Source of the DNA: Epinephelus fuscoguttatus
Lineage: Eukaryota; Chordata; Actinopteri; Perciformes; Serranidae
DNA length: 64,000 bases
Reading direction: 5' to 3'
NCBI RefSeq assembly: GCF_011397635.1
Contig: NC_064755.1
Location: 21,187,282 to 21,251,281, forward strand
The notes under the pieces are model-generated. The model was not told the DNA's origin. It was given only the letters and a program-made list of their open reading frames with translations, and ran no database searches. The translations under genes were made by a program, and so were the position numbers. Below, piece by piece: positions 1 through 64,000 of the stretch (positions are counted from its first letter, which is position 1; every line of letters begins with the position of its first letter).

Positions 1-3000
1 AGAGCAAAGCAGGACTTGTGTCTCCAGAAGTGCACAGGTAAGTAGCTGCACCATATTGTCCACACCCAGCAGAGAGAACGCCTCTCCAAGAGGATACTCC
101 CCCAGTGGGAGCTCACCTGGCCCGGGCCGCTGGCACACAATAGGTCCCTGCACCCCGTGGAACCTCAGCGACCTGCCGGGAGGAGGCAGGGGCACCTCGT
201 ACAGGATGTTATGGATGTAGCTCTCTAGAGGGAGAGGTGGGGCTGTGCGTGATGTCACAGCCTGGTGCAGCTGAGACAAAAACTCTCGAGCAGCTTGAAG
301 GAAGGGGAGCGGCGTGAGGAGGCAGAGGGCTTTGGACACGTAAAGAGTGTCTCGTGCTGGATCGAAGGAGCCCGCGCAGCCGAGGCAGCCGGGAACCCCC
401 GCCAGAGACTCAGCGTCTGACTCATCCAAGCTGCTCACAAGCGAGTCCATGCTGGAGGTGGAGGGCGAGGAGGCAGACGAAGACGAGGAGGAGGGAGAGG
501 AGGCGGACGAAGCTGAATGGTGCTCCACGTGGTGCATCTGGTAGAGAGTGTGCATGGCAGTGATGATCTGAGCACTGGTCACCTCCTCGTAGAAGGTGTG
601 GACGAAGCCGTAGGAACGTGTGCCGTCGTCAAAGGACATTGTGAAGGAGTGAAACTGAGGATCGAGCCTGTCTGCCTGTGTGCGGAAGGAGAGACCCCTC
701 GGCATGCAGAGCTGAGGAGAAAGTATGAAGAATGAAAATGAGGAAAGGGAGGAGAAAACATAAAAGGCGTAAGAACAAGGTGGCAATTCAGATGTAACTT
801 TTAATAACTGATACTGTGAATGATAACAGTAGATTTTCTAAACCATGCAACTGTTTTCAGAATTTACACTTGACTAAAGTCCATCTGAGATGATGTAAAT
901 GCAACCATAAAATCCATTATGGAATATGCTATTTCAAATAACCACTCACTGGCCATTATATTAGGTACACCTGTTCAACTGCTCGTTAACACAAATAGCT
1001 AATCAGCTAATCACGTGGCAGCAACTCAATGCATTCAGCCATGTAGACATGGTCAAGACGACCAGCTGAAGTTCAAACTGAGCATCAGAATGGGGAAGAA
1101 AGGTGATTTAAGTGACTTTGAATGTGGCATGGTGGTTGGTGCCAGACGGGTTGGTCTGTCAGAAACTGCTGATCTACTGGGGTTTTCACACACAACCATC
1201 TCTAGGGTTTACAGAGGATGGTCTGAAAAAGAGAAAATATCCAGTGAGCGGCAGTTCTCTGGGTGAAAATGTCTTGTTGATGCCAGAGGTCAGAGGAGAA
1301 TGACCAGACTGGTTCAAGATGATAGAAAGGCAACAGTGACTCAAATAACCACTTGTTATAACCAAGGTATGCAGAAGACCAACTCTGAACCAACAAAACG
1401 TCGAACCTTGAAGCAGAAGACCACACCAGGTGCCACTCCTGTCAGCTAACAACAGGAAACTGAGGCTACAATTCACACAGGCTCACCAAAACTGGACAAT
1501 AGAGGATTGGAAAAACGTTGCCTGGTCTGATGAGTCTGGATTTCTGCTGCCACATTCAGATGGTAGGGTCAGAATTTGGTGTTAACAACATGAAAGCATG
1601 GATCCATCCTGCCTTGTATCAGTGGTTCAGGCTGGTGGTGGTGGTGTAATGGTGTGGGGGATATTTTCTTGGCACACTTTAGGCCCCTTAGTACCAACTG
1701 AGCACGGTTTAAACACCACAGCCTACCTGAGTATTGTTGCTGACCGTGTCCATCCCTTTATGACCACAGTGTACCCATCTTCTGATGGCTACTTCCAGCA
1801 GGATAACGCACCATGTCACAAAGCTCAAATCATCTCAAACTGGTTTCTTGAACATGACAATGAGTTCACTGTACTCCAATGGCCTCCACAGTCACCAGAT
1901 CTCAATTAAACAGAGCACCTTTGGGATGTGGTGGAACGGGAGATTGGCATCATGGATGCACAGCCGACAAATCTGCAGCAACTGCGTGATGCTATCATGT
2001 CAATATGGACCAAAATCTCTGAGGAATGTTTCCAGCACCTTGTTGAATCTATGCCACCAAGAATTAAGACAGTTCTGAAGGCAAAAGGGGTCCAACCCTG
2101 TACTAGCAAGGTGTACCTAATAACGTGGCCAGTGAGTGTAGTTGTTTATTGTCTGACAATTGCTGTATGGTGCACAATAAACCTCTAAGATGCTGAACAT
2201 GTAACTCGTGTTAAATATAGAATAACTGGGTATGAGAATGCATATACTGTGAACGTCTGACTGTATTTCGTTGTATTCTTGCACATGTAGTTGTTTCTGA
2301 GACTGAAAACCTGATAAAATTATATAAAAATGTTTAATTAGACCACACACTTCACTGATACCATAAATAGATAAGACAAAATACTGAGGTGTCTACTGAC
2401 AGACTTCTTTTGAGGCTTATCTTGTCATCATCTTGACCTACTTTTCCAGCGAGAACAATAAACATTTTCTGTATAAAAGAAAAGAGAGAAAAGAGTCTAT
2501 TCTATCAGGCAGCGAATGAGATAAATGGCTCCTTCTATTTTTCCAGTTGATTTTGTTATCATGTTCCTCTTTTGTCATTTGTAACAATATTCAGCCACAA
2601 AACATTTTCCCGACAAACAAGGCACGTCTTGTGCTTCCTTATCATTACCACTGTTGTGAGAGGACAAAAGAAGCAGAGCGTTTACACAGCCCGAGATCTC
2701 ACCATGTTGACAGCATCTTTATTGAAGGGGTTCCTGTCTGTGCTTTCGGGGTAGTGCACGAGAACCTTTGACTTGAACGACCGTCGGATGGGGCTCTGCT
2801 CAAAGCCCTCGCCTGAAAAGACAAACACAGGCACAGAAAAAAAGAGAGTTAGGGTATTATTGTATTAGCACAGCATGATCTTTGACCTTCATCACTGCAG
2901 GGACCGACTTCATTACAAGATGAAAGGGACGGAACAGAGGACATCACAAAATGCCTGCTGCTTTGATTTATGAAAAAGCTCGGACAGGACGACCTTGTCC

Positions 3001-6000
3001 GACAAAGGCTGAGAAAAAAGTTCATCCGTTGTCAACAGCAAAAGACTACTCTGCAGCAAAGAGGGAAAGACCCTTCCAAGGGTTATGTAACTCAACTCAT
3101 TACCATAGAGATAGACTGGAAAAGCGGTACAGCACCCCTCATCCCTGACACTCTGCAGAGGGAAACTCTTTTTACGCTTGTAGCAAGTGCTCAGGATGAA
3201 AATATGCTCCTTTTATATACATCAAAAGCGCTCAGGTTCAGGATAGAGGACATAGTTATCTATAAAACAGCTACATGTACATAAAGGATTGAATTTGCAG
3301 TGCATGCAAGATAACTCTATTATATACCGCTACATTCACAATGCACAGATTTGATGCATTGCCCTGTCTGGCTCATGTTTCTCCTCTCCTCAGTCACCGC
3401 ACCTCGTGTCAGCTTCTAGCTCCAGTTACATACAGAGCGCTGTCTGTGTGAGCATGACTGAAGGAAGAGGACCTGCTTAAGATAGAAATAAAATGTGTGT
3501 ATGATTCATGGCATGACAGTAGTGAATGAGGTACTTTCATTATTCATCCACTTTCTGAGGGGGATGTCCTTGAACAGTGCTCTTCACTGTATTTCATATT
3601 TCACTAATCCACCCTGACTTCCCAGGGTTCATGTTCAGTTTTAATCAACATCACCACGTTATAAGAACATAAACAACTGCTAATGGCACAGTAACTAGTC
3701 TTCCCTTAGCTGCCAGCTTTGACGCACTCATTCAGCATTCAGGAACATCCAGCTCACCTGCCTACGAGATGACGCACAGCACCCCAAGAGAGGAAACGGT
3801 GCTGCAGGCAGAGTGAGAAAGGAGCACCACTTTCAGTGAAACTGAGTCAGACCGGTAGGTGGGAGACAGAGGCTAATGGATCACAGTGATGAGAGGGTGT
3901 TCTTTAAGTCAAGGGTACAAATTGGCATCAGTGCCGAGAGGCTGAATCGAGTTTTGCAGAAGGACACCTAGTTGCCATGGTAGCACATTTCTGCTGTGTT
4001 CTTGAAGATGGCTATCAAGACAAAACTCGTCAGCGGTTTACGTCACCCCGAGTTTCATCAGCTGACCCAATTAAAGCCCACGCTCCTCCTGACACGTGCT
4101 CCCACCACACAGATCACATTCACACGCTCCCTCTTTCTCCGTGTTAACAGGAGGGAGGTTTGTTTTACGGTTTGAATGAAAGCTTAAATACCTGTTTTAC
4201 AGATGGGCTGTAATCAGCGTGTTACCACATTAACACACACACAGCGGAAACCGTGAACGAGCTAATGAGCTGCAGGATACTTTAAATCAACAAAAGGGCT
4301 GCAGCTAGTGATTATTTTTAAAATCACTTAATCTGTCTGTTGCTGTGTTGATTAATCATTTGGTCCATAAAATAGTGACAACAGTGCATCAAGACTTTCT
4401 AAAACCCAAGGTGACACCGTCAAATTGTCTGACCAGCCATCCAAGAACACAAAATATTCAATTTACTGTCAATTTGCTGTCACATAAGACAAATAAAATC
4501 AGCAGGTCATAACTATAAAGATTCTGGAGCTAGTTAATGTTTGGCATTCCTGCTTTTCAGCCACGGTGTCCACAGTATCACACACTTAAATTTAATGCTT
4601 TTTAAGACCTTTTTAAGATAATTTCTAAACAAATTTAAGACAGATTTTTGGAGAAATCATCTTTTTCTTATCCAAGCATTGCACGATAAGTATAAAGGTA
4701 AGCAGTATTTATGTGGTCTTGTGCAGAGGTAGGTTTTATGAAGGAACATGTTGGCTGTTAGGTGCAAGTATAAAGTAAAGGGTAGGTTTAAAGTTTCGTA
4801 ACAGTGTGAACTTTCACACAGAAGAGCTTGACTCATATTGAAAAACAAAAATTAAAAGACATAATATTGAAATTAGATAAAAGGTTTGTTGCCATTAAGA
4901 CCTCACAAATTCCATTTTAATATTATCTAAAAGGTCCAGTGTGTGAGATTTAGGGGGATTCAGTGGAATCCAGTGGTGACAATTATAGATAGCAACCTGT
5001 TGAATCTTCTCCTTATTAGAAATCCTTCAGTGTTCATTGTTCAGGAGGTTTTTACTGGGAGCCAAATTATCTTTCAAAACGAATGATTAAAACCAGTGAA
5101 AACACTGAATAAAGCAGTTACACGTTACAAGCCAATGTTTCACCGGTGCTGTTTGGCCATGGGGGGGCTAATGTGGGCTCAATATTTTCTCTAATATCTA
5201 AAGATACAGACACTATGGAGGTTATTCCAGGTCATCAGATTTGTCTTTGAGCTCTTTAATGAGTTTTTCCATTTTATCAACGCTTTGGCGTATGTCTTCA
5301 ATATCATCTTGGTTTGCGCGTATCTCTATCTCCTGGACCTGTTCCGACAGCGTGGAGAGTGATGTCTCTATTTTGATCAGTGCGGTTTGAGTGCCGGCTT
5401 TTTCCTTATCAATGTGCTTGGTGAGGTCGTATTTTGTTTCCTGGATAGCTTCCAAAAGTTTACAGTGGGGCGTGTCAGCTTCTTCTTGCCCAACCACCAT
5501 GTCCCCGACAGGTGTCCAGCGTGCAAGTGATGTGAAGTCCGAGGTGTAGTTTTACTTTGTTTTTTCTTCCGAAAATTGTAGCTTGCCATTCAAATTTGAC
5601 TTGATCTCTCTTCTCTGGTTTGTTGCTCGTGGTTATGAGGGAATTAAAGAAGGATAAAGGCAGTTTCGAGGCCTACCACAGAGAACTCACGAACACACGT
5701 CCACACTCCATGGCAGCATCCGGAAGTTCACATTGAAGAGGTTTTTACTGGAAGTCCAATTAGAGGTCAAACAAATTGATCAGGTGATTAAAACTGCTAA
5801 CAACACTGAATAAAGCAGTTTCATGTTAAAATATCAGTGTTTTTCCAACGTTGCTCATCACAGAGCGGCCTGCTAACTATGCGGGCCGATGCGAAAACGT
5901 GAATTGCCCTAACTAGAGCCAGTGTTTGGTTTGTCTGTTCTGGGCTACTTTAGAGACATGGCGGAGCAACATGGTGATCTCTGTGGATGAGGACTCGCTC

Positions 6001-8634
6001 CCTATAAATGGCTCATTCTAAGATAACGAAAACACAATGATTCTCATTTTCAGGTGATTATACACTAAAGAAAACATACCTATCATACTCCATTTCTGCT
6101 AATGTATCCCCCTAAATCCTACACACTGGACCGTAGATGACTTTAAAGGCCTATTATTTATAAAATTTAATTTAAGACATTTTTAAGGACATGTAAAGAC
6201 CCTGGTTTCAGCTCTAATCCCTCATACATGAGAGTCCTCACCGCTGTCACTATAATATCAATATTGTCAATGTTTTTGGAGGACAAAAACATTGAAGTGT
6301 TTCATTTTCGTTCCACGGTTTAGACATTCATCACAAAGACGTATGTCCCTGAATGGTGCCCCGTCCCTAAAACAGACACACTTCATTAGGGATGATTGAG
6401 CAGCCATAAAGGTAGACATCTGTCATATTCACCCACTGAATCGCCCCCACTGTCCCATTCATCACATCATTACATGAGTAGATGAGGACAGATATAGAAA
6501 GAGGCAAGAGATTAAACTGACAGCAAATGTCCGCTGGCACTGACTGATGAGGAGTTATTCCTTTTTGGCTCAAACAGTTTAAATCACTCCGTCTTTGCAT
6601 TACAGATTTGTCCATCCACTGAAGGTTGAATCATGTGCTGGAACAAGAAAGACAAATGTTGCTTTTCATCTCAGCCTGAGACACAGATGGTGGTGTTGGG
6701 TTTGAGTGCTTAAAATAAAGGATAAAAGTGTCGAGCGCCTAAAAATAAAACAAATCAGGCTGGAATCTCTGCGTGCAGTAAGACAGAACATACACATCTC
6801 TTTGTAATCACTTCAGCATTACAAAGCAGCTCTCAAAATGTTCGGTCAGGGAGTTCTCGCCCTCCAGTGATGTCATCCCCCTGTGACAGTCGGGCACTGA
6901 AGCCTCGGCTATCCAGCGACAGGCGACGTCACGTGAAATTTGATTAGGCTGCAGAAAACACAGTGGCATCTATTGAGAAGCCAACAAGGGCAGATTGTTT
7001 CCCTGCAGGCATTCTCTAATGATACAGAAAAAGAGATACTGTATCTCCTCGTCCAAACACTTGAGCGCACAACAGAATAAACCTCTCTGGCTTGACTACA
7101 GCTTATAGAATATGTATGTGAAGTCAAACACAGAGACTGAAATCCCTTGAAAGGAGAGCAGAGCCCCCTGCTGCAGTGGGTCTGAGATGACCCGCTGTTA
7201 CATAAGCAGATTGGTGAAGCTCAGATATACCAGCCAGCAGCTCTGTCACTTGCCACAGGGAGCCAGATATCAAAGTCCCCAATGGTTAGTTAGAGCAGCA
7301 ATTAGTCTGCAACACAGCTATGTGTTCCAGCATGATACAGAGCTCATGCTAAATATACATTCTCTCGCTGTAATTCAAAGGCATGTCTGTTTATCTTTAC
7401 CCCGCGGAGCTGCTCTACATGAGCTACTGCGAGGTACATAGGAGAAGGAATACAGGGTGTGACTATTGTCTGCAAACCTGGAAGTGACGTTCAAGCGTTC
7501 AAGGTGTTTGGCACACCTGCATGGTTCTTCTTCTCTCACAAAGAGCGAGGCGCTCGCACAGAGCAGACGTCACACAGGGCTACTGGGTGCATCTGTCCTC
7601 ACCTCACCAAGCTGAGTGTCAGCACCTCAGTGTGGGGGAAAAAGCACCACCACCTGATGTCTCTATTTCTAAGAAGATATCCACCACAAATAAACCATCA
7701 CGAGGCAGCATCACTGCAGCTGTCATCGCCTTGGCAACCCACACATCCACCTACAAGCACAGCATCCATTTCCTTCCACCTCTGGGTTTTTTCTTTTGAT
7801 AATGCTTGGTAAAACAAAAAGTCAAGCTCTGTTTGAGAGCATGAAACCAGCCGCCACAAAGATTATCACTGCTTTTAGATTTGGACAGTGGTGTAATCTG
7901 TGTCCTGTGTTAACCATGAACCACTGCCTGGATGCTCCGTCTGTGCTCCAGCGTTATCGGGCAGGATAGGATGCTGTTGTCCTCTCTTTTTTTTATTCAA
8001 CCCTTTCTCTGCGATATTATTTATCCAGGTGTAGCAGGGGATGACTTGCAGAAACCAACAAAGCTATATTCTCATTTGACCTACAGTGCTACGGTCAAAA
8101 CAATAAACAGAGCTGTGATGTGATTTCTCTAAGCAGAGGTAACACTGATGGAAAATTGAGTCAAATTGATGGAAAAATTATGACTTTTACATTTTATGTT
8201 GTTGTTTATATGTTTAAAACTCAAATACATACATTTTTAAACATTTAAAAATGCTGCCAAACATGTATAAGCAAAATCTGTTGGTATATGTTTGAAATAG
8301 AAATGATAATGGACAAAATGTGGGGTATTTTTCACAGGCGAACCGCAGATATTTTGTTGTCAACATGGCTGTGAAAGGAAGAGGAATGTGGCGTCCAATC
8401 AAAACATTAAAGCGGATGTCACCCCTACACACACAAACAGGCCTACATGGGCTGCAAAATGTTTCTCATGAAGCATGAGTGCATCTATATAGTGTTGATG
8501 ATTTGTTTGGTTGGTGTTCATCTACCTGCTCCATCGTCCGGCTCCAGGCCCGTGTCCGTGTCCACTCCACACACAACAAAATAGTGGGCGAAGCGGCATG
8601 AAGCCGCTCCTGTGTGCGCTGCGGTGCCGTTCAT
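1..8634 (-). CDS. dennd5b: DENN domain-containing protein 5B, 5' part (exons 1-3, runs off the window)
   Basis: Partial gene. Coding exons are 8634-8526, 2812-2703 and 711-1; the third continues past base 1. Lengths 109 and 110 keep the frame, and donors and acceptors are GT-AG. The protein starts with an ATG at 8634, then [20 protein letters not shown], the opening of the uDENN region. Exon 2 carries [20 protein letters not shown]. Exon 3 carries [34 protein letters not shown] and [20 protein letters not shown]. About 310 residues are visible. These match the DENND5 (RAB6IP1) family, which acts as guanine exchange factor for Rab GTPases on endosomal/Golgi membranes. The RFAHYFV start fits paralogue 5B better than 5A, from memory. 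A Ser/Glu-rich insert at about 445-530 looks like a disordered linker in the DENN region. Exon 1 sits in GC-rich DNA (about 8520-8900), a likely promoter. Sure of family, fairly sure of paralogue. Confidence 0.92.
941..2138 (+). mobile_element. Old Tc1/mariner element with TA flanks, in dennd5b intron 2
   Basis: Both ends carry inverted copies of a terminal repeat built on CACTCACTGGCC and TTAGGTACACCT (941-973 and, reversed, 2109-2138). TA dinucleotides flank both sides (939-940 and 2139-2140), the normal Tc1/mariner target duplication. The inside encodes a decayed Tc1-type transposase. It is one of the common fish elements recognisable by its GGTACACCT termini. It lies between dennd5b exons 2 and 3 and leaves both splice sites intact. 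Confidence 0.9.
1015..2088 (+). pseudogene. Broken Tc1-like transposase
   Basis: Reading-frame remnants of a Tc1 transposase. The N-terminal helix-turn-helix part ([20 protein letters not shown], 1090-1150) ends in a stop near 1264. The catalytic part resumes at about 1598 with GGGGVMVWG, then [12 protein letters not shown] (second Asp) and WPPQSPDLN (1880-1908), where a stop follows before the third acidic residue. The C-terminal part continues in another frame (1928-2090). Several stops and frameshifts mean no active enzyme can be made. Family assignment is secure; the copy is dead. Confidence 0.9.
4931..6132. mobile_element. Composite MITE with GGTCCAGTGTGT ends, split by a LINE fragment
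   Basis: The left end reads AAGGTCCAGTGTGTGAGATT and the right end contains the inverted form, CCTACACACTGGACC (6117-6132). These are the termini of a common fish non-autonomous DNA transposon; other copies lie at 26358-26715 and 44544-45285. The interior carries a LINE ORF1 fragment at about 5216-5737. On either side of it lies a direct repeat of about 90 bases (about 5046-5135 and 5738-5825, both with GGTTTTTACTGG and CACTGAATAAAGCAGTT). Confidence 0.75.
5216..5737 (-). pseudogene. L1/Tx1-type LINE fragment: 5' leader and start of ORF1
   Basis: Read on the minus strand, the fragment begins with a leader containing ATGCTGCCATGGAGTGTGG and then an ORF starting at 5589 ([13 protein letters not shown]). 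A frameshift moves the frame to one carrying a heptad-rich stretch (for example [19 protein letters not shown] and [14 protein letters not shown], 5225-5400). That coiled coil is typical of ORF1 proteins of L1/Tx1-like retrotransposons. The reverse-transcriptase ORF is absent. It is odd because LINE copies normally lose their 5' end; here the 5' end is what survives. Family call is from pattern, not alignment. Confidence 0.6.
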
Positions 8635-9664
8635 CCTCGACGCGTTTATGGTGTGAGAGCTCCGTTTACTTCTACTTCGCGGTGTGGATGTTCATCATAG
8701 CTGACGCGGCTGATCCGAAATGGTTTTGACTTCCACCCCCGCTGTCGTCCTTTCTGTCCGGATCCGTGCGCTGGGTGGTGTCGGCCCGCCTGCCTGCTCT
8801 GTTTGCTCCGCGCTGTGACTCTGATGGAGCTCAGCAGGATCCAGCGATGGTCATCTCGTTTGTTCAGAGGGGGAGGAGGCTGTATGTAGGCCTGGGAGGG
8901 AGGAGGGGGAGACAAAGACCTCAACGCATCATCATCACCATCACTGTTAAATCAGCCTCGTTTTTAAAGGGTGGTGGTGGTGTCGAAATTCATCATCCGA
9001 GCCCACATCACAAAAATCACGATTTGTCAGAAGGGACTTAGTGTGTTTTTTATCTATCACAATGCATAGTATTTAATCTCATAGATTATATCTTTTTATT
9101 TAAAGGTCTTTACAAAATCAAAACATTAAATGAAATACAGTATTAATCCTTACATTTTAATTAAAACGTTAGAAACCACTTTGGAAGATTAAAAACAACC
9201 ACATTTATACTAGACAGATGCAGTGGTGTCTCCAGAAATTTTTCATAGGGGTGGCCAGATGGGGCCAGTGATAATCATGGGGTGGCACACCAAAACCAAA
9301 AGCCTTAGCTGAATTTCAGGAATTCTCAAATGCTGTTCAACTAGGCTAGGCTAGTTGCAAATTATCTCAATTAACCATTCATTATTATTCATTTTCAGGC
9401 TGGTTTTGTGGATTTGGAGCTAAATGTTGTGCCTGGGGCACGTTGTGTATTAATGATACTCGTTACCTGGAGAGGTTGGAAAAAGATATACGTTTCCTCC
9501 CTGTTCCAAAACCAAAATCAGACCCTGAGAAGTGTAGGGTTAGCTAGCTAGCTACTGAAGATATAGCCTACTGAATGTATACACATGCTGCTTTTGCTTT
9601 TTAATGATTATAACAGTGAAACAAAGACCAATACTGCTGTACAGGAACCAGTGAAGGGAAGCAG

Positions 9665-9856
9665 GGAAACTTTGCTGATATTCAACCAGCTGTGTGTCAT
9701 CGCATTGTGCATTGTTTGACTTCCCTCGAAGATCCCTGCCCGTCTTGCGGCGGAGTTCCGGATGCTGGCAGCGGCACCGGGCGAAGCCAAACACTATTCA
9801 TCTGCACACACTGCAATGCCACACAACTGGTTCAATATCAGCAAAGTTTCCCTTTA
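9665..9856. repeat. Imperfect inverted repeat, arms about 50 bases
   Basis: The left arm at 9665-9716 (GGGAAACTTTGCTGATATTC and on) recurs inverted at 9806-9856 (ending GAATATCAGCAAAGTTTCCC-like sequence) with a handful of mismatches. About 90 bases of GC-richer DNA separate the arms. This is the fold-back layout of a MITE or solo hairpin element. The element family is not recognised. Confidence 0.55.
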
Positions 9857-10139
9857 TATTCATTGTCTTCAGTGGCGATCAGCAGTGAAGTTGGTGGTTC
9901 ACTTTTACTCTGTGATCTGTAGCCTATAGTTCGGCTTTAGCTTCTAACTATCTTTGTCTTTTTAACCTGTTGTTGCTGCTGAGTCAGTTTGACATCCTGG
10001 ATATATCCTTCAAACACAGACTGTAGACCCCTCTGTCTGCTTCTCTCTGGAATCACTGTTTCATTCTTCCAAATTACGATGACATTTCCTCAGGAAGTGC
10101 AGTTAGTTACCTTGTGGGCACCATACTTACTCTGACAGC

Positions 10140-10802
10140 TTGTTGGACCATCATAAATGGGCAAGGCTTAGCGAAAGGTCAATATGGAGAGAAAAGGAGT
10201 TGCATAGGCTACTGATAATTTGGTTTCGTGTCTTACAGTTAAGCTGGATTGTGGGGGGAAAGTATTCCAGACGTCCCTCTCCCAAGCAACACTTTCCAGT
10301 ACAAAATATGTATTCCTTCCAGCACGTTCTGGGTCTGTCGCAGGACCTCGTAGCAGTGGGATGTGCCCTTAACACCTCCAAAGGGAGGTTTCCAGATCAG
10401 ATCCTCGTACCACCTCAACTGACCCCTTTCAACATGAAGGAGCAGCGACTCTACTCGGAGCTCCCTCTGGATCTCTGAGCTCCTCGACCTATTTCTAAGG
10501 CTGAGCCCAACCACCCAACAAAGGAAACTCATTTCGGCCGCTAGCATTCACAATCTCATTCTTTTGGTCCCTACTCAGATCTCATGACCATAGGTGAGGG
10601 TTAGAACGTCGATGGATCAGTAAATTGAAAGCTTTGCCTTCTGGCTCAGCTCTCTTTTCGCTACAACAGTCCAGCACAGCGCCTGCATCACTGCAGATGC
10701 TGCGCCAAACTGCTCCATCCTACCCTCACTCATGAAGGATACCCCAAGATACTTGAACTCCCTCGCTTGGGGCAGTGAATCATTCCCAAACCAGAGGGGC
10801 AA
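10140..10802 (-). pseudogene. Non-LTR retrotransposon fragment (reverse transcriptase C-terminal part)
   Basis: Minus-strand frames give EFKYLGVSFMSEGRME and ASAVMQALCWTVVAKRELSQ (10617-10802). Then come AAEMSFLCWVVGLSLRNRSR and ESLLLHVERGQLRWYEDLI (10239-10547). This order of motifs (KYLGV, then the helix before LRW-GHL) is the end of the reverse transcriptase ORF of a LINE abundant in fish. Frameshifts and internal loss make it inactive. A better-preserved relative lies on the other strand at 38880-39272. Confidence 0.8.
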
Positions 10803-11394
10803 TAAGGATGTGGATATCCATTATTTGTCATATAGGGTATTTATTGATCCATTCAAATAGACATAACAAACATGTTTCTCATTTTTATAGGCAAAATGCT
10901 GACTAGCTTAATTAAATAAATACCATAATCTAGGTCCCAAGTAAATCAGCCTCCTGCTGTATCTTTTCTGGTAAACCATGTTGCCTGAGAGATATTTAGG
11001 ATTTGGGTTCAATAAAGTTAGTTTCCAAACATAAAAATGTGCAGCATATCTTCACACCAGGACTGGCACATGCCATAAAATCCTTGCATTAAAAATCATA
11101 TTCTGAGATAATCATCACATTTTTTTTCATGCAATTTAGAGGTATGTGCCCACACCCATCATCCTCTCTGTAAATACTGTTAACAAGTCAGCAGATGGGT
11201 CCACAGCTCCGGTCCTCCAGCTAGACAACATATGGGTCTGTCACTTACAGCCTGTCCCATTACAGGAAGTGCATAACTTAATATAACAAGGCTTATATTT
11301 AACATTCAATCTCTGTTGTAACTCATACGCATAAATAAAACATAGTAATTGTTAGTACAGACGGCTTTGTCAGAGGTCAACCCTTCATCCATTC

Positions 11395-11560
11395 ATGTTC
11401 ACGCTGTATATCTGTATGATATTTGTGGTAGCTGAAACAATCATAGCAGTCCAGGCTTCCTTTTCCCCTGCAACTTCCTCCAGCTCCTCCCACAGGGATT
11501 TGCAGGTGTTTCTGAGAGATGCAACCTCTCCAGTATATCCTGGATCAACCCTGGGGTTTT
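11395..11560 (-). pseudogene. Further LINE 3' tail fragment
   Basis: Minus-strand translation gives pieces such as SLWEELEEVAGEKEAW, which resembles the extreme C-terminus of the same LINE family as 10140-10802. It is short and separated from that fragment, so it may be an independent copy or the same copy disrupted. Confidence is modest because only one motif is recognisable. Confidence 0.45.
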
Positions 11561-12483
11561 CTCACTGGTAGCTGTGTTTGATGCATCTTCAAAAAGTCAG
11601 ATTTTACCCAGTTTCTGTCCTCATCAGGTGTCCCATCCACCTGTACTTGCTCTTCTTAATGTGGGGGAGGCAGTGTTTCAACTACAAGTTTTTTCCAACA
11701 CACTGAACTTTGCACACTGTCACGGAGTGTGAGACCAACCATCCTGTGGGTTGACCTTACTTTGGCTTTTCTAAAGTCATGATGCCCTTATACTCAAATT
11801 AAATGAAAAGATTTCAAAGAATGATCTTTCAATCCAACATGTCGATAAATGAGAGAGGACTGGAGCTGCTGTGCACCCATTCATTCATGTCTCCAAGGCA
11901 TGCTAAAGTGTGTGGCCAGAAGCCTCTTCAGTGTCTCTCTGAGCCACAGGAGGGTTGTAAGTTGAGTCGTGCTGCACAGGTCATTCCGACACATTCTCTA
12001 GAAAAATTTGGCAGTGGGTTTAGGTTTCGGAAATTTCACCTGGAACATGTCCTCAGAGAAAGTTGGTGAAGTTCTCAGAAGGAAGGGCACTGTGGATCTT
12101 CGAAGGAAAACAGTCTCTCGCAATTTTGGTGGCAGGAAAAAAATGGAGAAGAGGCCTGTTTTTACACTCCACTGGATGAATGGTTTCTTCCTGCTTCCTC
12201 GTTGCTCATTAATAAATTGTGGTGTAAGAAAGGAGAAATCGGGGAGGAGTGGCTTGTGAGGTGGAACAGATCATTAGTTATGTGTGGTAATAATATTGAT
12301 TTAGGGAACACTGTAGATATGGAGAGTGTGGGAGTGCAAGCTGAGTATCCACAGGAGGCTATGCAGCCTTCTCTTTAATGTCAACAGATTTATAATTGAA
12401 CTGGATGGGTGATGGGTTGATGGCTTTGGCAAAATGTGTGGAAGCAAAAGCTGTGCATGTATCAAGAGTGCAGAGAGGGAGGT

Positions 12484-15400
12484 CTAGGTCAAGATGCGAG
12501 CCACCTGGGACTGAACCTCCCCGTCAGGGTGTGAAAGCAGCTGGACCAGTCTGCTGTGGAGCTGGGAAGACTCATCTAACATGACCCGGAAGAGACAATC
12601 CTGTTTCCGCCTCAGTTCATCAGCCACCTGGGCGGAAGGCCTCCAGGCCTTTAAGTTGCCCATGAATGTCAGCAGTCGCAGAAGCACCGCAGGGGCTGTC
12701 CGTGCGTCAAACAGCAGCACAACAGATGCTGGTGCCTATGGCAAAAAGCAGAAAAGACCATCATTAAAACTGGGATTTACAATGACATTTAGACCCCTGT
12801 CGCAACAGTTTGACCATGGCTATATAAAGAGAACTGAATACAGCAGTAAAGGCTCCCATTCATTCCAATGAAAGTTGCTCAGAGCTGTGAGATGCCAAAA
12901 AAAGCTTGATTTCTGCAGTATGAAATTACCCAGATCTTCCACATTGTGGGGCCAAGAGAGCACAAACACTAGTGACTTACAACGGCTGAACAGCAAACTT
13001 CTGCTGGCCAATAGCTAACCTCTGGTTTAGCCTCTGCTAATCTGAATGGGAATCAAAATTATTTAATTTTGCAACATATAGATTCTCAATATGTTATCGG
13101 ACCAAGTGGATCAAATCTCAATAGTGAGACAAGTAATTTTGCGAGGGTCGGAATGCTCAAAAATTATATCTACTGATTTACAGACGTCTCTTTCCCAATG
13201 TAAGTCAACTGGAAAAGTCTTTCTGGGTCCCATGGCATCATGTGACGGACCTGGACATTGTAATTTCACATTTGGCCACTATGAAAATTGGCTTTGAAGC
13301 CGGGCACTGTTCCTGGGGGCTTAAATTTGACAACTAAAATGTTTGAATTATGCTGCACTCAGGCCCACCGTCGGGGGGGGGGGGGGGGGTCAAAGGGTAC
13401 AGATGACCCCAGCCCAAGGCCAAGGCGGGGCCAATGAAAAGGTCTATAGTTGACCCTTAAATGGGATCAAGTTCAACAATTTACTTACTGACTTATATGC
13501 CAGACAATACAAGTGCATTTATGTATTTTTATCATTAAAACGCATTTTAACATGTCATCTGATACTCCCACCCCCACAGGTACCGTGAAATGGTGCGGTC
13601 CATCTGACATGGGGCAGGTGCAGACTTCAAATAAAAGGAGCAGAGAGGCGATGGCCAACTGCTGGCTGCCCTTCTAAATATTTTGATTAACACAACACCA
13701 TGCCAGCTAACTTTTACATTCCCTTTCTTCTTACCTGAGCTTGAACAATGTCATCCATCATATCTGGATTGGATGACAAATTCACAAGGACTTTCAAAGC
13801 TTGAACCTGAGACAGAAATAAATAGAAAACCTTAATTCATACATTCACAGCTCTACCAGGCTTATCTTTTTCCAAGAGCCACAAATTTTCAAATGTGAAG
13901 ATCAAGCAGGTGCAACCCAAAAAGATAATAACCTGTAATGTTTCATTGCTCACAACAAGTAGAGAGAGTAAAAGTGTAATTGAGTCCTTCAGCAAGTGTT
14001 GATGTTTGTCTGTGACTGAGAGGTTTGTCAGCAGCCTGAGAGCACCAAGTTGAAGCTCAGAGTTCACTGGTGATATCTCAATCAACTCCAGCACTTGTGG
14101 CACATAAACCTGTAAGACATGGACATGAATATATAACCAAAAAGACCTCATGGCAGCAACAGAATGCATGATATATTTGCTGTACAGTATCTGGCAACAT
14201 ACCTTTATTTGTTCCTGGTTTGGGATGTTCATACACAGATTATTTAAAGCATTCAGAGTCTGCACTCTGACCTCTGCCGCAGGATCAGAGAGGAAACCAG
14301 CTATGATGTGAATCCCATCAAATTCCCGTATTAGATTCTGGAGGATCAGACCAAAAAAAAAAAAAGAAAAGGAAAAAGAGATACGTAATTTCACAACAGA
14401 ACTTTGTGTGACATCACTGACAAAATGCAACAGTTACATACGTTTACAAGTGGATTATTAGGTTTTTTAAAATGTATACTTATAGTTTACCGCCTTCTAC
14501 CATTTCAGGAGTATTTCCAGGATCAGATCACTCCTTTCTAACAAATATCTGAGGGCTGTTATTGATGCATTCATAACCAGTCGATTAAATTATTGCAATT
14601 CCTTGCTCTCTCAGTACAAATCCTTCTCCTGCCTCCAACTCATCCAAAAAACTGCTGCCAGAATCTTGACTTGGATGAGAAAACATGACCACACCAATCA
14701 CACCAATCCTGACTTTGCTAAACTTCTTGCACCCTGAGATCCTCGGACGCATCTTTTCCTGCTGTTTCTAGGTCTAGATTAATTCACAAAAGTGATAGAG
14801 CCTTTGCAGTCAGAGCTGCCAACTCTGTCTCGTCTTATAAATCACTCTTGAAAACCCACTTGTTTAATTTAGCCTTTCAGTGATTTTATCTGCTTTACTA
14901 TTATGTGTTTTACTGTCTTACATGTATTCTGTTTTTATTGCCTTTATCTTGTTTTACTTGGTTTGTGTTTTATTCACTTTTGTAACTGTGTTTTGAAAGG
15001 AGCTATATAGTTTATTATTATAATTATAATTATAATTACAACAGTACCTGATTCACAGTAAAGGCAGCAGAATTTCCTAGTGTAAGTAGGATCCGACATT
15101 TGTCTGATGGATTACTGCTGGTCTGCAGACATGACAGCAGCATTTTCAAGTGCTGTGGATCCAGGTTGCCAGGGGACTGGTGGATGATGTCACCTATGGA
15201 TCAAAATAAACCATTTATCCAACATTTATTGAACAAGTGCACTGGAAGAAACTGACTAGCTGTAGTTATTGTTTACAGCCCCAAACTCCCCAGATTATTA
15301 TTATGTCAACGTCTTTCTGTCAAAGATGGGACCACATTTTGGGATTGACTGTGCGTGCTTTGCTGCTCATCTTCAGGTTTAGCCGTGTGATTGCTGTGAC

Positions 15401-15686
15401 AGCTTAATGAGCTCTGGTGGTTCTTACCTGATGCAACATCCACAGGTCGGGGACACACAACATCCAGTCCAGACACTCTGGCCAACAGGGTGCCCGGCTG
15501 TAGAGTAACTTCAGTGGGCTGGCTGCTCTTCACACCAGGACTCTCACTGCCAGCACTTTTCTTGTTTCTTTTGAAGCCTCCCCTGCTGAAGAGTTTGTAT
15601 AACCCGTAGGAAGCTCCAGCTCCGGCAACTATCCCAAGCAGCGCTTTCATGTTGCCGATCCTGGGAGTGATACTGCCGTCACCCAT
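12484..15686 (-). CDS. armc10: Armadillo repeat-containing protein 10
   Basis: Six coding exons: 15686-15428, 15193-15048, 14337-14203, 14109-13933, 13806-13735 and 12735-12484. Together they give 1,041 bases and 346 residues, close to the 343 of human ARMC10 (from memory). All junctions are GT-AG and in phase. Residues 13-35 (MKALLGIVAGAGASYGLYKL) form an N-terminal membrane anchor, followed by a basic RGGFKRNKK stretch. In ARMC10 such an anchor places the protein on mitochondria or ER. The remainder is armadillo-type helical repeat: ILLTLGNSAAFTVNQ, VQTLNALNNLCMNIPNQEQI, LGALRLLTNLSVTDKHQHLL and ALKVLVNLSSNPDMMDDIV. The LNALNN, LLTN-(S/M)TVT-HQH-L and final LLR-LTF segments track the human protein. 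The gene is divergent from fbxl13, about 1.0 kb away. Intron 2 carries a LINE tail. Confidence 0.94.
13373..13389 (+). repeat. Run of 17 G
   Basis: An uninterrupted G tract in the last intron of armc10 (between exons at 13735 and 12735). On the armc10 sense strand it is a C run. It is a simple homopolymer, so its exact length in the assembly is uncertain. Confidence 0.9.
14500..15035 (+). pseudogene. LINE (L2/CR1-like) 3' fragment with microsatellite tail, in armc10 intron 2
   Basis: Plus-strand translation in shifting frames gives HAFITSRLDYCNSL, then LQLIQKTAARILTW, then DRAFAVRAAN and SLLKTHLFNLAF. These are the well-known C-terminal motifs of fish L2/CR1-type LINE reverse transcriptases. 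The piece between (the LHWLPV region) is deleted. The copy ends in a TTATTATAATTATAAT-type short repeat (15011-15040), the usual 3' end of such elements. It is antisense to armc10 and lies immediately 3' of exon 2 in gene orientation. Confidence 0.8.
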
Positions 15687-16719
15687 GCTGCTGCTTCGTC
15701 TTTAGCTAAACCCTGTTAGCTTAGCTAACGTTAAGCTACAGATGCTCTGAAACGTCGGGGGTCTAATCTGTTGACTCACCGGCTAACTAAACCGGCTACT
15801 TGGTTAGCTAGCGTCGACGACAACCCATCGAAACCACTACAAAACCCACCCACACTGATGCTGGCAGACACATTGTTCTGGCAACTGGAGAAGTTTGCTG
15901 ACAAGCCACAGTTGTCAACAATGTCCTGGTCCGTTGTTGTGGGCAGCTGGTGTTGCCAGATTGGTCTGACGAAAAGAAGCCCAATCAGAGTTTAGTCCAC
16001 GCCCAGCGGTCCTATCACCTCCGGTCCTCTGGTTTTATCACTATCATTCACGATATCGTCAAGAAAACTCAAAACCACGGTTACATTAATGATAGCGTTA
16101 TTTATAATGGAAGTAAGAAATAACATACACGTATTTTGGATTATGGTGCAATAAAACGGGTACCACTTGTCTTCACAGTACTTTCATCGTGTAGTTTTGA
16201 CGGCATAATAATTAGAATAAGATTAAAGTATTGATTTAGTTGTAATAAGCACGCCAAGAGGTACAAAAATCTCCCCAAATTATCATAACTCACCCCAAGC
16301 AATTTTTTATCCGCCCCTTTACTCTAAAGTAGCCCAACTGCCCAATCTGGCAACACAGTAAAACTTAGTGGCCGACCAAAATCTTTCGCTGGGTGATTGG
16401 CAAAGAGTTTCTAGCTTCAAGCTCTCATTTTTCAATATATATTTTTGAAACTGATTTATAAAGCATTAACATGTAACTTGTTAATTGAAAAATCATCTGC
16501 GTCCGTTGATAATCTACATTATGTTACAGTTCACTCTTGTTGCAGCGCTTTAGTCGTCCAACACTTAGCCAACGTTAGTTAAGTTTTACCTGCTGCGTTA
16601 CCTGGCAACGTTGAATATCCAAATGGAGATGATGGAGACAAAGTGCCAGGCAAGATCTGCTAAACACTTAGGGAACTAACTAATTAGTAAGATACACAAT
16701 AACTATTCGACTTCGCAGA
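15687..16719. promoter_or_regulatory. Bidirectional intergenic region between armc10 and fbxl13
   Basis: Armc10 starts at 15686 on the minus strand and fbxl13 at 16720 on the plus strand, so both promoters must lie here or overlap it. The segment next to armc10 is richer in C and G than the middle. No TATA box at a convincing distance was seen on either side. A shared promoter is an inference from geometry only. Confidence 0.5.
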
Positions 16720-19700
16720 ATGTGTCAAAGAGAAATGATGGCTTTAGCAAACGCAAAGATTGCTCTTAAAGAGTGCGAACTGAAACACTGCCTGCCACAA
16801 ATATATAAGGTAAGTTACGTTGCTTAGAAACGTAAGTTAGTTAAGCTAGCAACATGTAACGTTAACGTTAAGTTGAGAACATGAGCTCAGTTCTTCAGCG
16901 TTGAATACACATTCAGTCCACTTTGACTTCTGCCTATTTATTTGACCATTATAACCACTTTGTATTTTTCATGTGTGAAAAATCATTCCTTCCTTTGTTT
17001 TACCTTCTTTGACATTAGGCCGTATTGGCAGCTTCATGCCTGTCGTGTCCCAGTGACCCAATACAGTTTCTGAAAAACACCCTTACAGCCTTCCAGGGAC
17101 ATGATAATCTTCAGGATGTTGACTGGTAGGTAAACCCCCTTACTTGTGACTTTCCTTAAGACGGACACTTGGTGGCTCACTTGCTCAAGTTTTCCTTTAC
17201 TGCTTGGAGTGAAAGTCATTGTAGTCTACCAGATGTGGAGGAGTGAAGATTTAAAGTACATGGCAGAGAAAATCTTGTTCTTCCACTTCTCTGATCCCAA
17301 AATGTCACTGAGAGGAAAAGCGTATATCAAACAAACTAAACCGAAAGTAGTATTTCTATCACATTGAGTTTCCAGTTGGATCATGTTCTCCTCTGGTTAC
17401 CTTACTCACCAGTGTCCATTTGCTCCCATTAACAGAGCCCCTTTAAGTACCCATTAGCAACAATAAGGTACTCTATATGGATGTGCATAGATTTTCTAAA
17501 CCTTTTACCATTATATTTATGCTTAAAGTGACTTTAAAAATGAACACTCCGGGGGATCCTATGCACCAGTGTCCTCAGCATGTACAGTAAGAGCACTTAC
17601 AATTACAGCCCTAGTTCATTTTGTGGGACATTTCTGGTGGGGAATAATATATTGTCTTTGTCAGCTTAGGTTTTGTTTGGAACATAATTTTTCAAATTTT
17701 GCATTTCAAAGTGTTTAATCTTTAATATCCCTTATTAGACAAGCTTCTTCCACTAGCAACTAATACTCCATCACTATGATACATTACCATTTTTAACAGT
17801 TAAGTAGTGTGATGACATTTAAATGTGTTTGTGTCAGCTAAATCACTTAAAACTTCAAATTTGCCCTTGACATTATTTGTTTTGATGTCAAGTTATTCTT
17901 TTTTGAGGCGCAAGTTTCTTGCTGATGCACAGCAGCAACCTGCAACCACCTCTCTGACACGTAGGACAGCGGACAGAGTTCATCTGGACCTAGACGACAC
18001 TGTCTATACGAATCCAGATGACACCATGGTACAGTATGGTTTGGTAGTGTACATTGCCATTAAAAACAGGTTGAGTCCCAGATTTCTCAGACTCAAATGA
18101 AACTGATGAGTGCTTTTTTAGTTGCTGTTCTATATTCCTTTCTAGACATCCTTTTGTCTGTTCGAGAAGGCCTACTGCTGTTACAGGAAAAATTTAACAA
18201 GCTCTTGCTTCAGGTAGGCTGACAGTATCACAGTCAAGATCAACACACAAGGGTTTTATTAATTGATCAAGGATAATTAGAGGGAAAAGAAAGACCGGGA
18301 CCATTAGACATAAGCTCCATCACCATTCAGGTAGCCTTTTTCACGTCTTGTCTGACTGAAGTGCCTCCTAAAAGCACAAAGTGCACTAAGGGAGTTTTAG
18401 CTAAATGAGATGAGACCATTTTTCTTAACTATCACCCTACATAGAGATCTGAGAGATATCAAAGTGGGATGCAGGAGCATTTGCTGCTCAAATAGTCATT
18501 TGCGACTGAAAATAAAGATCATCAGCCTAATAACACTGAAATTGTCGATTAGCTTAATCCATGTGACACAAATAAGACAAGGGGGTAAACGACTTTAATA
18601 GTAGTTGGAGTGGAATTGTGTAACTGCAGAGGCTTCAGTTGAAGATGGCACTAGATCCTAATGGAAACAGAAGAAATGAAAGGATTTTAACTTCAGTTTT
18701 CAGTTGTGGGAGCATTAACCAGTCACAATACGAACACTTACCCATATTTACAAAAGGACTTGCTGTCAGCGATTTCACCTACATTTCAAGTAGCAAAGAA
18801 AACAGCAAGCATTAGTTCTACTGTAAGTTTTTTACTGGAACATCTGGCCAGTGTCATCTTTGAATTGTTTTATTCAAGATCCTGCTGACACAAATGAAGG
18901 ACAAATTAAGAACTGCCTGAGAAAGTTTGAGAAATGTTTGTCATAATTATACCAATTGATCATGAGCACAACAGTTAAATTCACAAGCAAAATAAGTTTT
19001 TACCTACCGTTTCCTCTTTCACTTTCTGATCCTCCTTTACTGTTCATAAAATCCTTTTACATTGCGGGATACAGTGTTCTTGTATCCATCCAGCTGATAT
19101 GGTGCATAATGGTTATTTGATAGAGATACTTTGCTCCTCATGAAGCCGTTTCTGGACTGCACAATGTATGCAGGTGGAGGTGACATGTTGGGGCCTGTTT
19201 GAGGAGGAAGCCTCTTTGTGTTGCCACTATTCCTCCAGAAGACACCACTTAAAGTAGAAGCAGAAACCTTGGATGCAGACAGCGGTTTACTCACATAGCC
19301 GCCATTTAGAAAAATGCCTCGTCTTCGTGGGGTAAGAAATGAGCCCAGGGGGTTTCTGGCGCCACGTATATCAGATATTATATTCTTGATTCCAAACTTC
19401 CTGGACATGATTTCATTGCCAGCTAACCTTGAAAAGGCTCTGTCTGATGCTGAGGTTGGAGCCGAGTTAGTTATAGTGTTGAAAATTGCATCACCGACCT
19501 GAGATGGGATCTCACTCTGGGTTAAACCTGAGCCACTAGAAACGGGAATAAATGTATTGTGAGCCATTTGTTTTGCTCCCTGTGTGGAAGAGACTAGATT
19601 CTGCTTCTCATCTTTTGTATGGGTATTTAGCGTGAATGGGCGACTAACACTGACTGTCTGGTCTCTGAGATAGCTGTTGTGTCCGCTCGAGCCTTGAAGA

Positions 19701-22577
19701 GAGCTGGGGGGCTTCACAGGGTGAAATCTGACTGGCTTTTTCCTGTTGAACACTTGGTCCTGAGCATCATGTGGGCTACTTGTTTGAACTCCCACATGAC
19801 CACTGCTACTCTGTGATGAAGGATCATCAGAGCTTGAAGAAACAGAACCAGTAAATGCAGGCAGGTGGGCGGTGGGAGTGTAGTTTTTATCCTTTGGTTT
19901 CTTGCCAACAGTGGGTTGATATGCCTGAAATGAAAAGGCTGGTCTATCCCTATGTTTTGGTTGATATTCTGGGATGTAGTGTTGACGTCTTGGTGCACTG
20001 ACATATACACTGTTGCCATAGGAAGATGGAGGCATTGGTGCAGACAGGACACTGCCTTGCTCTTCATTTTGGAAATCTTTCCCAAGCTCAGAGCCACCAG
20101 ATGGTTTCTGATACCCTGTTGAAGAGTCTTCACTGTGAGATGTATATTCTGGTTGTTGGATATTCTTCTCAGTGGTTAGGGGAGTTATGTTGAAATCTTG
20201 AGAGGGACTGTTTGGAGGGTTGACAGGGAATGCAGTCACATGGCTACTGAAAGACAAATCTTCCCCAAAGAATGAGCCAGAGGGGCTTTGTTCAGGGAGC
20301 ATGTAACTTGTTGACTGGAAATCTTCATTTCGCACATGAGGAGCACTTGTGAAAACATCAGGGTTTTCCCCAGAAGTGCCAGCAGCGTCAAAACTTCCAT
20401 AATTACTCAAAACATGCTCTGTGGCTGCTAAATGATGGTGTGGGTAGAGAGCAGAGCCCAGGCCCGAGTCCTGGTTGTCATAAACACTGGTAGAAATGAG
20501 ACTTTCAGTGGAGTAGACAGGATCAGGGACAGAGAGGCTTTCACTTGGAATTTGGTAGTTGGCTTCTTGTTCACTTTGTTCAAACGCTGCATTCATAGGT
20601 TCACTCCAGAATTCATTTTCTCGTGCGTCATCATAGGCAGTGCCTTCTTTTGCAGAATTAGACCTATAGCTTGTGTCAGGCTCTTTCTCGGTATTTTCAG
20701 CATTAGAAGCAATCTCGTTTTCCATCATTTGCCGTGCGGTTTGAAAGTGACTGCTCATGTCACTTCCTGGTCGTAAGAAGGAGCTTTTCATTGTTTCTAC
20801 AAACCGTTTGAACTCTCTGATTGTTGGGAAACTGATTCCCTCCGCGGTTGTCTCTTGTGTGTGCTCCTTCACTAGAAGGCTGAAGGGGTTTTGATAACCA
20901 GAACTTTCATGCTCATATTTCTGCACGGAGGGATTGGACGGGACATCATGTTCTGAGTCTTGTCTGCTTTGCTCCATCTCTTCACTGAGGCTACTAACAG
21001 AGCCAGCATCCGCATTGTTTTCATGATAGACTGGTTCTCTCTGGAGGGAAACAAAGCTTTGGTCTCTCATAGCTTGGATCTCATCCTTTGGACTAAAGGA
21101 GTCTTGGTTTGTGTTTAAAGATGCTCCAGAATGAAACTGGTTTGATGCTTGGGGACCAAGTACGCCTGCATGGCTAGTGAATGCATCATCATGGAGAGAG
21201 TAGCCATGCACACGATTGTAACCTATATAATAAACAGGAAAAAATAAACATTAAAGCTGTAGTTGGTAACTTCACATTTGCTGAAACTGTCACTGTATTC
21301 ACACAGCACTAAATGCGAGATAATCTTTGTAGAGCTTCTAATGACATGTGAATGAAAACAACTAATCAGGGCCAAGGACTAACAAAGCTTTAGTCATGTC
21401 AATCACTGCTTGGGAACTTCGGTCCAACTGTCAAACTGGGCAGCACAGATCAAATATGAGTCAAGATTATGTTACTGCATTGACGGTTTCTTGCTTAAAG
21501 TGTTTTCAGACACATACTGTGGTCTACCGTTTAGCTGTAAAATGAGAAAGCTTGTGAGCCAGCCGTCATGATGGATACAGTCGAACAAAAGCACCAAGCA
21601 CAGCCCACTGCCCTCTTGTCTGAGCAACTCTCTCATTTTACAGCAACTAAAATGTTTCTGAAAACATTTGAAACAAAAAATAACAAATACAGTAGCAGAA
21701 TCTTGATTCATACTTGGTCAGCGCTGCCCAGTTTGACAGTTTGTCTGCAGTTCACGAGCCATGGTTGACAGCTACGTCAGAGACTCCTCAGCTCCGATTG
21801 GTTGTTTTAGGTGCACTGCAGTAGATTCTAGCGAATGCCATCAGAAGAGGAGGAGGGACATGATTGTTTTTCACAGATTATCAGTCACACTAGGTTCTGT
21901 GTGACTATAGTGACAGTTTCAGCAAATATGACGACAATTTCCATAAAAAGGTATCAACTGTGGCTTTAACATTACATTTAATTCATATTTTCATAGTAAC
22001 ATAGTCAGGAGTAATACAGAAATTATATTCTTACCGTTTTGAGGAAGAAAACAAATGAAGCCCCATGACAGCAGAGTGCAAAGCCAAGAAACCCTGAAAA
22101 ACAATTAAGTTAGAAAGAAAAAAAGTAACACAAAAAAGTAACCAAAATTAGCCACAAACACACTTGAAATTTTTTGGTTTACCCAAATGGAAGAGCCATG
22201 GCGAGTGAGTTCAACCACAGCGTCCACATGCAGCAGCGACAGCAGCAGACTGTTGATTAAAATTACCAGGCCAGATAACAATCAATCATGCTCCATCCTC
22301 TCTTTCTCCTTAAAGTTTGAGAAGCAAGGGATAATAGGGGGTGGGCAGGGAAGGGTACTGAACCTTTTCAGATTAGGCTTACACTGATTGTAATTAGGTG
22401 ATTGTAGACAGCTGGTGCTGTGTGGAAAATCAGCCAAATTAGACAAGCACAGGTGGGCTGCATGGTGATGGCTCAGATATCACTAAAAAGCAATGCAGAA
22501 TTTCCTCTGGAAGAGTATAGCTTTAAAACATCTGCTGCCTTCCTCTTCATGTCCCTTTGTGAAGCCACATGTCTTGA

Positions 22578-22626
<49 letters not shown>

Positions 22627-25600
22627 ACACAGCTGATAAGGGGACACATTCAAATAACCTTTCACACAAAAAGTTAAAGCCTCTGAAATAAGAGATAATG
22701 TAGCTCAAAGCTGAAATTTGATCCATGTGAATGAAAGTTCTGAATGTTTTCTCTGGGTCATTGTCAACAAGTTGCTGAGTTCATGAGGATATTCTGTTTC
22801 ACAGATTACCTTTCACCTGTCTGTTAGCAGTGCAGACTTCACCATTACTGACCTTTTGTCCAGTCAGTCACTCTGTCCTGTCTGAATGTCAAAACCAGCT
22901 TCAGTTCAGATCTTCATTAGAAAAAACTTACTGAGATGAAATTATAATATTCACTGTTACTGACTCCTGTCCTGTTGAGTTAATGCAGCTTTCAGACACT
23001 CTGTCTGCGCACCTTTCCACTGAATTAATGATGAGCTGTGTTTGCTGTTGGGGACAGGAAGTGGAAGAGGTTCACCATACAGAGTAAGAGAGATGCCACA
23101 GAGCTGTTGGTGAAGATGAACATGGCAAAGAAGCACTATGACAGGAAATGCCAGCAGGTTGCATTCACCAAATGGACAAAGCGTGTAGAATTACACAAGA
23201 AGAAAAAGGCTGGTGAGTCGTTAATTAAATATTTCTGAATCTGATCACGAGGAGTTTTGACTGTTTTGGCCAGCTGTGACTCTCTTGTACATAGCCAGAG
23301 AAAACATGCTGTGTGGTGAAGAAATGTGTCCAAAGTCAAAGTCTTTCCTGACAGTCTGCCCCACTGTATACACCCACTGGTGTGACTCATTTTGTCCTCT
23401 GCACTTTTCACTCTGAGACCTGACTCTACTTAAATGAGCTAAATTTGTCTTGAGATCCAGCACAGTCCAACTTAGTGATCGTAATATTATTGCCATAATT
23501 TAGCCCACATGTTGTCCTCGTCTAAGAAAGTTTCTCGAAAGTGATCCACATTTGAAAGAAGATTTACATTTCATTTCAACTTAGTTGCCATGGAGAAACT
23601 TGAGAGACTTGTGAATGCTGGTCGCCTCAAGCGCATCATAGCTGCATGGCGTAATGTTGTGAAGGACTCAAAGAGGACAAAAGAGTACTTTAAGGTAACA
23701 TTTATTTAGGCTTTAAGTGTAATGAATAATGAATTGTAGCTAGTTTCTTCATTTCTTGATCTTGTGATTGTGTGAGTTTCGCAGAGGTTGGAAATGGAGC
23801 TCGGCAACAAAGTCCAAAATATCAGGGAAGGATGTGACGGCCTCTCTGTGCTCCCCAACAACCTCTCACTAAAGGTAGTTCCTCTTAAACGACACTGCAC
23901 TCATGTGTCACTCATTCCTACGACACACTAGAAGACCTCGAAAAGACTTTCAAAGTCTGACACCCTCTCATGTCTAAAGACAATCTGAGATTTTAGTGGC
24001 ATATTATATCATTTTGCAAAGAATAGAGGGCCCCTATTTGCAGGGACTACAACTAGATTCCTTTTGAGATGATTTCCCATCTTGCTCTTAGTGGAGAAGA
24101 TTACGCCAAACTTCCTTTAAGAAATATGAAATATTAACAATTCCTTACGTGGCTGCAAAAACACATAACTTTAGAAGTATTAAAAGGGTCATGTGTCGAC
24201 AATATTCTTGTCAATTCTGCGTCAATATGATACATTAAACTGTATTTGCGCACAAACTTTACATTTTTGATTTTGTCGCCTCAACTTGCTACCAGCCTCT
24301 GTTGGTTAGCTGCACTATTTTAGTGGGAGGAAACCATGACAATAAGAGGCAAAGCATTCCAAATTTTTAGATTCTCACTAAAATAAGTGCTGCTTGGTGG
24401 ATCAGATGCATGCCCAATTAAACACCGACTGTTGTTCACCTCACAACTCCACCAGTTTCCCCTCCTTTTCCACAATCCAAGAAAACAGAAACTTGGTCAC
24501 ATTCTTGAGGCTTGCCGGAGTTCCCACCATGTTTATGGTCTGCCCGGTTTGCTGCTTTATGGTTGGTGCTGGAGAGATTGCAGTTGCACTTGCACTTCAG
24601 TATTTGCATGAGCCAAGACTAAAAACGTATATGTTAACATGTTGGATTTTATCGGAATGTTGAGACCAAACGATAAAGATCTTAGGAGCATGCCAAATGA
24701 GGTACAACTCTCATGATTTTATTCTGGCATAGCGTGATGCAGGAATGAGTCCTAAAACCTGGAAATGATTTTGCATTTTATTGTTCCCGGTTTCCTCATG
24801 TTAAAGTCAGTGTTTTTTTTGTTTGTTTTTTTCAGTAAATTTTTGTTAAGAAACCTAAAAATAACATCTGTGATTAACACAAGCTTAAGAAACTTTATTG
24901 TTTTGTTCTCCAACATAAAATACTAAAATATGAAGCTTTTAGGTGTCTTGAAAAAGGCAGTTGCTAACAAGTGGCTAAAGGAGGTTACAGCATGTCATCA
25001 CGGCGAGCAAAGGTTTACAGTCTTGTTATGGTGGCGACGTTAAGTGATGCAACTGTAGTGTACTTTGTCATTAGCCTAATGTTCGCTTTTTACTACTGGT
25101 GAGTGCATTTAGGCTTCAAAAATCATAAAAGTGGTCTAGAAAATCACACTTCGAAGAACAAGATAGGTGTGTGCTCGAGGACCGTCTTTATCATGTGATA
25201 CTCAAGAAAACACGCAGGTGCTCTTGAAGAAAGATCCATTTTAAATAAGTTAAAAAGCCTTTATTTCAAAACAAGACTGCTTACATGAAAACACCGACCG
25301 GTTTCAACCCTGACGAACACCTTAGGGTCTGAAGTTCATTTTTTCTTCCCATCATAAAAGTTGTGTTCATTTGTAAGGATTATCTTGCTCAACAAAATGT
25401 TTCTTTGCCATGGAGCTTATTTTCCGCAGTGATCCAAAATCAAATGGAAAAATCCAACTGGCTTAATGTCAAGGGTACCAGGGCGAAGCTAACTTCCACA
25501 TTGGCCTACAAACAACATAATTCCTGCAGCACTCTATTTGTCTGACAGTGAAATCTTTGAAAAAGACCTTTGGTGTACGGCTGGCTTCAGCCACACAAAG

Positions 25601-28600
25601 AGATGATGGCTCTGGATTTAAAGCTGTAGCAGCTTCACATCTCTGTTCTCTAAGCAGCCATTGATGAGATCATATCTGTTACATAAGACTTAAAGTGGCC
25701 TCCACTGTAAACATGCCTCTAGTCTATTTGAGGCCAGTTGATTAATGTCAGTTGCAGGTCATTATGGTCTAGTATACCGATTAGCCATTACCACAGAAAG
25801 GCTTGTGCTTATGAGACACTTCTTTAATCTGTTGCTGTTTAGGGTTTTTTTTGCATATCAATAATAATATTCTTGTAGTTATATAATTATAGCCGTGCTT
25901 TCATACCAGTGGCTCTGTAGTTTATAAATATGTTAAAACCCCCAGTAAACATCATTTTGGCTCAGCTTGCACTTTACCAGACATAGCCTCTTGTAGCCTC
26001 CGTTTGTTTTGGAGTGCACTTTTGGCTTTGTTTGCTCTGGTGTTTCTGTCCAACACCTCGTCCAATAAATAGGGCTTCAGCATGTCTATGTTTGGAGAAA
26101 GCAAGAAGCTGCTTGCACACTGACATCATGCTGCCTTGCAAAGCGGCAGAGGCAGAGGTGGCAGTGAATCTTGCCTGCTCTGATTTTGTCTCTTAACTGT
26201 CCCCATGACATTGCCCAAACATTTCCAAAATAAAAACAGTAGCTGATTATGTGAGATTAAAATATCGAATCCCGTCCTGTAGAAAGGAATTTGCTTTGTT
26301 GCTCTGATTTTTGGATTACTTTCTTAGAACATCTAGCATAGAGAGGGGTGTACTTAAAGGTCCAGTATGTATGGTTTAGGGGGATATATTGGCAGACATG
26401 GTATATAGTATTCATAACTATGCTTTCATTAGTTTATAATCACCTGCAGATAAGAATTGTTGTGTTTTCATTACCTTAGAATGAGCTGTTTATACCTACA
26501 TATGGAGCAGATTGTTGTTTCTACAGTAGCCCAGAATGGACAAACCAAACACTGGCTCTACGTAGATAGGGCCATTCGGGTTTTCACATTTCCGTGTTTT
26601 TGCATCAGCCACTGTGGTTCTTCATGCATGGCCCATGGAAAAAGTTTCAGTTGGTTGCAATCTCCAACTTCACCGTGTATGCTTCTGCTTTTCATTGTTA
26701 AAAGCCGCAGGCACTGAATACATGGTCAGCTGTTCTCCCTTCCAAAACAAAACTTCCCTTCACTTCCAAACTTAAATTCATTTATTTAATGAACTCAAAC
26801 AAGTTCCAAATATTGGTCTAAATAAACTTTATAAAGAAACAAAACGAAAAAATCCATTTATGTCATTAAAAAAGAGTGAAACAGTGGTCGAAGACTGTAT
26901 CGTTACCACGGCTTCAGCTGCTCAACATTTACTGAAACCTGCCTCAAAAGCTCCAGATGGGGCTGTACATGACAATAAACATTTATCCGTTCCAACAAAT
27001 ACAACCCAAAGCTATAATGAACAAATTTGTATTAAACTTAGTTTGAATACCAAAAAATATGCTCAAAGTATGTGACATACAAGCAAAGTTAAACTTTTTC
27101 TTTTAGTGGCTATCGAAGTATCGAAGAGCACATTAAATGTTATTGTGGAAAAAATTAATGCCTTACAGTACTCAGATATTTGTGAAATAAATAGAAAGGA
27201 AATTCATATTTGTCCACCATTCAAAAATGATCAAATATGCCACATGTTTTTTTTTTTTTGTTTGTTTGCAGATCTTTAGGTATTTAGAGTTGCGAGACTG
27301 GCTAAAATGTGCTGAGGTGTGTTGCACGTGGAAAGAGATCATCCAGTCAGGCGCACTGTGGAGTCAGGTCTGTACTGGGAGATTGCTTCTTGTATTTTAT
27401 TCGCAGTCTTGTTTAAAGTTATGCTTGAAACAGTAATATTAACGTTCCCCAACATGTGTGTTCCTGTCAGATCAACTTCTCTGTGGAGAAAGACTGGATA
27501 ACAGATGGCACAATGAAGCAGATTCTGCAGAACTACCGCCCATTTATCATCCATCTCAACCTGCGTGGCTGCACGTCCCTACAATGGCCCAGCTTGAAAT
27601 GTATCAGTGAGTACTGCATATTCTGATGCCAGATTTTTTTGTGTGTGTTTCATGTGCTTTACCCATGTTTCACTTAGGTGTGTGTTGGTGCATACAGCTC
27701 ATGCTCCTACAGTAATAATTAATCAACACCATCGATAAGTTGATAATTTTTATAATTTGAAAAACATAAAAAAGACGAACATTAAAGCAACATTGAAAAA
27801 TTTAGTTTCTCCGTCTGATACAGACGGGTTTATGGTACTGAACATAAATCAAGATGGGAAAAAAAGAGCTTATTCAAAGTCAGATTTTTCGGTCAGATTT
27901 TCACTTGAGTCAGGACAGCCTGATGATCTGGTATTTCTGCGGCGCTCTCAAGTGGCTCGGCTCCAGCTCCTCCTCCAGCTCACCCTGCACTTCCATTGGC
28001 GTGTTCCACAGTTCAGGGTCTGTTTGGTCTTGATCTGTTCTGCTGTACTGTCTGTCCTTTGGACACTCTCTGTTGTAGGAACGCACGTACTCCGCCACAC
28101 TCTCGCCAGTATGTTCAGGAGGGGAGCGACAGAACAGGCCAGAGTGCCTCACCCCTGGGTGCAGATGCAGCCAGTACACCATGTAGTGGATGCTGGAACA
28201 AAAATGCACTCAGTTTTTAATAATCATTTGCATTTGCCTAAAGACAAAAATGATATTTGAGTCAAAGAACTCACCTATAGTCACACACCCAGGGGTTTCC
28301 TCCCAGTTTTAGCTGTGACAGGAAGTAAAGGTCTTCCAGAACCCCATACTGGATAAAATGCAGGCTGTTTTCGGACAGGTCCAGCTCACGGAGGTGCAGG
28401 AGCCCAAACAGGGAGGCTAAGAAAAAGAGCGCATCCATTTACATCTTGCTTTTATCAGTGTAGTTACATTTAGACCGACCTGTTACTGTTTATTATTTAC
28501 CAAGGTAAAAGCCACATATGTAATCAAACTCTGATAGGAATGCATGGGCTTGTGATCAGTTTGTATCTGAATAACTTAAGAAGAGTGATCACTTTATGTC

Positions 28601-31600
28601 TGTAAGCCTCTCAGCTTTCCCCAGTATAAATAAATCCAATACTGTATACACAAAGATGGCAGAGTGCCCACTGTCTCCTTAAAGGAAATATGGGAAACAG
28701 AAGTCTGCAGCAGTTGTATAACATATTCTCAACCTTTTGGCCTTCCATATGCTATCCATCAGTTGAAGAAAAACACAATTCTGTTTGTGTAGATTTTTAT
28801 ACTGGATATTACAGGAAATATGAAGCGCACACTGTCATATTTGCCGGTTATGACTTATAAGTATGCAGAAATAATAGCATACATACCCGTGTCGATGCGC
28901 TCCATGTTGTTGTGACTGATGTTCAGGGTTCTGAGGCTCCTCGCTCCCTGGAATTCTCTGGCTTTGAGATGACGGATCAAATTATGGGACAGATCGATAT
29001 GAACGACGTCCTCTGGAATACCTGTGGGCACCTCAGTTAGACCTAAACATAGAGGGGAGCAGTTACTTAAAGGGTTACTCAAAAGATTTTCATTATTTTA
29101 CCTCTGCCAAAAAATATAACTGTGCTTCATTTATATGTTCAGTATTTTTCAATTGATTAGAATGATCCATCCATTTTTTTAAAGTAAAGACTGCACTGGG
29201 AAATCATCTGAGAACTGCAGTGAAAATTTGGCACATGGACTCTATCCATAACTGAATGTGATTCTAAAATCTAGGCCTCCTGCCAGTGCGAGACAGATAG
29301 TAGTAACACATAATTTGATTTATTCTATTCTTAGGGCAACTTTAAAATATTTTGCAGGTTTTCCAAAGGACTTATGCTGATGTATGGGCCAAACGTTGTT
29401 TAGCTATTGCTGTCCAAGTTGTTCATAATGCGACAAATGACTATAAAGTGGAATCAGTCAGAGGCAGAGGAAGCAACACAACCTTCAAAAGAAAACACCT
29501 GCCAAACCGATGTTTCTCTTTGCCAGTTCTACGTCTGGCCCCCAAAAATTCTCTGAGAAATGGAAGTTTAGTCATTCCAGTCATGCAACAGTAATGTTTA
29601 ATCATGAACATACGGGCTCTATGACATAAAGCGTTAGAGGTATTTTTCCTAACCCCACTGTTGCATAAGAAACATGTGTGCAGAAATTTCAAAAACACAG
29701 TGAGGCTCAGAGTAAGGCTCCCTAGTTTTGCAACTCAAGGCTCACGTCTAATTGTCAAAGAATTCACCAGGACCACCGTCCCAAATAAATTTAAAAAAAC
29801 ATGACAAGCAAATGTAGAAAAAATAAACAGGGCTGTAAATATGTGTCACTGTCAGCTGTTAATAGTGTTAGGGCCTTCTCTGATGTGCCTGAAGCGCGTC
29901 CTTTTTCCTGAGGAAATATTTGTTTTGGTTTGCCAACACATCCCGGGTTTTACTTACTTGTTTACTTTTTTATTTTTCTATTTTAAAAAGCACAATGTAC
30001 GTTAATCAACATTCAAACAAATGTTAATGCCCCAGAGTTAGCTAAAAGGCTTGTTTTTTATTAGCAGTCCCTTTGCCTGATGTCATTGGGCATCCAAGAA
30101 TAATAAAACTAATACAATGTACAATAGTTAAAAACACACAATAATGTGCTTTGTGTTTAAGTGTCTGTGGAGCTTCAATGGTTTTAGCGCCTCATTTCAC
30201 AGGATTTAGATGCATTCAACACACTGCTTTCAGCTTTTATTGGCACAGAGTTGTCTCCCACATCACTTTTTTTATTTCAAAAACTGATCCATTTTGTGTC
30301 ACTACATCCCAGGGAACGTTAGCTAGCTAAAAGTGACAAAACCAAGTGATGACCTCTGGGGCTGAAAAATTGAGCCAACACTGAAGTGTGGAAAACTGCA
30401 GTTCTTCAAATGGCCACTTGAGGCTGGCCCCAGAAGTGAGTCAATCCTCAAAGACCCCCATGTTCAAATGCCCAACTTAACAAACATGTTTACAGCCTGA
30501 TACAAAAAACGGTATTGGTCTTTGTTGCTAATTTCAACATTAATGACAACTGTGCAGGGGGTGAATTTTTATATAACTTGTCCATTTACATTTTATTAAG
30601 GCTCAAATTTAAGCATAATTAAGAGCGGGCCACTTTGAGTGACAGGCTGTCTGCAAGGTCTGCGTAAGATCCACCCCTCACTCTTCCAAAGCTCCACCCT
30701 CGCATCTGATCATGGTCACTTCTGGCTACTTCTGTCTGAAATGCCGAACTTGAGGCTTCAAAACAGCAGTCCACAAACCAGTGGATGTTGTAGAGGTAGC
30801 TACATCCATTATGTGATTGGCATGATGGTATTCAGATGTAACTGGTCACTGAAATTACGCATTTTAGTTTGACTGTTTTTTATTTATGTGAAGCCTTGAT
30901 CACATTTAGATATGAAAATTACTCATTTTGTAAATTAAAAAAAAAAAAAAAATTATTTAACCCAATCTCCGAGGCCCACTGGTTGAGAACCGCTGCTGTA
31001 GGGTACATTAAATCAAACTCATTTAGGATAAAGCTGATCGGGAACTTGCCTCGTTTACTGCAGTCCATCCGTACTTGGGGGAAAAGGTAGGTATGGCAAG
31101 CTGTGGTGGCGTCTGGTTTTGTACGGATTGGAATGGGGTCTAGAGGGCCTGCAGGATCTGTTTGGTCACCCTGTGGGTCACCAGTTGGGTCTGATTCCTT
31201 ACAGAGTAACTCAGGGTCAATCTGCTTCAACTTCATGCTTTTTAGCCTCGGGGGCTCTGCACACCTACAAGAGGAGACACTGTTAAGTCATGCTAAAATC
31301 GGGGTTGATATTTGGAGGCTGTTTGTTATCCTGAGAATCATTAATGACTCCTACACCTGTGGAATCAGAGCAGTATATCGAGGTATATCAAGCTGTTTTT
31401 GTGGTGTCACTCACCTGGCGTGATTTCCCAGATTACGGTTGCTTGGGACCTGAATGGTACGCACGAGACTGTCCAGTGGGCAGAGACATTTCCAGGGATT
31501 ATCATATAGACGAAGGTAGCGAAGGTTTGGCATGGGGATGAGGGCCTCCTCACTTAGTGTCCCCAGGCGGTTGTGCTGAAGCAGCAGGGTTGTAAGGCGT

Positions 31601-34600
31601 GTCAGGCCCTCGAAGGCCCCCTCCTCCACCAAAGATATCTGGTTCTGCTGCAGGTCGAGACTGGTTAAACTCTCAAATCCAAAGAAGGCCCCATCACGAA
31701 GGACTTTGATCCGGTTGCGTGCTAGAAGGAGGTGCTTTGGTTGTTTTGACCAGGTCTGTGAGGTGGGAACGGAGCTGAGACGCCTGTCCTGACAGTCTAC
31801 GAAGACGTCTCCAGATTCTGTCGACTCTAAGCACTTCGTTGACACAAGCCTGGAGGGGCCTGATCTGCTGTGACGCCCACCACTTCTTACCCTGACAGTT
31901 TTCAAACACATATCAGAGGAATTGATGGCTCGTCAGAGTCTACACGTGGTCATTAGTGAAGGTGAAAAATGGACTGAACAATTAAGACCCAAGAGTAAAT
32001 CCATACCTGTCCCGTGTGAGTTTGTGTCTGGCTCCTTTGAGGCCTCTGCCCTTCCCTGGCTTTTTCATCTCTGTTGACGGGAGCAGGACAAGGAGCAGGG
32101 AGGCTAGGAGGAGAAAGGAGGTCGCACGCATCTTGTTCCTTGCAGGGACTTTCTTTTCAATAAGAAGAGCTGGAGAAAAAAACAGGATTTTTGGATGAAA
32201 GTCTTACAAAAACAGGCTTGGAAACAGAAGCAATGGGTCAAAGGTTAACAGTGTTATTGTTGATGGAACACAGCTGCTGCTTACCCTGAGGAAGAAATAA
32301 GAGGTAGCACATTATGTAAGAGGTAAGAGTCATCCAGGAATGTATATACAGCTTTGAAAGAAGGCAGAATACTTTTGATGCTCATGTTCTTCCCTATATG
32401 CTGTTGTATATTACTAATTTTCTAACAAGGGTTTGTTTTTTTTGTTTTTTTTTTTTAAATGTGGACAACATAGTTTGAACAGCATTTTTTTCTGCTCTTA
32501 ACTTGTTTTCCCTGAATTGTGTTTTCTTAGGTGAATGCAGAAATCTCCAGGACCTCAATTTGTCAGAGTGTTATAATGTTACAGTAAGTAAAACATGGTA
32601 AACAAGTATTTCACTGCTAATCAGATGGTCTGTTCACAAAAGTTGGCTGTGTATGCAGCAGAAAGATGCACATACTTTTGAAATTGATGCTACATGATCG
32701 AGAAAACACAGTTGAAGGGCTGTGGCATTTTTTTTGCTCAAGAGGTAAAAAACTTACAACTACCAGAATGCACTGCGCCACACGACCAGTAAACGCTCCC
32801 ACTGGTGGGTGATGTAATGCAGTTTGCTTGTCCGGAAAAAATGGCGACCAGCTGGCAACAACTGACCTCGTATTATAGTTAAACAGTGCACTACACTATG
32901 TTTCTGAAGACATTTTAGACAAGAAACAGGCAACACAGTAACATAATCTTGGTTTAAATTTGATCAGCACCGCCCCAAGTTTTACCGTTTAATTTGAGTT
33001 TGGCCTGAGTTTGAGAGGCTGGGGTCTCTCTCGATCCACTTCTATACTCTTTTTGTCTGTGGTGGCAGGCATACGAAAATCAAGGCTATTCAAAGAAGAC
33101 TGGCACACTCTCTTTGACCCCATGGGAAGTTCCCTCAGGTGGTCTTCGGGTGCACCCTTTAGCCTCCTTGGGTGCACTCGGCCCGACAGTACTAGAGCCT
33201 TTGTGTATGTTTTTTTTTTATTAAGGACCTTTTCAGTAATTGCAGAATTGTATTTCTCACCCTTTATCGTTTTGTATAAAATATATCCTGACTCAAGGCT
33301 GACTGTGGACGCCCCAGTGAAACAAATCAGTTACCCCCTTGTTCTATGTTAGTGCACCAGCTATTTAGCCTTTTGGCAGGTGCAGACCAGATTTCACTGT
33401 TGTACCCCAATGTTATGACGTGACATGACGCTGTGACTTCCCCTCTTTTTAACCTCCTTGACGTAAATGTGAAATTACAATCTGAACTTCAAGCAAAATT
33501 CCAGCAAAAATCGACTGGGTGATACAAAACACGGAATCTGGCGGATTTTTGGTTGCAAATGCGCAGGGAGTTATGGGCACTGGTAAGATGGAGGGTGAAG
33601 TTTACCACAGTTAATTTACACATTCTACCCACATTGTTATGATACAAAGCTGGCTGAAAATCAGCGAAGACTAATGATAATGTACAGATACCAAAAAAAC
33701 CTAAATCTACAAGAAAATCTTCATATCATATGTAGAACCTACTTTTTGCACAATTTTCTAAAGTTAAATGACAACTCGTCTTTTATTAAATCAACGAAAA
33801 TGTTTGAAAAATAGTTTTTTTTTACTGTTTTATGCATTGCAGTCTTACATAATATGGATTCAATTTCATGTAACCGGAGTAGGTAATTTTTCCTGATGCA
33901 TTGTTGGCTGTGATATTTCACTGTGCCATACACTCTAGTAACAGGTGCCACACAGAGAAAACATAGGGTAACATTTAAATCTCTGCTCTTTAACAGGATG
34001 CGGTGGTCCAGAGGATTGTCGAGGGCTGTCCCTGCCTGCTCTACTTGAACCTTTCTTGTACCCTTATAACAAACAAAACTCTAAGAGAACTTTCCAGGTA
34101 AACCTCCAGTTGTGGTAAAACTGGCATGTCACTAGATTTGTGCTCTAAACTTCAGTCTGTCTCACTCACATCTCTAAATTTAACAAACACCTCCCCGTAC
34201 TATACTCCTTTCTGGCATCCTGCCCCTTGGTTCCCAGATTTAGCTCCATGTCTGTTTGTCCAATGGGCCTCTGGCTTGTATTTCATGTCTCAGAGCAGCG
34301 TGGTCAGTGCCAACCTAATGATTTAGAGGAGCAGGTGTGGTACCAATAACATTATGTCAAGATTATGCAGTTGGTGATAGATTTACAGTCTCAACAGCTT
34401 GTAAGCTCTCTACGTCATGTGTAGTAGTATTATGCAAACATGTTTTGGAAATATTTCCATTTTACAATGCAAGAATTTGAAAATATCTCATTGTAATTCA
34501 CAATATGATGTTGCTGTTTTTGATGATGAGTGTGTATTCAAATATACACTTTTGCATATATAACAAAGCAATTTTCAAAAGATTAAGCACAAACAAGTTG

Positions 34601-36773
34601 TCCTTCATTTTATATACAAACTAATCAAACTATTGATTTCAAACAGAAACTGTGTCAACCTTCAGTACCTGAGTGTGGCCTACTGCTACAGATTCACAGA
34701 TAAAGGGTTTATGTACCTGACCACAGGGAAGGGCTGCCACAATCTCATCCACCTCAACCTGTCCGGCTGCACTCAGGTAAGCTGGTATCCTCTCAGTTTG
34801 GTATTTATTCACTCCACTCAGCTACAGTTGTAAACAGGACAGATTTTTGCCTTTTAAAAGTTCAGCATCCAGTCCACCTTGGATAATTCCAGTCAGTCCT
34901 CTCTATTTCCACGTGTCTCCGCTTGTTTCTTGCTGTACTCTGGGTACTATTTGCACTCAGTCAGCGCTCAGAGCGAATGAACAAAGATCTGAAGGAGAGG
35001 GGAGAGTAAAAGGCAGCTGTGGCCAACAAGAGGGTTGGGTTTATACAGTCACCTCTGGCCCACCCACTCACCATGTGCACTTCTCCATAACATAACACAC
35101 ATGCACCGCAACATAAAAACGCACTTCTCCTCTGGGAATGTGCATTAATTTGGGTCCAGATGTTTTGCTTTAGAGGGCCATGAAAATGTGAGCAGCAAGG
35201 AAAACTGCTTCCAGGAGAATGATTCAGATTTCGACGTACACACATATTTTCCTCTCTCTGCTCCCAGATGACTGTAAATGGGTTCAGATACATTTCTGCA
35301 GGATGCCCTTCACTCAGGGAGATTGTGATCAATGACATGCCCACACTGTCAGACAGCTGTGTGTTGGTAAGTTTGTTCATTTCTAACACATCACAGGTTT
35401 CATACATCGGTCAGAGCCCCAGCTCTGGAATGTTCTACAGCAACTCAGACAATAAGGAATAAATTAGCAAAGAATTTGCTTCGTCAACTCATGCATATTG
35501 GATTTGTCCACACCCTTAAGCCCTCACAGTAGAAATAGGTTTGAGTCTTACTCTTCTTTAACAGGCACTAATTGCCAGATGTCGCTGTCTGTCTGCCATC
35601 TCTTTACTGGATGCTCCTCATCTTTCCGATGTTGCCTTAAAAGCCATCGCTGAAGTCGCCAAGCTGAAGACTTTCAGGACAGAGGGTGAGATCATTGTGC
35701 AGTCTGCAACGTTCATTTCCACGTATACATGAAAAGATAGAGGGGAGCAGGAAATCCTCACATCTGGGAGTCTGGGACCAGAAAAATGTTTGGCATTTTT
35801 TCCTGAAAAATGAACAATTTATCACTTATCAAAACTGTTTTGCTGAATAACTCATTGTTTTAGGACTCATAATAAATGATAATAGCAGATTGTAAGTTGA
35901 AGATTTACTATGCTGGGTTTTCCTGAGAACAAAATGTATAGACTCACACAGAATGAATCCCTCTCGATCATCACTTATGACCCACTAGATGTGTGTGGTG
36001 GTGTGTATTTCTGCAAAGACCCTGCCCTCTGTCTGTATTCTCTTATTTTCTTCTTATTGTCTGTGTTCGGGTTGTTTATGGGCGTGTACCCCCACACCGC
36101 TCAGGTGTGAGCTTAATAAAATGGCAGCAACCAGGTGCCAGAACATAAGCAGCAGACATCTAAGAGACACAGCTCTGGAAAAACACAAATACAGTGATGC
36201 AAAACGAGAGTGAATCTGGGATTGGCTTTTCCTTTCACTTCAGTCAGCACTAAGATGTTTCGTACACGCCGCCCTCCCCAGTCCAGAGAATCTGGTCCAG
36301 CACATTCCACCATCTCTCATCTCTGTCTCATTTCCTTGTGTGGCCCTTTTAACTGTTCCAGTTATTCTGTCTGCACTACACCCCATGTCAACTTTAGGTA
36401 ACAACCAACTAACTGACGTTGGCTGGAAGGCCCTGTGCAGCAGCTCACATGGCCTCCGCAGACTCCACGCTGCAGAATGCTCCAGAATGACAGATGCCAG
36501 CCTTAAATCCATGGCCAACCTCAAGAACCTGCAGCACTTGGACATCTCACTTTGTGACAAGTCTGTGTGTTTGTTGCTGCCGTAGTTTTAGATTCATGAT
36601 AGTGCATTATGTAATGGGTTTATTGGTTGTATTTCAGGGTGAGCGATACTGGGATCCAGTATCTGACTGAAGGTTACTCATCCGCCAAACTGAGAGAGCT
36701 GAATGTCAGTTACTGCAGTCACATCACTGACATGTCTGTCATGAGGATCGCACAAAGGTATAGTATGACTTCC

Positions 36774-36825
<52 letters not shown>

Positions 36826-38330
36826 GTTATATGACGTACTTATCCATAGTCAGTATATTACATACAGTAGATGGTCTGCACGCTCCCAGAATAAATTGAT
36901 ATTTTTTGACATTGATCTCAGCCGGTGAACTCATGAACCTCATACTACCCCACCTCAAAAAATACTAACTATCCCTTTAAAAAGTCTCACACAGCAACTT
37001 TTTTTGTGTCGTGTATGTGCACAATTTATCAGGTTGTGTAAACTGTGCCATCTCAACTTGAGTTATTGTGAGAGACTGACTGATATGAGTTTGGAGTGGC
37101 TGAGTGGCAGCTCTATCTGCTCCCTTGACATCAGCGGTTGCAACATCCAGGATCAGGTATTGTTTGTTCACAAGCTCACAAATTTCTGAAAAAAGATAAC
37201 TGGCCCTGACAGGGAATATTTTGTAACGTGATATTTGTATTTTTAGGGGCTGGCGGCTTTTCAGGGAACATGCTTGAGGAAGTTAGCACTGGCCGAGTGT
37301 GTCTGCGTCACAGATATTGGCATAGAGGTACAAATCTAGCTAGAATTTCGACACATGTCCATATGTGGCATCTATAAAGATCAGCTTACAATTTTTTTGT
37401 GGGTCCAAGTTTACTTCCTTTTCTAGTGTATCCTAACATCAGCAGCTGACAGGAAATGAATGTGTACCTAAACTGTTTCCCAGAAAAACAATCCCAAAAA
37501 AAGTCAATCATGTTCACAGTTGTTGTGTCGCTTACTGATTACTAACCGATGTGAGCACAAGACGGCATGTATGTCTTCTGTGTCTTCTCCTCATTCATTT
37601 TATCATCAGTTCACATTTCATCCCACATCTTTCTCTCGTCTCTCTCGTTCCTCACGAGTACAGAAGCTGTGCAAGAACGCAAGAGACCTGGAACATGTTG
37701 ATGTGTCTCACTGCGTCGCTCTGTCAGACCCGGCCATCAGAGCGATTTCATTTTACTGTCGAGGTCTAATCACACTGCGGATGTCAGGTTGTCCCAAGGT
37801 ATACACACACATACACATATACACACTTCTCTAAAGCATGAATTTTCATTTCATGCCAAATGTTTTCTATTTTCTTCTGTCCTGCCTCAGATGACAGACA
37901 TGGCAGTGCAGTATCTGACAACTGGATCTCCCTACCTGCGAGAACTTGATGTGAGTGGCTGTGTTCTTCTCACAGATCGCAGTCTCCGACACTTAGAGAG
38001 GATCTGTCCTCCACTCTGCTCCATCACCATGGCCTGCTGCAGCAGCATCTCCAAGTGAGACACAGTTAAGAATAATGCTGCAAAGTTAGAGTCCTGCGTG
38101 ATAGCATTTAATGACCAGAGAGTGTTTGATCCTGTAGGGTGGCTGCCTTGAAGCTCCAGCCACGTGTAGAACACTGGGAGCACAGCAACGATGACCCTCC
38201 GTACTGGTTTGGATACAACATGGGCCAAGTAGTGTATCCAATCACAAGACCCATCAAGACTGATGACACCTGTGAAGTACTGGAGCATCACTCAGTGACG
38301 ACAAGAGCAGCAAGTACAGAGAGGATATAA
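16720..38330 (+). CDS. fbxl13: F-box and leucine-rich repeat protein 13 (dynein regulatory complex subunit 6)
   Basis: Twenty-one coding exons: 16720-16809, 17019-17125, 17908-18028, 18146-18213, 23058-23212, 23585-23694, 23785-23874, 27272-27367, 27471-27606, 32531-32583, 33997-34097, 34647-34776, 35268-35366, 35565-35685, 36398-36560, 36638-36757, 37033-37156, 37247-37327, 37664-37798, 37891-38054, 38138-38330. These sum to 2,457 bases (818 residues) with every phase matching. Residues about 110-235 are basic and Trp-bearing (CFRKWKRF, AFTKWTKRVEL, IIAAWRNVVKD). An F-box follows at about 237-285 (LSLKIFRYLELRDWLKCAEV). Then come about 15 leucine-rich repeats of the C-containing FBXL type (LNLSGCTQMTVNGFRYIS, VDVSHCVALSDPAIRAI, LDVSGCVLLTDRSLRHL) and the signature tail NDDPPYWFGYN. 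FBXL13/DRC6 is a subunit of the axonemal nexin-dynein regulatory complex and has an F-box of the SCF ligase type. Exons 3 and 4 rest only on splice signals and phase. Confidence 0.94.
18869..18874 (-). terminator. Candidate polyadenylation signal (AATAAA) of the orphan secreted gene
   Basis: On the minus strand AATAAA occurs about 163 bases after the stop codon at 19037. It is the first canonical hexamer I noticed there. Position is plausible; use is not shown. Confidence 0.4.
19037..22199 (-). CDS. Unrecognised secreted, cysteine-free, Ser/Gln-rich protein nested in fbxl13
   Basis: Three coding exons (22199-22183, 22093-22035, 21222-19037) join in phase to 2,262 bases, 753 residues. The start ATG sits in a strong context (CGCCATGG). 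The N-terminus MALPFGVSWLCTLLSWGFIC is a good signal peptide, cleaved near residue 26. The first 17-base exon and the second exon encode only that signal, and one 2.2-kb exon encodes the rest. The mature part has no cysteine. It is rich in Ser, Gln, Asn, Pro and Tyr and looks disordered. Acidic/polar stretches dominate the first two thirds, and basic ones the end (IMSRKFGIKNIISDIRGARN, PRRRGIF). NIT is a possible N-glycosylation site. I recognise no domain and no mammalian counterpart. A long frame, signal peptide and correct splice phases argue that it is real. A matrix or egg-coat-like structural role would be a guess. Confidence 0.78.
21251..21969. mobile_element. MITE with TTAAAGC ends in intron 2 of the orphan gene
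   Basis: The left end TTAAAGCTGTAGTTGGTAAC and the inverted right end (GTATCAACTGTGGCTTTAA) match imperfectly. A second inverted block, GCTGAAACTGTCAC/GTGACAGTTTCAGC, lies just inside each end. The element is about 719 bases and carries no transposase. It accounts for most of the intron between exons 2 and 3 of the nested gene. Confidence 0.75.
22577..22620 (+). repeat. TA/TG microsatellite
   Basis: A run of TA dinucleotides passes directly into a run of TG dinucleotides. It lies upstream of the orphan nested gene start (22199), inside fbxl13 intron 4. Confidence 0.95.
23875..27271 (+). other. fbxl13 intron 7 (3.4 kb)
   Basis: Contains a decayed MITE copy at 26358-26715 and otherwise AT-rich sequence. 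No exon or nested gene is supported. Exons 7 and 8 join in frame across it, in the middle of the F-box. Confidence 0.7.
26358..26715. mobile_element. Decayed MITE of the GGTCCAGTGTGT family
   Basis: Starts AAAGGTCCAGTATGTATGGT and runs into the internal sequence shared with the copies at 4931 and 44544 (GGGGGATATATTGGCAG, TTTATAATCACCTG, CTTAGAATGAGC). The right terminus is eroded. No coding capacity. Confidence 0.65.
27910..32131 (-). CDS. lrrc17: Leucine-rich repeat-containing protein 17, nested antisense in fbxl13
   Basis: Six coding exons: 32131-32007, 31891-31415, 31264-31050, 29042-28887, 28416-28275 and 28192-27910, giving 1,398 bases and 465 residues (human 441, from memory). A signal peptide (MRATSFLLLASLLLVLLPST) precedes a basic linker. 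Then come a Cys-flanked LRR block (HLLLARNRIKVL, SLDLQQNQISLVEEGAF, TTLLLQHNRLGTLSEEAL, YLRLYDNPWKCLC), a spacer with CHTYLFPQVRMDC, and a second LRR block (VVHIDLSHNLIRHL, LRTLNISHNNMERI, LRELDLSENSLHFIQYGVLE). The end is a C-terminal cap (GGNPWVCDY, YMVYWLHLHP, VAEYVRSYNRECPKD). LLLARN, LDLQQN, LRLYDNPW, SNRNLGN and Y-RSY-ECPKD are near identical to LRRC17, a secreted LRR protein reported to restrain osteoclast formation. The donor after exon 3 is GC instead of GT. It lies in fbxl13 intron 9, a nesting also known in mammals. Confidence 0.96.
30580..30860 (+). repeat. Probable dispersed fish repeat in lrrc17 intron 3
   Basis: A segment with GTGACAGGCTGTCTGCAAGG, CAAGATCCACCCCTC-like and TGAGGCTTCAAAACAG motifs looks like a repeat familiar from teleost introns. 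It has no open frame of note. The class could not be named from sequence alone. Confidence 0.35.
32584..33996 (+). other. fbxl13 intron 10 (1.4 kb)
   Basis: AT-rich intron with no recognisable gene. The piece at 32925-33000 (AACATAATCTTGG, GCACCGCCCCAAGTTT) resembles the interior of the MITE at 21251-21969, so part of it may be repeat derived. Confidence 0.5.
35907..36245. mobile_element. Decayed MITE related to the copy at 42681
   Basis: Shares TACTATGC-GG-TTTTCCT at its start. Inside, it shares TGTTTATGGGCGTGT, CCCCACACCGCTCAGGTG, AACATAAGCAGCAGACATC and GGGATTGGCTTTTCCTTT with the element at 42681-42916. It sits in fbxl13 intron 14 and leaves both splice sites unaffected. Ends are eroded, so bounds are approximate. 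Confidence 0.6.
36776..36824 (+). repeat. CA microsatellite in fbxl13 intron 16
   Basis: An uninterrupted CA dinucleotide run beginning about 20 bases after the donor of fbxl13 exon 16 (36757). Confidence 0.95.
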
Positions 38331-38879
38331 ACAGATCTAGTGATACTGTAACAAAAAAAGAGCTTAAAGTAGTAAGAGCAGCATTTTTGGGATATTATTT
38401 AAAAACATATTAAAAGTATTTCCTTTACCAAGACATTTTGCATGATACACTTGACATGACAAAGACTCACTTGTCTTGACAGAGACATTCAACTGTTTCA
38501 GCTCCTCACTAAAACTTTATATTTAATCAGCTCCTGACAGTGGATTGTTCTGTGCTGTTTCCTTCTGCATAAATTAGGGATGCACAGATTAGGAAATTCT
38601 GGGCCGATGCCAATACCAATGTTTAAAGTAAAAATTTGGCCAGTAGCTGATATCGTTTTGTTGTTGTTTTTTTTTGTTTTGTTGGTACTTATTCCCTCTT
38701 TTGTGACATGGAAATAACAATATCTACATCATAAAAAATAACAACTGTTTTAAAGTCATTCAGACCTTCATAACACTACCTTTAAATGAGCACAAATCCA
38801 ATCAAACACATTTATTTAACAACCTTTAAGATAACCATCTTTGACATGAAAAACATGTTTATTAAAAAAAATAACTGCT

Positions 38880-39275
38880 TAAAAAGTCTTTTAACGAGCC
38901 TAGTGGCCTAGTTTCCTCCATGGGGTGGCTGGGCTCAGCCTTAGAGATAGGGTAAGGAGCTCTGACATCTGGAGTGAGCTTGGAGTAGAGCTGCTGCTTC
39001 TTCACATTGAAAGGGGTCAGTTGAGGTGGTTCAGGCATCTGATCAGGATGCCTCCTGGGCACCTCCCTGGGCATGTCCCACTGTTAGGAGGCCCCAGGGC
39101 AGACCCAGAACACACTGAAGGGATTACACATCTGGCCTGGGAACGCCTTGGGGTCACCCAGGAGGAGCTGGAATTTTTCCTGGAGAGAGGGACGTCTGCA
39201 GTGCTTTGCTTGGCCTGCTGCCCCCATGACCCGGCCCCAGATAAGCTGATGAAAATGGATGGATGGATAATTAAT
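38880..39275 (+). pseudogene. LINE 3' fragment with ATGGATGG tail
   Basis: The plus-strand frame 38925-39308 gives AGLSLRDRVRSSDIWSELGV, LLLHIERGQLRWFRHLIRMP, THLAWERLGVTQEELEFFL and CPHDPAPDKLMKMDG. These are the C-terminal motifs of a LINE reverse transcriptase very common in fish. It ends in the short repeat ATGGATGGATGGAT, the usual terminus of this family. It is truncated at its 5' end and shares the family of 10140-10802. Confidence 0.85.
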
Positions 39276-40734
39276 TCCCTCCCTTGTATCTATTTTTTAC
39301 TGCTGTGAAAACATCAACAAATTTCTTCTTCAACACTGTATTTGTTCAAGTTTCTCACCAATAACCACATTTTACAAGTTTACACCAAACACATCATCAG
39401 AACGTTGTAATTTACCTTTGCCCAACATTCATTTTAACTGAATATAGCTTGATCAAATCATGACGTAACTCATTGCAACCTCACTTAGCTGTTAATTCTG
39501 GCAGCCACCAGCTGCTAATTTTAACTAGCTCTAGCTCTGATTTCAACTCAGGTTTATTGTTCATAATGCAGCGTAAACAGGGAAGAAATTGGATGCATCC
39601 TCTGACACGACAATAGTGAGTTTACTGTATCTTTTCATCCTGCTCATCCAACAAACGTTCTCTATTGTCCCCAGAGGGATGGGACCCCATAAGTCTCAAA
39701 CCCTGCTTTGTAGCCTCTGTAAAACTGATGTGACACAACAGAAAAACATCGACCACTGCCATCTGGAACATCATCCTATTTGCTGATAGGCTGATGGCAG
39801 TCAACAAGGCAAATATGGTCTGATATATCAGTGCATCCCTAACATAAATTGCTACACAGAGTTTTTGACCTTGCTGGGCTCCAGAGGGTTCAAACTCAAC
39901 ATGAGACAACCAGTGTAAAACATGTGATTTCCACTGAATTTTTTGGGTGATTCTTTAACTATCAGGATTTTTGTGTCCCTGTCAGAAAAACAAAAACACA
40001 TTTTGTATTTTTTTTCTTTTTTGTCACACTTACTTGACACCACAAAGAACATACAAAAACTAAATGACAGATCAGTTATTGTTTTTATTATATAAAAGTG
40101 GCCTTTTATGTGTGGTTTTTGCTGTTTTCCTTCACCCTGAGCCAAATTTTGGACATTCAACCCTGCTGAACCTTGAATTGAATATTGATGTAATATTAAT
40201 TTCAGATACAAATGACACATAAATACCCATTTTAATGAAATGTATCATGTGGTGTAAGATATATTAGTTTTTTGTTTTGTTTTGTTTTATTTTTCATACA
40301 AAGAACACGTGTCTCTTTCAGTTAGTTAATTTCCACCACATTGTTCAGGGAGGTTTTTTTTTTTAAAGTTTGTATAATTGGTGGCCACAGCTATGGTCAT
40401 GTGACAGGACAGCACATGGCAGGAGGACAGTTTGCTCTGTGGAGGGAGCTGAAATAAGAAGAAAAAAATCTAAATATGTTTATTGGCTGTCATTTCCGCA
40501 CAGCTCACATTTCCTTTTAATGTACATATAAGAAAAACAACATTTTATCTTGGTAACAGTTTTCTTTGTGTGTCAGATTTGGATCCTTAATATCTGATGA
40601 TGTTGCTTCCCCTCTATAATATATTTTAGTTGTACAAAGACAACACAGTTATTTATTGCTCCACATATTTCATACAGTCAGCAGTCAAAAGTCTTCAACT
40701 TCTCCACCCCTTTCTAACAATTATTTATTTGTAC

Positions 40735-41105
40735 CAGCCAAGATTGACTCTCGCTTTGCAGCTCTGGAAAATAAAGAGTTGAAAATTGAGATGCCTGGGA
40801 GATGGACTGTTCGCTAGTTTCAACCAACTATGCTCAACCTATGGACTAGGTAATACAGACTTTTTTCGCTTCTTCAAACTTCGCTACTTTGCAAGAACCT
40901 ACTCTCCTCAGTTCCCCCAGGCTCCACCCCTCAGTGGTATAGACTTGGTGCTCCAGACTAAATCTGTGCCTAAGGGCCATGTCTCATATCTCTATAATCT
41001 CTTATCACCAACAACAACATTATACAGAAAAATGAAAATATAACTCTCTTCAGATGTATCGTTTACTGGAACTGTGAATCAATAAAAAATTATTTAAAAA
41101 AGAAA
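40735..41105 (+). pseudogene. L1/Tx1-like LINE fragment with poly(A)-rich tail
   Basis: The plus-strand frame at 40786-41043 reads FASFNQLCSTYGLGNTDFFR, FKLRYFARTYSPQFP and KGHVSYLYNLLS. This resembles the segment after the reverse transcriptase in fish L1/Tx1-like ORF2. It is cut on both sides and ends near AATAAAAAATTATTTAAAAA. Confidence 0.65.
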
Positions 41106-41214
41106 AAGAAAAAAAGTCTGCAACTTCTCAAGTTTTACGGTCCGAAACAACGAAGTAGATGTTATTTTAAAAAGTTAAATGTTCCAGATCCTGTCTTGAG
41201 ATATATCCCTGGAT

Positions 41215-41882
41215 CAGGAGTGTCAAACTCATTTTAGTTCACTGGCCACATGCAGCCCAGTTTGATCTCAAGAGGGATGGACCAACAAAACCATTGCATA
41301 ATACCTATAAATAACAGCATAACATTTTTCTCTTTCTTTTTGTGGAAAGAGGTACATTCTGAAAATACTCAAAACAGATGATTATCCTGAGATGTCCTAA
41401 GAAAATAAGTGAATTTTCAACAATATGTCTCAGTTTTTCCACATCCAGTCCGTCTACTACTCATTGTTATTACATGTGAATTTTTCCATAAATTTCCTCT
41501 CCTGTGTAATAAATCCTGGCATCACCACACTAAACTAAAGTGAAAGCTTTTGAGGAAGCAGGTTAATTTATATGCTTCTTTACAGACCGTTTACAAATCA
41601 AATGTTTTGGCAGGGCCTCTGCAGCAGGGTTTCACCAATACTGTTTTAACATAATATTTTGCACAATGTTCAATATCTTTAAATAAGTCCAGAGTAAGTA
41701 TTTGTTTAGTATTCACAGGTGAAAAGCCTCTGAAGCAGCATCTTACATGAAGTAGCTGCTCACTGTTAAACCTGCTCCTGACACCTCTTAGCCTTCACAA
41801 GTGCATCAATATTAAGTGAGCTAAGTCAGCCAGTGGGCCGGATCGGACCCTTTGGTGGGCCCACTCTGTGTTTGACACCTGC
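41215..41882. mobile_element. hAT-like non-autonomous element
   Basis: The left end CAGGAGTGTCAAACTCATTT is mirrored at the right by GTGTTTGACACCTG. The CAGGNGTGTCAAACTCA terminus is typical of a widespread vertebrate hAT family. Inside lie CCAGTGGGCCGGATCGGACC-type sequence and AT-rich filler with no transposase. Confidence 0.75.
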
Positions 41883-42680
41883 CTTAGATGGTTTTCAGAT
41901 AGAGGAACTGCATCAGTCTTTAAATCTTAGAATCCACCTTTAGGACAAATTTTGATTTAAAAATTACATTTGAGTTACATACATGCAATAAACTCACTTT
42001 CACTAGCTAAACCTACCACTAATTATATAGTGAACAAATCACTGTGAAGATACAAATATTAGCCGTGCATCTGAAGTACTTAAACATAACCATTATTATT
42101 GTCTGTTTATTTAAAAAAAAATATATAGTGTTTATGTACATGGATGTACAATGCACTTTAAATTTGAACTCTCAGATGTCACCATTTCTGATTTATAAGC
42201 TTGATAAAATTTATTACATTTATTTGTTTTTAATGTCTACATTTTGTGTTTAACATTGATGTGTCTATGCAGTGTCTGCACACTTGGTGTTTGTCTTTTA
42301 AATATTTTTATCTGTTCTCTTTAAATTAAAATGTTGAATTCTTTCAATACTACAGCCTTTGTTTATATTAGTCTTTGTAATTGCATTTCACCTGGTTTTA
42401 CTTAATCTGAAGTCATTATAATGTGTGTATTTGTTTTATGCTGGACCTAAATTGTTGATACTAAATGCATAACCAGGGAGAAACAGACTCTTTCTGTTTT
42501 ACGCTTCAGTGATGTGAGGCTTATTAGTGAAAACAAGTTCAGCTCTTGTACAGTTTTGTTGCTCATTTGGGGCAAAGATATGAAGGTCTTTTGGAATATA
42601 CAAAGAAGGTTTAGAAAAATGTGTTGTAATTGATCAATTCTCAGTGCTTAGATTGAAATGTCTTAGTTGTTCTCTTTCAT

Positions 42681-42916
42681 TAAAGGTATACTATGCAGGA
42701 TTTTCCTAAAGACAATGTATGTTTATGGGTGTGTGGCCCCACAGCGCTCAGGTGAGACACAGCTTTATAAAAAAGTAGTGATCAGCTATCAGAGCATAAA
42801 CAGCAGGCATCCAGGAGCGCTGGAAAAAAACCCAAAAATATAGCGAGGCAAAAGGCTGGGATTGGCTTTTACTTTTACTTTTGCTGGGGAGCACAATCCT
42901 GCATAGTATACCTTTA
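42681..42916. mobile_element. Short MITE with TAAAGGTATACTATGCAGGA ends
   Basis: Left end TAAAGGTATACTATGCAGGA and right end TCCTGCATAGTATACCTTTA are perfect inverted repeats of about 20 bases, 236 bases in total. No coding capacity. A decayed relative lies at 35907-36245. Confidence 0.85.
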
Positions 42917-43227
42917 GTTAGAGCCGGATAAAATCAGTCAAATTCAGACTTTGATTCAGATTTTGTGATTTGTAACTATAATTAAATTTGAGGTGAAGTG
43001 ACTGAACTTACCTCTAAATGGAAAAAAAAACACTTGCCAAGCTTTGGTCACAGTTTTAAGACATACAATATATTTTATAGTATTTACATACCATACAGAG
43101 GGCATTCAGTCGCTGGCAATATCTCACATCACAAGTAAACATACAGAAATATGAGCAAGCAAACAGTTTCTCATTAACGTCCAAACCACTGACAGTTCAG
43201 CACAAACCACAGAACTGAGGTCACGGC

Positions 43228-46200
43228 TCAGCTCCCCAGCTTCAGGGACTCAAACCAGCTTTGTGTCTTCAGTCTGACGGAGTTTCTGTCTGCCTGAGCT
43301 CTAACCCACTGCTCCACTGGGGACTCTGCATTTATACAGCCTGAGAGAAAAACAGCAGGCGAAATGAGAGAAATACAGGCATGTAGAAAGAAAACAAAAC
43401 GTTCTGTGTTGATTTACTTGTTGAAGGATTTAGTTAATTAACTATGGAGTGTGATGTCATGAAACATTATGGCTTACCGGTAACTGTGGTTTGGCTTTCA
43501 GTCGTGTTGTTTTCTACTCCATGCAGAACAACCTCTGGGCTGATATCCACAGACGCTCCACGGAGCTCCACCCCTGCTTTCAACGAGGAGGGGACACGCA
43601 CACACACCGCTCCTGCGTACAACAGAAGGACAAGGGATAAACAAAGAATATGACTCGACAGGAAGAAAAACTGTGATTCATACGGTGAATAATCTTCTAA
43701 TATTGTGTGTTTACCTTCCTCACTGTGGAGTTCGGCACTGCCACCGTCTCCCACATAGACATCAATGGCTCCGCTGTGAGAGGAGACCTTTAGCAAACTA
43801 TTTGAACCATCTGCAAATCAAGGCAAATCCCAGTGTTTTGTTTTTTACAGCTACTGATAGAAACCATACATTAATCATTGTGCAATCAGAGGGTCAGCAT
43901 GCTCACCAATAACTGTATCTCCAGACACGTTCTTCACTGTGGCGTTACCTTTGAATCAATGAAAGCAAAAGGTCAGTTTTAACTAATATAACTAGCTGTC
44001 AGGTTATTTTCACTCACTAGCAGGTAAATTACAACATTCAAAGCTCTAAGTGGAAAATTTGGCAAAGACAAACCCCCTATATCACATACTGTACAGATTA
44101 TAAACCTGCATCACCGAAGATAACAACATAATTGTTTCCATATATTCTATGACAAGAGGTTCATCTGTATCAGGAAGAAATTAAAATTCTACATGTATCA
44201 TGCATTCCCTTCTCCTCACTTCCCATCACAGTGCAGTTAGTGATAAAATCTCTACCTTCAAGACTTAGTAAAAACTAACCCCTGTTATACTTGCTCCAAA
44301 ACAAACAAGGACAGAATTTGAGATAAACTGCAACCACATTGTGTTTAAATGGACTTAGTTCAGATCTGAGCCCAGAAATCATGACCTACCAATGCCCTGC
44401 TTTACAAACCAAGGTAACATAATGCAGCTGTGTGCCACAATGAGTCATCAGCAGTGGAGGTGTTTATTCTTTAATTAGGACCTACTGGCAGACTGAACTA
44501 ATAGACACAGTTGGCAGATTAATGAAATGTTTCAGTTAATTTTAAAGGTCCACTGTGTAGCATTTAGGGGAGTATACTGGCAGAAATTGAATTTAATAAA
44601 CATGTTTTCTTTAGTTTATAATCACCTGAAAATAAGAATCTGTGTGTTTGTGTCACCTTAGAATGAACCACTTATACCTACATTAGGAGCAGGTCTTCTT
44701 CCATTAAATCCTTCATTTTGCACCACCATGTTTCTACAGTAGCCCACAACAGACAAACTAAACACTGGCTGTAGGTAGGGTCATTTGTGTCTTCATGTAG
44801 GCCTACCTGTTTTAATCACTAGGGGTCTCATTTATAACGCAATATGTAGGATCCATACTAAAAATGTACATATGGGCAAAAACCAAAAATGACATACACC
44901 AAAAAATATTCGACGATTTCTACAATCAGGCTTCCACCTCATTATCTGCGTCGCCAATTTCTCGTCTGCAAAGTGTTCGTAAGCATGGGTCAAAGTCTGT
45001 ATTTGTAGATGACAACTTTTGCGTGGGAAGTGGCGTACGCCTCTTCAGGCCTCAATTTGTGCATATGCAATGTTTATAAATGAGACCCCTGGTCTGTTTG
45101 TTTTGGAGAGGATGATACTTCTGTTCGATTTGGCTCCTTCTAAAAACCTCCTGAAAAATGAACACTGAAGGAATCCTGACTGAAAGTTCACACTTGGCAC
45201 ACAGGAGAAGTTTCAGCTGGTTGCACCCTGCAGTCATCATCTTTAGATGCCACTAAATCCTACACACTACTAGACCTTTAAGTGAAGGCCGCAGTATCTG
45301 AGATGAGTATGAGTGGATCGCCTATTAACCATAGGGTTTGTGGCTCTTCCTGTCAATATGCTGAAGTGTTCATACACAAGATGATGAACCCCAAATTGAT
45401 GAAAACAATATGTTGTTTAGGACTTAAGTGTTTTTCTTCATTCTACATTTGAGTTTGGCTGCAGTACTAATAAACACACAAACAATGTCAATGACGAATA
45501 GATGCTGCTGTTTTCTCACCGTGTACGTGCCCCAGTTCTATTCTCCCAGAGTTGGAGGAGATGCAGGTGGACTCTGCGTAGATGGCTTTGACCTTCAGAG
45601 GGCCACATTCTGTTGAAACCTTCATTGTGGTGCCCTGAAGCTTCTTGACATCCACTTCCTGCAAAACAAACAACTAATTACTGCACAGGTCTGACGCCAG
45701 GTGATGTATGAGCTCACTGTGTCTGTTTTGTCTCTAAATCAGAGGTAAACCTCAAGGCTGTAAACACATTCACATACAGCCTGTACTCAGGCTGCTGCTG
45801 CCCCCTAATGACTGCTGAGAGTACTGTCTTACACTGTCTCCACTTGTGCTGATGTCCACATTGCCATGGATAGTGCCCACACCTGTAACGTGTCCTCCAT
45901 GTGACTGGACCTCCACCTGATGACCCTGCGATACAACAAACAGTGAAATGTCAGTCTGAAACTACTGATAAAGCCTCTTTAATGAGTCTGAACACATCAT
46001 CAACTCTACACCAACAGTGTAGTGCAGGGGTAAGCAACCTGTGGCTCTTGAGGTCCTCTCCAGTAGCTCCCTGTGGCTTTGACAAAAAACTACAAAAAAA
46101 TGACTAATGGTTCTTGTTTTTTTTTTTTAACACTTTAATTTTCATTTCTCGATATTGGAGGCCTAAAGAAATTCTTACATTCTCCAACTGTAAAAATGTG

Positions 46201-46344
46201 ACGCCTACATACTGAAGAACAAGAAGTTTAACATTTCAACAACTAAAATGTGCATAATACATCTACTAAGCCGCAAATCATATTTGAGCATTAAAATGAA
46301 AGTAACATAGTCAATATTAGCCCATACTAATAGTCTAAATGAGC

Positions 46345-46378
<34 letters not shown>

Positions 46379-49300
46379 TACAGGCCAAAAGTTTGGACAC
46401 ACCTTCTCATTCAATGCGTTTTCTTTATTTTCATGACTATTTACATTGTAGATTCTCACTGAAGGCATCAAAACTATGAATGAACACATGTGGAGTTATG
46501 TACTTAACAAAAAAAGGTGAAATAACTGAAAACATGTTTTATATTCTAGTTTCTTCCAAATAGCCACCCTTTGCTCTGATTACTGCTTTGCACACTCTTG
46601 GCATTCTCTCCATGAGCTTCAAGAGGTAGTCACCTGAAATGGTTTCCACTTCACAGGTGTGCCTTATCAGGGTTAATTAGTGGAATTTCTTGCTTTATCA
46701 ATGGGGTTGGGACCATCAGTTGTGTTGTGCAGAAGTCAGGTTAATACACAGCCGACAGCCCTATTGGACAACTGTTAAAATTCATATTATGGCAAGAACC
46801 AATCAGCTAACTAAAGAAAAACGAGTGGCCATCATTACTTTAAGAAATGAAGGCAGTCAGTCCGGAAAATTGCAAAAACTTTAAATGTGTCCCCAAGTGG
46901 AGTCGCAAAACCATCAAGCGCTACAACTAAACTGGCCCATGAGGACCGACCCAGGAAAGGAAGACCAAGAGTCACCTCTGCTTCTGAGGATAAGTTCATC
47001 CGAGTCACCAGCCTCAGAAATCGCAAGTTAACAGCAGCTCAGATCAGAGACCAGATGAATGCCACACAGAGTTCTAGCAGCAGACCCATCTCTAGAACAA
47101 CTGTTAAGAAGAGACTGCGCGAATCAGGCCTTCATGGTCAAATAGCTGCTAGGAAACCACTGCTAAGGAGAGGCAACAAGCAGAAGAGATTTGTTTGGGC
47201 CAAGAAACACAAGGAATGGACATTAGACCAGTGGAAATCTGTGCTTTGGTCTGATGAGTCCAAATTTGAGATCTTTGGTTCCAACCGCCGTGTCTTTGTG
47301 AGACGCAGAAAAGGTGAACGGATGGATTCCACATGCCTGGTTCCCACTGTGAAGCATGGAGGAGGAGGTGTGATGGTGTGGGGGTGTTTTGCTGGTGACA
47401 CTGTTGGGGATTTATTCAAAATTGAAGGCACACTGAACCAGCATGGCTACCACAGCATCCTGCAGCGACATGCCATCCCATCCGGTTTGCGTTTAGTTGG
47501 ACAATCATTTATTTTTCAACAGGACAATGACCCCAAACACACCTCCAGGCTGTGTAAGGGCTATTTGACCAAGAAGGAGAGTGATGGAGTGCTGCGGCAA
47601 ATGACCTGGCCTCCACAGTCACCGGACCTGAACCCAATGGAGATGGTTTGGGGTGAGCTGGACCGCAGAGTGAAGGCAAAGGGGCCAACAAGTGCTAAAC
47701 ACCTCTGGGAACTCCTTCAAGACTGTTGGAAAACCATTTCAGGTGACTACCTCTTGAAGCTCATGGAGAGAATGCCAAGAGTGTGCAAAGCAGTAATCAG
47801 AGCAAAGGGTGGCTATTTTGAAGAAACTAGAATATAAAACATGTTTTCAGTTATTTCACCTTTTTTTGTTAAGTACATAACTCCACATGTGTTCATTCAT
47901 AGTTTTGATGCCTTCAGTAAGAATCTACAATGTAAATAGTCATGAAAATAAAGAAAACGCATTGAATGAGAAGGTGTGTCCAAACTTTTGGCCTGTACTG
48001 TAAGATTGTAGGTCTTTTATACACTCACAGACTTAAAGCATATGTGCATGGGTAACCTGCCTAGGATGGTCTTGTACATTACAGTATACCAGTGCTGCAT
48101 CCTGTGTAGAGCAAGTGAAGACCATCTGACCAGACTGTACAATGTGAAGTGAAGAGTCCTACAGCCTGAGTTTGAAATTTGTCTCAGAACACTTTGATAA
48201 AGTGGGTCAAGTTTGGCCTGAGTAGTGAGACAAGCAAATCTGCTCATGTTTATGCTGCCATGCCACCACCTACCTTGACAGAGTGCAGCAGACAGTTTCC
48301 CTTCTCTGTTTTCACTTTGCAGATATCACACTCCATTTTCTTCACTTGCACGTTGCCTTTTCCTTGAGCAGTAATGAAGACATCTGACAAAAGGAGACAC
48401 CAGAGGACAGAGACAGGGTCATGACAACTGCTGAAAAAAATATGAGGACATTTGAAAGCACCATACGGATCAATGATGGACCCTACTGTAGACATTCAAG
48501 ACTGCATTGGTGGAATGTTACTGAGTACGTTTACTGTACTTAAGTGTAAATTCAAGGTACTTGTACTTTACATGAGTATTTAAATTTTATGGAAATAGAC
48601 AGATATTTCTACTCCACTACATGGGGGAAATGTTGTACTTCTTACTTATCTGCATTTGTCTTGCATCTTAAATTAGTTTTCAGATTACAGTTTTTAATCT
48701 GCTTTCTGTCAAGTAAAAACCACGAATCTCCACATGTGCAGATGCAGAAATGCTCCTTTATGTGTTGAGGAAATTCTACGACTACTTAAGCTAAATAACC
48801 TCCTCAAACCCCCTCTTGGATCAGCTGGAAAACGCATAGTCACAAAGCTGAAACAAAGGCTTTTTTTCTGACACCATCAAAACATAATGATCTTATAGAA
48901 TATGATGCATTGCTGTAGGTAACACTGACAGGGAACGCTTTACTGCAGAATGAATACTTTTACTTATAAAACTTTGAGTTGGGGAGACTGGGTAGGGTTG
49001 TAAAACAGGATGTTTGTAACAGCACAACTTTTGCCAAGAAGGGATGATCTATGAGTCATATAATAAATTATTGTATGACTACTTCCTTCCTGGCCTTGCA
49101 TATAAAATTTAGTGAAGAGATGTGAAGATTTTACAGCCCAATACGGATTTTCAGCTATAAGAGTAATAATTTGGACCAACTTTGGTAGTACTGATACTGT
49201 TGAAATTAGAATTATGTAACTTGTATTAGATTAGAGAGTAGTCTCTTAGGTAAAATGTGAGGTGTTTCATCTTTGCTCATCTTAAACCACAATGCTGCAA

Positions 49301-51068
49301 CAGCTCTCTGAATAATAGCTGATGGTTGGTAATGACTTGAAGTGTTACAACTAACCCCAATGACAACTGAACACATTTTATCTACTTATCCTACTCCTTT
49401 TTGCAGCAGGCAAGAAGAGTTGGTGAAAAATCTGACAGGGCTGTCCTGCTTGCACATGCACTGAAATCTGCATCAGATGAGGTGAGGTAGGGAAAGACAG
49501 AAGGGTCTGTCTCCTATCTGCCATGTGACACTGAGCAGATAGAGCCTGCTGCAAGACATTACAAGACCTAAGAGAAAGAGGATCAACACAGCTGCTCTAC
49601 GTGGGCTATCCTAGCTCTTAAATAGTCTTCAATGTGCAGCAAGAGGATGTCTTGACTGGTGACTTGACTACGGTAGCAGCAGACTTGTATTGTGGACTCA
49701 CTCCATGTGAGGCACTAAGCCTCTGACAGGAACAGGTTAGCAAGTTAGACCTTAGTAGGACTTGGTAATTAATGAATGTATCCATTGTTTAATTTTTAAT
49801 TCTTCACTCTTATTGTTAGAAGTTACCCTGACAGTGGGACAGGTTGTAATAATTGAACTCCTTGTATTTGATACCAGTTAGTGAGTTGTGTGAAATAGTT
49901 GGAGAATTGGAAACATTGCTATTAGTACTTGACAAATAAGGGGATTTTGTGTTAAAATTTGAGGGTAGTAAAACAAAAATTAAACAAGTTACAGGTGCTG
50001 AGACATAAAGTGGTACACCCATACCCAGTCTCCCTACATTTACCTAATAGCACTTAAATACTTTTACCTTCGTGAGATTTTGAATTGATATCAAATAATG
50101 GATTCTGTGAAATAGTTGTAGAAGTGGAAACATTGCTATTAGTACTTGACAAATAAGGGTACATTGTGTCAAAATTTCAGGGTAGTAAAACTAAAATTAA
50201 GCAAGTTATAGATGCTGAGACAAAAAGTAGTACCAACCATATGCAGTCTCCTCTACATTTTGCTAATAGTACTTACATACTTTTAACTTAGTGAGGTTTT
50301 GAATTAATATTGAATAATGAATTCTGTGAAACTGTTGGAGAATTGGAAACATTGCTATTAGAACTTGACAAATAAGGGTACTTTGTGTCAAAATTTGAGG
50401 GTAGTAAAACTGAAATTAATAAAGTTATAGGTGCTGAAATAAAAAGTGGTACAACCATAAGCAGTCTCCCCAACACTTGATGATACCGCATACATACTTT
50501 TACTTCAGTCAGGTGTAGTGGAGTATTTTCAGTGTGGTATTAGTAGCCAACAATAGTAAAGAATTAGAAAGGTCATTTTCATCCATAACTGCATCATCAT
50601 CATCATCATCATCATTAGTAGGAGACACTCACTACTTTTGATAGGTGCAGTCAGATCAATAGACACACTGCTGTTGATCCTCTCAGCTGAAATGAGCAGC
50701 TCTTTGCTCTGGTCATCATAGTGGACGTGTAAGTGATCCAGACAGACCTCCTGCTCGATGTCTGTCCCGTAAACTGTGATGAAGGCTCGGTCAGCCTCAG
50801 GGAAGGCGTGCGGGTCCAGCGGCTGGATGGAGATGCTGCAGCCCAGCTGTGCCCGCACCGTGCTGAAGGGACTCACCGCCAGGGACCACCGCTTCAGAGG
50901 CTGGTTCACCTCCTCCTGTGCTGGAGACCTCACAGAGGCAGAGATGGAGAAGAACCGTGAAGCATGCAGAGGGCAGTGAGGGGTCACGGGTGTCCTGGCA
51001 CCGACTGTGAGGGACCAGCAGCGGAGGAGTCCGACACATCCCCGCCGACCTGCTGAGCTCCAAGACAT
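43228..51068 (-). CDS. fam185a: FAM185A protein (beta-repeat, adhesin-like)
   Basis: Eight coding exons: 51068-50633, 48383-48274, 45925-45833, 45658-45520, 43948-43907, 43810-43715, 43612-43478 and 43325-43228. They total 1,149 bases, 382 residues, with all phases consistent and GT-AG ends. The N-terminus (MSWSSAGRRGCVGLLRCWSL) is Arg-rich without acids for about 50 residues, so a mitochondrial presequence is possible. The body is a run of short beta repeats (GKGNVQVKKMECDICKVKTE, HGGHVTGVGTIHGNVDIS, KKLQGTTMKVSTECGPLKVK, SSNSGRIELGHVHG, SSHSGAIDVYVGDGGSAEL), as in FAM185A and DUF4097 adhesin-like proteins. The tail (QWVRAQADRN, QSWFESLKL) matches the human end. Function is not firmly known. 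The gene is convergent with fbxl13, next to which it also lies in human. Intron 2 holds a Tc1 transposon and intron 1 a 218-base tandem repeat. Confidence 0.96.
44544..45285. mobile_element. MITE of the GGTCCAGTGTGT family, itself interrupted by another MITE
   Basis: The left end AAAGGTCCACTGTGTAGCAT and right end AATCCTACACACTACTAGACCTTT are imperfect inverted repeats of the family seen at 4931 and 26358. Internal landmarks (TTTATAATCACCTGAAAATAAG, CTTAGAATGAACC) match. The element is interrupted at 44822-45089. It lies in fam185a intron 4. Confidence 0.8.
44822..45089. mobile_element. MITE with GGGGTCTCATTTATAA ends, nested in another MITE
   Basis: The left end GGGGTCTCATTTATAA and right end TTTATAAATGAGACCCC are inverted repeats of about 16 bases, 268 bases overall. 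It lies wholly inside the older element at 44544-45285, so its insertion is the later event. No transposase frame is present. Confidence 0.85.
46025..46105 (+). mobile_element. hAT-like terminus fragment
   Basis: CAGGGGTAAGCAACCTGTGGCTCTTGAGG-type sequence (start CAGGGGTAAGCAACCTGTGG) resembles one end of a common hAT family. The matching other end was not seen, so it is probably truncated by the AT-rich DNA and the Tc1 insertion that follow. Confidence 0.5.
46349..46375 (+). repeat. TA microsatellite, target of the Tc1 insertion
   Basis: An alternating TA run that ends exactly where the Tc1 element at 46376 begins. Tc1/mariner elements insert at TA, so the microsatellite is a natural target. 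Confidence 0.9.
46376..48000 (+). mobile_element. Nearly intact Tc1/mariner transposon with long terminal inverted repeats
   Basis: The element is 1,625 bases, starts CAGTACAGGCCAAAAGTTTG, ends with its inverted form and is flanked by TA on both sides. The inverted repeats match almost perfectly for about 270 bases; I saw only two or three differences. That is long enough for the right repeat to include the last codons of the transposase. High similarity of the two ends suggests a fairly recent insertion. It sits in fam185a intron 2, in the opposite orientation to the gene. Confidence 0.95.
46789..47837 (+). pseudogene. Tc1 transposase with early frameshifts
   Basis: The start ATG at 46789 opens MARTNQLTKEKRVAIITLRN, after which small indels (near 46850 and 46910-46940) break the helix-turn-helix part. 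From about 46940 the frame is open to 47837. It carries RKGRPRVTSASEDKFIRVTS, the first catalytic Asp in [22 protein letters not shown], the second Asp in FQQDNDPKHTS, and the acidic third residue in SPDLNPMEMVW, a DD34E arrangement. Because only the DNA-binding end is broken, this copy looks recently dead. The 316-residue open part is in itself not expected to bind its ends. Confidence 0.9.
48020..48250 (-). pseudogene. L1/Tx1-like LINE remnant
   Basis: Minus-strand frame gives HWYTVMYKTILGRLPMHICF and PLYQSVLRQISNSGCRTLH-like pieces, which resemble the HW--L-YKA-LG-LP motif near the end of fish L1/Tx1 ORF2 proteins. It is short and lies between the Tc1 element and fam185a exon 2. Weak call. 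Confidence 0.45.
49800..50500 (+). repeat. Tandem repeat, three copies of about 218 bases, in fam185a intron 1
   Basis: The landmark AAACATTGCTATTAG recurs at 49911, 50128 and 50347 (spacing 217 and 219). The surrounding sequence (ACTTGACAAATAAGGG, GAGGGTAGTAAAAC, GTGCTGAGACA, GCAGTCTCC) is repeated in each copy with scattered changes. The copies are clearly diverged, so the duplication is not recent. Outer limits are approximate. Confidence 0.88.
50593..50616 (+). repeat. TCA trinucleotide microsatellite
   Basis: A run of CAT/TCA triplets just 3' (in gene sense) of the fam185a exon 1 donor at 50633. On the minus strand it reads through as a run of Met codons only if the intron is retained. 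Confidence 0.9.
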
Positions 51069-51563
51069 CTCTGTCACCTCCCGGTAAACCAGTTCATTCA
51101 CACCTCACACTGCTGCTGATACTACTAATACACAACTCAACTACCGAGCTGAACAACCTGCCATTCAGTCAACAGGAACTGTCACCACGCTGTCAAACCT
51201 ATTATACTGTTAACGTGAGACTCATACTTCCAGTGCGAGATTTCAGAATAAAAGCGTCATCTACAAGTCACAAGCTGACTGAAAACGTTTTCAACAGCTC
51301 TCAGCGTTTTCTTCAGCTTTGGTATGATATTAATTTCTCTAACCAATAAAACAATATATTTAAACGGGAAATGATAATACATAAAGAAGGTCACACAATA
51401 AAAAAAATAAACACGCAGCATCTAAGTACAATGGTGAGTTGTAGTGAGAATAGTAATGAAGCACCTTTGGTAAAATTATACGTTGATACTAAAGTATATA
51501 TTTAAAGCAGGAGTTATGTAAATGTTAACACTTATTTCACAAGTCTAACTATACATTTTACAC

Positions 51564-51967
51564 CAGAGATGCTCAACTTGCTTTGCCCAGAGGCCACTCT
51601 TGTAAAATGACAAGAGGCCAGGGGCCATTTAATAAACAAACAAACATTAATAATTAATATATAAATAGTAAGCCCAGACCTCTGTCAGGGGGTCCAAGGA
51701 TTTTAATTTATTTTGTTCTTATTTTTATCTATTTATTTGTATGTTTGTGTGTTTGTTTATGTATTCATTTATGTATTCATTCATTGACAAAAGCTCCATC
51801 TTTATTCTTTTTATTCACTCTGGCACTTTATAAACTTTAAATGTATGAACCAAAATTGTCAGTATTAACTTATTAATTTTCATTATGAATTATGAAATGG
51901 TTGGCGGGCCACCAGACACCCTACTGAGGACCTGATTTGGCCTGTTTGCAGTAAGTTGAGTATCACT
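51564..51967. mobile_element. hAT-like remnant
   Basis: AGATGCTCAACTTGC at the left and AAGTTGAGTATCACT at the right form imperfect inverted ends. GGCGGGCCACCAGACACC and GGCCAGGGGCCATTT inside are typical of vertebrate hAT non-autonomous elements. No transposase. Confidence 0.6.
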
Positions 51968-53220
51968 ATTTTACACTATACTCATATAGTTATTCTAAAG
52001 ACATGATACATTTAAAAAAATATTTCATGGTGATCTATGGCTTTGTTGTAATTTCTGTGATGAAGATTTTTATCTATTTATTTATTTTATTTGTTGCAAT
52101 TGTTTTTTTAATGACCAGATTGACCTGCTTGGGGCCCCCAGAAATTACAATAAACTGTTCGGCCTCTGTTAGTCCCCAAATACATCCCAGTCATTCTGTG
52201 CAGGTGTGTTCTGGTCCCAGATTTGCTGAGAATTAAACAGAAACTTATTACATGTGCAACATGTAAGCACAGCACAAAAATAAAGGACTCAAACCTAAAT
52301 TTTGACTGAATGATCCTTTTCAAGATTCAAAATGAATGCAGAGCCCACTGCATGTTATCTGATATTGTGCTTTAATGGTACATATCCTAAATAACTGTTA
52401 AATTGAAGTTGCACAAATCATTTCGCAAAATGACACACATTAGGCCTAGAACTTTTAGGGGCCCCAGGACAGTTGCCTGGCTAACGCGGTTGATACTACA
52501 CATTGCAAGTACTGAGGAGAACTCTCACTTTAGACTGAAACAATGAGCTAAAGAGCTAATACCAGCAGCTCGCACTATCCCTCAGAGTTTTGTGTTCTCT
52601 TATATTGAAGGGAAAATATTTTACTTCCGGTTTTAGTCTGCGTTACTTCAACTTGACAAGCCGGATACACAGTCTTGTGTAAACTTAGCACCGCCCCTCT
52701 TTAAGTCTTGTCCAATCAGTAAACCTGGATAAACACGTCACATGTATGGTTCTATTCGCAAAGGCTGTAGGGAGCTTGAGTCCTCGCGTCCAAAATTGTA
52801 GCCTGCTGCGTGGGCCAGACTTAAGTAACATCAGTCATATAAATCTGATGGGTCGCATGTCTCTGAGGAGTCTGTGGTTGCTTCTTTGTGGAAAATGTGG
52901 GTTTAACTCAACGTGTTATTGAATCTATAGGTTATTTTACTTTAGTTTGCAGATAACTTGAACAGAAATAAGGAGAAACAAAAGGAAATCCATATTCACA
53001 TAGGTTATTCATCAATTTTATTTATCTCAACAAAACAATCTTAATTCTAAAACATCCCATACAGCTTCAATCAACCATCAACTGGCTTTCCAGTACTGTA
53101 ATAATAAAAATATCATTCTCTGTTGCCACATACCCGTCAGATTCACCAAAAAATAACTCTTCACAAGAGAATTTACCTCTCCTGTCATTAAACAAAGTCC
53201 ATTCAACAAAGAGACATACT

Positions 53221-53774
53221 AGGGACTGTTTGTTACTTGTGAGAGGAGAGCAGGTGGGTAGGGGTATACAAATTTAAATGGTTGTATTTTTGCTTTATTT
53301 TTTTAATGGCATAGGCATGTTTTATTTTAAAAATCACAGAAATTACACCATTTATCATAGTCAGAAACTGTAAAAACAGAAATTATCATCGGATTTTGAC
53401 ACAATGTGTGCAACAACCTCTTTCAACAGAAAAAAAACAGGACCAAATCTAATTTTAAAATAGTGATATTTCATCAAAATCACTTTATGCTACGTTTCAT
53501 TTAAAATTTGGCCAAAAATAAACATTTGCATGAACAAGCTTGAGAAACTGAGGCTTTTTTCAACTCCAGGATTTTATCTTTAATTTCTAACTTTTAAACA
53601 TCAAAGGTGAGGTTTTAAAAAACTAATAACTTATTTATGGTGGAGGGAGGGTCGTGCATTTTCCGCCAGTCACTGAGGGAGGCTCATGGGAAAATATTTG
53701 TAGCTTCGGGGAGGGTAAAAAAAAAAAGTCACACCCCAGCCACCCCCTCCTCTGATAAATAAAGAACAGTCCCT
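53221..53774. mobile_element. Non-autonomous DNA element with AGGGACTGTT ends
   Basis: Left end AGGGACTGTTTGTTAC and right end ATAAAGAACAGTCCCT are inverted repeats of about 16 bases with a few mismatches. Internal sequence includes GGAGGGTCGTGCATTTTCCG and an AT-rich half, without coding capacity. Confidence 0.7.
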
Positions 53775-53979
53775 TAATATTAAAGGTTATTAAAAAGATA
53801 CTTCGTAATTATGACCGTAACGTTTATGACTATGTACACCCTCAGTTATTGTCATATCATCCTGTAGGCCTTAATTTTTTTTTATTTTATTTTTTTTTTT
53901 TAATCAGTATTGCAGAACCAAACGCCACAAGGCGGCAGCATTGTGTTTATAGTATAACAGTTGTGGAGGGTATGCTGGG

Positions 53980-54015
53980 TTTATTGAACTATAATGAGCA
54001 TCTCAAGAGTTTATT
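53980..54015 (-). terminator. fgl2: Candidate polyadenylation signals of the fgl2-type gene
   Basis: On the minus strand AATAAA occurs at 54015-54010 and again at 53985-53980, that is 36 and 66 bases after the stop codon at 54051. Either could end a very short 3' untranslated region. Confidence 0.45.
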
Positions 54016-54050
54016 GTTGAAGTTGGTAGTCGGACCCTTTGAGTCTCAGC

Positions 54051-57000
54051 TCATGGTGCAAAGCCCTTTGGACGGATCATCATCCTGACCTTTTTAAAAG
54101 ACTGTCTGTCATTGGTGGGGTAAAACTCTGTAGATATGTTGTGCCATGTCCCCCAGTAGATCCCGTCCCGGACTCCCTTGTACCTCCCCGCATAGTACTT
54201 CCCGTTGAGGTTTGCAGCCAAGCAGGCATCAAACCACCAGCCGGAGCTGTAGTAGGCCCCGCAGTTCCCGGATGGATAGCGGTCGTTGTCTCTGTCCGGC
54301 GTGGTGAACGCCCTGTTGTTGTGGTCGTACTGCTTACTGAAGCGGAGAGCATCACCTGCAGTGCCAGAGTAACCACCCACTGACAGCCTGTAGCGCAGCC
54401 GCTCACTCGCCACCCTGAAGTGCTCATACTCTGCATACTCCATCACCCCTTCAAAGTCCTCCAGCTCCACCCGCAGCACCATGTCCCTGTCCCGGGTCAG
54501 CAGGTGGATCATGTTGTTGCCCAGCCAGAACTCCCCTCCGTCCAGCTCCCCGAAGCCTGCTCGGTACTCAGCCCAGGTGCGGTTGAAGCTCACGCTGCCG
54601 TCCTGCCGGCGCTGCAGGAGCGTCCACCCTCCTCCATTCAGCTCCATGTCACAGAGGACTGGGAAGCTTCTGCTGCGGAGGTCAGGGGTCACCAGGTACA
54701 CTCTGCTTCTTGTCTCTCCCCTGAGCAGGTGGTCGGAGCAGTCTCTCGGCATAGTAACTGCAGATAAGGAAATCACAATGACTTATTAGCAGCTGTCTCT
54801 GAAAAATCTTCCAAGCCAAAACATGCCTTCCAACATTTAACCAAAGTCTGCTTCTTCTCATATCTTTCAGGTGATAATATCATCGTGCAGCTGTGGTGCA
54901 GCCGTGAAATGCGTTAGGAGAGGTCACAAGGGCATCAGGTCAGGGCAAAGCTGTTTTTCCACCATTAAATATTTAGTGTTTTTCAGGAATTCCAAGGTGG
55001 GCCTCCACAGTAGAGATACACAAACTGTATTGAGAGATAGAAATGCAATATTTAAAATGTGTAACTGTAAAATAGCAACAGTATTTGTGATTGATTTGAT
55101 AAATAAACACAAATATCAGTATGCTAGAATCTGTAAAGAAGATTTTCACCTGTTGCATGATAAGCAGACTGTCGTTATTAATTCATACGCAGCTGCTGAA
55201 CTCAAAGGCTAAACTAAAGAATCCATTAGATTGATTCAATGCCATATTATTTGCTTACTGTGAGCCACACACCGAAGGATGTTTTAAAGCTGTTACTCTA
55301 CACATAGTTGTGGTTTTTAATCATGACACCCGCTGGGACACACAAACATTTTGCACGCATATGCAAATTCCTCATTTAGCCACGATGCATGGCATAAAGA
55401 TGATCTCAGACCACATAAATTATATCATAACTGTAGGTGTAGACAGCAGAGGGATGGAGGGGAAATGTCCTCCTATATATTTAGAACATATGCACAGGAG
55501 AGAACTTTTATTTTGACAATACTTAAGACAATACCACCATAAATTGATGCAAAAAATGCATAAAATGGTGCATAATTATCACCAGAATGCAGGAAATTAA
55601 GTGTCTGATGCTTGTTTCATATGTGGCCCTCCCAGTGTTGATTTTCATCATACATTTATATGAGGATCATTAGTGCTTACCGTGTGGTCCTCTTATTTAA
55701 AATCCTTTTAGCTCAGGTCATACCACTTTGCCGAGTGAGTAATACAATTATAATCCCCCAGATACTAATCCACAATACTTTTCTCTTGTTATTATGATGT
55801 AATGTCAACAAAAGACAATGGATTTTTATGGGGTTGGTTGTAAATTTCACTATGACGTTGCACATGCCTCCATTTCTCTCACTCTTCATTTTTAATTCCT
55901 CTGCGTGCAGTGAATATTAAAACATTTCTTTGAGTTGGCTGTTGGAACAAAGCAGCTATTACAGTATTATACATTGTGGTGCTAATCAATGCTGTCTCTC
56001 AAAGCAGGCTAATAATTACATGCTGGCTGTATCAATAACAACAACAATCTCTGCATAAAGTTACCCTTTATATGTGGAAATTCATACATGCATTAAAAAA
56101 CAAAATAGACTGAGCAATAAAATATCACTTGCCTTTAGACGGTTTCACTGCTGGTACTTTATTTTCAGGTCTGCTGCCTCCTTTGTTGTCTCCCAGGTGC
56201 TCTTTTGGACGCCTGTCCGGTGGCCTTCCATTTGGAGTCAGGCTGTTGTTGAGGAAAGCGGCCACCTGGTTGATTTTCACACGCAGCTCTCGTGCACTGG
56301 GAGTGGAAGACTCCACAGCTGGGGGCTCGGGGCCAGAGGTGGCAGGGGTTGTTGACCTGAGGTCAGGGCTGATTGTGGAGGTAGTTTGGGCACTGCGTGT
56401 AGGGACTGGAATCATCATTTTGTCTGGATATGGAGTTTGTGTGGGTGCTGCTACCTCCACACTGTGGAGTAAGCTGGAGTCAGTATTAGATGCTAGATTT
56501 GGCTTTGTGGATTTTGGACTTGTGCTAGGGATAACACTTGGGAGGATCCCATGGATGATTTTGTTTGGTTTTGTTGTCATTGGGATCGATGGTGGTTGAC
56601 TGGCTGTTTGTGGCCTCAGATCAGACGTAATCCTGCTGTTTGGGCTCATCGTGAAGCCTTCAGAGAGAGTGTGAGGGCGAGGGAAGGGTCCAGTCTCCAG
56701 GCTGTTGGAGGTCTTTGGACCCGCAGTGATAGTTTTCATCGTGCTGGGACTGAACTCTGTGACCCCCGGAGCATGAGTGACTTCACCAATCTGTGTTGCA
56801 GGGCCTGGTGCAGGTGGCATGTCAGTTTGAAAGGCTTGGATGTTGTTTGAATCAGTCCCGCTGATTTGAAGGGGATCTACGTCTGTTTTGGTCTTTGGAC
56901 TTGGCTCTAGTTGCACTGCTGGTTTTGGCCTTTGAAGGGGTGTTGCTCCTGGCCTGAGTGTAGGTCTGGTTGGTGGCCTGTGTCTGGGTGGAGGCCTCGG

Positions 57001-60000
57001 TTTGGATGTTTTGTTAGATTGTGCTTCAGGAATTTCATCACGCACGGATTTGGGGTTAAGGTCAGGCATTTGGACAGGCCGAGGCGTTCTAATACCTTGA
57101 TTGGTTTGTGGAGGTTTAGGCTTCATGTTTGGTTTCGTCTTTTGGCCTGTTACAAGCTCTGGATGTTTTTGGTTGGGTTTTGGCCTTTGGTTTGTTTTAG
57201 GAAATTTCTGGCTAGGTTTAGGGTTTTGATCAGGGCGTTTGATTGGGCCACGATCAGGTGTGAGCTTTTGTCCAGGTGTTGAGTCTTTGACAGATTTAGG
57301 ATTTTCATCAGACTTTTCCTTTAATTCTGTTTGAGGCTTTTGGTTAGATTTTGGTGTGAAGCTAGTTGGTTCACTAGTTTCGGGGTCAGGCTCTTGGTCA
57401 GGTGTGAAATACTGGTTTATCGCAGACCCTCGTTCAGGTTTAGGCTTTTGGTTAGACATTGGTGTGAAGCCAGTTGGTTCACTTGTTTCAGGTTCAGGCT
57501 CTTGGTCAGGTGTAAAATATTGGTCTATTGTAGACCCTTGATCGGGTTTAAGCTTTTGGTCAGGTTTAGGCTTTTGGTTAGATTTGGGTGTGAAGCTAGT
57601 TGGTTCACTTGTTTCAGGTTCAGGCTCTTGCTCAGGTGTGAAATACTGGTTTATCCTAGACCCTTGATCAGGTTTAAGCTTTTGGTTAGATTTTGGTGTG
57701 AAGCTAGTTGGTTCACTTGTTTCAGGTTCAGGCTCTTGGTCAGGTGTGAAATACTGATTTATCCTAGACCCTTGATCAGGTTTAAGCTTTTGGTTAGATT
57801 TTGGTGTGAAGCTAGTTGGTTCACTTGTTTCAGGTTCAGGCTCTTGCTCAGGTGTGAAATACTGGTTTATCCTAGACCCTTGATCAGGTTTAGGCTTTTG
57901 GTTAGATTTGGGTGTGGACCTAGTTGGTTCACTTGTTTCAGGTTCAGGCTCTTGGTCAGGTGTAAAATATTGGTCTATTGCAGACCCTTGATCGGGTTTA
58001 AGCTTTTGGTCAGGTTTAGGCTTTTGGTTAGATTTGGGTGTGAAGCTAGTTGGTTCACTTGTTTCAGGTTCAGGCTCTTGCTCAGGTGTGAAATACTGGT
58101 TTATCCTAGACCCTTGATCAGGTTTAGGCTTTTGGTTAGATTTGGGTGTGAAGCTAGTTGGTTCACTTGTTTCAGGTTCAGGCTCTTGCTCAGGTGTGAA
58201 ATACTGATTTATCCTAGACCCTTGATCAGGTTTAAGCTTTTGGTTAGATTTTGGTGTGAAGCTAGTTGGTTCACTTGTTTCAGGTTCAGGCTCTTGCTCA
58301 GGTGTGAAATACTGGTTTATCCTAGACCCTTGATCAGGTTTAGGCTTTTGGTTAGATTTTGGTGTGAAGCTAGTTGGTTCACTTGTTTCAGGTTCAGGCT
58401 CTTGCTCAGGTGTGAAATACTGGTTTATCCTAGACCCTTGATCAGGTTTAGGCTTTTCTTCAACTTTCGGCTTCTTGTGAGGTTTTTGAGTTTGGTCAAG
58501 TTTGTCAGTTGTCAGAGGATGATCTGGCTTTTTCCCAGGTTTTGAGGGTTTAGTAATAATTGGTTTTTCAACAGATTCAGTCTCTCGGTCAGTTCGAGGG
58601 TCTTTGCCAGAACCAGTTGCATTTACAGTTTGAGGTCTTTGATGAGGTGCAGGTCTGTGAACAGGAGGCATAGCCTTTTGATGAGTTTTTGGCTTCTGCA
58701 CAGGTAACTGGCTTTGATCAGTTGTATGTTCTTGGTCATGTTTAGGTATTTTATTGTTTTTCAGATTTTGATCAGTCTCTAAATGATCAGGTCGAGGTCT
58801 TTGGTCAGGTTTTGGGACCTGGACTCGTTTAGGGTCTTTGCCAGGTTTAGATTTTCGCTCAGTTGTGGGTTTCTGGTGGGAAGGCTTCTGCTTTTGGTCA
58901 TGTTTTGTTTTTCTGTCAGGCAAAGGGGCTCCGCCAGGTTTACGGTCATTCTTTGGATTTTTTAGTTTTTGGTCTGCGTCAGGCTTAATTGCTGGTTTAT
59001 GCTTTTCACCAGGCTTTGGTCCTCGGCCTGGTGGAGGTTTCATGCCAGTCTTAGTGTTTGAGCTGATGTTCTTTTTAGCTGTCCAACGGCCGCGGTCTGC
59101 GACTCCTGGAAATGTAGTTGTGTATAAATTCTGACGAGGAGTTATAGTTGCCGTAGTCAAGCTAACTCGACCCTGGAAGCCTGCCCCAGGTCTTGCACGG
59201 GTTGTAGAGGTGAACCCATCAGTGGCTCTGGTAATCTGTTGTCCAGGACCACCCAACGTGTTTATTGTGGCTGTTGTTGTTGGCATACTTGTGGTCCTAA
59301 AGCCTTCCTTTCCATCAGGGCGCGGCTGTTCAGAAATGCCAGCTGCTCCAAGGCCTGCGCTTTGAGTTGGTAGTCCATCATCAACTATTGTCATCCCTTG
59401 ATTGGCATCTGTGACCAAATGTGAAGTCGGGCTGGACAAAGGAGGAGATGGAAGAAATGATGTAAAGGTTGTAGCTTCGTTTGAGTCCATGGAGTCGTGC
59501 CCTGGAGTTAAACTAATGATGGGGTGAGGAGTCGGACTGATTGAAACAAAGTCTGTCCTCTCAGTTGCCTTGCTGGATGCTAATTCTCCATCACTGTCCC
59601 TCTGCACACTCTGGACCGTTTTTTCTCTCTCTGTTTTGATCTCTCTTCCTGCCTCCCCGTCCTCCTCCTCCCCCTCTTTTATAGTCTCTTTTTCTGCACG
59701 CCCGATGCTTTCAGTCTGTTTTGGTTTCTCATTATTTCGCTCCACTTTTATTCCCTTTTCCATTTCCTTTTTCCTCTCCTCCCCATGCTGCTTTCGCTCC
59801 TTATTTGTATGCTCATCATGGTCCTCGGACATCTTTATTCCATCACTGCCCCTGTCTGCTTCAGTTTGGGTCTTTTTCCCTGTTTCCTTTGTTTCATGTT
59901 GCCTCACGTGATGGTCACTTTCTTCTGTCTTCTCCTTATTTTTTACATTACTCGTAATCTCCCTCTCTTTTCCACTCTCCAACTTATCTTCTGGATCTCG

Positions 60001-60810
60001 CTTTGAATTCCCTTTTCCATCTTTGTCCTTATTTCTGTCTGTCTCTATCTCCTTGTTATTCTTTTCAACAACATTTTTGTTGATAATATCCACTGTCCTC
60101 TCATTTCCACCAGCCGTTTGCACCTTTGCCTGCCCTAATTTGTCCTTTCCTTTTGCCCCTTCTGTTTTAGTTTTTCCATAATTTTCTGACATTTCTTTTA
60201 GGGTTTCTTCCCTCTCATTTTCTTTTACGACCCCTTTATCGCTCCCTCTCTCTGCTTCCCATTTCTTTCTGTCTTTCTCTTCCAAAATTGTTCTTTTTTC
60301 TGAATCAGTGTCACCGTCCCCCTCCGTAATCTTTTCTGCTTTAACCCTGTCTGTCCCACACTGTGGACCAAACTCTTTCGGCCTGTCAGGTTTTCTCTCA
60401 TTCAGCCAGTTCCTCTCATCCTCATGTCTATCCGTACCCTCATTCAGCTTTTCATGCTGTCTCTCTCTTTGCCTTCCACACTCTCTCTCAGTTTGGCTTA
60501 CTGTACAATCTGCACACATCTTCCTCAGTTGGTCCACGTTGTCCTTCAGCTTCTGCAAATCCTTCACGATCTGCTCCAGCTCTCTGAGCTGGTTTGGCAA
60601 ATGGAGAGTCAGCGGCGGCAGACTGAATAGGTATGGACACGTGTTCTCATCCTGTCCATGTCTGCACAGCCCCTCAGGTCTCAAAGTTGCAGTGCAGGGC
60701 CCAAATCCATGATCCCCCAGGACGTTTCCTTCATCAGAGTCTGTTGTGGTCCAAGACAGGGTCGAGAAAGCCAGCAGGATCCCACATACGCGCAGTGCTG
60801 TTAACCTCAT
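54051..60810 (-). CDS. fgl2: Fibrinogen-like protein 2 (fibroleukin) type protein with a giant low-complexity linker
   Basis: Two coding exons, 60810-56133 and 54757-54051, give 5,385 bases and 1,794 residues; human FGL2 has 439 (from memory). Signal peptide: residues 1-22 (MRLTALRVCGILLAFSTLSW). FGL2 N-terminal region: about 35-105, with conserved Cys residues, CPYLFSLPPLTLHLPNQL and a short coiled coil ending MCADC. Then a Lys/Glu-rich charged stretch (about 105-405), a Ser/Thr/Pro part (405-570), and a Pro/Lys/Gln region (570-1400) that includes ten 36-residue repeats (786-1157). A Thr/Ser/Pro part (1400-1505) and a helix-like RELRVKINQVAAFLNNSL follow. The fibrinogen C-terminal domain (1560-1794) has four Cys, GGGWTLLQRRQDGS, the calcium site DRDNDRYPSGNCG and WWFDACLAANLNGKYY. 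The frame is open throughout, against chance. The phase-1 junction requires a GC donor (AAAG/GCAAGT). The start is set by the signal peptide, although the frame is open upstream. Secreted; role of the linker unknown. Confidence 0.92.
54758..56132 (-). other. fgl2: fgl2 intron 1, GC-AG
   Basis: A 1,375-base AT-rich intron, the only one in the coding region. The donor reads AAAG/GCAAGTGATA and the acceptor TTATCTGCAG/TTACTATG. No exon or repeat of note is seen inside. A GT two codons further on (GGCAA/GTGATA) would put the fibrinogen domain out of frame. Confidence 0.75.
57340..58455 (-). repeat. Coding tandem repeat array in fgl2: ten units of 108 or 126 bases
   Basis: Ten head-to-tail copies encode the 36-residue unit KPKPDQGSRINQYFTPEQ + EPEPETSEPTSFTPKSNQ. 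Eight units are 108 bases. Units 5 and 9 are 126, with an extra six residues (KPKPDQ before KLKPDQ). The lengths add exactly to 1,116 bases. Units are nearly identical, with a few recurring variants (KPK or KLK start; SRINQ, SAIDQ, STIDQ or SAINQ; PEQ or PDQ). The longer units lie four apart, suggesting a higher-order duplication of a four-unit block. All differences keep the frame. Confidence 0.97.
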
Positions 60811-63800
60811 TGCGTCCTGAGAGTAAAGAATAAAGGAGAGGAGGGAGAGAGTGTAAAAACGACCCACCTCAGTTTGAGACAGTGACAGTGAGAGGAGGAG
60901 GCAAGGTGGGAGGGAGAAGAGGAAGGAGGGGGAACTGATGGAGCTGTTCAGTGGAAAGTGAGTCTGGGAGAGAAATGAGGAGCGAGAAGCTTTGAGAAGC
61001 AAACAGGTGAAAAAAAACACACAGCGGGAGAAGGGGATTGTTTGGATGTACTTCTTATGAGATGGTCTCAGTGAGATAGTGGACGATAAGCATGAAGCAT
61101 GACGAAGTGATAACATATTTCTACTTTATAATATAAGTAGAATTAACTGTAACAGTTCTATATCAGTCACATATAAGCACAAAATGTGAGAGCTTAAGAA
61201 AGCATGTGTCTTATTGTAATCCTATCATTACATTCCAGTATATCCTCACTGTAATCACATCACTTAATGAAGACCATTTGCAATGCATTCTCACTGCATG
61301 ATGTATTGATAAGTGTATCATAGCTTTGAATATGCATGTGTGTCACAGTTGCTCTGGCAGGCGCTTCCTGAGCTTCCTGTCGGGTCCATAAACATGTGAG
61401 TGACAGATGCAACAGGTCGAAATATGCATCTGAAGCAAAATACCGGCTGCTGGGCTGGAGCCAAGAGTTTGTTACTCAGATTTGTAAGGACATATTTCAT
61501 TTTACTGTAAGCTGCGTGGGTTAGCTGAGCTCCTGAGTAATGAAAGTCAGGAATGTCAGATTTATCCAAGAAGGCCGCTTGATTCAAAATGCAATGCCAG
61601 GGGAGAGAAATATCACATATGTTATTGACTTCATTCGGACAGTGCTAATCCTCAACAAGTGTCGAGAACGGTGAGACAATCTCTGGGCGGGGAGGCCGAG
61701 CTCCGAGTCTGTTCATCCAAGATTTGATTCTTTGCTAATTCGTTGTGTCTACAAATATTCAGAAAAAAGAAAAAGAGAAAACGCAGTCACATGAACTAAA
61801 TGAGGTATCTGCTTCGCAGGGAGTTTAGATAATGAGGCCTTAGTGTCTATCCGGGGTGTAAATGTCAGTCCCGCCACAGGATGCGAGATGTGAGTGATAG
61901 CATGTAATGCCAGCGTTTGATGTCTCAGAAATTTGTTCATATTTAATGCTTATTAGGGCCACTTCAATTGTCTTATTTTTAGACCGCAATGAAACGTGAC
62001 CCTTGAGCATTTTTGTTCCCCGTCTCTCGCTCTGACTGCACAAAGCTGTTGAGATTTCTCAGCTGTCCTTTGATAATGACAAAGGAAACCATTTGTTTGG
62101 CGAACAGACTGTGGGAAGCATCAGGTTAGAGATGAAAAACGATTTAAGGTAGAACAAAACATCTCAACGGAGAACAGCGCTGGCAAGTTCATAGTTACGT
62201 CTGGAGAAATTGCACCTTGTGTGAGCATAACAACTTAAAGTGATGTAGTTTGAGAGGATGAGACAAAGAAAAGGACTAAATCGAATCAGTATTTCTACCT
62301 CGGAAAAGAGGTTGTAACATGTTTTGGTAACACATTATTTGGATAGTCGAACCTACAGATAGTTTATTGAGACTTTTCAACATGTTATTAACTGAGATTC
62401 AACTGTTTTGCTTTGTCTGTAGATGTTTATCTATAACATATCATGACTTATTGTTAGAATATGTCTGTATTTCCATGATCTGTCACTTATACTTTATAGA
62501 TAAACATCTAGAGAATAAAGCCCAACAGTTGAGTTGTTGAATCTTAACTAAAAAGCTGTTGAAATGTTACAAATGCTCTCTAAACTGTATCTGTAGGTGG
62601 ACTATCCAAATAAAGTGTAACCCATGTTTTAGCTAGACAGTATGGAGGCCTTGTAATCCGTGCATATAGAGGTAGTATTCAAACATCCTCTATACGACTT
62701 TACATTTCAAGTCCATCTGCGCTAATGCAGCCATGAGCTCATTTGACATTTGACAACTGTTGGCAGGATAAAAGCCAGAAATAAGTGTCCTTTCACCTTC
62801 CACAGTCACTTCAGTACTTCAACACTTACACTGGGAAATAGTGTGAGAGAAATGTTTACACTCTCAAGAGACTTCTGCCTGAGCACTAGGCTGTATTGAT
62901 TTATTATCACAGGGCCACATCTTTTATGGCACAGCCAAGCATAAATCTCAGACAGTCGCTGCTTAGCCACAACAAACTAACCTGATGCACAGGCTGCACG
63001 AAGAACAATAATGATTAATGCCGTTGATTAAGAGGGTCGTTTCATTTGATAGTCGCTGATATAAATGAATCCATTCTGTTCTGTGGAGCACTGCCAGGAA
63101 CTCTCTTATTCCCAATAATACCCGCACTACTGGCTTTACCCATTTATGGACAGCAGGTTTTTTTTCTCATCAGGGTGCCCTCTTGGGATAAAGTGTTTTG
63201 AATTCCCCTAGTGAGCTGGCTTGGCCCACTCTCTGTCCTGGATTGTGTAAACACTGTGGTTTTTTCCATGCAGACTAGAACAAACATCTGACCATCAGTC
63301 CAGCTTCACTGCCTAGGCTTCCTGGCAGACCACTTCATCTCCCTCTACTTTGGGCAGAGGAGCCAGTGTCGTCGGTCATGTCTGTTATGTGCATAAGTGT
63401 CCCATTTCCAACTGCGCTGGAGTGAACCCAACAACTTTCGTAGAGCAGCGCCAGCCTCTAGTAATACCGCACTCAGTCTGCCTGCCTGAAGGTATAAACC
63501 TACCTGGACAATATTATTCTACTGACTCACTGTTTGAATGCCGAGACTAACTAGACATATATTAATTTAGCAAAGCAGTTATATGACACCACACCTGCCT
63601 TAATCCTTTGGATCAGCGTGTGTCCGTTTAAAATTAAACCACCACTCCTCGTCTCTCTCTCTGTCTGACAAACACTCACATGACCTGTCCATTGCCAATA
63701 TCTTAATTTTTCAGTAACTGATACATTCCTTTGCCATGTGTGAGAATGTTTTTCAACTGCCAATTGACTGATAGAGATTCTTAAAAAATGACACAACCAA

Positions 63801-64000
63801 GTGTCTCTCACATCTGGGCTGGATTTCCTACAGCTAGCCAACACCAGATAACGTCAGGTCAATTTGTTTCCCATCCAAAAGCCTGGACTTTATTAAAACA
63901 TTGTTTAAAATTTACATTTAAGAGTCTTTGTCCTGATGAAGGATATGGAAAGCGGGCGTAACGGGGGAACAGGTTATCTGCTGCTGTCACCTTCTGCCCA
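60811..64000. other. Upstream region of fgl2, no gene recognised
   Basis: The part just before the ATG (60811-61110) is purine rich on the plus strand and should hold the 5' leader and promoter. The only structured element further out is the palindromic MITE at 62326-62622. Plus-strand 63300-63560 is somewhat GC-richer and open for 66 codons, but it has no family resemblance or clear splice sites. I see no other gene. Confidence 0.55.
62326..62622. mobile_element. Palindromic MITE with GGTAACACATTATTTGGATA ends
   Basis: The left end GGTAACACATTATTTGGATA, continuing with CCTACAGATA, is mirrored at the right by TATCTGTAGGTGGACTATCC and AAATAAAGTGTAACC. Much of the 297-base element folds back on itself (for example AGATGTTTATCTATAA and TTATAGATAAACATCT near the centre). 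No coding capacity. Confidence 0.85.

Follow-up and report, generated by a model that had tools for sequence, protein, structure and literature searches.

Can a gene that begins and ends like FGL2 encode a protein of 1,794 residues, and, if so, what is the long stretch between its two ends? FGL2 is a compact prothrombinase and immune regulator, and its oligomer state alters its activity. The window examined in this study, a stretch of 64,000 nucleotides of Epinephelus fuscoguttatus DNA, contains on its minus strand a gene with an ATG at 60810 and two coding exons (hereafter the giant copy; Table 1), whose predicted protein is approximately four times the normal FGL2 length. The model given in the preliminary description, with a single 4,678-nt exon free of stops over 1,559 codons, was reproduced exactly.

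Table 1. Features of the giant FGL2-type gene in the window
Feature	Coordinates	Strand	Remarks
Giant coding exon	60810-56133	-	4,678 nt; encodes residues 1-1559, then one further base (phase-1 end)
Signal peptide / hydrophobic N-terminus, approximately residues 1-22	60745..60810	-	read from sequence; putative cleavage site
FGL2 N-terminal module, residues 39-102	60505..60696	-	three Cys, SLPPLTLHLPNQL, first coil, inter-chain Cys pair C99/C102
Lys/Glu-rich polyampholyte block, residues 106-410	59581..60495	-	charged fraction 0.50; well mixed; additional Cys at 111 and 151
First Ser/Thr-rich mucin-like block, residues 411-575	59086..59580	-	165 residues; S+T 28%, P 10%
Pro/Lys/Gln-rich block, residues 576-787	58450..59085	-	weak 6-residue periodicity
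Tandem array, residues 788-1159	57334..58449	-	eight 36-aa and two 42-aa units, 10 in all; higher-order period 450 bp
Second Pro/Lys-rich block, residues 1160-1300	56911..57333	-	from composition
Second Thr/Ser/Pro-rich mucin-like block, residues 1301-1505	56296..56910	-	205 residues; S+T 29%, P 17%
Likely remnant of second FGL2 coil, residues 1511-1523 (VKINQVAAFLNNS)	56242..56280	-	aligns with start of C22 coil exon
GC-AG intron	56132-54758	-	1,375 nt, phase 1; at linker/FRED border
Last exon	54757-54051	-	707 nt including stop; fibrinogen-related domain (FRED)
Two AATAAA polyadenylation-type signals	54015-54010, 53985-53980	-	directly past stop; read from sequence

Both ends proved to be of FGL2 type, as had been claimed. 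The last exon matches Pfam PF00147 (Fibrinogen_C; E 4.5e-84), and an Asp-rich stretch at residue 1714 occupies what we take to be the place of calcium binding in other FREDs. The four FRED cysteines (1566, 1595, 1725, and 1738) are spaced 29/130/13, compared to 29/129/13 for cysteines 206/235/364/377 in published FGL2 numbering. The FRED is identical to human FGL2 at 145 of 229 positions and to FGL1 at 106 of 219, where the human FGL2 sequence used here and below is a provisional one, whose length, cysteine spacing, and agreement with one published peptide were verified. A tree of eight FREDs sets the giant copy, a normal-sized copy on contig C22, and human FGL2 apart from the rest at 90%, with a presumably FGA-like FRED from contig C23 falling outside the FGL2 group. 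The N-terminal module shares 27 of 61 residues with human FGL2 (z 24.5), and matches to it at E < 1 occur in only two places in the genome. Mammalian FGL2 and the C22 copy also have in common with the giant copy the hydrophobic start, the three N-terminal cysteines with the PPLT..LP motif, the first coil and first inter-chain cysteine pair, the intron at the linker/FRED border, and the FRED cysteine spacing. The low-confidence AlphaFold2 model of the N-terminus contains helices at residues 5-17 and 72-105, the latter with 10-residue block means of up to pLDDT 89; no weight was put on the FRED model, which was made without an alignment and reached a pLDDT of only 31. The best 60 of 124 matches of the N-terminus to PDB sequences included short stretches of G-beta coil, none with an E below 0.029, and scans of viral contigs and of genome contigs with the FRED as query found no relative. 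Ser89/91 of FGL2 has been linked to prothrombinase activity; in alignment, Gln94 of the giant copy and a Lys in the C22 copy stand where human FGL2 has Ser91. On the FRED comparisons, the N-terminus, and the tree, the giant copy was rejected as a fibrinogen-chain, FGL1, or angiopoietin gene. Judged by its FRED, its N-terminal cysteine module and coil, and its gene neighbors, the giant copy belongs to FGL2 by descent. It was classed as an FGL2 duplicate and not as canonical FGL2, since its first exon has 1,559 codons and its length is far above that of mammalian FGL2, which has two exons, an exon I of 204 codons (PMC11141035), and approximately 440 residues. Rather than being an added exon, as described earlier, the giant exon corresponds to mammalian exon I in enlarged form.

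The C22 copy, on another chromosome, was modelled with 451 aa, 5 exons, and cysteine pairs 118/121 and 208/212, and its intron at the linker/FRED border matches that of the giant copy in place and phase. An LRRC17-like match adjoins both copies in like order and strand, 22 kb from the window copy on contig C4 and 65 kb from the C22 copy. The C22 match contains a TAG, which could mean either a broken gene or a match that extends into an intron. Pfam matches in the window identified F-box, LRR, and Arm_2 exons, which we take to be FBXL13, LRRC17, and ARMC10; FAM185A is presumably a further neighbor, and Pfam searches of four candidate ORFs for it in the window gave no match. In published gene lists, FGL2 is accompanied by FAM185A and LRRC17 in chicken and by FAM185A and FBXL13 in sheep. 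Most likely, the window gene and the C22 gene are a duplicate pair, ohnologues from the teleost duplication, of which the former has expanded; the tree places the window gene outside C22 plus human FGL2 at only 66% support, so the duplication may be older than that. With human FGL2 as the third sequence, the giant copy has more unique residues than the C22 copy in both the FRED (33 versus 16, chi2 5.9) and the N-terminus (13 versus 3, chi2 6.25), and it therefore changes faster. The occurrence of a normal-sized FGL2 beside a giant one in a single genome emerged from this analysis. Among the literature matches listed, no fish or giant FGL2 is described in titles or abstract openings. The preliminary description did not mention the retained normal-sized copy or the loss of the second inter-chain cysteine pair.

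Frame 0 of the giant exon is free of stops, while the five other frames contain 27-188. In 1,000 Markov shuffles the longest stop-free run was 262 codons (mean 125), which rules out a chance open frame. The reading frame is real, since the shuffled runs were far shorter, pN/pS in the tandem repeats was low in frame and high out of frame, and no internal GT donor reached 3 bits. For splice-site scoring, a generic weight matrix was used with bases +1/+2 left unscored. The exon ends in a GC donor (AAAG/GCAAGT) rather than GT, which at 8.46 bits outscored every other GT or GC site scanned; the preliminary description was silent on it. It is very unlikely that part of the long frame is intronic or that the frame spans two genes, with a normal-sized FGL2 as the main mature protein. 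Such an artefact would fit a model drawn from DNA sequence with an unusual donor, an acceptor-like site at 59431 that scores higher than the real exon-2 acceptor (6.7 versus 4.5 bits), and a 9.4-bit acceptor six bases upstream of the ATG, so that the model may lack some 5' sequence. However, none of the 141 GT sites inside the exon reached 3 bits with this matrix, the best internal GC site (phase 0) scored 4.4 bits compared to 8.5 for the used donor, the frame is open across the whole exon, and the repeats have been under constraint. From 56128 to 56265 there are six GT sites, of which only that at 56210 keeps the frame (score -11.9). Removal of most of the exon by splicing, which the preliminary description named as refuting its model, has little backing in the sequence: of the internal GT donors that keep the frame, the best lies at 60437 with 1.6 bits, and it could permit a short form of approximately 359 residues. 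Internal introns and exitrons were rejected on splice-site scores, from the generic matrix and a pair test with GT donors alone.

The linker measures 1,463 residues compared to 102 in the C22 copy, some fourteen times longer; the net gain is 1,361 residues and not the approximately 1,450 first reported. Its composition follows the ordered blocks previously described, from Lys/Glu through Ser/Thr and Pro/Lys/Gln with tandem repeats to Thr/Pro, and includes 155 K, 98 Q, and 199 P. No Pfam match was found in the giant exon up to E 1, and the linker has no significant similarity to mammalian FGL2 exon I (z -0.2 for the expanded middle, 1.7 for the tail). The charge/hydropathy score is negative over most of the linker, pointing to predicted disorder, but the two Ser/Thr blocks are slightly positive. 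In the first Pro/Lys/Gln block, periods of 37 and 6 residues exceed the 95% shuffle level but not the shuffle maximum. Compared to canonical FGL2 and the C22 copy, the second coil is reduced to a short remnant, whose alignment to the C22 coil was equalled by 24 of 2,000 shuffles (moderate support), and two extra cysteines are present. The second inter-chain pair, at 184/187 in published FGL2 numbering and retained as 208/212 in C22, is missing, with no cysteine between 151 and 1566; Cys111 and Cys151 may replace it.

The linker had been likened to a bottle-brush of mucin or lubricin type. A densely O-glycosylated, lubricating or anti-adhesive brush anchored by a fibrinogen domain would be consistent with the two Thr/Ser/Pro-rich blocks (165 and 205 residues; 28-29% S+T), with 31 TP and 19 PT dipeptides in residues 106-1560, and with the very long, repeat-bearing, partly Thr/Pro-rich linker between folded ends that it shares with mucins and PRG4 (lubricin). 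This reading is nevertheless improbable, as, of the 34 overlapping windows of 100 residues, only 6, in the regions of 401-600 and 1301-1500, pass a loose, analyst-chosen threshold (S+T at least 25%, P at least 5%), the array has 22% S+T and 28% charged residues, and residues 106-410 have 2% P and 11% S+T. The repeat unit is also unlike KEPAPTTP, and most of the linker is not Thr/Ser-dense. The lack of Pfam matches in the giant exon means that no somatomedin B or hemopexin part was found, unlike PRG4. The PRG4 repeats lie in one exon, and a published source mentions exon 6. What stands of the comparison is a long low-complexity linker with a fibrinogen head; its remainder, Lys/Glu polyampholyte and Pro/Lys/Gln-rich, is nearer the fibrinogen alphaC connector, its closest analogue. 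The fibrinogen alpha chain likewise has a coil followed by a long, flexible, tandem-repeat linker. In its alphaE form (fibrinogen-420), a FRED lies at the chain end. Loci on C23 in the same genome have Ser-rich stretches upstream of FREDs and are presumably FGA-like. The giant copy differs in that its FRED and N-terminus group with FGL2 and its linker is far longer and Pro/Lys/Gln/Glu-rich. Published sources give the alphaC connector 10 tandem repeats of 13 aa, a contribution to fibre flexibility, and glutamines cross-linked by FXIII.

It is also possible, though somewhat unlikely, that constraint was lost on a redundant duplicate and that slippage and unequal exchange of A-rich sequence encoding Lys/Pro/Gln lengthened its hinge, with length having little function while the frame stayed open. 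Faster change than in C22 and a low-complexity linker agree with this, as do array units that are 87-100% alike with a 450-bp higher-order period, which indicate recent growth. DNA and protein searches, the former skipping very common words, found the array in one genomic place only, which likewise agrees with this reading, and a dispersed element was rejected. Although fast change and repeats fit relaxed constraint, 1,559 codons have been held open, and the intact FRED with its four cysteines argues that the protein is still under constraint. Moreover, change in the array is third-position-biased, with a pN/pS of 0.34 in frame compared to 2.9 and 1.6 out of frame; as read from the repeats, this shows past coding constraint on the 108-bp units and is silent on the other three quarters of the exon.

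The preferred explanation, with about an even chance of being correct, is a duplicate FGL2 in which the short hinge between anchoring end and binding head grew into a largely disordered tether of approximately 1,460 residues, accounting for the fourfold length. The protein would be secreted, with a predicted mass of approximately 198 kDa for the unmodified mature chain, and the retained coil and C99/C102 would link its chains at the N-terminus. Since the second coil is mostly gone and the second inter-chain pair is lost, the heads would be unclamped, hanging on long charged, Pro/Lys/Gln-rich chains that, judging by composition, may be partly O-glycosylated. A single oligomer could in this way bind ligands that lie far apart; alternatively, as composition also suggests, transglutaminase could knit it into clot or matrix, as with the alphaC connector. 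A bolder and rather doubtful extension is that the alphaE-fibrinogen layout arose anew and independently in an FGL2 duplicate, which would provide fishes with a second extensible polymer of clot or matrix. In that case the tether may have begun at the sister-copy intron site, as the coil remnant can be aligned to the place where the C22 coil exon begins, and exonised intron sequence could be the seed of the tether.

Annotation pipelines that expect an FGL2 of approximately 440 residues may cut such a gene. The locus illustrates how the hinge of a duplicated gene can become a giant low-complexity domain, and the presence of a giant and an ordinary copy in one genome provides a ready test of the roles of linker length, coil, and second cysteine pair.

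The FGL2-type gene of the window comprises two coding exons on the minus strand, translating to 1,794 residues, and the gene model of the preliminary description was reproduced exactly. The donor of the giant exon is of GC type, with the rest of the consensus complete. Under a donor weight matrix in which bases +1 and +2 are unscored, it reaches 8.5 bits, against a maximum of 3.0 among the 153 GT sites within the exon and just behind it; of the six GT sites at 56128-56265, only that at 56210 is frame-preserving, and it scores -11.9 bits. Two AATAAA signals lie no more than 75 bases past the stop. A strong acceptor-like site of 9.4 bits (polypyrimidine tract, then CAG) at 60816, six bases 5' of the ATG, hints at a possible untranslated first exon further upstream. 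Judged from its sequence, the gene is real, well delimited and unusual, and we regard its structure as firm.

Coordinates of the giant-exon FGL2-type gene and of its normal-sized relative in the same genome
Feature	Position	Strand	Remark
Giant coding exon	60810-56133	minus	4,678 nt; ATG at 60810; phase-1 end
Intron	56132-54758	minus	donor AAAG|GCAAGT
Last exon, including stop	54757-54051	minus	codes fibrinogen-related domain
C22 FGL2 (loci L027/L028)	C22:19466255-19476280		splice model by the present author

The giant exon lacks any stop in frame 0, as had been claimed, while the other five frames contain 27 to 188 stops and the longest stop-free run in 1,000 first-order Markov shuffles of the exon was 262 codons (mean 125). 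Base composition differs among the three codon positions in all seven blocks compared, repeat and non-repeat alike. The tandem array within the exon (residues 788-1159; ten units, 36 residues long in eight cases and 42 in two) varies in unit length by multiples of three only, its pN/pS over all 45 unit pairs is 0.34 in frame versus 2.9 and 1.6 when the frame is shifted, and its variable columns fall at third (13), second (5) and first (3) codon positions. Were the giant exon spliced internally, the best GT donor in phase with the last exon (60437, 1.6 bits, after residue 124) would yield a product of about 359 residues. All 141 GT sites within the exon stay below 3 bits, its best GC site scores 4.4 bits, and one of 407 AG sites is acceptor-like at 6 bits or more (59431, 6.7 bits); because this site outscores the real exon-2 acceptor (4.5 bits), acceptor score by itself decides little. 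Given such low internal scores, a short spliced form seems doubtful.

Both ends of the protein proved to be FGL2-type, as previously described. The fibrinogen domain encoded by the last exon is complete (Pfam PF00147, 4.5e-84); its top match among solved structures is FGL1 (6.6e-53), with no FGL2 structure among the 60 of 68 structure matches listed. Against a working human FGL2 sequence, which agrees with the printed landmarks of 439 residues, peptide 76-87 and Cys spacing of 29/129/13, the domain is identical at 145 of 229 positions, compared with 106 of 219 for FGL1. Residues 39-102 match the same human sequence at 27 of 61 positions, and the alignment brings the three N-terminal Cys into register, along with the first inter-chain pair. 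AlphaFold2 run on residues 1-160 alone gave a poor model (mean pLDDT 59), the most confident part being a helix at 72-105. Published work places the inter-chain Cys of FGL2 at 94, 97, 184 and 187. The first pair corresponds to C99/C102 in the window protein, which has extra Cys at 111 and 151; none occurs between 151 and 1566, and thus the second pair is absent.

Searches of the whole genome (26 contigs, 1.047 Gb), in which the window is part of contig C4, identified a normal-sized FGL2 on another contig, C22. The best fibrinogen-domain match after the window itself was C22:19466258-19469139 (three pieces; 73, 70 and 61% identity), and query residues 23-112 matched, besides the window, C22:19475912-19476124 at 46% identity with E 2.4e-11; among the five matches the one that followed had E 2.5. 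The C22 model, whose five coding exons all have GT-AG borders, gives 451 residues, including Cys pairs 118/121 and 208/212 and an intact second coil. Mammalian FGL2 and the window copy have only two coding exons, and the difference reflects either intron gain in C22 or loss elsewhere. The position aligned to human Ser91, which has been linked in published work to prothrombinase activity, is Gln94 in the window copy and Lys in the C22 copy. On a third contig, C23, three adjoining fibrinogen-related loci lie at about 6.10-6.16 Mb (L002, L003, L006, L009, L011, L012). In each of them a Ser-rich open frame of 219-228 residues precedes the fibrinogen domain (alphaE layout); one domain is uninterrupted and two match in pieces. 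We take these loci to be fibrinogen-alpha-like.

The neighbours of the window gene are presumably LRRC17, FBXL13, ARMC10 and FAM185A; Pfam backs the LRR, F-box and Arm_2 exons, and the name FAM185A, for which four ORFs gave no Pfam match, is our assumption. LRRC17-like LRR exons (28855-31932, minus) are nested within the FBXL13-like F-box/LRR gene (27191-38058, plus). A 737-residue open frame near the ARMC10-like exons (19037-21250, minus), Ser/Gln/Pro-rich by eye, had no match in Pfam or PDB, and a tandem repeat (49882-50470, period 219, 2.7 copies) adjoins the FAM185A-like first exon. The window also holds a Tc1-type transposase frame open for 328 residues (46851-47837, plus; PF01498 8.8e-12, PF13358 1.6e-8) as well as, at about 1003-2188, a Tc1-like remnant (PF13358 2.2e-5 in one ORF, under the curated cut-off).

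The best other match of the LRRC17-like exon was C22:19401416 (71% identity over 97 residues, one TAG inside), with order and strand relative to FGL2 as in the window and a gap of 65 kb on C22 and 22 kb in the window; the genome search found no second copy of the FAM185A-like first exon. In printed gene lists, FGL2 appears together with FAM185A and LRRC17 in chicken and with FAM185A and FBXL13 in sheep. Most likely, the two FGL2 genes are duplicates of one block from the teleost genome duplication, the host being taken for a teleost on account of its gene content and this duplicated block; we hold the duplicate origin of the window copy with moderate to firm confidence. The duplication may be older: in a tree built from eight fibrinogen domains, of which some are partial, both copies and human FGL2 are set apart from the other domains at 90%, with the window copy outside C22 plus human FGL2 at 66% support. 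This outlying place could stem from a faster branch. When the working human FGL2 sequence serves as the third, 33 residues of the fibrinogen domain are unique to the window copy and 16 to C22 (chi2 5.9); for the N-terminal module the counts are 13 and 3, respectively (chi2 6.25).

Between the first inter-chain Cys pair and the first Cys of the fibrinogen domain, the linker spans 1,463 residues in the window gene versus 102 in C22. The stretch VKINQVAAFLNNS (residues 1511-1523), close to where the giant exon ends, aligns ungapped with the start of the C22 coil exon, sharing 6 of 13 residues (24 of 2,000 shuffles score equally high), and 70-residue windows containing it score highest across the expansion (33 versus 24 for the next). 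The remaining C22 coil and second Cys pair had no counterpart in the expansion. The hinge that follows the first Cys pair is thus where growth took place, at or near the site of a C22 intron.

Residues 106-410 of the linker are half charged, with net charge near zero, and 999 of 1,000 shuffles mix their charges less evenly; residues 411-575 and 1301-1505 are 28-29% Ser+Thr and 10-17% Pro; and residues 576-1300, array included, are 17-22% Pro with abundant Lys and Gln. The mucin or bottle-brush linker proposed earlier may hold in part, with 6 of 34 overlapping 100-residue windows passing a loose mucin threshold of our own setting and the others below it. By hydropathy-charge score, disorder is predicted for most of the linker, where the scores are negative, and not for the two Ser/Thr blocks, where they are slightly positive. 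The array sequence turned up at no other place in DNA and protein searches of the genome; its 450-bp higher-order period and units 87-100% alike point to recent growth. Without glycans the mature chain would weigh about 198 kDa; fully stretched, the linker would have a contour of about 525 nm.

The nearest described analogue of the linker is the fibrinogen alphaC connector, portrayed in published work as flexible and mostly unstructured, with tandem repeats whose number and period differ among species, and with glutamines that are factor XIII substrates. Of the 1,463 linker residues 253 are Lys or Gln, and from this content transglutaminase cross-linking is a fair guess. According to published work, mammalian FGL2 forms disulphide-linked tetramers, the monomer acting differently from the oligomer, and in zebrafish macrophages fgl2a is a target of IL-10 following injury. 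As a hypothesis for the window protein, the N-terminal anchor would be kept and the clamp near the heads lost, and the fibrinogen heads would be carried on long chains.
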